The notes under the pieces were generated by a model that did not search any database, was not told the origin of the DNA, and worked only from the letters and a program-made list of their open reading frames with translations. From a virus, in the IMG/VR virus record IMGVR_UViG_3300011416_000037, positions 1 to 23,657 of that record: 23,657 nucleotides of DNA; one strand, given 5' to 3'. A program made the position numbers and the translations under genes. Below, piece after piece: positions 1 through 23,657 of the stretch (positions are counted from its first letter, which is position 1; the number at the start of each line of letters is the position of its first letter).

Positions 1-390
1 CTGTACTAGTAGTTTTCCTTCTACCTCCGGTGGCAGTATTGGGACGCCTAGCTCGTCTGTTGGCAATTCTCGTACCCATGCGGATACGGTCTGCGAGTTG
101 AAACGGGTCTGCACCATGCGCCCCAAACCCGCCGCAATCAAGGCGCGAGTAGACGTATCGTAATCTGAATCCCCGTTAGCGTCCTTTATCGGCCCCGTCC
201 ACCATTGGCGGTGTAGGTAGACCGTCCTACCGTTCACCTTAGTAGACTGTTGCCCCATCTCTATAAAATGCTCTAACAGGCTTTCTTCCAGTGGCTTTAG
301 CTCCTTGTCTATGTCCTTAACTTGCGCCTCTAGTAGTTTCTTCGTTTCTACTAGGTCTACGAATCGTACTATTTCTTCTTGATAACTCAC
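1..390 (-). CDS. Phage protein of unknown function, C-terminus cut off by the window
   Basis: I translated this by hand. It starts with GTG at 390-388, whose G is also the last base of the upstream TAG stop (TAGTG overlap), and reads 130 codons off the left edge without a stop. The N-terminus is a charged, probably coiled-coil helix (about residues 1-45). A segment around residues 55-65 reads STKVNGRTVYLHRQWW, and another near residue 100 reads RFNSQTVSAWVRELP. I recall this pattern, an N-terminal helix followed by a YLHRQ-type strand, from small uncharacterised phage proteins in replication regions, but I know of no function. It is the last gene of an operon with the HTH protein, the zinc-ribbon protein and the helicase. 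Reading frame is secure; function is unknown. Confidence 0.75.
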   Translation of the reverse strand, partial: MSYQEEIVRFVDLVETKKLLEAQVKDIDKELKPLEESLLEHFIEMGQQSTKVNGRTVYLHRQWWTGPIKDANGDSDYDTSTRALIAAGLGRMVQTRFNSQTVSAWVRELPTDELGVPILPPEVEGKLLVQ

Positions 391-659
391 TAGGGTAGAT
401 TCCTTTCCCACTCCTCCCACTCTGCCGCAATATTAGGATTCTGCGTTAGAGCGGCTATACGCCTCATAGCTTCATTGTTCGGTAGTGTACCTCCTTCCCA
501 CTTCATAAGCGTACTAGGCGTAGTGCGTAGAATGTTCGCGCACTCTGCCGCGCTGATAATGTTAATGCGTCTCCATACCCGTAGCGGATTCTGTTCTACC
601 GCTAGGCGGTACTCCTCAAGTAGTGTAAGTACCATACTCATTTGTTCATCTCCTGTCAT
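390..659 (-). CDS. Small XRE-like helix-turn-helix protein
   Basis: This 89-aa protein has a central segment, about residues 35-75, that resembles the Cro/CI-type (XRE) helix-turn-helix: ISAAECANILRTTPSTLMKW followed by an EGGTLPNNEAMRRI turn and helix. The W-E-G-G-x-x-P pattern after the recognition helix is typical of that fold. It would be a DNA-binding regulator or a replication accessory protein. Its ATG overlaps the upstream stop as TAATG, so it is translationally coupled to the 133-aa zinc-ribbon gene, and its own stop overlaps the GTG of the next gene. The fold is inferred from pattern alone; no operator can be assigned. Confidence 0.65.
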   Translation of the reverse strand: MTGDEQMSMVLTLLEEYRLAVEQNPLRVWRRINIISAAECANILRTTPSTLMKWEGGTLPNNEAMRRIAALTQNPNIAAEWEEWERNLP

Positions 660-1060
660 TATTTACTAGGGTATCCGATTAGGCTAGCCATCCGTAGTTT
701 TGCGGTAGCTTGTCGCTCTTTAGCTTGTGTTACCGCGCGTAGCTCCACGTCTCGCGGCATAGCTGCTATCTCGTCCGATGCCTCTAGGAAGCTCCGTACC
801 GAGTCTACCATCTGCTGCACGCCTGCTAGGTCTGTATTTAGCGGTATTCGTGCTTGCTCCTCTGCTGATTCTGGTAGCTCCATAGCTACTACGCTTAAAC
901 AGTACGTACAGTAGTATTGCACTACCGATTCAATTTGCCGCTTCCCTCCCTCTATCGGCTCTCGTACCGTTGCTCTAGGTCTAAAGCTGTGCGGCCCTCC
1001 CCCTCTTACCGGGCAGTTAGGGTTATCTGGTTGTACGTGCCTGTACTCTGTATTCGTCAT
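659..1060 (-). CDS. Hypothetical protein with an N-terminal zinc-ribbon-like motif
   Basis: This 133-aa protein has candidate metal ligands in its first half: NCPV near residue 15, a His at about residue 24, and YYCTYC near residue 50. Together these suggest a zinc ribbon. The second half is helical and charged. It is coupled to the helicase gene by an ATGA overlap (1057-1060) and to the HTH gene by TAATG, so all three are probably co-translated. I do not recognise a family. A role in DNA metabolism is inferred only from the helicase neighbour. Confidence 0.65.
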   Translation of the reverse strand: MTNTEYRHVQPDNPNCPVRGGGPHSFRPRATVREPIEGGKRQIESVVQYYCTYCLSVVAMELPESAEEQARIPLNTDLAGVQQMVDSVRSFLEASDEIAAMPRDVELRAVTQAKERQATAKLRMASLIGYPSK

Positions 1061-2703
1061 ACTTCCCCTTTCATAATGGCCTCTACTACGGCCCTCTTTT
1101 CAGATAGAGCCTTATATACTTGCTCGTCTTTCGTGTCTTTCATAATTAAATGAGTGTAGATAGTCGTCCGGGTCTGCCCCGGTCTATGGATGCGGCTTAG
1201 GCTTTGGTCGTACTGGCCTAAGCTGAATCCTAGCGAGTAGTAAATACAGTACATAGCTCTAAAAAGTTCGATACCCTCTGAGCCTGCCTGTACCTGTACC
1301 GCTAGTACCTCTCCGCCTGTACTCGATTTCCATAACTCTAGCTCGTCTATGCTGCCGGATAGCTCGTAAACTGTTCTTCCGGCTAACTCTCCGCGCTCGT
1401 GTATGGTCTTAATATCTGCTAAGTATCTGGCGAACACTACTACGGGTTCATGGTTATCTATTTCCTCTAGTATCTCCTGTAGCAGTTCCGCCTTACTCGT
1501 ATCTATGTTAACCCCGTCTAGCCACCCTCCTGTAAGCTGTTGCAGACGTAGCAATTTTACCAGTGCGTTAGCTGCCGTAACGGGTTCCTCGTCCTGTCCG
1601 TGCAACCATGTAATAAAATCTTCGTCTAGCTCGTTATAGTGTTTTCTAGCTACTGGCCCTAACTCCGCGTACCTTTGTATATGGTGCTGAGGCGGTAGGT
1701 CTAGTACCTCTTTGCCTACCTCGAAAGCGATAGACTGAAACCGCTCTACAAAATCTTCTAGGTTCTTATAGCCGCGTACCTCTCGGTTCTCCCATCCTCC
1801 TAGTACCGCGTAGCGATTCTTAAAGAGTACATAGGAGCTACCGAATACCGAAGTATCAAGGAATCGGTACTGCGCGTAGGCATCTAGCGGGCTATTCGCC
1901 AGTGGCGTACCTGTTAGGGCTGCGCGGTACTTACTCCGCTTACCTATCGTGTGTAGTAGGCGGCTGCGCTTCCCTCCGGGTGCCTTAATATGGTGGCTCT
2001 CATCGGCTACCACTAAATCCCATTCCTGTACCAGTAGCCATGATGCGAGCGGCTTAAATACGATAGCATCATAATTTACTACAATAACTACAGTGTGCGT
2101 ACTACGGTACATCTGGTACGCTTCCTGCGCCTGTTGCTGCCTCTTAGCCACAGTGCCTTTAGTTAGCTCTACTACGTGTACCGGCCCTCCCTTGTAAAAC
2201 TGCTCGAAGTTCCTACCCCATACGCCATCGCTGAGTATCTTCAATTTGCATACTATCAGTATTAGACGGTGCTGCCGGTACTGGCATAGGTCTACGATAA
2301 CTCTAGTCTTTCCAGTACCCATGCCCATAGCTAGCATAACTGCCGGTTGTTCTACCGCGAACCAAAACGCCCGCTCTTGGTGTTTCCAGTGCGGTACCCC
2401 GGTTGCGGGTACTGGTACCGGCTGTACCGGCCCTAGCTTAGCCTGTATTAAATCCGCCTCTTGCTCTAGTGCCGTCTGTAGTAGCTCCTTAAAGCCTGCG
2501 GTACGCTCTACCCAAAAGGGGATACCCCTCTCTAGTGTCTTAGCAGTGCGCGGGTTTCTAGGCCAGTACCACCAACGGTTAGCGGTATCCCATGCCCCGC
2601 CTAGCTCCTTGCATACTGCGTACTGCGTCGCGGGCACCTTAGCGCAAATCCTCGGCCCATACAGACCTATGGCCCAACGTGCCTTTAACCCACTCTCGGC
2701 CAT
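1057..2703 (-). CDS. SNF2-family (superfamily 2) DNA helicase/ATPase
   Basis: The chosen start at 2703 gives 548 aa, because this ATG overlaps the upstream stop as TAATG; the open frame extends to 2742 without a better start. The first 60 residues include a Trp-rich segment (RWWYWPRNP) like the N-terminal module of some phage SNF2 proteins. Helicase motifs follow in order: a Q-like motif PHWKHQ (about 104-109), Walker A MGMGTGKT (126-133), motif II DESH (234-237), motif III LTGTPLAN (263-270) and motif VI QSLSRIHRPGQ near residue 500. All catalytic motifs look intact. Such proteins are ATP-driven DNA translocases in phage replication or recombination regions. It lies in a four-gene coupled operon with zinc-finger and HTH proteins. 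Confidence 0.93.
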   Translation of the reverse strand: MAESGLKARWAIGLYGPRICAKVPATQYAVCKELGGAWDTANRWWYWPRNPRTAKTLERGIPFWVERTAGFKELLQTALEQEADLIQAKLGPVQPVPVPATGVPHWKHQERAFWFAVEQPAVMLAMGMGTGKTRVIVDLCQYRQHRLILIVCKLKILSDGVWGRNFEQFYKGGPVHVVELTKGTVAKRQQQAQEAYQMYRSTHTVVIVVNYDAIVFKPLASWLLVQEWDLVVADESHHIKAPGGKRSRLLHTIGKRSKYRAALTGTPLANSPLDAYAQYRFLDTSVFGSSYVLFKNRYAVLGGWENREVRGYKNLEDFVERFQSIAFEVGKEVLDLPPQHHIQRYAELGPVARKHYNELDEDFITWLHGQDEEPVTAANALVKLLRLQQLTGGWLDGVNIDTSKAELLQEILEEIDNHEPVVVFARYLADIKTIHERGELAGRTVYELSGSIDELELWKSSTGGEVLAVQVQAGSEGIELFRAMYCIYYSLGFSLGQYDQSLSRIHRPGQTRTTIYTHLIMKDTKDEQVYKALSEKRAVVEAIMKGEV

Positions 2704-3068
2704 TAGAGTACGTCCCTGCGGGCTATCGAAGCGGCACGGCAAGCCATCCGATACCGGGTAACGGCTCGCGGCTCTTTGTACCCGCGCTTGCCCCGGCTAA
2801 TAGCTCCACCCTTCCGCCCCATAGCGGAGTAGTCGTACTGGTACGCGCCTCTTTCGTGGTACTCCTCGCGCCTGTTGCTCATTAGCACCCGCATACAGGC
2901 TCTACCGCAAGTCTTACGGGGTGAGTACCCCTTGCCTTTAATCGGTATTGGAAAGAGTAGCCCGCATACTACACACTCTCTGCGCGGGCTACTACTCGAT
3001 ACACTGCGCGGGTTAATCGTACCCTTTGCCAGCTTTCCCAATGAATCTAACCCCTTCTGTAAGGCCAC
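2703..3068 (-). CDS. Zinc-finger protein of unknown function
   Basis: This 121-aa basic protein starts with GTG. Residues about 32-58 hold a four-cysteine zinc finger: CVVCGLLF, then CGRACM, that is C-x2-C and C-x3-C separated by about 20 residues. This is the treble-clef-like arrangement common in phage nucleic-acid-binding proteins. The remainder is rich in Arg, Lys and Tyr, consistent with nucleic acid binding. The gene ends in TAATG overlap with the helicase, so the two are probably translated together. A degenerate HNH nuclease was considered, but no HNH His/Asn set is visible after the finger. Confidence 0.7.
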   Translation of the reverse strand: MALQKGLDSLGKLAKGTINPRSVSSSSPRRECVVCGLLFPIPIKGKGYSPRKTCGRACMRVLMSNRREEYHERGAYQYDYSAMGRKGGAISRGKRGYKEPRAVTRYRMACRAASIARRDVL

Positions 3069-3072
3069 CTAA

Positions 3073-3097
3073 TGCCCGTCACAAGGCGTAACGGGCA
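3073..3097 (-). other. Small inverted repeat upstream of the zinc-finger gene
   Basis: TGCCCGT (3073-3079) pairs with ACGGGCA (3091-3097) around an 11-nt loop, just ahead of the GTG start at 3068. There is no run of T after the stem on the minus strand, so it is not a good terminator. It may act on translation or RNA stability. Confidence 0.4.
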
Positions 3098-3117
3098 AAG
3101 GTGAAGCGTACTATTAC

Positions 3118-3438
3118 CTAGCCCTCTACCGTTGGCTGAGCGGCTTCCTGTGCGGCCATTTTCTCCTCCTCTGCGTACTGGTACTCGCGTACCAGCTTGT
3201 CGCGGTCGTCCTTGAGGATGCTTATGATTTCATCCATCTCCTCTATCAGCGGCTCTAGGTCTCGGTATAGGTAGGAAGCTATCGTTACTGCGCTAGTACG
3301 GTATCGCTCTACCTTGCTTACGTTGGTGACCTTTGCGGAGTGTTCACTAGCTCGGTAGTCTACCGTTACCTGTCGCGGCATTACTGGCGTAGGCCAGTGC
3401 CAAAGGGTCTCCCCTATCTCTACTGTGCTTAAGTCCAT
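3118..3438 (-). CDS. Hypothetical protein with helical C-terminus
   Basis: I choose the ATG at 3438, giving 106 aa beginning MDLSTVEIGETLW. It lies 2 nt after the stop of the small membrane protein gene and is preceded by GGGGT. The longer frame starting at 3450 would overlap that gene. The N-terminal half is probably beta-rich. Residues about 60-100 form a charged helix with coiled-coil character and an acidic end. There is no recognisable family. The position, just before the zinc-finger and helicase operon, suggests an early function, but this is inference. Confidence 0.65.
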   Translation of the reverse strand: MDLSTVEIGETLWHWPTPVMPRQVTVDYRASEHSAKVTNVSKVERYRTSAVTIASYLYRDLEPLIEEMDEIISILKDDRDKLVREYQYAEEEKMAAQEAAQPTVEG

Positions 3439-3440
3439 CG

Positions 3441-3578
3441 TTAACCCCATATCCTTATCGCTGTGTAAGCAAGGATGCTAACCGCTGCCAGCGTGACTAC
3501 TGCCCAACCAGTAGCGAACATGCACCCCGCGCCTACTATCGTTTTGTACTCGTCTCTACCATCGTTTGTAGTTTTCAT
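3441..3578 (-). CDS. 45-residue single-pass membrane protein
   Basis: I found this gene by translating the gap between the terminator at 3602 and the next gene. The 45-aa product begins MKTTNDGRDEYKTIVG and ends AYTAIRIWG. A hydrophilic N-terminus of about 12 residues is followed by one hydrophobic segment (about residues 13-41), so it should insert once in the membrane. Its TAA is 2 nt upstream of the next ATG, which supports translational coupling. The ribosome binding site is weak. The function is unknown; small single-pass proteins in phage early regions often interact with host membrane proteins. Confidence 0.6.
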   Translation of the reverse strand: MKTTNDGRDEYKTIVGAGCMFATGWAVVTLAAVSILAYTAIRIWG

Positions 3579-3601
3579 ATTAGCGAGCTACCTACCGGGC
3601 A

Positions 3602-3635
3602 AAATAAAACTAGGGCCGGATTGCTCCGGCCCTAG
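3602..3635 (-). terminator. Strong rho-independent terminator
   Basis: An 11-bp perfect stem (CTAGGGCCGGA at 3610-3620 with TCCGGCCCTAG at 3625-3635) closes a 4-nt loop. On the minus strand it is followed directly by TTTTATTTT (3609-3601). It lies about 28 nt after the stop of the 140-aa gene and would end the transcript begun at the promoter at 4144-4173. Confidence 0.9.
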
Positions 3636-3662
3636 CATGTTGGGTAGGGGTAGGGTACTGAG

Positions 3663-4085
3663 CTAGCCCCTACCCGCCTTCGTAGCGGTAGCCGTAGGAG
3701 CGGGCATCGGGGTAGGCTCGTTAGCCTTCTCCGCTTCGGCCTTAGCCTTTGCCCTAGCCGCCAGTACCTTAGCTTTCTCTGCAAGGTCTCGCGCTCGCTG
3801 TGCTTCCTCCGGGGTAGCCTTGCGAACGTGAATACCGTCCTTACCGCTCGCGTCCCTACCGCCCGTAATCGTGAGATTGTAAGGGATAGTGGCCGCTGCG
3901 CGGTGTAGTTGTAGTGACAAGCTACGGTGTAGCTTCGGGTCTCCGGTAACAATGAATGCTCCCGGTGAATCTTGTAGCTCGGTAACGAATGGTATCCATT
4001 CGTTAATACCCGCGCTGACTTTCTTATTTAGCGTAATAGCCTCGGCTGCTACGCTCTCCTGAATCGTGAAATCGCTAGGCTTCAT
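3663..4085 (-). CDS. Hypothetical protein in its own promoter-terminator unit
   Basis: This 140-aa protein has an N-terminal part (1-90) that looks globular, with SVAAEAITLNKKVSAGINEW and a later GGRDASGKDGIHVRKAT segment. A C-terminal tail (about 90-140) is an Ala/Lys/Glu-rich helix ending in a Pro/Thr/Ala-rich flexible region. I do not recognise a family. The gene stands alone between a near-consensus promoter (4144-4173) and a strong terminator (3602-3635), so it is probably made in large amounts. The leader has a 6-bp hairpin (AGTGGC at 4120-4125 with GCCACT at 4129-4134), and CTAAAC/GTTTAG repeats at 4092-4097 and 4137-4142 flank most of it, next to the GGGG ribosome binding site. That may modulate translation. 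A longer frame on the same strand (3632-3952) is a shadow. Confidence 0.75.
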   Translation of the reverse strand: MKPSDFTIQESVAAEAITLNKKVSAGINEWIPFVTELQDSPGAFIVTGDPKLHRSLSLQLHRAAATIPYNLTITGGRDASGKDGIHVRKATPEEAQRARDLAEKAKVLAARAKAKAEAEKANEPTPMPAPTATATKAGRG

Positions 4086-4143
4086 TCTGGACTAAACCCC
4101 TTTTCTGTGTGTTGGCGTTAGTGGCATTGCCACTCCGTTTAGA

Positions 4144-4173
4144 ATCATATTCTAGGCTCTACTCGATTGTCAA
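4144..4173 (-). promoter_or_regulatory. Near-consensus sigma70/sigmaA-type promoter
   Basis: On the minus strand a perfect -35 TTGACA (4173-4168) and a -10 TATGAT (4149-4144, one mismatch to TATAAT) are separated by 18 bp. Transcription would start near 4137 and run into the 140-aa gene. It is the best promoter I can see in the window. Confidence 0.8.
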
Positions 4174-4250
4174 CCTCTGCGCCGTAACAGGTAGTCAAAG
4201 GCTGCGGCCAGTAGGATAGCGGCTACCCATGCTGCAAGTAATCCAGTCAC
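4170..4250 (-). CDS. Candidate 26-residue membrane miniprotein
   Basis: A GTG at 4250-4248 overlaps the TGA of the 91-aa gene as GTGA and opens a 26-codon frame. The product reads (M)TGLLAAWVAAILLAAAF and then DYLLRRRG: one hydrophobic helix followed by a basic tail, the usual shape of a tiny inner-membrane protein. Its TGA stop lies inside the -35 box of the downstream promoter. Support is the coupled start, the clean membrane topology and codon use like the neighbours. No ribosome binding site of its own is evident, and it could be chance. Confidence 0.45.
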   Translation of the reverse strand: MTGLLAAWVAAILLAAAFDYLLRRRG

Positions 4251-4522
4251 CCGGTACCGCCCTCTGCCTGTTTGCAGAGAATACCGTACAGGGTCTCGGA
4301 TAGCTCGTAAGCGTAGTTAATAGCATCCTCGCTAGTTATGCCGGTGTAGCTCGTTATCTCGCCATCTTCCGCTAGCTCCGCTGCCGCGTCTATCCGGGTA
4401 GCGTCGCTGCTTAATAGCTCGGTACCATCGTACTTTGCTGCTAGCTGGCGGGCATCGTCCGGGCTGAGTAGGTCTAAGGCATCGTATAGGTTAAGTAGTA
4501 TCTTTGCTTCTTTGTCTACCAT
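4247..4522 (-). CDS. Hypothetical acidic protein
   Basis: This 91-aa acidic, largely helical protein begins MVDKEAKILLNLYDALDLLS. Its ATG follows the upstream TAG directly (TAGATG), so it is translated with the 136-aa gene. No motif or metal-binding site is visible and I recognise no family. It is near the end of the operon headed by leader A, downstream of the tRNA. Confidence 0.65.
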   Translation of the reverse strand: MVDKEAKILLNLYDALDLLSPDDARQLAAKYDGTELLSSDATRIDAAAELAEDGEITSYTGITSEDAINYAYELSETLYGILCKQAEGGTG

Positions 4523-4933
4523 CTACACTATCCTTTCCTGTTCTACCCTAAAGGATAGTGCCGGGTGATTCTCGGCCCATCGTTCTAGCTCGCGGTCTAT
4601 CGAATCCCTGTTACCGATAAATACCGCTGCTAGGCTCTCTGAGCCTGCTACGTCGCGACTATAGGCCGTGTAGCCCCATACCTCCCCGAACGCCTTTAGT
4701 AACGCCTCTTGCGTCTCCTGTGCGGTCTCCGGGGTATCTTCGGTAGCGGTCTCCGCTAGCACGGTCTCTAACATGGTTATCCAGCGCGACGTATCGCGGA
4801 TTTCCTTAGCCGTAGGTAGGTAGGTAGTGCCCTCGTCTAAGTGCATAAAATGGCCGCTCTTAAACTCTCGTACTACCGCTTCTAACATTAGTGTTAGAAC
4901 CTCTACCTTGTCTTTGTCGGTATCCTCGGCCAC
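4523..4933 (-). CDS. Hypothetical protein following the tRNA gene
   Basis: This 136-aa protein starts with GTG at 4933, supported by an excellent Shine-Dalgarno AAGGAGG 8 nt upstream. The context GGAGGTACGG resembles the GAGGTACTG box that heads the leader-controlled units. The sequence is acidic and helical, with a Thr/Glu-rich segment near residues 62-75, and no motif I recognise. The strong ribosome binding site makes sense because the tRNA gene lies just upstream, so ribosomes must initiate afresh after tRNA processing. Confidence 0.75.
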   Translation of the reverse strand: MAEDTDKDKVEVLTLMLEAVVREFKSGHFMHLDEGTTYLPTAKEIRDTSRWITMLETVLAETATEDTPETAQETQEALLKAFGEVWGYTAYSRDVAGSESLAAVFIGNRDSIDRELERWAENHPALSFRVEQERIV

Positions 4934-4956
4934 TGGCCGTACCTCCTTTCTGTAGT

Positions 4957-5042
4957 TGGTGCCCCTAACTGGATTTGAACCAGTACCCTATTTCTAGGAC
5001 GGCATCCTAAATGCCGCGTGTCTGCCATTTCACCATAGGGGC
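4957..5042 (-). tRNA. tRNA-Leu, anticodon UAG, with encoded CCA
   Basis: The minus strand gives a complete class II tRNA. The acceptor GCCCCTA pairs with TAGGGGC, and the D-arm is GTG/CAC. The anticodon stem CGGCA/TGCCG has loop TTTAGGA, so the anticodon is TAG. A long variable arm (CCTA/TAGG) follows. The T-arm ACTGG/CCAGT has loop TTCAAAT. Discriminator A and an encoded CCA end the gene at 4957. A long variable arm and the UAG anticodon identify leucine, reading CUA. Phage genes here use CTA very often, so the tRNA probably supplements the host pool. It lies between two genes of one operon and must be cut from the message. Confidence 0.95.
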
Positions 5043-5055
5043 ATAGGTCGTTAGT

Positions 5056-5259
5056 TTATATCGTACCCATTGTTCTTTCGCTACAGGTAGCACACTCGTA
5101 ATACGCAATGTCCTGCCCTGAGCTACTAGACGCCTTAATGCGGTACGTCTCTTTCCACTGGTGCGAGTGAGGCGGGTTAGCTCTGCGCTGTTCACACTCG
5201 CTACAGAGTAACTCGCCTTCTACCGCCTTTTGCTTTTGGCATATGTAGCATTTAGCCAC
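5056..5259 (-). CDS. Small double zinc-ribbon protein
   Basis: I prefer the GTG at 5259 (67 aa, starting MAKCYICQ), because AAGGA sits 8 nt upstream and the same context (AGCACAGTGGCTAAA) precedes the 133-aa gene starting at 8805. The ATG at 5277 in the same frame has no ribosome binding site. Three CxxC pairs are present: CYIC, CSEC and CATC, with His residues in PPHSHQW between. This suggests one or two zinc ribbons. The gene overlaps the end of the upstream zinc-finger gene and is followed at once by the tRNA. The product is probably a nucleic-acid or protein-binding adaptor, but this is inference. Confidence 0.7.
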   Translation of the reverse strand: MAKCYICQKQKAVEGELLCSECEQRRANPPHSHQWKETYRIKASSSSGQDIAYYECATCSERTMGTI

Positions 5260-5470
5260 TGTGCTTATCCTTTTCATGGATACCGAGTGCGTAGGCTATG
5301 GCCGCTTGTGGCACGGAGTAGTCATTAGCTGCTACCCCATATCCGCAAGTAGGACATTCCCCGGCCCAATAGCCCCACGGGTTCGGCCCGATAAGGTATC
5401 GTGCCTTGTCTGCCTTGCTAATCCGGTTCCTACTATGACTTCCGGTAGCTGGCCTCGCATCATTGCTCAT
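5252..5470 (-). CDS. C2H2-type small zinc-finger protein headed by leader A
   Basis: This 72-aa protein has a CPTCG motif near residue 40 followed about 25 residues later by HEKDKH at the C-terminus, giving a C-x2-C ... H-x4-H metal site. The N-terminus is basic (SHSRNRISKADKAR). Initiation uses GAGGTACTG, 5 nt before the ATG. A similar layout, CHACGY then H near the C-terminus, is seen in the 61-aa protein at 8810-8995, so the two may be distant paralogues. The function is unknown; DNA or RNA binding is likely. Confidence 0.7.
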   Translation of the reverse strand: MSNDARPATGSHSRNRISKADKARYLIGPNPWGYWAGECPTCGYGVAANDYSVPQAAIAYALGIHEKDKHSG

Positions 5471-5669
5471 TAGTTCAGTACCTCTTTTTCTTCTGCACTA
5501 GTGCAGACGGTAGAGTCTGGCGCTACCGTCTGAAATGGTGCTAGGCCGCTAACCGGGGAGAGACCTTAGTTAGCGGCCTTGACGGATTTGGAATTGGTAA
5601 CTTGTGTACCGCCCATTACTAGCGGGCAGACATTGTAACCCCCTCCTTTCTATTACCGGGTACCCTTTC
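5471..5669 (-). promoter_or_regulatory. Leader A: hairpin-rich 5' leader
   Basis: This non-coding stretch ends with the GAGGTACTG initiation box (5484-5476). The 16-nt palindrome TCTGCACTAGTGCAGA (5492-5507) lies next to it. CAGACGGTAG (5504-5513) pairs perfectly with CTACCGTCTG (5523-5532). The two hairpins share bases 5504-5507, so only one can form fully at a time. Further upstream AGGCCGCTAAC (5543-5553) pairs with GTTAGCGGCCT (5569-5579), an 11-bp stem. No run of T follows any of these on the minus strand. A regulatory RNA leader is inferred; promoter boxes are not obvious. Confidence 0.6.
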
Positions 5670-5900
5670 CTACTGTCTCGGGTATGGGTTGTTCTCTACC
5701 TCGCAAGCCTCTACCGCTGCTACCTTGCTAGGGTAGTATTCCTGCTCACCTACGGGCTGTATTGGACTCGCGCCTAGTGACTGCTGGTAGGCAGTCCATC
5801 TAGCGCGGGTAGGTGGCCCATCCACGTAGACGGTATAAACGGCCTTGTTACCGTTTGCCCGCCATGCTTCCGGGTCGTTACTGAGCTTTAGCCATTTCAT
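5670..5900 (-). CDS. Hypothetical protein, last gene of unit B
   Basis: This 76-aa protein begins MKWLKLSNDPEAW and has a probable beta-strand segment AVYTVYVDGPP. It has several Trp, Tyr and Pro residues but no metal-binding motif. The ATG overlaps the upstream TGA (ATGA), so it is the fourth coupled gene after leader B. I recognise no family. Confidence 0.65.
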   Translation of the reverse strand: MKWLKLSNDPEAWRANGNKAVYTVYVDGPPTRARWTAYQQSLGASPIQPVGEQEYYPSKVAAVEACEVENNPYPRQ

Positions 5901-6121
5901 ACGGTTGCCGCCTCTGGTACATGCCGCGTACCATCGTAGTTAAACCCTCTCGGGCTACGGGTTAGCGTTGCCTCTTGGTCTATCAGTAACGTGTAGGTAG
6001 CATGTGCTAGGTGATACTCGCAAGCATAGGTAGGCAAAACTGCCGCGCCCGGTCGTACCAGCTTGTAGGTAGCTATGGCGTACTTCTTGTGCTGCCATAA
6101 GCACTCCCTAGGGTAGCTCAT
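5897..6121 (-). CDS. Hypothetical protein, third gene of unit B
   Basis: This 74-aa protein contains CEYHLAHATYTL in its middle and one more Cys near residue 7, so a metal site with Cys and His ligands is possible but incomplete. Both ends are coupled by ATGA overlaps to neighbours. No family recognised. Confidence 0.65.
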   Translation of the reverse strand: MSYPRECLWQHKKYAIATYKLVRPGAAVLPTYACEYHLAHATYTLLIDQEATLTRSPRGFNYDGTRHVPEAATV

Positions 6122-6306
6122 ATCTTAACTCCCTTGCTCTCGTTGTAGCGTCGCTGGTAGTCCGCTTCGTACCAGCTAGTAGACGCTCTGCATTGCTTAC
6201 AGGTTGTGCGGGTAGTGTCGTCATTGCCAGCAAGGTTAGACGGTCTACCGCACGCCATTAGTAACAGGTAGGTGCCATACCCTTTCGGTAGGTAGTGAAA
6301 CTTCAT
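6118..6306 (-). CDS. Small CGR/CxxC zinc-ribbon phage protein
   Basis: The start at 6306 gives 62 aa and overlaps the upstream TGA as ATGA; the longer open frame to 6366 has no support. The protein carries MACGRPS near residue 18 and TCKQCRAS near residue 36. This spaced pair of Cys motifs, with a Thr-rich segment between, is common in tiny phage proteins found in many genomes. It probably binds one zinc ion. Function is not established. Confidence 0.75.
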   Translation of the reverse strand: MKFHYLPKGYGTYLLLMACGRPSNLAGNDDTTRTTCKQCRASTSWYEADYQRRYNESKGVKI

Positions 6307-6638
6307 ACCGGCATCGCTACCGGGCATGGGCCGCAATTCTCGTTTCCGTAATCTCGGCAGTAGCACGTATACTGCCCGTCTCGCTCGTAACAGTAAAACT
6401 TAGTACCGGCTACGTTATGAATGTTGGCGCATGGCCCATGCTTGACCCGCTCTACAAAGGCTATTTGAGCTTCTGTAGTGGCAAGGAACATAGCGGACGG
6501 CAGACAATCGAGACAAGCTGTATAGCTCGCTCGCTTGTATTCATCGTTGCTATCGCTCTCGCCCTCTGCGGCCTTCGGGTACCAGACTACTTTATAGCTG
6601 GCCCGTACATTCTTGTGTAGCTCGCAATTGTTAAACAT
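6303..6638 (-). CDS. Cys-rich hypothetical protein headed by leader B
   Basis: This 111-aa protein has at least eight cysteines. ACLDC lies mid-protein, and the last 45 residues hold CANIH, FYCYERDGQYTCYCRDY and ENCGPCPV. The pattern suggests at least one zinc site and maybe two. Initiation uses GAGGTACTG, 4 nt before ATG. It is the first gene of a four-gene coupled unit (6638 to 5670). The family is not recognised; binding to nucleic acid or a host protein is a guess. Confidence 0.7.
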   Translation of the reverse strand: MFNNCELHKNVRASYKVVWYPKAAEGESDSNDEYKRASYTACLDCLPSAMFLATTEAQIAFVERVKHGPCANIHNVAGTKFYCYERDGQYTCYCRDYGNENCGPCPVAMPV

Positions 6639-7102
6639 TGTTCAGTACCTCTTTCTCTGCTATCGCAGACGGTAGGGCTACTGGCGGTCTGGCCCCCTAT
6701 GGCGCTCCTATAGGGCATATTCCAGACGTTGTACGTATGGCGGCTGTTTCGCTAGGAGAGCTACCCCTAATAGCCATACTGCTTGCCAGTAGTCCTACCG
6801 TCTGCGCCAGTACCTAAGCACTGGACAGACTAGAGCTAATGCGTAGCTCTGTCGCTAAAGGCGATTCGGTTGCAAAAGGGGTCTCGCCTTTCGGCTTCTG
6901 GCATTATGCCGGGTGCCCCGTACCGTTTCGTTCCATGCCGGTACTACTCGTTCCCTGTAATAGCGGGTTCAGTACCAGCGGCTGTTAGTCGCCTGTCGTC
7001 TACCTGTACTACTCTACGCCTGTTTCCCTAGTATGCAAGCGTATCAAGTGTGAAGATTTGGGGCCGAAATTATGTCAAGTCCGGCCCCGGCCCCGGTAGG
7101 AT
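6639..7102 (-). ncRNA. Leader B and upstream structured, gene-free region
   Basis: This 464-bp stretch has no supportable gene. Near the downstream end a 21-bp stem (6665-6685 with 6785-6805, one mismatch) encloses two hairpins. One is GTCTGG/CCAGAC (6687-6692 with 6722-6727), which contains CCCTAT/ATAGGG; the other is GTATGGC/GCCATAC (6735-6741 with 6773-6779). This gives a three-way junction. TCTGC/GCAGA (6656-6660 with 6665-6669) is an alternative partner next to the GAGGTACTG box. Upstream are AGTGC-TTAG-GTACT (6822-6809), a 7-bp stem of AGAGCTA and TAGCTCT, a GCC-GAAA-GGC tetraloop hairpin and a GGGGCCG/CGGCCCC stem (7060-7066 with 7082-7088). A long regulatory leader or a processed RNA is inferred. 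Confidence 0.55.
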
Positions 7103-7462
7103 TCAGGAAGGAAGCTGTAACCCCCATGCCTCTACTACGTTAAGTACATAGGTGCGCTCGCGCTGGCTTAGGTTGAGTGTATTACCGTGCCTATCGGTAC
7201 CGCCTAGTATGACGGCATTACCGGCTATGTAGTCTTGCTCTAATACCCGGTACTCATCCCATGTACTAACAATGTCCATAGCGAGCCTGTTAACAGGTAG
7301 TTCTTGTAGCTTCCCTTCCTCGTTGATAAAGACTGTTACGCCTTGCCGGGTAGGGAACGCCTCGATATAGCCCCCTACTGCCGCCTGTAGCGCGTCTAGT
7401 GCGCCGTCAAACTCGCTAACGGTGTAGGTATCGCCTACTACGCTGATTTGGAGACCCTTCAT
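7103..7462 (-). CDS. DUF3846 family protein
   Basis: This 119-aa protein matches what I know of the phage DUF3846 family: VGGYIE (29-34), then VFINEEGKLQELPVNR (about 44-59), then a GNAVILGG segment (81-88). The NEEGK and P-x-NR signatures are characteristic. The biochemical role of the family is unknown; members occur in phage and plasmid accessory regions. It stands alone between leader C and the structured region upstream of leader B. Initiation uses GAGGTACTG, 5 nt before the ATG. Confidence 0.8.
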   Translation of the reverse strand: MKGLQISVVGDTYTVSEFDGALDALQAAVGGYIEAFPTRQGVTVFINEEGKLQELPVNRLAMDIVSTWDEYRVLEQDYIAGNAVILGGTDRHGNTLNLSQRERTYVLNVVEAWGLQLPS

Positions 7463-7550
7463 TTTACCAGTACCTCGTATCTTTGCTAGGCTCTCACCTG
7501 CCTTCTGCCGGTAGGTTAGTACCGGCAGTAGGTAGGGTGCGAATCTACTT
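7463..7550 (-). promoter_or_regulatory. Leader C (family 1 leader RNA)
   Basis: The 83-bp core (7468-7550) differs at one base from leader D (8327-8409). It has a 9-bp perfect stem, CTGCCGGTA (7505-7513) with TACCGGCAG (7520-7528), and a 6-nt loop. A small hairpin, on the coding strand AGGT-GAGA-GCCT (7499-7488), has a GNRA loop. The GAGGTACTG box follows. The single difference from D changes a C-G pair to a U-G pair in the GNRA hairpin, so pairing is kept. The element begins at the TAG stop of the upstream gene and ends at the next ATG. Confidence 0.75.
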
Positions 7551-7754
7551 AATGCTTACTAACCTCCCTCCGTAGACGATACCGCTAGCGTACCAGCTAT
7601 GCGGCTTGGGGTAGTGCGGCCCCTCTAGAGCTACGCTACCGTCCTTAACGTCTGGCCCGAATGGGCCGGGTTGATATACGTATACCTCCCGCCCCTCTGC
7701 AAGCCACTGCTTAAGCTCCTTTTTCGTCTTTGGATTTCCTTCTACGTATGCCAT
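7545..7754 (-). CDS. Small conserved-type phage protein
   Basis: This 69-aa protein begins MAYVEGNPKTKKELKQWLAE and ends with a Pro/Gly/Trp-rich segment that includes VALEGPHYPKPHSWYA followed by GRLVSIK. I recall this 'ALEGPHYPxPHxWYA' pattern from small uncharacterised phage proteins. The ATG directly follows the TAG of the SprT-like gene (TAGATG). Its own TAG lies within the start of leader C. Function unknown. Confidence 0.75.
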   Translation of the reverse strand: MAYVEGNPKTKKELKQWLAEGREVYVYQPGPFGPDVKDGSVALEGPHYPKPHSWYASGIVYGGRLVSIK

Positions 7755-8147
7755 CTAACTAGCCTCTTTTCTTTGCATGGCTACCCACATACCCCGTACT
7801 AGCGGCTCTAGCTCGGCTGTGAATGCCTTGTGCCTCTTACTATGGTCAAAGTACCGGGCATGTGCAAGTTCGTGCGCTAGCGTGTCCAGTACCTGAAACT
7901 CGTCTAGCGGTTCCGGGTACCATTTGATACCCGATATCCGCGCCTGATATGCTCGCACTTTGTACCGTAGCGTAATGCTGATTCGCCTATCGCTTAGATA
8001 GAAATGCCCATAGGCCGAATACTGATACGGCCTACGCTTGTGCTCTAGAATACGTAGGTCTAGCCCGTATTCCTCGGATAGCGTAAACGCTATAGCGTCT
8101 AGCTCTAGGCTAAACGCTACATCGTCCGGGTGTATGTCGCCATTCAT
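7755..8147 (-). CDS. SprT/WLM-like zinc metallopeptidase domain protein
   Basis: The start at 8147 (MNGDIHPDD) gives 130 aa and overlaps the upstream TGA as ATGA; the open frame to 8297 is a shadow of the preceding small gene. The zincin motif HELAH is at residues 92-96, followed by ARYFDHSKRHKAF, which provides further His ligands. This layout fits the SprT/YgjP/WLM group of small metallopeptidases. Related cellular proteins cleave DNA-bound or misfolded proteins, but phage members are uncharacterised. It is the middle gene of unit D. Confidence 0.85.
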   Translation of the reverse strand: MNGDIHPDDVAFSLELDAIAFTLSEEYGLDLRILEHKRRPYQYSAYGHFYLSDRRISITLRYKVRAYQARISGIKWYPEPLDEFQVLDTLAHELAHARYFDHSKRHKAFTAELEPLVRGMWVAMQRKEAS

Positions 8148-8323
8148 GCGAACAAGCTCGCTTTTCCCTTGCGCCCGTACATAGACATGTGAGTGCCGCA
8201 TTCGTCGCATACCATCCGGGTAGTATCGCTCGTAATGTCGTAGGAGTAAGTAGAATCGTCTTTGTACTGCCCGCCGCAAGAGCAATAAGCCGTACATATC
8301 TGCGCCACGAATCGAATAGCCAT
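8144..8323 (-). CDS. 59-residue zinc-ribbon protein headed by leader D
   Basis: I translated this gene by hand from the ATG at 8323, which has a GAGGTACTG box 3 nt upstream. The product is 59 aa and has two Cys pairs: YCSCGGQY near residue 15 and VCDECGTHM near residue 40, a compact zinc ribbon. The basic tail reads GRKGKASLFA. The TGA overlaps the ATG of the SprT-like gene (ATGA), so both are made together. The zinc ribbon may supply a substrate- or DNA-binding function for the metallopeptidase; in some SprT proteins a zinc ribbon is fused in cis. That link is inference. Confidence 0.75.
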   Translation of the reverse strand: MAIRFVAQICTAYCSCGGQYKDDSTYSYDITSDTTRMVCDECGTHMSMYGRKGKASLFA

Positions 8324-8409
8324 TTTCAGTACCTCGTATCTTTGCTAGGCTCTCGCCTGCCTTCTGCCGGTAGGTTAGTACCGGCAGTAGGTAGGGTGCG
8401 AATCTACTT
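8324..8409 (-). promoter_or_regulatory. Leader D (family 1 leader RNA)
   Basis: This is the near-identical copy of leader C (83-bp core at 8327-8409, one difference). Stem CTGCCGGTA (8364-8372) pairs with TACCGGCAG (8379-8387). A small hairpin with AGGC-GAGA-GCCT (8358-8347, coding strand) follows, then the GAGGTACTG box. It begins with the TAG of the 133-aa gene and heads the zinc-ribbon/SprT unit. Confidence 0.75.
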
Positions 8410-8805
8410 TAGTTGACTAGTGAAATGGTTTACCGCTTCCTGCCGCTGCTCGTCTGTGGCTTTGGTGTACTCAACATGGGTAACCTTGTAATACTGGCTC
8501 CCTTTGGCACTGGTAACCAGCTTAAAGCGGCCCGTTAGGTCTATCTCCTTTCCTACTTCGTAGCCTAGCGCGCTGTACTTAGCCCCCTCTAGGAATTGGC
8601 TAAGCATACCCGCCATACTGCTACCGCCGTAGTTAATGGAGTCGTACTGCACAGAGAAGTAATGCCGATTCTCTAGAGCGTCCATAGCCACTACGTAGGC
8701 TCGGTAGTTGTAGCGGGTAGGCTTCCGAAAGCCTGCCTGCTCATAGGCTACCTCTGCCTTGCTCTCCACTGATTCAATCCAAACCCTGCACGTCTCTTTA
8801 GCCAC
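8404..8805 (-). CDS. Hypothetical protein, second gene of unit E
   Basis: This 133-aa protein starts with GTG at 8805 in the context AGCACAGTGGCTAAA, preceded by AAGGAGAGG. It begins MAKETCRVWIESVESKAEVA. Aromatic and polar residues alternate in the middle, suggesting a beta-rich fold, and a segment reads EVGKEIDLTGRFKLVTSAKG. I recognise no family. It follows the small zinc-finger gene by 4 nt, and its TAG is inside leader D. Confidence 0.7.
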   Translation of the reverse strand: MAKETCRVWIESVESKAEVAYEQAGFRKPTRYNYRAYVVAMDALENRHYFSVQYDSINYGGSSMAGMLSQFLEGAKYSALGYEVGKEIDLTGRFKLVTSAKGSQYYKVTHVEYTKATDEQRQEAVNHFTSQLK

Positions 8806-8809
8806 TGTG

Positions 8810-8995
8810 CTAACCCCTCTCCTTGCGCTGCATGTACTCGATATGCTTTCGCATATCTTCTTTCAGGTTAAAGGCTACCGTACTGCCCATTGCGTACCCG
8901 CAAGCATGGCAGACGGCCTTAAATCCTGCCAGACGCCTACCCGCCTCTGCTGGCGTCTCTACAAAGTCGTAACCGTTCGTTACTGTGTGATTCAT
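8810..8995 (-). CDS. Small zinc-finger protein headed by leader E
   Basis: This 61-aa protein contains VCHACGYAMGS near residue 28 and RKHIEYMQRKE near the C-terminus, that is C-x2-C plus a downstream His, with a second His (within CHAC) available. It resembles the 72-aa protein at 5252-5470 in size, position as first gene after a leader, and CxxCGY-type motif. The ATG is 4 nt after GAGGTACTG. The product is probably a zinc-binding adaptor of unknown function. Confidence 0.7.
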   Translation of the reverse strand: MNHTVTNGYDFVETPAEAGRRLAGFKAVCHACGYAMGSTVAFNLKEDMRKHIEYMQRKERG

Positions 8996-9080
8996 TTTTC
9001 AGTACCTCTTTCTCTACTAGGCTCTCGCCTGCCCTCTGCCAGCTATCACTAGCTGGCAGTAGGTAGGGTGCGAATCTACT
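8996..9080 (-). promoter_or_regulatory. Leader E (family 1 leader RNA, diverged copy)
   Basis: This leader aligns with C and D over about 81 bp. The main stem is different but still perfect: CTGCCAGCT (9036-9044) pairs with AGCTGGCAG (9051-9059) around a 6-nt loop, where C and D have CTGCCGGTA/TACCGGCAG. The GNRA hairpin AGGC-GAGA-GCCT (9030-9019, coding strand) and the GAGGTACTG box are conserved. Four positions change together on both sides of the stem, direct evidence for a selected RNA structure. Confidence 0.75.
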
Positions 9081-9321
9081 TTGAAAACTCCATTTTGTTA
9101 GCAAGGTTCCAAACCTTAGTAGCCATCGCGGTAGCTGCCGCGCCAGTACGAGCAAAGGCGATACGGTGCGTACCGTGTCCCTTTGCTTCGTCTCTAATCA
9201 GTTCCCATGCCCCACGCTCTTTCGTCTCGAATAGGAATACCAGTGTTTCAATACCGGCGCTACTGATTCGGTAGAGTGCGTAAGTCTTGGTAGGGGCCGT
9301 CTCTATAAGTTCGTATGCCAT
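9076..9321 (-). CDS. Hypothetical protein, single gene of unit F
   Basis: This 81-aa protein begins MAYELIETAPTKTYALYRIS and has an Ala-rich helix near the C-terminus (TGAAATAMATKVWNLANK). The first half is probably a small beta-sheet. The ATG lies 2 nt after GAGGTACTG. The TAG stop is the first part of leader E. No family recognised. Confidence 0.7.
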   Translation of the reverse strand: MAYELIETAPTKTYALYRISSAGIETLVFLFETKERGAWELIRDEAKGHGTHRIAFARTGAAATAMATKVWNLANKMEFSK

Positions 9322-9480
9322 TTCAGTACCTCTTTCTCTGCGTTATTCGCAGAGAGTAGGGACGGATTAGGGCGGGTGACTATCAGTATGCTCTAGCCGT
9401 AGCTAGTACCGTAGTTCCACTGGTACCCTATCCGTCCCTACTCTCTGCGCCAGTGCCGTAGCACTAGCACAGATTTTCCG
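9322..9480 (-). promoter_or_regulatory. Leader F: long stem-loop leader
   Basis: A long inverted repeat (9349-9372 with 9426-9448) forms 19 contiguous base pairs, a single-base bulge and 4 more pairs. It encloses CTAGC-cgta-GCTAG and TACC/GGTA (9407-9410 with 9422-9425), so again a branched structure. Its downstream arm can instead pair with the ribosome binding site side: TCTCTGC (9335-9341) with GCAGAGA (9349-9355). On the coding strand the element begins with AGTGC-UACG-GCACU (9465-9452), a 5-bp stem with a C(UACG)G tetraloop. GAGGTACTG (9332-9324) precedes the ATG. The architecture is that of leader B. Confidence 0.6.
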
Positions 9481-9690
9481 CGTTCCGCTTTATAGCGGTG
9501 CCCGCTAGCGTTTCTTCTAGCGGCCCTCCTTTCGGAAGGGTAGCAGACCTTTGCATCTGCCTATCGGGTGATTATCACTTGTGTTTGCCGTAGCCCGGTC
9601 GGGTCGGTCGTCTCGGGTGATTTTCCCCCCGCGTCCACTGTGCGGGTTGTTCTCTGTGGGTCTCGACTTATTAAGAATAGCAGTACCGCT
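9481..9690 (-). other. Hairpin-rich intergenic stretch upstream of leader F
   Basis: No gene is supported here. An open frame at 9517-9708 needs a TTG start and lacks the CTA/GTA codon bias of the real genes. On the minus strand I see CCGCTAG/CTAGCGG, CCGCT-ATAA-AGCGG, CCTTCC-GAAA-GGAGGG, GCAGA/TCTGC and CCCGC/GCGGG stems in sequence. The stretch may be part of a longer RNA that includes leader F. The stem list is by eye, without an energy calculation. Confidence 0.4.
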
Positions 9691-9922
9691 AGTAAGTGCA
9701 AGCGGCAATAGTGCCTTTTCTACCTCTTTTTACTAGTTTTATACCTCTATTTGCTGCGTCTATAGTTAGACCTACTGCGGCTCGGGCAATACTGCCCCGG
9801 CCTACGTTATGTAGTGGATGGCCTAGCACCTTTTTTCGGTACTGTCTAGTTGACCGATTATTTGCCAAATAATGCGTCAAGTAGCGTATCTGAAATCGCG
9901 CTGTGCGCCCGGTAGCAATCAA
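9689..9922 (-). CDS. Possible small basic protein, start uncertain
   Basis: A 77-codon frame with a TTG at 9922 as the only outer start encodes a very basic product. The C-terminal two thirds, including NVGRGSIARAAVGLTIDAAN and then GIKLVKRGRK, look protein-like and use CTA and GTA codons as in neighbouring genes. No ribosome binding site is visible ahead of the TTG; a GTG inside the frame is another option. It lies between the HNH gene and the structured region. Coding status is uncertain. Confidence 0.35.
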   Translation of the reverse strand: MIATGRTARFQIRYLTHYLANNRSTRQYRKKVLGHPLHNVGRGSIARAAVGLTIDAANRGIKLVKRGRKGTIAACTY

Positions 9923-9949
9923 AGTAGTGCTACGCTATGGTTGAACCTA

Positions 9950-10000
9950 TAAAACGCTCTGAGCGGCCTTACACGGCCTTACAGAGGCATTGGCGTTTTA
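9950..10000 (-). terminator. Imperfect stem-loop with 10-bp tandem repeat after the HNH gene
   Basis: TAAAACGC (9950-9957) pairs with GCGTTTTA (9993-10000). CTCTG (9957-9961) and CAGAG (9982-9986) can extend it with a bulge. The TAA stop of the HNH gene is in the stem, and on the minus strand the stem ends in TTTTA, so it may be a weak terminator. The loop holds two head-to-tail copies of CGGCCTTACA (9964-9973 and 9974-9983). Confidence 0.45.
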
Positions 10001-10393
10001 CTGGCCCCGCCTAGCGTACTCCTCTAGCGGTATGACAATTTGAATACCTATATTCTCTACCGTGTCATTATCACTAGCGGCTATGTGTACTACCCTCTCC
10101 TCTGCCCGTAGCGGTCTGCCTAGTACCTCCTCTGCTACTAGTGTATGTTTCCAGTGCCAGTAACCATTTTTCATTACCTGAGTGTATCCGTTACTAGCCT
10201 GCTTTTCATAGCCTTCTGGTATATCTGCTTTCCGCCTCTGCCATATGACACTAGCGGCCGCACTGTTATGAGTAGTGCAGTATTTTAACTTTAGTCCGTT
10301 ACTGCGTACCGCCTGTAGCTCGGTACAGTCCGGCCACTGGCACGTACCCGGCGCTGTAGGTGGCTTTGCTCGGCTCTTTCGTTTTCTCGCCAT
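9998..10393 (-). CDS. HNH endonuclease-like protein with zinc finger
   Basis: This 131-aa protein has a basic N-terminus (MARKRKSRAK). A zinc finger follows: Cys18, Cys23, Cys39 and His42 (C-x4-C-x15-C-x2-H). An HNH_3-like segment comes next: HTLVAEEVLGRPL (from His83), VVHI (His103) and ENI (Asn114). In typical members the central motif is HH followed by a Gly/Asn-rich turn. Here only one His is left (VVHIAASDND), so catalytic activity is uncertain. Phage HNH proteins are often free-standing homing endonucleases. It stands alone between the late terminator (10464-10491) and a stem-loop at its own stop. Confidence 0.8.
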   Translation of the reverse strand: MARKRKSRAKPPTAPGTCQWPDCTELQAVRSNGLKLKYCTTHNSAAASVIWQRRKADIPEGYEKQASNGYTQVMKNGYWHWKHTLVAEEVLGRPLRAEERVVHIAASDNDTVENIGIQIVIPLEEYARRGQ

Positions 10394-10463
10394 GCCTTGA
10401 ACCCTCGATTTTGATTAGGTTGGGTTAACCATATCTGGCCGCGACTCACCCGGCAAGCCGCGC

Positions 10464-10491
10464 AAAAAGATACCGGGCATGGTGCCCGGTA
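10464..10491 (-). terminator. Rho-independent terminator ending the late operon
   Basis: A 9-bp perfect stem, TACCGGGCA (10471-10479) with TGCCCGGTA (10483-10491), has a 3-nt loop. On the minus strand it is followed by TCTTTTT (10470-10464). It lies about 65 nt after the holin-like gene and would stop transcription of the whole tail-lysis operon. A second small stem, CCCGG/CCGGG near 10542-10555, sits right at the holin stop. Confidence 0.85.
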
Positions 10492-10555
10492 CCCATTCTG
10501 CCCCATTAAGGAGCGCGAGAAATGCCGCCTGCCGGGGTCTACCCGGCTAACCGGG

Positions 10556-10750
10556 CTATCCTGCTAGCTGCGACCGATAATAGGCTAGTCCGGCCATCAG
10601 GCTTGTACTAGCGATACCGCATCCAAATGCCGCCCATTGTAGTACCTCTACACTAGCTGCAATGTTGACGCCTACAATACTCGTTTGGATAGCTCCTAAC
10701 CCGGTGGCTATCGCGCCTACTAGGATAACTGCCCGGTCTGTCTTAGCCAT
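10556..10750 (-). CDS. Holin-like protein with two membrane segments
   Basis: This 64-aa protein has two hydrophobic segments, about residues 7-30 (AVILVGAIATGLGAIQTSIV) and 38-57 (LQWAAFGCGIASTSLMAGLA), with short charged ends. Size, topology and the position 8 nt overlapping the end of the amidase gene fit a small class II holin, which permeabilises the inner membrane so the amidase can reach the wall. Holins lack sequence signatures, so the call rests on topology and neighbours. The 53-aa membrane protein upstream of the amidase is the rival candidate. Confidence 0.7.
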   Translation of the reverse strand: MAKTDRAVILVGAIATGLGAIQTSIVGVNIAASVEVLQWAAFGCGIASTSLMAGLAYYRSQLAG

Positions 10751-11657
10751 CGTCTGATACTTCCTCTAGCTTTCCTGTAAACCTATACACTCCCTCTAGT
10801 GAGCCATTAGTAGGAAACCCCTCCTCTACCCATTCCCAGCTACGTACCTGTTCATTGCGTAGCCCTACCGCAAAGCTGTACCCGCGCTCTGCCGCCGCGA
10901 ATAGTGCAGAGTCGCCAGTAAGCCTAACCGTAGGAGTGTCGTAGCTGATTGGCCCGGTATGGACTACCGTACCCGGTGGACACCATTCGATAATGTCCGC
11001 TGTAGGCACAATATCTAGCCCATTGCGGATTACAATATTAGCGAGTGCTCCGAATAGTAGTTTTTCCTCTGGGGTCATAGCGTCATCTCCTCCGGTGTCT
11101 CCGGCCATTAGCCGTAGCCATGCATTGTGATACCTATCACTAGCGCAAGCTGTAGGGCTACTGCCATACATTACCGCTAGTTGCTTATGTTGAAGGATAT
11201 TAGAATTAGGTACGTATACCTTACCGTTCCATTCGCTAATATCCCTTATTAGGTGAATGAAATTATCCTCTTGCGCCTCGTCTAGCGGCTCTGTAGTCCA
11301 TGCTGGCCCGCCCCCCTCGGATTCCATACTAGCTGTACTACAGTTAGCCCCTCTGCTACCGCTAGTCCATGTACTAGCTGGCAAAGGGTACATCTGGATT
11401 AGGTAGCCACCGTACTTAGCCTTTCGATTGATAAACTGGCACGATGCCGCCGCGTAGGGAGTGTAGGTATTACTACCGGGTATCTTTTGCTCGCTTAAAA
11501 ATCGGTCTGGTATGCCGTCTTGTGTTGCTGATTCTTCTCCTACTATCGAGTGACACGCGAACCCGTCTACGGTGTTAGGTTGTGTGTATACCTTGTCTGG
11601 TACTCCGTCTATTCGTTTGGCCCATTTAACCCAACCATCAGGTGTTATATCTACCAT
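10743..11657 (-). CDS. N-acetylmuramoyl-L-alanine amidase (endolysin)
   Basis: This 304-aa protein has an amidase_2/PGRP-type catalytic domain in residues about 1-185. Likely zinc ligands are His36 (FACHSIVG), His157 (ILQHKQL) and Cys171 (SPTACASDRYHNAW); the SPTAC segment is the typical end of this domain. It would cut the amide bond between N-acetylmuramic acid and L-alanine in peptidoglycan at the end of infection. Residues 190-215 form an acidic linker helix. The last 90 residues are probably a cell-wall-binding or accessory domain I cannot name. There is no signal peptide, so a holin is needed. Membrane protein genes lie on both sides. Confidence 0.9.
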   Translation of the reverse strand: MVDITPDGWVKWAKRIDGVPDKVYTQPNTVDGFACHSIVGEESATQDGIPDRFLSEQKIPGSNTYTPYAAASCQFINRKAKYGGYLIQMYPLPASTWTSGSRGANCSTASMESEGGGPAWTTEPLDEAQEDNFIHLIRDISEWNGKVYVPNSNILQHKQLAVMYGSSPTACASDRYHNAWLRLMAGDTGGDDAMTPEEKLLFGALANIVIRNGLDIVPTADIIEWCPPGTVVHTGPISYDTPTVRLTGDSALFAAAERGYSFAVGLRNEQVRSWEWVEEGFPTNGSLEGVYRFTGKLEEVSDDG

Positions 11658-11658
11658 A

Positions 11659-11820
11659 TTAAAACGCTGCCTCTAGTGCGAACCATAGCGGCACTAGTAC
11701 CCATGCTGCTAGCCCAACACATACCCAATTTATGCTCCCTACTCCGGCTGTATGTACTGCTCCTACTGCAAAGAATACAAACGCTATTAAGTAACATATT
11801 ACCTGTCCTTCTGCGCTCAT
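11659..11820 (-). CDS. 53-residue membrane protein upstream of the amidase
   Basis: I found this gene by translating the gap between the 113-aa gene and the amidase. The product begins MSAEGQVICYLIAFVFFAVG and ends WVLVPLWFALEAAF, with two hydrophobic segments (about residues 6-24 and 31-50) separated by a short loop. The ATG overlaps the upstream TGA (ATGA), and the stop is 1 nt from the amidase ATG, so it is firmly embedded in the operon. It could be a holin or antiholin, or a small virion or membrane protein often found beside tail genes. Confidence 0.75.
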   Translation of the reverse strand: MSAEGQVICYLIAFVFFAVGAVHTAGVGSINWVCVGLAAWVLVPLWFALEAAF

Positions 11821-12158
11821 CTTATACTTCTACGCCTACCATTATTACCCGCTCGTACCGGGGTAGGCCGTGGTACTGGCGCTGGCCCGTGTTCGTGCGG
11901 TGGCTCTGCCGGTGCTGCCACCATTGGCCCCGGTGCAAAGATACCTCGTACCCGCGTATACTCTATGCCTATCCAGTAGAACGCCTTAGTATTATCTGCT
12001 AGTAGTAGGTCTGTTGCTTCCCCCTTACTACGCATCTTCCAGACTATATGCGCTTGGTCGTCGTCTGCGCCTAGCCACTTGCCATCCTCTGTGTCTACTA
12101 GATATACGCTAAAGAGCGGGTTACTATCGTAGTAAATCCATTCCGTCTGTACTGCCAT
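11817..12158 (-). CDS. Hypothetical tail-region accessory protein
   Basis: This 113-aa protein begins MAVQTEWIYYDSNPLFSVYL, a beta-rich N-terminal domain with DTEDGKWLGADDDQAHIVW. It ends in a Pro-, Ala- and Arg-rich tail of about 35 residues with HEHGPAPVPRPTPVR, probably disordered. It follows an 84-aa gene and is coupled by ATGA to the 53-aa membrane protein. Virion accessory or fibre-associated roles are possible but unproven. Confidence 0.65.
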   Translation of the reverse strand: MAVQTEWIYYDSNPLFSVYLVDTEDGKWLGADDDQAHIVWKMRSKGEATDLLLADNTKAFYWIGIEYTRVRGIFAPGPMVAAPAEPPHEHGPAPVPRPTPVRAGNNGRRRSIR

Positions 12159-12161
12159 GTG

Positions 12162-12416
12162 TTACCCCTTTAGTCCTTCTAGAGCCTCGTTAGCTTCTTT
12201 TGCTGCGTTCTTTTCTTCTGTGTAACTAGCTACCTTTTCGCTAATAGCTTTCCGTACCTCCTCTGGTGTAGGCGGGGTAGTACCGGGCATATCTACATGG
12301 TCTGCCCGTACTATCTGCTTATCGTCTCTCTCGTCTAGGTAGTAAACATCATACGAAACTACGTATGCGCCATCCTGCCGTATGCTTGTGTTCGTTACTA
12401 GCCATTTGTAATCCAT
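12162..12416 (-). CDS. Small protein coupled to the hub/fibre gene
   Basis: This 84-aa protein starts MDYKWLVTNTSIRQDGAYVV. It has an N-terminal beta-strand-rich half and a C-terminal charged helix (EEVRKAISEKVASYTEEKNA). Its ATG overlaps the TAA of the giant hub/fibre gene (TAATG). Small proteins placed just after a fibre or hub gene can be chaperones or fibre tip proteins; here this is only inferred from position. Confidence 0.65.
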   Translation of the reverse strand: MDYKWLVTNTSIRQDGAYVVSYDVYYLDERDDKQIVRADHVDMPGTTPPTPEEVRKAISEKVASYTEEKNAAKEANEALEGLKG

Positions 12417-15400
12417 TAGATAGGTACCACACTTGTAGCGGTTTGTAGCGTCTTTACGATTGCCTCTAGGTCTAGTAGCTCGCTACTGGTAAAGGTTATC
12501 GTATTGCGCCCGGTCAACGGTTGCCCCTGAGAGTCTATCAGATATGCGGTTATGTCTTTTTCTAGGAAGTCCGAATTAAACGGCCCGCCGAGTGCGACTG
12601 TTCTACTAACGCCATTTATAGTAACTGTGATACCGGGTGAGCTAGGGCCGCTACCCTCGAATATCCCAAACTCTAGCGCGTGTGTGTGCGCTGGCGTAGT
12701 GTGTGTATGGCTCGATACTGTATGGGTATGTGCCGATTCGCTATCGTTAGTACCGCCGCTAAAGCTGTGCGTATGATTCGGGGTAGTGTGAGTATGTGTA
12801 GACGCTGCCCCATACGTCCACGTCTGAGTATCTTCTAGTGGCGCATACGGTACAAGAAATAGTAGATTTTGTGTAAAGCTACCTGCTTCATCTAGTTTAG
12901 TCTCTACCGACCATGATTGACCACCTCCACCCGGCCCTAGTGGATGCGTATGCGGTACGCTATTGGATGCAGTAACGGCATTCTGTACGTATGTTGCATT
13001 TGTGTTTTCTGTATGCCCGTGGCTAGTAGATTCAAGGGTACCGCCTGTCCACCATTCATCCCCGGATAGTATCACTGTCCACATTAGGTGTCGGTGGCTA
13101 CCCTCTGCGCCAGACGTACTACCGCCCCCGCTCGCTACTGTACCGCCGCTAAAGCCGTGCGAGTGGCTAGACCCGCCTGAGCTAGTAACCCCGCCGCCGC
13201 TGCCAGACGTAGAGCCACCGCCGCTAGCTACCCCGCTAGCGTTAGTGCGTACTGCTTTTAGCGATACTGATAGTTCCGCCTTGTGTAGATACTGTACGTT
13301 ATTCCATAGGTCTACAATTAGTGTAACATCGTGTGTAGCGTCAATGCTGCGCCGCTCGCTAAAGGAATCTACGAACGTATACGCCTTTTGTGCGGTCTTA
13401 ACTGCGTAGCTACTGGCATACTCGTCTACCTGTTGCCTAGACTCCGCATCCGGGTCTCGGTCTACCGTGCTTACTATAATGTCCCATGCGTCCGCGCCCG
13501 ATGCCTCAAATGAGCGTGTGAAACTCATTACATACATTAGCTCGTCTACTGTCTTACCGTCTCCGTGATAGACTACTCGTACTCTATCTCCTACCTCTAG
13601 TAGCGCGACTCCTGCCGCGTAATGCTCTAATCCTACGGGCAGTACCCGGTACGTCTTAGCCGTCTGTTTCCCTCTTTGCAGTGCGGTAAGAGTGTAGTCA
13701 TATAGTGTATTAGCTGCGCGGGTTACCTCTAGGCTAACGGGTGACAGTGGCACTACCTCTTTAATGCTTAGCACTCGCTCGCGTTGTCCATGCGCTGCTA
13801 TGCTATTCTCATCGGCTAGGTAGTAGTAAATCTGGTTATCCGGCCCTATGCTCGTTAGTATATGGTAGGGTGCCTGCTCTAGTGTTTTCTCTGCTAATAC
13901 AATAGCGTCTAAATCGAACGTCTCCGATGCTACCGCCGTCTGTTGCTCCACTACCAGTAGTACCGCTGTTCTGTCATTGGCTACTAGTGTATATTCTAGC
14001 TCTAGGTAGTTCCACCCGCTAACAAGCGTCTGCGTAATCTCGGTTTGCTCGGCCCCGGACGCGCCCCCGGTGCCGCGCAGACGCATTTTAACGGCTTTCC
14101 CTACCTCTGTGCCCGCTACGGATAGGTAGACCCTTGCCGCGAATGTCCGGCCAGCGGTGGCCCCGGTAAGTGCTGCCGTGTAGGTTGCGCTATACTCGGT
14201 ACCGGCAGTTCTAGAGACCCTACCTACTGACTGCGCGTGTTTGCTAGCGGCCACCCCTCCTTGCACTCTGGCAATAGTAGCATTAGTTACAGACCAACCA
14301 GTAGTGTTAGTCTCAAAGGAAGGATTAGCACATAACTGTATTGGCCTAGTTGCCATCCTTAAATCTAGTGCGTTGATTCCTTCCCCTTGCCCTAGCGGTA
14401 TAAGGTAGTTCCATAAGTCCGCCGATTCCTCGAATAGTGCCGCCTCTGATATTGGATATACGGCCATGTTAGGGTACGCCTGCCGTACATTCTGCAACAC
14501 TATAGACCGCTGTACGCCTGCGGCAGTAACGTCTATCTCTTTAGTTACGTTGTTTTCTCGTACATGGATACCGGCAGTTCGCGCTAGCTCTGCTAGTCCC
14601 TCGAACCTCGATAGGCCGTCCATCCGGGCTGTAAATCCGTAGTTCGTGATTGTATCTACTGTACCTACTGCCCATCCGGTAGTAGCCAACAGGGTAGCCG
14701 CTGCCGATGCTACGCTAACATTCGCAAACTGCATACCGAGTAATGTATTCTTCCAAACTAGTTGACGGGCTATGCTCTGTCCTGTTACCTCTAGTATGTA
14801 CTCTTGATTCTTAGTATTCCGCCACTCTAGACCGTCTATGATGCCCCGGAAGATTAGCCCCTCCCCCTCCCTGTAAAACCGTAGCTCGTACCCTTGCTCT
14901 AGGTACTGCGCTTTCTCATTGTTCGCGGCTAGCTCTCCCCTAAAGTCTCCTATTTTATCTAGTGCTAGCGTGTAATCGAGTGCCAGAATTGGCATAGGGC
15001 CGAATGGTAGTTTTTCTCCTGCCGCCGTGTACGCCTCTGCCATAACTCTACGTAGCTGCGGTGCCGCCGTAAACTCTAGCGCCTCTGCCTCTGTAACGTT
15101 TACTCGTAGGTTGTCTGTATCTGTCTTGTCGTCAAATGTAGCTAGTGCGTCTGCCTCGGTAATGTTTACCGCTAGGTTCTCCGCCTCTCCTTGTGCGGTT
15201 GCTAGCTCCTCTACCTCTGTAATGTTCACTGCCGCGCTATCTGTATCGTCTCCGCTAGCGGTATAATCCTCTACCTCTGTTACCTTGACGCCCGCGCTAT
15301 CTGCGTCTGCCTTATCATCTATTGTAACAAGTGCTTCCACCTCGGTTATCTTAACGCCTGCGTTCTCCGCATCCGCCTTATCGTCTTGGGTAACGATAGA

Positions 15401-16894
15401 TTCCGCTTCGGTTACCTTGACGCCCGCGCTATCTGCGTCTGCTTGGGGTATCTCTAATACTTCTACTACTTCATCTTCTGTTACATTAACTGCTAGGTCT
15501 TCCGCATCCTCTACTACCGCGCTTGTTATATCTTCTAGCTCTGTTACATTAACTGCTAGGTTTTCTGTATCGATTACTCCTACCGTGTCTACTACTTCGG
15601 CCTCGGTAACGTTTACCGCTAGGTTCTCGGAGTCTGCTTTTTGAGCTATGTTTAATTGTATGAAAGCTACTGTATAATATGCTGGTATGCTGCTATCCGA
15701 TGTAACAGTAGCGCCAGTATCATTAGCGAACGCAGTAGTAGACGCAGTTAGAGTAGGGATAGTATGAGTATGGCTGCTTGTACTCATAGCCGTAGTAGAA
15801 CCAGTGCTACTTACAGTGTTTGATACATCTACCGATGTAGTAGCGGAGTGAGAATGGCTACCACCATGCCCCGCTAAGTGAGTATGGGTAAATGTACCAT
15901 GCCCATGTGTACTAGCTCCGCCAGTGCTACCCCTCTCTCCGTCATTTAGGGCACCTTTAACAAACTTATCGCGCAAGTCTGGCGTACCGCTAGAGCCATC
16001 GCATAAAATCCAACCTGCCGGTATACTCGCTATAGTACCAATCCACAAACAGATAATACCCGCTGGCTCTCCTGCGCTAGCGGAAGCTAATATGTAATGT
16101 AGTTTATGGTATGGCGGGTCTCCTGCGTCCGCTGTACTCGTACCTGTAGCTGCGTCTGTATCCGATGTAGATAGCGAATAGTTTACCATTCCGCCGTGTA
16201 TATGGCCGGACGTCGCTACGTTATCCACTGCCCCGGACGTAGCCGAACCGCCACTACCATCATTTGTAGGCGGCCCGTGTATGTGCGAACCTGATTGTAA
16301 ATGCGCTTGGGACGCTGCTACATTGTGTGTATGTGTAGCAGTCCCGCCCGCACTACCTCCCCCGGCCCCGCCCGCTGCGCCTCTGGCGTATCTGTTTTGA
16401 AAGTTAGTATCAATTGACCAGTTAGTTGGCGCAGTAGCTGTATTCCATATGGCGTTACATCCACTAGGAAACTCGGTAGGGCTACCGTTAGACTGAATCC
16501 ATATTACTGTTCTGTGTAGCTGCTCGGCAGAGTTAGCGCCGAAACTGTGTTGCCCCGCTGTGATACTCATCGTAGCCGCTGGCGGGGTAATTGTGTGTGA
16601 GTGCGGGTGGCCTACAAACGTCTTACCCGTACTTGTAGCAGTGTTGGTAATACTGCCTACACTGTTGCCGCTATTCTGGTTCGGGTGAGTATGGCTAACG
16701 CTACCGCCGTGGTTATGGCTCGGTATTTGGTGGCTGCTATGGCTATTGCTACCACCAGTGCTACCGGGGTTAGTGGCGGAAGTTGGTACCCCTCTAGGGT
16801 ACTTATCGTCTAGCGCAGTTACGCGAGTCCAGTTAGCAGGAATGCTCCCTGCCGTACTAGGCCACCCGACAATAACGCCAGACGCTATCGCCAC
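12416..16894 (-). CDS. Giant composite tail hub / receptor-binding protein
   Basis: This 1492-aa protein starts with GTG overlapping the upstream TAG (TAGTG). Residues about 1-418 hold three collar/lectin-type units, each with a 'PxxWxxxxG', 'xxxRGA' or 'DLRDKFVKG' signature and His-x-His clusters (for example HGHGTFTHTH) that in T4 gp12-type fibres bind metal. Residues 418-617 are nine short repeats around NLAVNVTE. From Met618 a Tal/gp37-type baseplate hub begins (PILALDYTLALDKIGDF, GLIFRGIIDGLEWR). Residues about 853-1000 (NPSFETNTTGWSV to DLDAIVL) look like an inserted carbohydrate-binding jelly roll. The hub then resumes, and residues about 1210-1400 form another Gly/Ser/His-rich receptor region. 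It would sit at the tail tip, plug the tube and bind the host surface. Confidence 0.85.
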   Translation of the reverse strand: MAIASGVIVGWPSTAGSIPANWTRVTALDDKYPRGVPTSATNPGSTGGSNSHSSHQIPSHNHGGSVSHTHPNQNSGNSVGSITNTATSTGKTFVGHPHSHTITPPAATMSITAGQHSFGANSAEQLHRTVIWIQSNGSPTEFPSGCNAIWNTATAPTNWSIDTNFQNRYARGAAGGAGGGSAGGTATHTHNVAASQAHLQSGSHIHGPPTNDGSGGSATSGAVDNVATSGHIHGGMVNYSLSTSDTDAATGTSTADAGDPPYHKLHYILASASAGEPAGIICLWIGTIASIPAGWILCDGSSGTPDLRDKFVKGALNDGERGSTGGASTHGHGTFTHTHLAGHGGSHSHSATTSVDVSNTVSSTGSTTAMSTSSHTHTIPTLTASTTAFANDTGATVTSDSSIPAYYTVAFIQLNIAQKADSENLAVNVTEAEVVDTVGVIDTENLAVNVTELEDITSAVVEDAEDLAVNVTEDEVVEVLEIPQADADSAGVKVTEAESIVTQDDKADAENAGVKITEVEALVTIDDKADADSAGVKVTEVEDYTASGDDTDSAAVNITEVEELATAQGEAENLAVNITEADALATFDDKTDTDNLRVNVTEAEALEFTAAPQLRRVMAEAYTAAGEKLPFGPMPILALDYTLALDKIGDFRGELAANNEKAQYLEQGYELRFYREGEGLIFRGIIDGLEWRNTKNQEYILEVTGQSIARQLVWKNTLLGMQFANVSVASAAATLLATTGWAVGTVDTITNYGFTARMDGLSRFEGLAELARTAGIHVRENNVTKEIDVTAAGVQRSIVLQNVRQAYPNMAVYPISEAALFEESADLWNYLIPLGQGEGINALDLRMATRPIQLCANPSFETNTTGWSVTNATIARVQGGVAASKHAQSVGRVSRTAGTEYSATYTAALTGATAGRTFAARVYLSVAGTEVGKAVKMRLRGTGGASGAEQTEITQTLVSGWNYLELEYTLVANDRTAVLLVVEQQTAVASETFDLDAIVLAEKTLEQAPYHILTSIGPDNQIYYYLADENSIAAHGQRERVLSIKEVVPLSPVSLEVTRAANTLYDYTLTALQRGKQTAKTYRVLPVGLEHYAAGVALLEVGDRVRVVYHGDGKTVDELMYVMSFTRSFEASGADAWDIIVSTVDRDPDAESRQQVDEYASSYAVKTAQKAYTFVDSFSERRSIDATHDVTLIVDLWNNVQYLHKAELSVSLKAVRTNASGVASGGGSTSGSGGGVTSSGGSSHSHGFSGGTVASGGGSTSGAEGSHRHLMWTVILSGDEWWTGGTLESTSHGHTENTNATYVQNAVTASNSVPHTHPLGPGGGGQSWSVETKLDEAGSFTQNLLFLVPYAPLEDTQTWTYGAASTHTHTTPNHTHSFSGGTNDSESAHTHTVSSHTHTTPAHTHALEFGIFEGSGPSSPGITVTINGVSRTVALGGPFNSDFLEKDITAYLIDSQGQPLTGRNTITFTSSELLDLEAIVKTLQTATSVVPI
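15027..15645 (-). repeat. Nine tandem ~20-24-codon repeats in the hub/fibre gene
   Basis: Residues about 418-617 contain nine diverged copies of a unit with the core [DE]-[NDS]-x-x-V-[NK]-[VI]-T-E, such as ENLAVNVTEAE, DSAGVKVTEAE, ENAGVKITEVE and DSAAVNITEVE. Units of 19-24 residues are acidic and joined by DDKAD-like linkers. At DNA level the units are about 60-72 bp and share GTTAC and TTAAC blocks. They form a likely extended, flexible stalk between the collar units and the hub. Confidence 0.8.
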
Positions 16895-17277
16895 TAGACT
16901 AGGACTACCGTATCAGTGCAAGTAAGTACCCACGATGCCGCGCTAGTCTTAGTACCCAATGCTATTACTTTCCTACTTAGCATCTGTGCGGTAGATACTG
17001 CGTTAAAGATACCTCGCTCTAACCAGTTCCAGTTAGCATCGCCAGTAGCAAAGGTAGATTTCCACACTATGACATTAGCAGTACGTTGCGGGTACGTACT
17101 ATCCATAGGCTTTCGCACCTTGTTAGACGCTGCCTGTAGGTCTGTATGTGTCGCGTTAAATGCAGTAGAGCTATCGCCTACTCCGATATGCGCCGCCGCG
17201 TTAGTAAACTTCGTGTACGTGCTACCGCCTGTTATGGCGTCTGCTATTAGGTCTCGTGCTAGGTTTACTAGTGCCAT
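16894..17277 (-). CDS. Phage tail/baseplate-associated structural protein
   Basis: The start at 17277 (MALVNLARDLIADAITGG, 127 aa) has GAGGAG 9-10 nt upstream and lies just after the previous stop; the open frame to 17313 would overlap that gene and lacks support. Residues about 31-41 read IGVGDSSTAFN, then MDSTYPQRTANV and ALGTKTSAASW. I recall this pattern from small proteins next to tail fibre or hub genes in diverse phages. It is probably a virion component near the tail tip. TAGTG overlap links it to the hub gene. Confidence 0.75.
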   Translation of the reverse strand: MALVNLARDLIADAITGGSTYTKFTNAAAHIGVGDSSTAFNATHTDLQAASNKVRKPMDSTYPQRTANVIVWKSTFATGDANWNWLERGIFNAVSTAQMLSRKVIALGTKTSAASWVLTCTDTVVLV

Positions 17278-17279
17278 GA

Positions 17280-17486
17280 TTACTGTCTCCTCGTAAATTG
17301 CTTTACTACGCATCCATCTTCCGTGTCTGCGTGTACTTCGTAAACTACATGGGCAGTTCGAGTAGTCCAGTTCTCGGTATCGGCCAGAGCCGTACCTAGT
17401 AGGACTTCCGCGCTAGCTTCCCCGTCTACCGATTCTTCTAGCTCTATCTCAGTAACTGCAATCTGAGTTCTAACAATCTTAGCCAT
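17280..17486 (-). CDS. Small hypothetical tail-region protein
   Basis: This 68-aa acidic protein begins MAKIVRTQIAVTEIELEESV and looks beta-rich (ENWTTRTAHVVYEVHADTED). The ATG lies inside the end of the upstream gene (8-nt overlap). There is no known motif. Its place between Dit and the hub suggests a baseplate accessory protein; this is inference. Confidence 0.65.
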   Translation of the reverse strand: MAKIVRTQIAVTEIELEESVDGEASAEVLLGTALADTENWTTRTAHVVYEVHADTEDGCVVKQFTRRQ

Positions 17487-17709
17487 TCCTAATACCTCTT
17501 TCTATTCGCTCGATAGTTGGTTTGTGTACTATCTTTTGTCCGGTATCCAGTGTTACGTAATCCTCCTGTATCCATGTAGCATCCGGCTTACAGTGATACT
17601 TAGCCCGGTGTTCTTCGTCGCACTCATGTAGGTAGCTCTCTACCTTTTCTTGCTGCTTCATTACTAGCCCGTGGTACTCGTAATCTATTGGCCCTAGTGT
17701 ATTAGGCAT
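17479..17709 (-). CDS. Small hypothetical protein with Cys/His residues
   Basis: This 76-aa protein begins MPNTLGPIDYEYHGLVMKQQ. HECDEEHRAKYHC near residue 28 could bind a metal ion. The C-terminal half is charged with IVHKPTIERIERGIRNG. It overlaps the end of the distal tail protein gene by 8 nt and the next gene by 8 nt. It may be a tail-tip accessory or chaperone; family not recognised. Confidence 0.65.
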   Translation of the reverse strand: MPNTLGPIDYEYHGLVMKQQEKVESYLHECDEEHRAKYHCKPDATWIQEDYVTLDTGQKIVHKPTIERIERGIRNG

Positions 17710-18535
17710 ATGCCGCGTAAAACTCCCATTCTAGAGTAGCGTTAGGGGTGCCGCCGTCCGTATAAATGATGCTATTTACTCCGGGTTCTAAATCGAGTAG
17801 CCCTACTTGTGTAACTGGTACTGTTACCTTGTCGTAATCATCCGTATACGTGCTACCATTATCATTAGACCACTCTACCCGCATTTCTCCTGCATCTATG
17901 CGTAGCTCGCTATCTGCGCTTACTGCATCTCGGGTACTCGCAATCTGCATACCTACTCCTTGACTGACAAACTGCGGATTGGTAAATCCTGTAGCACTGT
18001 TGCTGCGTAACCTAAATATAGCGTCTCGTACTCGCATATTACCGGGGTTAGTAATGTTAAAAGGCTCTGGCGTACTGTCTAGTAGTTGACTACCTGTTTG
18101 TAGCGTCTCTCCGTACCAGTCGCTACTACGCTTAAACTCGCACTCTACCGGCATATGATTAACTATCTCTGCACCAATAACGGGTACTGGCCGTTTCGTA
18201 GCTCGCGCTCGGCACCAACGTCTAGTGCTCTGGCTATCGATAGTCCATAGCTTACCTCTGCCTATGCGGTCTATCTTGCTAACTAGGTCGTCAAAAGTAT
18301 CTTCCGTTAGTGCATCATCATTAACGCCTAGTATCATCCATCGTACAATCTCTAGCCCGTCTGCCTTTGGTGACTGGTAGCGGCCTAGAAAATCGTGCTC
18401 ATAGTCCGCGCCTACCAGCGGTACACTAGCTATCCTGTACTCTTGCGATTGGTCGTACTCTAGTTGGGCAGTACCAAACGTTACGCTAATACTACCATCT
18501 TCTGATTCGTACATATATGGATAACGTATCGTCAA
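17702..18535 (-). CDS. Distal tail protein (Dit)-like
   Basis: This 277-aa protein starts with TTG overlapping the tape measure stop (TTGA); an ATG eight codons in is the alternative. The N-terminal 140 residues contain DYEHDFLGRYQSPKADGLEI and KIDRIGRGKLWTID, fitting the N-terminal belt domain of siphophage Dit proteins. The C-terminal part is beta-rich. Dit forms a hexameric hub at the tail end linking the tube to the Tal protein. Its position directly after the tape measure and before the hub gene is the usual one. Confidence 0.8.
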   Translation of the reverse strand: MTIRYPYMYESEDGSISVTFGTAQLEYDQSQEYRIASVPLVGADYEHDFLGRYQSPKADGLEIVRWMILGVNDDALTEDTFDDLVSKIDRIGRGKLWTIDSQSTRRWCRARATKRPVPVIGAEIVNHMPVECEFKRSSDWYGETLQTGSQLLDSTPEPFNITNPGNMRVRDAIFRLRSNSATGFTNPQFVSQGVGMQIASTRDAVSADSELRIDAGEMRVEWSNDNGSTYTDDYDKVTVPVTQVGLLDLEPGVNSIIYTDGGTPNATLEWEFYAAYA

Positions 18536-20469
18536 GCTGTACCGCTCTTTCGCATCTTAGCCCGTAAGCCGTATGCCACCCGGTTAACGCTTAGCCGCGC
18601 TTCCTCTGCGCTCGTAGCGTAAACAGTATCGATATTTACTACTATGCCCCGGTCGCTCCCCGGTGCCTGCCTCGCTCCACCTAAGCCGCCTGTAGCACGT
18701 TTGCGCCAGTCCGCAAGGGGTATTACCGCCTCTGGCCCCGCCTCGCCTACTAGAGCTAGTGTAGGCCGTGTAACAATACCGCCCTCGGCCATTGGTATAT
18801 ATAACTGTGGAAACGACCAATTCCACCCCGGTATACTCCCCGGCCCCGGCGGGTCAAATCCGGGTACTGAGATTCGTACATTATTGTGCAACCAGTTTAG
18901 CGCGGATTGAAGCGCACTCCTAAGCGCACTCTTTAGCGCGTCGCCTATCTCGCCTACATTCCCTAGGATACCTTTAATGCCTGCTACTATACCATCTTTA
19001 AGTGCAGTACCTAGAGCTTTGGCGGCAGTAAGCATACGGGGTACCATCTGCGTTAGTAGGAAGTCAATAGCTAGCCCAACGATAGCCTTAATACCATCCC
19101 ATACCGAGCTAAATATCTGCTTAACGCCACTCCATGCCCTATCCCAATCGCCAGTAAAGACGCCCATGAATACATCTACTAAGCCTTTGATTACGCCTAG
19201 TACCGTCTCTATGTATATCTTCATAGCGTTCCATCCTAGCTCGATAACGGCTAGCCACGCCCCAACATAGAACATTACCAGCGGCTCTATCTTATCCCAC
19301 ACTACCTTAATAATGTCGTATACATCTTGCGCTACCTTAGCTACTGTCTCGTATACGGATATTAGCGCGGGAATTAGCGGGTCTTTAATCCATGCTACAA
19401 AGTCTATCCATACTTGCTTAACTGCGTCTACTGCTATTCCTAGCGCGGGTATCACTTCTACTATATCATCCCAATACTTGATAAGTAGACCAATACCTAT
19501 ACCTACTGCTACAAATGCGGCAATGAGTAGGATTATCGGTAGGTTGGCCGCAATCATCGCAGTAGCGACTAGCCACCATGCCGCCGCTTTAGCGTACAGT
19601 AGTGGAATAACCATAATAATAACTGGCACTAGCCCCATTGCTAGCGCGGGTATCACTATCTCTAGGTGGCCCGCAAGGAATCCTAGCCCCTCTCCAATTA
19701 GCGTCATAACAGGCGTTAACAGACCGAATGCCGGTATAACTACATCTACTAATATTCCGCCTAGTGCTGCCATAACGGGCAGTAGCGCGGTACCTATCGT
19801 CTCTTGTAGCTCGGCCATAGCTAACTCACTTTGGGCAAACTGGCCCGCTGTAGAGTTCGCGTAGGCTTCCGCCTGTCCACCAAACTTAGCTTGTACCGCC
19901 GCTAGTGCCTCGGCTTCTGTGGCATTATCTCCCATAGTGATACCCAATTTCTTGAATACCTCTACGTTCTCCTCGTTCATCTTGCCTAGCATCTTAGTAG
20001 CTTGAGCTAGCGGTATATTAGCTCCTCTTGCAAGGTCTTGCGCTGCCGCCATGCGTCGCGCTGATTCGTCATAGTCGCCAGTAGCGGCTATGAGAAATTG
20101 CATACCGTCCCTTACTTCATCGTCGCTAAATGCTAGCTTCTGCCCCGCGTCTATTAGCCCGCCCATGCTATCTTGCATCTCGGCTAACCCGGCTGCGCCA
20201 GTACCGCTAGCTTCTGCTAAGTTACTGAGTGATAAATCTAGGCGTATTGTCGCTGCTTCATCCTCTGCCGCCGCTCGCGCTGCATCCATTAAGTAGCCCG
20301 GTGCCGCTGTTATGCCTGCGCCTAAAGCTACCCCGCCTGCTATCTTCCCAATACTACCGAGCGTCTTACCTAGACTACTCCCCTTTTTCTCGCTATCGTC
20401 TATCGACTTGTTAAGGTCTTTATTATCTCCCTCAAACTTAAACTTAAAAACGCCTAGTATCGTACTCAT
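18532..20469 (-). CDS. Tail tape measure protein
   Basis: This 645-aa protein has an Ala-rich N-terminal coiled region with FKFEGDNKDLNKSIDDSEKK and Gly/Ala repeats. Segments such as EAEALAAVQAKFGGQAEAYA are typical of phage tape measures. A strongly hydrophobic stretch covers about residues 270-335. The C-terminal part has the frequent tape measure ending PGPGSIPGWNWSF and AEGGIVTRPTLALVGEAGPE, a GPEAVIPL-type motif. Tape measure length sets tail length; at roughly 0.15 nm per residue a tail of around 100 nm is expected. The ATG overlaps the end of the G-T chaperone frame by 26 nt. Confidence 0.93.
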   Translation of the reverse strand: MSTILGVFKFKFEGDNKDLNKSIDDSEKKGSSLGKTLGSIGKIAGGVALGAGITAAPGYLMDAARAAAEDEAATIRLDLSLSNLAEASGTGAAGLAEMQDSMGGLIDAGQKLAFSDDEVRDGMQFLIAATGDYDESARRMAAAQDLARGANIPLAQATKMLGKMNEENVEVFKKLGITMGDNATEAEALAAVQAKFGGQAEAYANSTAGQFAQSELAMAELQETIGTALLPVMAALGGILVDVVIPAFGLLTPVMTLIGEGLGFLAGHLEIVIPALAMGLVPVIIMVIPLLYAKAAAWWLVATAMIAANLPIILLIAAFVAVGIGIGLLIKYWDDIVEVIPALGIAVDAVKQVWIDFVAWIKDPLIPALISVYETVAKVAQDVYDIIKVVWDKIEPLVMFYVGAWLAVIELGWNAMKIYIETVLGVIKGLVDVFMGVFTGDWDRAWSGVKQIFSSVWDGIKAIVGLAIDFLLTQMVPRMLTAAKALGTALKDGIVAGIKGILGNVGEIGDALKSALRSALQSALNWLHNNVRISVPGFDPPGPGSIPGWNWSFPQLYIPMAEGGIVTRPTLALVGEAGPEAVIPLADWRKRATGGLGGARQAPGSDRGIVVNIDTVYATSAEEARLSVNRVAYGLRAKMRKSGTA

Positions 20470-21243
20470 ATTGTTCTAGTATCTCTGGCGCTACCGTGCC
20501 GTTCATGGCTAGCGTTGCGTCTATTAGCTCCTCTACTAACTCCTCTGGCGTCTTTTGTTTACTAGGCCACCATTTGATTAGAAAGTCTGTCCATTTCCTC
20601 CGCTTAGATTTCTTATCGCTGTTAATCGCTATCAGTACGTGTATTAACCGAGCTATACCTATATCTATTCGCTCCGCTAGTAGTGGCTCTCTCGTTGCGA
20701 ATATCTGCCACTGTATAAGCTCCTCCGCTGATAGTCGATTCATTAGCTCGTTTCTTGTTATTCCTAAGTGCGCGGCTAGACGGAATTGAAATTGTAAGTC
20801 TGGCCGCTCCGTTAGTTTTTTTCTAGCTCCTCTATATCCTCGTCGCGCATACCGGCTAGCCGCTGCGCTACCTCAAATATTCGGTCTAGGACTACTGCGG
20901 ATTTGTCGCCTAGTGTCTCAATATCTGCATCGGTAAATACTCGCTCTTTAGTAACAGGGTCTACGATTGATAGGCTTACCAGTCTAGCGCGAATATTTAT
21001 CCTATGATACTCGCTCTTAACTTGCTTACCTGAACCTCTGATAACAAAGACTTCCGCCTCGAATGCGTCGCGCTGTTTTCCTGTTAGACCGCGTACAGTA
21101 ATGCTAGTACCCCATTCGGGTACGTCTAGCACTTCCTCCGGTACGTCTACTGCGGCTAGGATAAGGGAACGCAGATTACCCGTTTGTATAACTCTCTGCG
21201 CTTCCTCTACCTCTGGTACGTCTCCGCTTGTTTCCTCTGTCAT
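20444..21243 (-). CDS. Tail assembly chaperone G-T fusion made by -1 frameshift
   Basis: The G frame (21243 to 20812) shifts at A_AAA_AAC (20821-20815) into the -1 frame. The T frame then continues LTERPDLQFQFRLAAHLG, followed by ITRNELMNRLSAEEL and on to 20444. The fusion would be about 266 aa (143 + 123). The T part has the usual 'RLAxxLGxTRxEL...RLSxxEL..W' pattern of gpT-like proteins. G and G-T coat the tape measure and recruit tail tube protein during assembly. An internal ATG at 20743 opens the T frame, but no start is needed if the shift operates. Confidence 0.85.
20812..21243 (-). CDS. Tail assembly chaperone (gpG-like)
   Basis: This 143-aa acidic protein begins MTEETSGDVPEVEEAQRVIQ and contains VPEWGTSITVRGLTGKQRDA, typical of siphophage G-type chaperones. 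It ends EELEKN at a TAA directly after the slippery heptamer. Upstream AAGGGG serves as ribosome binding site. It lies between the tail tube and tape measure genes, the standard position. It is the unshifted product; the shifted product is annotated separately. Confidence 0.88.
   Translation of the reverse strand: MTEETSGDVPEVEEAQRVIQTGNLRSLILAAVDVPEEVLDVPEWGTSITVRGLTGKQRDAFEAEVFVIRGSGKQVKSEYHRINIRARLVSLSIVDPVTKERVFTDADIETLGDKSAVVLDRIFEVAQRLAGMRDEDIEELEKN
20815..20821 (-). promoter_or_regulatory. -1 ribosomal frameshift heptamer A_AAA_AAC
   Basis: On the minus strand the zero-frame codons GAA AAA AAC TAA give the canonical X_XXY_YYZ heptamer A_AAA_AAC, with the stop codon of the G frame immediately after. 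Shifting back one base opens the T frame, which continues 123 codons. This is the arrangement known from lambda and many siphophages. Confidence 0.88.
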
Positions 21244-21269
21244 TGTTTACCCCTTGTGTTAGTAGTGTG

Positions 21270-21707
21270 TTAGCTTTCTAGTGCTGGCTCGCCAGTAGTC
21301 TTAATAATAAAGTCTGCCGTTAGCTTGCCATCTATCGGCCCCGCGCCCGGTGCCCATTGCGTAACGATGCCCCTAAATGCCCATGTAACAGGCACTAGCG
21401 CGGGTATGTCTATCTCAAAGTTGTGCGCGTTACCATCTAGTAGGAGACTTAATAGCCCGGTAGCGGGGTCATGGGTAGCGTCCCCCGGTATCCAGTTAAC
21501 AGTACCCGTTACCTCTCCACCGTCTTTCAGTGTAGGGATAAACTCACGGAACGCATTAGGGCTAGCATGATGCGTAGCGTCTACTGTCTCCTGATTGATA
21601 GGGAATACTTGTAGGTCTGTAAGTTCTGCAATAGCTGTAAACGCCTCTACTGCTTCTCCGTCTCCCATCTTGAAAACTAGTCCAAAGGAACGTACTGCTT
21701 CTGTCAT
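21270..21707 (-). CDS. Major tail tube protein
   Basis: This 145-aa protein begins MTEAVRSFGLVFKMGDGEAV and contains ELTDLQVFPINQETVDATHH, FREFIPTLKDGGEVTGTVNW and, near the end, GKLTADFIIKTTGEPALES. The pattern 'E.ID.T.H.s....FIPtLkDgGEv' is typical of lambda-V/SPP1-type tail tube proteins. It polymerises around the tape measure to form the tube. Upstream AGGAAAGG is a strong ribosome binding site. A single tube domain is present, with no C-terminal Ig-like extension. Confidence 0.9.
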   Translation of the reverse strand: MTEAVRSFGLVFKMGDGEAVEAFTAIAELTDLQVFPINQETVDATHHASPNAFREFIPTLKDGGEVTGTVNWIPGDATHDPATGLLSLLLDGNAHNFEIDIPALVPVTWAFRGIVTQWAPGAGPIDGKLTADFIIKTTGEPALES

Positions 21708-21769
21708 TGTAGTTTAGCCTTTCCTGTATTTGTGACTAACTGGTTACTGCGTATAGTAGTAGCTCGAAT

Positions 21770-22162
21770 CTAGTTACCCCTCGTTAGTGCTTCGATATTA
21801 AAGGCGTATACTACTCGTTCTTTTTCGTCTCTAGTGAGTAGAAATGGTGCGGACAGTGGCGTAATAATAATCCAGTCGCTAGGGTATCCGTCCTTATTCC
21901 CTAGTGCGCGGTAGGCTGCGTCTGCGAGCGTGTAGGCGCTATCTGCCCCTATTCCTCTTACCATTACCTGTAGTCTAGGAGTGTTATACGCTACATATGG
22001 GCTATTGTGAATGTACTCCGGGGTGCCACCCGCATACAGTGTTACACTAACTGCATGGTCTGGCGCATCCGGCATCCGCTCTGCGAATAGGTTAGTACCT
22101 ACGACACCTACCCCGGCAGTAGCTAGCACGTCTAGGAGCGTCCTACTAGGGGGAGTAGTCAT
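21770..22162 (-). CDS. Tail terminator protein
   Basis: This 130-aa protein begins MTTPPSRTLLDVLATAGVG and contains FAERMPDAPDHAVSVTLYAG, then a TPRLQVMVRGIGADSAYTLA strand-helix unit and a C-terminal FLLTRDEKERVVYAFNIEAL. This matches the phage minor capsid / tail terminator group, which caps the tail tube and joins it to the head. It is coupled to the gp10-like gene by ATGA and followed by the tail tube gene, the expected order. Confidence 0.85.
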   Translation of the reverse strand: MTTPPSRTLLDVLATAGVGVVGTNLFAERMPDAPDHAVSVTLYAGGTPEYIHNSPYVAYNTPRLQVMVRGIGADSAYTLADAAYRALGNKDGYPSDWIIITPLSAPFLLTRDEKERVVYAFNIEALTRGN

Positions 22163-22557
22163 ACGCCATACGCCTTACTGATAGCATTACCCATCCTGTT
22201 AGCCATGCCGCCGTTGCGCTCGGTTAGTGGCTTCTCTAGGTACTTAGCGTTACCTACTGTGTGCCTAGCTGATAAGTTCTCATGTACGTATATGGCGTAA
22301 GCCGCCGAAGCTCCCCCGTACCCTATCTCTACGCTCCAATTATCGCCTTCCACTACTGGCCGGTCTACCGTACCACTAGCTCGCATAACGCCTGTATCTA
22401 CGGGTGCCTGTTGCTTGCTAATAGTCATAGTATCCTCTAAGTCATTGTAGGCGGCTTGCGCCACAATCTTAGGCGCGTCCCTCCCTACTTTCTTTAGAGC
22501 CTCGTTTGACTTCTTAGCAGACGCTTCATCTAGCACTACCCTAAAACTAAATGTCAT
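22159..22557 (-). CDS. HK97 gp10-like tail completion/minor tail protein
   Basis: This 132-aa protein has an N-terminal helix, then QQAPVDTGVMRASG (about 49-62), YAIYVHENL (about 87-95) and KYLEKPLTE (about 105-113). These are the hallmark elements of the HK97 gp10-like family. Members act at the head-tail interface or in tail completion. It is coupled to both neighbours by ATGA overlaps, in the standard order joining protein, gp10-like, terminator, tube. Confidence 0.9.
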   Translation of the reverse strand: MTFSFRVVLDEASAKKSNEALKKVGRDAPKIVAQAAYNDLEDTMTISKQQAPVDTGVMRASGTVDRPVVEGDNWSVEIGYGGASAAYAIYVHENLSARHTVGNAKYLEKPLTERNGGMANRMGNAISKAYGV

Positions 22558-22892
22558 GTCATTATCGCTTGGTAGTAGATTTGTCCGTACTCGTCCGGCT
22601 GTTTGTCTACTGCAAGTATTACCGGGGTAGTACCGTCCGGCAGTGTTAGCCTATCATCCGCATTTACTACAGGCTCGCTAGGTACATAGATAGTAACTAG
22701 ACTTATTAGCGTCTCGTTATCCTTCGTTAGTATGGCTCTGCGCTTGTGTTCGATACGGCCCATTACCATTACCTGTAAATCGTAGCTGTGCTCTCCATAC
22801 TCGTTAACGCTTAAGCTATGTTCTAGCTTTACCTCTTGGTTCAACCAGTCCGCAAAGTCTGCTCGCATATCGGCCATGTTATATGCTACCAT
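22554..22892 (-). CDS. Head-tail joining (stopper-like) protein
   Basis: This 112-aa protein has a beta-rich core. EYGEHSYDLQVMVMGRIEHK is followed by SLVTIYVPSEPVVNADDRLT, LPDGTTPVILAVDKQPDEYG and IYYQAIMT. The 'i...D.itlpdG.....I..v....d..G..HhevY' pattern fits the phage head-tail joining/stopper family. Two starts are possible: ATG at 22892, overlapping the previous gene by 14 nt, or ATG at 22877 just after its stop; neither has an ideal ribosome binding site. Confidence 0.82.
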   Translation of the reverse strand: MVAYNMADMRADFADWLNQEVKLEHSLSVNEYGEHSYDLQVMVMGRIEHKRRAILTKDNETLISLVTIYVPSEPVVNADDRLTLPDGTTPVILAVDKQPDEYGQIYYQAIMT

Positions 22893-23265
22893 CCCTTGTA
22901 AAGAATGGTAGCACTCGGTCTGTATTCGCTTCCTGCGCTGCCTTAGCTCCTACACTGATACCGCCTGCTATTGGCGTTACTCGTAGCGTAGCTCTATCTA
23001 CTAAGGTTTTACGTAGCTCCATAAAGTGTTTCATTCTATCGGATGCGTTAACACTTAGACTGCCGATAGTGCGCGATACCTCGTGTGCGTACCGGGCTAT
23101 GAGCGAGTTACACGCCAGTATAGCCGCGTTAAGTGGACTACCACCTAGTTCTAGCAGGTAGTCAATTTCTGCATCTGAAAATAGCGGGTTAGCGGGGTCT
23201 GTATCCCCTATCCAGAATCGTACCGCATCTGCATCGCTGCCTGCCGGGTCTCCGCCATATGGCAT
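22879..23265 (-). CDS. Head-tail connector/adaptor protein
   Basis: This 128-aa protein contains VRFWIGDTDPANPLFSDAEI, then DYLLELGGSPLNAAILACNS and ARYAHEVSRTIGSLSVNASD. The opening 'D.VR.liGDtd...plf.D.EI...L' and the following helix are typical of phage gp6-like head-tail adaptors, which attach below the portal. The strong Shine-Dalgarno GAGGGAGG lies about 8 nt before the ATG. A long hairpin separates it from the preceding gene. Confidence 0.88.
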   Translation of the reverse strand: MPYGGDPAGSDADAVRFWIGDTDPANPLFSDAEIDYLLELGGSPLNAAILACNSLIARYAHEVSRTIGSLSVNASDRMKHFMELRKTLVDRATLRVTPIAGGISVGAKAAQEANTDRVLPFFTRDGSI

Positions 23266-23290
23266 AGCGTTAGCCCTCCCTCTGCATAGG

Positions 23291-23346
23291 AAGGACGGCA
23301 GTAGGGTTAGTCTTTGGGAGAAAGTCTACCACTCACTGCCGTCCTT
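23291..23346 (-). other. 12-bp hairpin between head genes and the connector gene
   Basis: AAGGACGGCAGT (23291-23302) pairs perfectly with ACTGCCGTCCTT (23335-23346) around a 32-nt loop, which holds a smaller CTTT/AAAG hairpin. On the minus strand no run of T follows, and the ribosome binding site of the connector gene starts about 12 nt later. It could be a processing or attenuation site that sets the ratio of head to tail messages. Confidence 0.6.
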
Positions 23347-23382
23347 TGTCCCTATACCGTAAGTAGGAAGGGGTACCACCTC

Positions 23383-23562
23383 TTACGCTGTATCTTCACT
23401 CTCTACAGTGCGATAGTCACTGGAAAGATAGCCCGTACTGACTAGCTCCTTAGTATTCGGCCAATCAGTACAGTCTACCTCTAGTCCTACCTCGTAACCG
23501 TCAAATCCTCTTGTTACCTTGCGGAACGTTCTAAGCGGCTCTGGCGGTTTCTTAGCGGCCAT
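23383..23562 (-). CDS. 59-residue protein next to the head genes
   Basis: I translated this by hand. It is a 59-aa protein beginning MAAKKPPEPLRTFRKVTRGF and ending SSDYRTVESEDTA. Its ATG is 1 nt after the stop of the upstream gene, so it is coupled to it, though no separate ribosome binding site is clear. It has a basic N-terminus and an acidic C-terminus. Small genes here, between the major capsid and connector genes, sometimes encode head accessory proteins. No family is recognised. Confidence 0.65.
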   Translation of the reverse strand: MAAKKPPEPLRTFRKVTRGFDGYEVGLEVDCTDWPNTKELVSTGYLSSDYRTVESEDTA

Positions 23563-23563
23563 C

Positions 23564-23657
23564 CTACGTAATTACCGCGTTCCAGAAGTAGCCCAAATCA
23601 GACGCTACTACCTTGTTAACATACGCTATTTGGCCTTCTACTCGCTGAGTACCTAGC
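23564..23657 (-). CDS. C-terminal fragment of an upstream protein, probably capsid
   Basis: The right edge contains the last 30 codons and TAG stop (23566-23564) of a gene that starts outside the window. The fragment begins LGTQRVEGQIAYVNKVVASD and ends YFWNAVIT. The order (next a small gene, then the connector) and the strand-rich C-terminus fit a major capsid protein. The fragment is too short to be sure. Confidence 0.55.
   Translation of the reverse strand, partial: LGTQRVEGQIAYVNKVVASDLGYFWNAVIT

Follow-up and report, generated by a model that had tools for sequence, protein, structure and literature searches.

Among phage repeats placed at gene starts, the SAS of Cluster K mycobacteriophages are over-conserved ribosome binding site (RBS) motifs, which are repeated before non-structural genes and carry an inverted repeat upstream in about half of the cases (PMC3203893). 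They follow the 13-bp consensus GGGATAGGAGCCC with two deviations at most, lie nearly all in one orientation and sometimes include the upstream stop codon; the ESAS repeats are 17 bp long and imperfect, with a common consensus and a spacer of mostly 4-13 bp (PMC3203893). Since departures from the ESAS consensus generally do not keep RNA pairing, the hairpin idea was set aside and these repeats were read as DNA sites (PMC3203893), and in Adephagia the ESAS were described as a SigA-like promoter combined with an inverted repeat (PMC11373665). A second, unrelated start-associated set is present in Cluster EF Microbacterium phages (PMC7302621). The put RNAs of HK022, about 70 nt long and composed of two stem-loops, belong to early transcripts (PMC9378689), and in the early region of T7 the RNase III sites are hairpins located between cistrons of the polycistronic mRNA (PMC4858673).

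The window analysed here, the whole stretch of 23,657 nucleotides of virus record IMGVR_UViG_3300011416_000037, belongs to a metagenome-derived genome of a tailed phage. The phage is known from metagenomes only; the nearest named-phage relatives of its head protein are Arthrobacter phages (48%), and the nearest relatives of its tape measure protein are two contigs. Contig L004 is 100% identical to window positions 1-11487, and the record IMGVR_UViG_3300012041_000063 overlaps both window ends, giving a circular map of about 38.3 kb, calculated from these overlaps. The main genes lie together on the minus strand of the window, along which tail genes are followed by amidase/endolysin-like, holin-like and HNH endonuclease genes, a small-gene stretch, a tRNA-Leu and, beyond it, a helicase gene, a primase-like gene and head genes. 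The small-gene stretch harbours, on the minus strand, all six of the leaders described below, and gene order suggests that the leader-bearing genes are probably early. The tRNA-Leu (4957-5042, minus strand, anticodon UAG) decodes CTA, and because CTA is the top leucine codon of the phage (45 per 1000), this tRNA appears to serve the phage's own codon usage. The minus strand also contains a strong sigma-70-like promoter match (TTGACA-18-TATGAT, 4173-4144, 11/12) in the gap upstream of the gene at 4085, and degenerate tandem repeats with NVTE-like motifs (e.g. SENLAVNVTEAE) at 15058-15640, within a 1492-aa tail protein. A secreted transglycosylase-like protein with TPTATP-type repeats, a style frequent in Chloroflexota surface proteins, is encoded at 8244-8840 of contig L053 and gives a possible hint to the host.

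The original prediction had described three copies of one leader, C, D and E, and these were recovered at 7468-7550, 8327-8409 and 8999/9000-9081, all on the minus strand, with similarity spanning about 83 nt (within-record E-values 5e-39 and 3e-19). They belong to a set of six, as leaders A (gene start 5470), B (6638) and F (9321) carry the same RBS together with different and longer inverted repeats; A, B and F are referred to here as class 1 and C, D and E as class 2. Because the leaders are also present in the identical contig L004, an assembly artefact of the window is unlikely. The leaders and the genes adjoining them are the following:

5468..5600, minus strand: leader A (class 1), with an 11-bp hairpin (5579-5543), a 10-bp hairpin CAGACGGTAG/CTACCGTCTG (5532-5504), GAGGTACTG (5484-5476) and the ATG (5470) of a 72-aa CxxC protein
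6636..6850, minus strand: leader B (class 1), with a 22-nt inverted repeat with one mismatch (6806-6785/6685-6664), small hairpins, GAGGTACTG (6651-6643) and the ATG (6638) of a 111-aa protein
7103..7462, minus strand: DUF3846 gene downstream of leader C
7460..7550, minus strand: leader C (class 2), with AAGTAG including the upstream TAG (7547-7545), a conserved 27-nt block, hairpin I (7532-7501), GAGA-loop hairpin II (7499-7488), GAGGTACTG (7476-7468) and the ATG (7462-7460) of the DUF3846 gene
7545..7754, minus strand: 69-aa gene, the AAG-TAG end of which is the start of leader C
8144..8323, minus strand: 59-aa gene downstream of leader D, with a weak Zn-ribbon match
8321..8409, minus strand: leader D (class 2), layout as in C, with hairpin I (8391-8360), hairpin II (8358-8347), GAGGTACTG (8335-8327) and the ATG (8323-8321) of the 59-aa Zn-ribbon-like protein
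8404..8805, minus strand: 133-aa gene, the AAG-TAG end of which is the start of leader D
8810..8995, minus strand: 61-aa gene (CxxC) downstream of leader E
8993..9081, minus strand: leader E (class 2), layout as in C with another stem tip, with hairpin I (9063-9032), hairpin II (9030-9019), GAGGTACTG (9008-9000) and the ATG (8995-8993) of the 61-aa CxxC protein
9076..9321, minus strand: 81-aa gene downstream of leader F, the AAG-TAG end of which is the start of leader E
9319..9480, minus strand: leader F (class 1), with hairpin H1 with a C(UACG)G loop, a perfect 20-bp inverted repeat (9449-9430/9367-9348), hairpin H3 (9354-9336), GAGGTACTG (9332-9324) and the ATG (9321) of the 81-aa protein

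The class-2 leaders fill the entire spacer between the UAG stop of one gene and the RBS of the next, and on the minus strand they run AAGUAG, AUUCGCACCCUACCUA, hairpin I, a single C, hairpin II, a purine-rich stretch, GAGGUACUG and AUG. AAG-UAG represents the final codon (K) and the stop of the upstream gene in 3/3 cases; the UAG occupies an identical position in all three, hairpin I begins 12 nt after it, and the Shine-Dalgarno (SD) sequence follows 70-71 nt after its first base. Hairpin I consists of 9 bp, an A.A mismatch and 3 further bp, and hairpin II (AGGY-GAGA-GCCU) of a 4-bp stem with a GNRA loop; one unpaired base lies between them, and with the 5' block they amount to about 70 nt. 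Read-through of the stop codon was considered for these leaders and rejected, as the frame after the UAG closes at differing places. A repeat bounded exactly by stop and start codons, with only 1 of 83 bases different between C and D and with unrelated flanking genes (the upstream proteins of 69, 133 and 81 aa are mutually unrelated), might also have arisen by recent duplication or cassette-like spread of low-function intergenic sequence, that is, by mobile repeats inserting exactly between genes. However, the 69-aa protein is matched along its full length by a homologue from Pseudomonas phage Lucjan that ends at nearly the same point and is not followed by this leader; leader C thus abuts a natural gene end and the repeat has not truncated the gene. 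The six leaders moreover fall into two sequence classes with the same RBS and a strong stem, and pairing is kept where the stem tip is altered. Hence, cassette-like spread is regarded as very unlikely.

All six leaders have the motif (AAA)GAGGTACTG in common, and the extended RBS GAGGUACUG is invariant. The window contains exactly six instances of GAGGTACTG, all on the minus strand and 2-5 nt before the ATG of leaders A-F, and the motif was absent from the remainder of the phage genome; when one mismatch was allowed, 23 matches were obtained against 6.8 expected and a maximum of 14 in 100 shuffles. The ACTG past the GAGGT core is invariant in 6/6 leaders, so that conservation exceeds pairing with 16S rRNA. 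Class-1 leaders are preceded by non-coding gaps of about 200-670 nt. Their arms have CAGA..GUAG in common and recur as UCUG...CGCAGA...UCUGCG...CGCAGA, and leaders B and F differ by paired changes within the arm (CAGACGGUAG/CUACCGUCUG vs CAGAGAGUAG/CUACUCUCUG). The non-coding gap before leader F contains a run of small perfect hairpins (9481-9720, minus strand, folding z -3.0), possibly a further structured RNA judging from the predicted folding, and, at about 9858-9880 on the same strand, an operator-like 17-bp palindrome ATTATTTGGCAAATAAT just after TTGACG.

Comparison of the three class-2 copies confirmed that the sole change between C and D turns a C-G pair adjoining the GAGA loop into U-G. 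The central stem was likewise found paired in C and D as well as in E, although only three positions are changed on both sides (columns 28, 30 and 31) and not four as had been proposed, column 29 being G in all copies. In the two-helix structure, 48/48 cells are standard pairs; both partners are altered in three pairs and a single partner in two, the latter remaining paired via G-U. D and E diverge at 12 of the 14 tip positions of hairpin I (columns 28-41); outside the tip only 4 of 68 positions are affected (Fisher p 2e-9), none of them among the first 27. Because the differences are concentrated in this way, the pattern of substitutions suggests that the stem tip was probably swapped as one block for another palindrome and not changed by independent compensatory mutations; the three two-sided changes would then count as one event at most, and C and D, being near-identical, are hardly independent. 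When random 14-mers of the window were placed in the tip, the four outer pairs formed in 0.5% of cases under Watson-Crick rules and in 2.2% when G-U was admitted, and 23/500 column shuffles reached the observed pairing score. The evidence for selection for complementarity in stem I is therefore fair but not overwhelming.

The folding z-scores of the leaders (A -5.3, B -6.75, C -2.4, D -3.8, E -4.1 and F -8.4), together with stems that stay paired despite sequence change, support the part of the original prediction that concerns a selected inverted-repeat structure upstream of the gene starts. In stretches of equal length (90 nt), the six leaders had z-scores of -1.4 to -4.4, and the mean for 49 other gene starts was -0.64 (sd 1.5). 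It had further been proposed that TACCT of the conserved 5' block pairs with AGGTA of the RBS; this pairing comprises only 5 bp and gains no support, as the leaders do not stand out from the 49 other genes in the predicted accessibility of the SD. With an SD neither more nor less accessible than elsewhere, neither its concealment by a hairpin or by TACCT nor a special opening is supported. An argument for RNA is that all leaders lie on the transcribed strand immediately ahead of gene starts. Their GAGA and C(UACG)G loops belong to RNA tetraloop types known for their stability (GNRA and UNCG, respectively), and in the sense-strand helices G-U exceeds A-C by 6:1; this is a small number, but together with the loops it leans towards a sense RNA.

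In five of the six leaders, the folds of the antisense strand are at least as good as those of the sense strand, as expected of any palindrome, which leaves a DNA palindrome compatible with the data. The inverted repeats might accordingly act at the DNA level, as regulator binding sites or promoter parts before each small transcription unit, in the way in which the ESAS have been interpreted from their lost pairing (PMC3203893) and from their association with SigA-like promoters (PMC11373665), and the long non-coding gaps before A, B and F could house promoters. Contrary to this expectation, no sigma-70-like promoter was detected in the leaders on the minus strand, in a scan that did not extend to unusual sigma factors. 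The conserved block of C, D and E ends at the upstream stop codon and leaves no conserved -35 beyond it, which makes a promoter that has such an element less likely; a protein-binding site should keep its sequence, whereas the tip changed at 12/14 positions with pairing kept. A role as DNA elements is considered rather unlikely. The leaders are probably selected and probably act on the mRNA.

The same features determine how the leaders relate to the mycobacteriophage repeats. GAGGTACTG resembles the SAS in being repeated in one orientation a few nucleotides before gene starts (6 exact copies, 2-5 nt) and in its conservation beyond 16S rRNA pairing, but it differs from GGGATAGGAGCCC and does not fit the 13-bp consensus with up to two deviations. 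Unlike in ESAS, the arms measure 9-22 bp with spacers of 6-99 and have no consensus across the classes, pairing is kept in 48/48 cells despite the changed tip, and the minus strand of the leaders lacks a sigma-70-like site. As the layout is alike, the sequence features deviate and pairing is kept, the leaders are a variant of the SAS/ESAS kind and not a member of it.

Searches for relatives yielded no homologue. In IMG/VR, the exact class-2 5' block, GARAAAGAGGTACTGAA, CTGC-N-GCAGAGAAAGAGGT and GGCAGANGGCAGGNGAGAGCC picked up either this phage itself or isolated, scattered hits that lack the leader arrangement, and relatives sought by protein (DUF3846, tape measure, amidase and helicase) were the same phage or distant phages without the leader. 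The nearest tail relative, L015, matches in tail genes only and is uninformative on the leaders. A covariance model of C, D and E produced no credible match, and hence no further homologues with covariation, in 31 sources or 12 whole records; leaders B (18.6 bits) and A (17.8 bits) were scored by it, which we attribute mostly to the shared RBS. A weak outside match (L005 9860-9944, 18.9 bits, E about 0.1 over 429 kb) is an intercistronic hairpin of an unrelated phage, which begins immediately behind a UAG stop and is closely followed by a DUF3846 gene; it was ascribed to chance in view of its low score, its different hairpin and the finding that other DUF3846 genes have no similar structure or only short upstream gaps. 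Consistent with the original statement that the RNA could not be matched to a known class, only the tRNA reached the curated cut-off in Rfam 15, the leaders giving weak chance matches. Among known phages, DNA comparison detected the 69-aa gene alone. Lucjan (Abidjanvirus), which shares this gene, also separates its small genes by spacers of 80-130 nt; a repeated AAGAAAYGGAGAA RBS closes these spacers and some of them contain hairpins, but they have no sequence match to the leaders and their folding is not unusual (z -0.1 to -1.7). The Lucjan spacers (L070 6174-7511), with their common TGCCTTTTGC and AAGAAAYGGAGAA RBS motifs, represent another start-associated repeat set. The leaders are real and repeated; the claim of strong evidence for an RNA structure, on the other hand, was too strong, given about one tip-replacement event in one phage, the lack of covarying homologues and an antisense strand that folds too, and a single phage does not justify speaking of a firmly established new class of RNA.

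Several leaders have more than one predicted fold. For leaders F and B, a three-way junction and a chain of three consecutive hairpins have nearly equal predicted energies (-81.6 vs -82.9 kcal/mol in F and -91.3 vs -88.4 kcal/mol in B), and leader A can form one or the other of two hairpins (-19.9 and -16.9 kcal/mol). In class 2, the UAG stop is predicted to pair with a CUA beyond hairpin II as an alternative to a free hairpin II; the former is favoured in C (-31.1 vs -28.0) and the latter in D (-27.1 vs -29.5) and E (-30.7 vs -32.3). On the basis of these predictions the leaders might be bistable RNA switches, in which, for class 2, the fold could be determined by a ribosome stopping at the UAG, linking termination to initiation at the next gene, a proposal that we consider improbable.

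With two hairpins separated by one unpaired base within about 70 nt, leaders C, D and E resemble the HK022 put RNAs, and a cis-acting antiterminator that modifies RNA polymerase for read-through of the operon can be envisaged. The sigma-70 scan gave no promoter near these intercistronic leaders. However, put elements are located downstream of early promoters; the leaders lie between genes, in three copies each fused to an RBS, and no sequence relation was apparent. Hairpin II is a simple 4-bp GNRA stem, a simpler structure than those of put, and the minus strand of the region has only one strong intrinsic terminator (3636-3609). The leaders match no Rfam family, although put itself may not be in Rfam. 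An antiterminator of this type is therefore thought to be highly unlikely.

We favour, at a probability of roughly one half, the explanation that the six leaders constitute one phage-specific start-leader module which acts on the mRNA of a probably early gene set at the level of translation, processing or stability. Its position, its repetition, the shared RBS and the complementarity kept across the tip change are observed directly. A narrower form of this explanation is that the leaders are RNase III-type processing sites, which, as in T7, would cut the mRNA into mono- and dicistronic pieces. The intercistronic stems of 12 to 22 bp and the placement of hairpins between cistrons of a putatively early polycistronic mRNA agree with such a function. 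Long perfect stems are nevertheless confined to B and F, and stem I of C, D and E (9 + 3 bp) is short for an RNase III substrate; the leaders also differ from the T7 sites in their repeated extended RBS. RNase III processing as the specific function is thus judged to have a low probability.

In the start-leader module that we propose, the six leaders would be copies or variants of one element, distributed along a minus-strand operon whose small genes are probably early. Each is predicted to place a stable hairpin, or a longer fold with branches, immediately 5' of the invariant GAGGUACUG; class 2 occupies the exact spacer from UAG to AUG, and class 1 follows long non-coding gaps. The hairpins would form in the polycistronic mRNA and may insulate the RBS of each cistron from upstream RNA. 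They may also provide a common control point, either through RNase cutting and end protection or through binding of one host or phage factor, and as an outcome the genes would be expressed as a set.

The start-associated repeats of mycobacteriophages have been known since 2011 without a known function. The same layout in an unrelated phage, with pairing kept amid sequence change, makes an explanation at the RNA level directly testable. The leader set described here looks like a home-grown way of tuning small early genes together, and it suggests that phages may repeatedly invent shared leader modules to run their sets of small genes.
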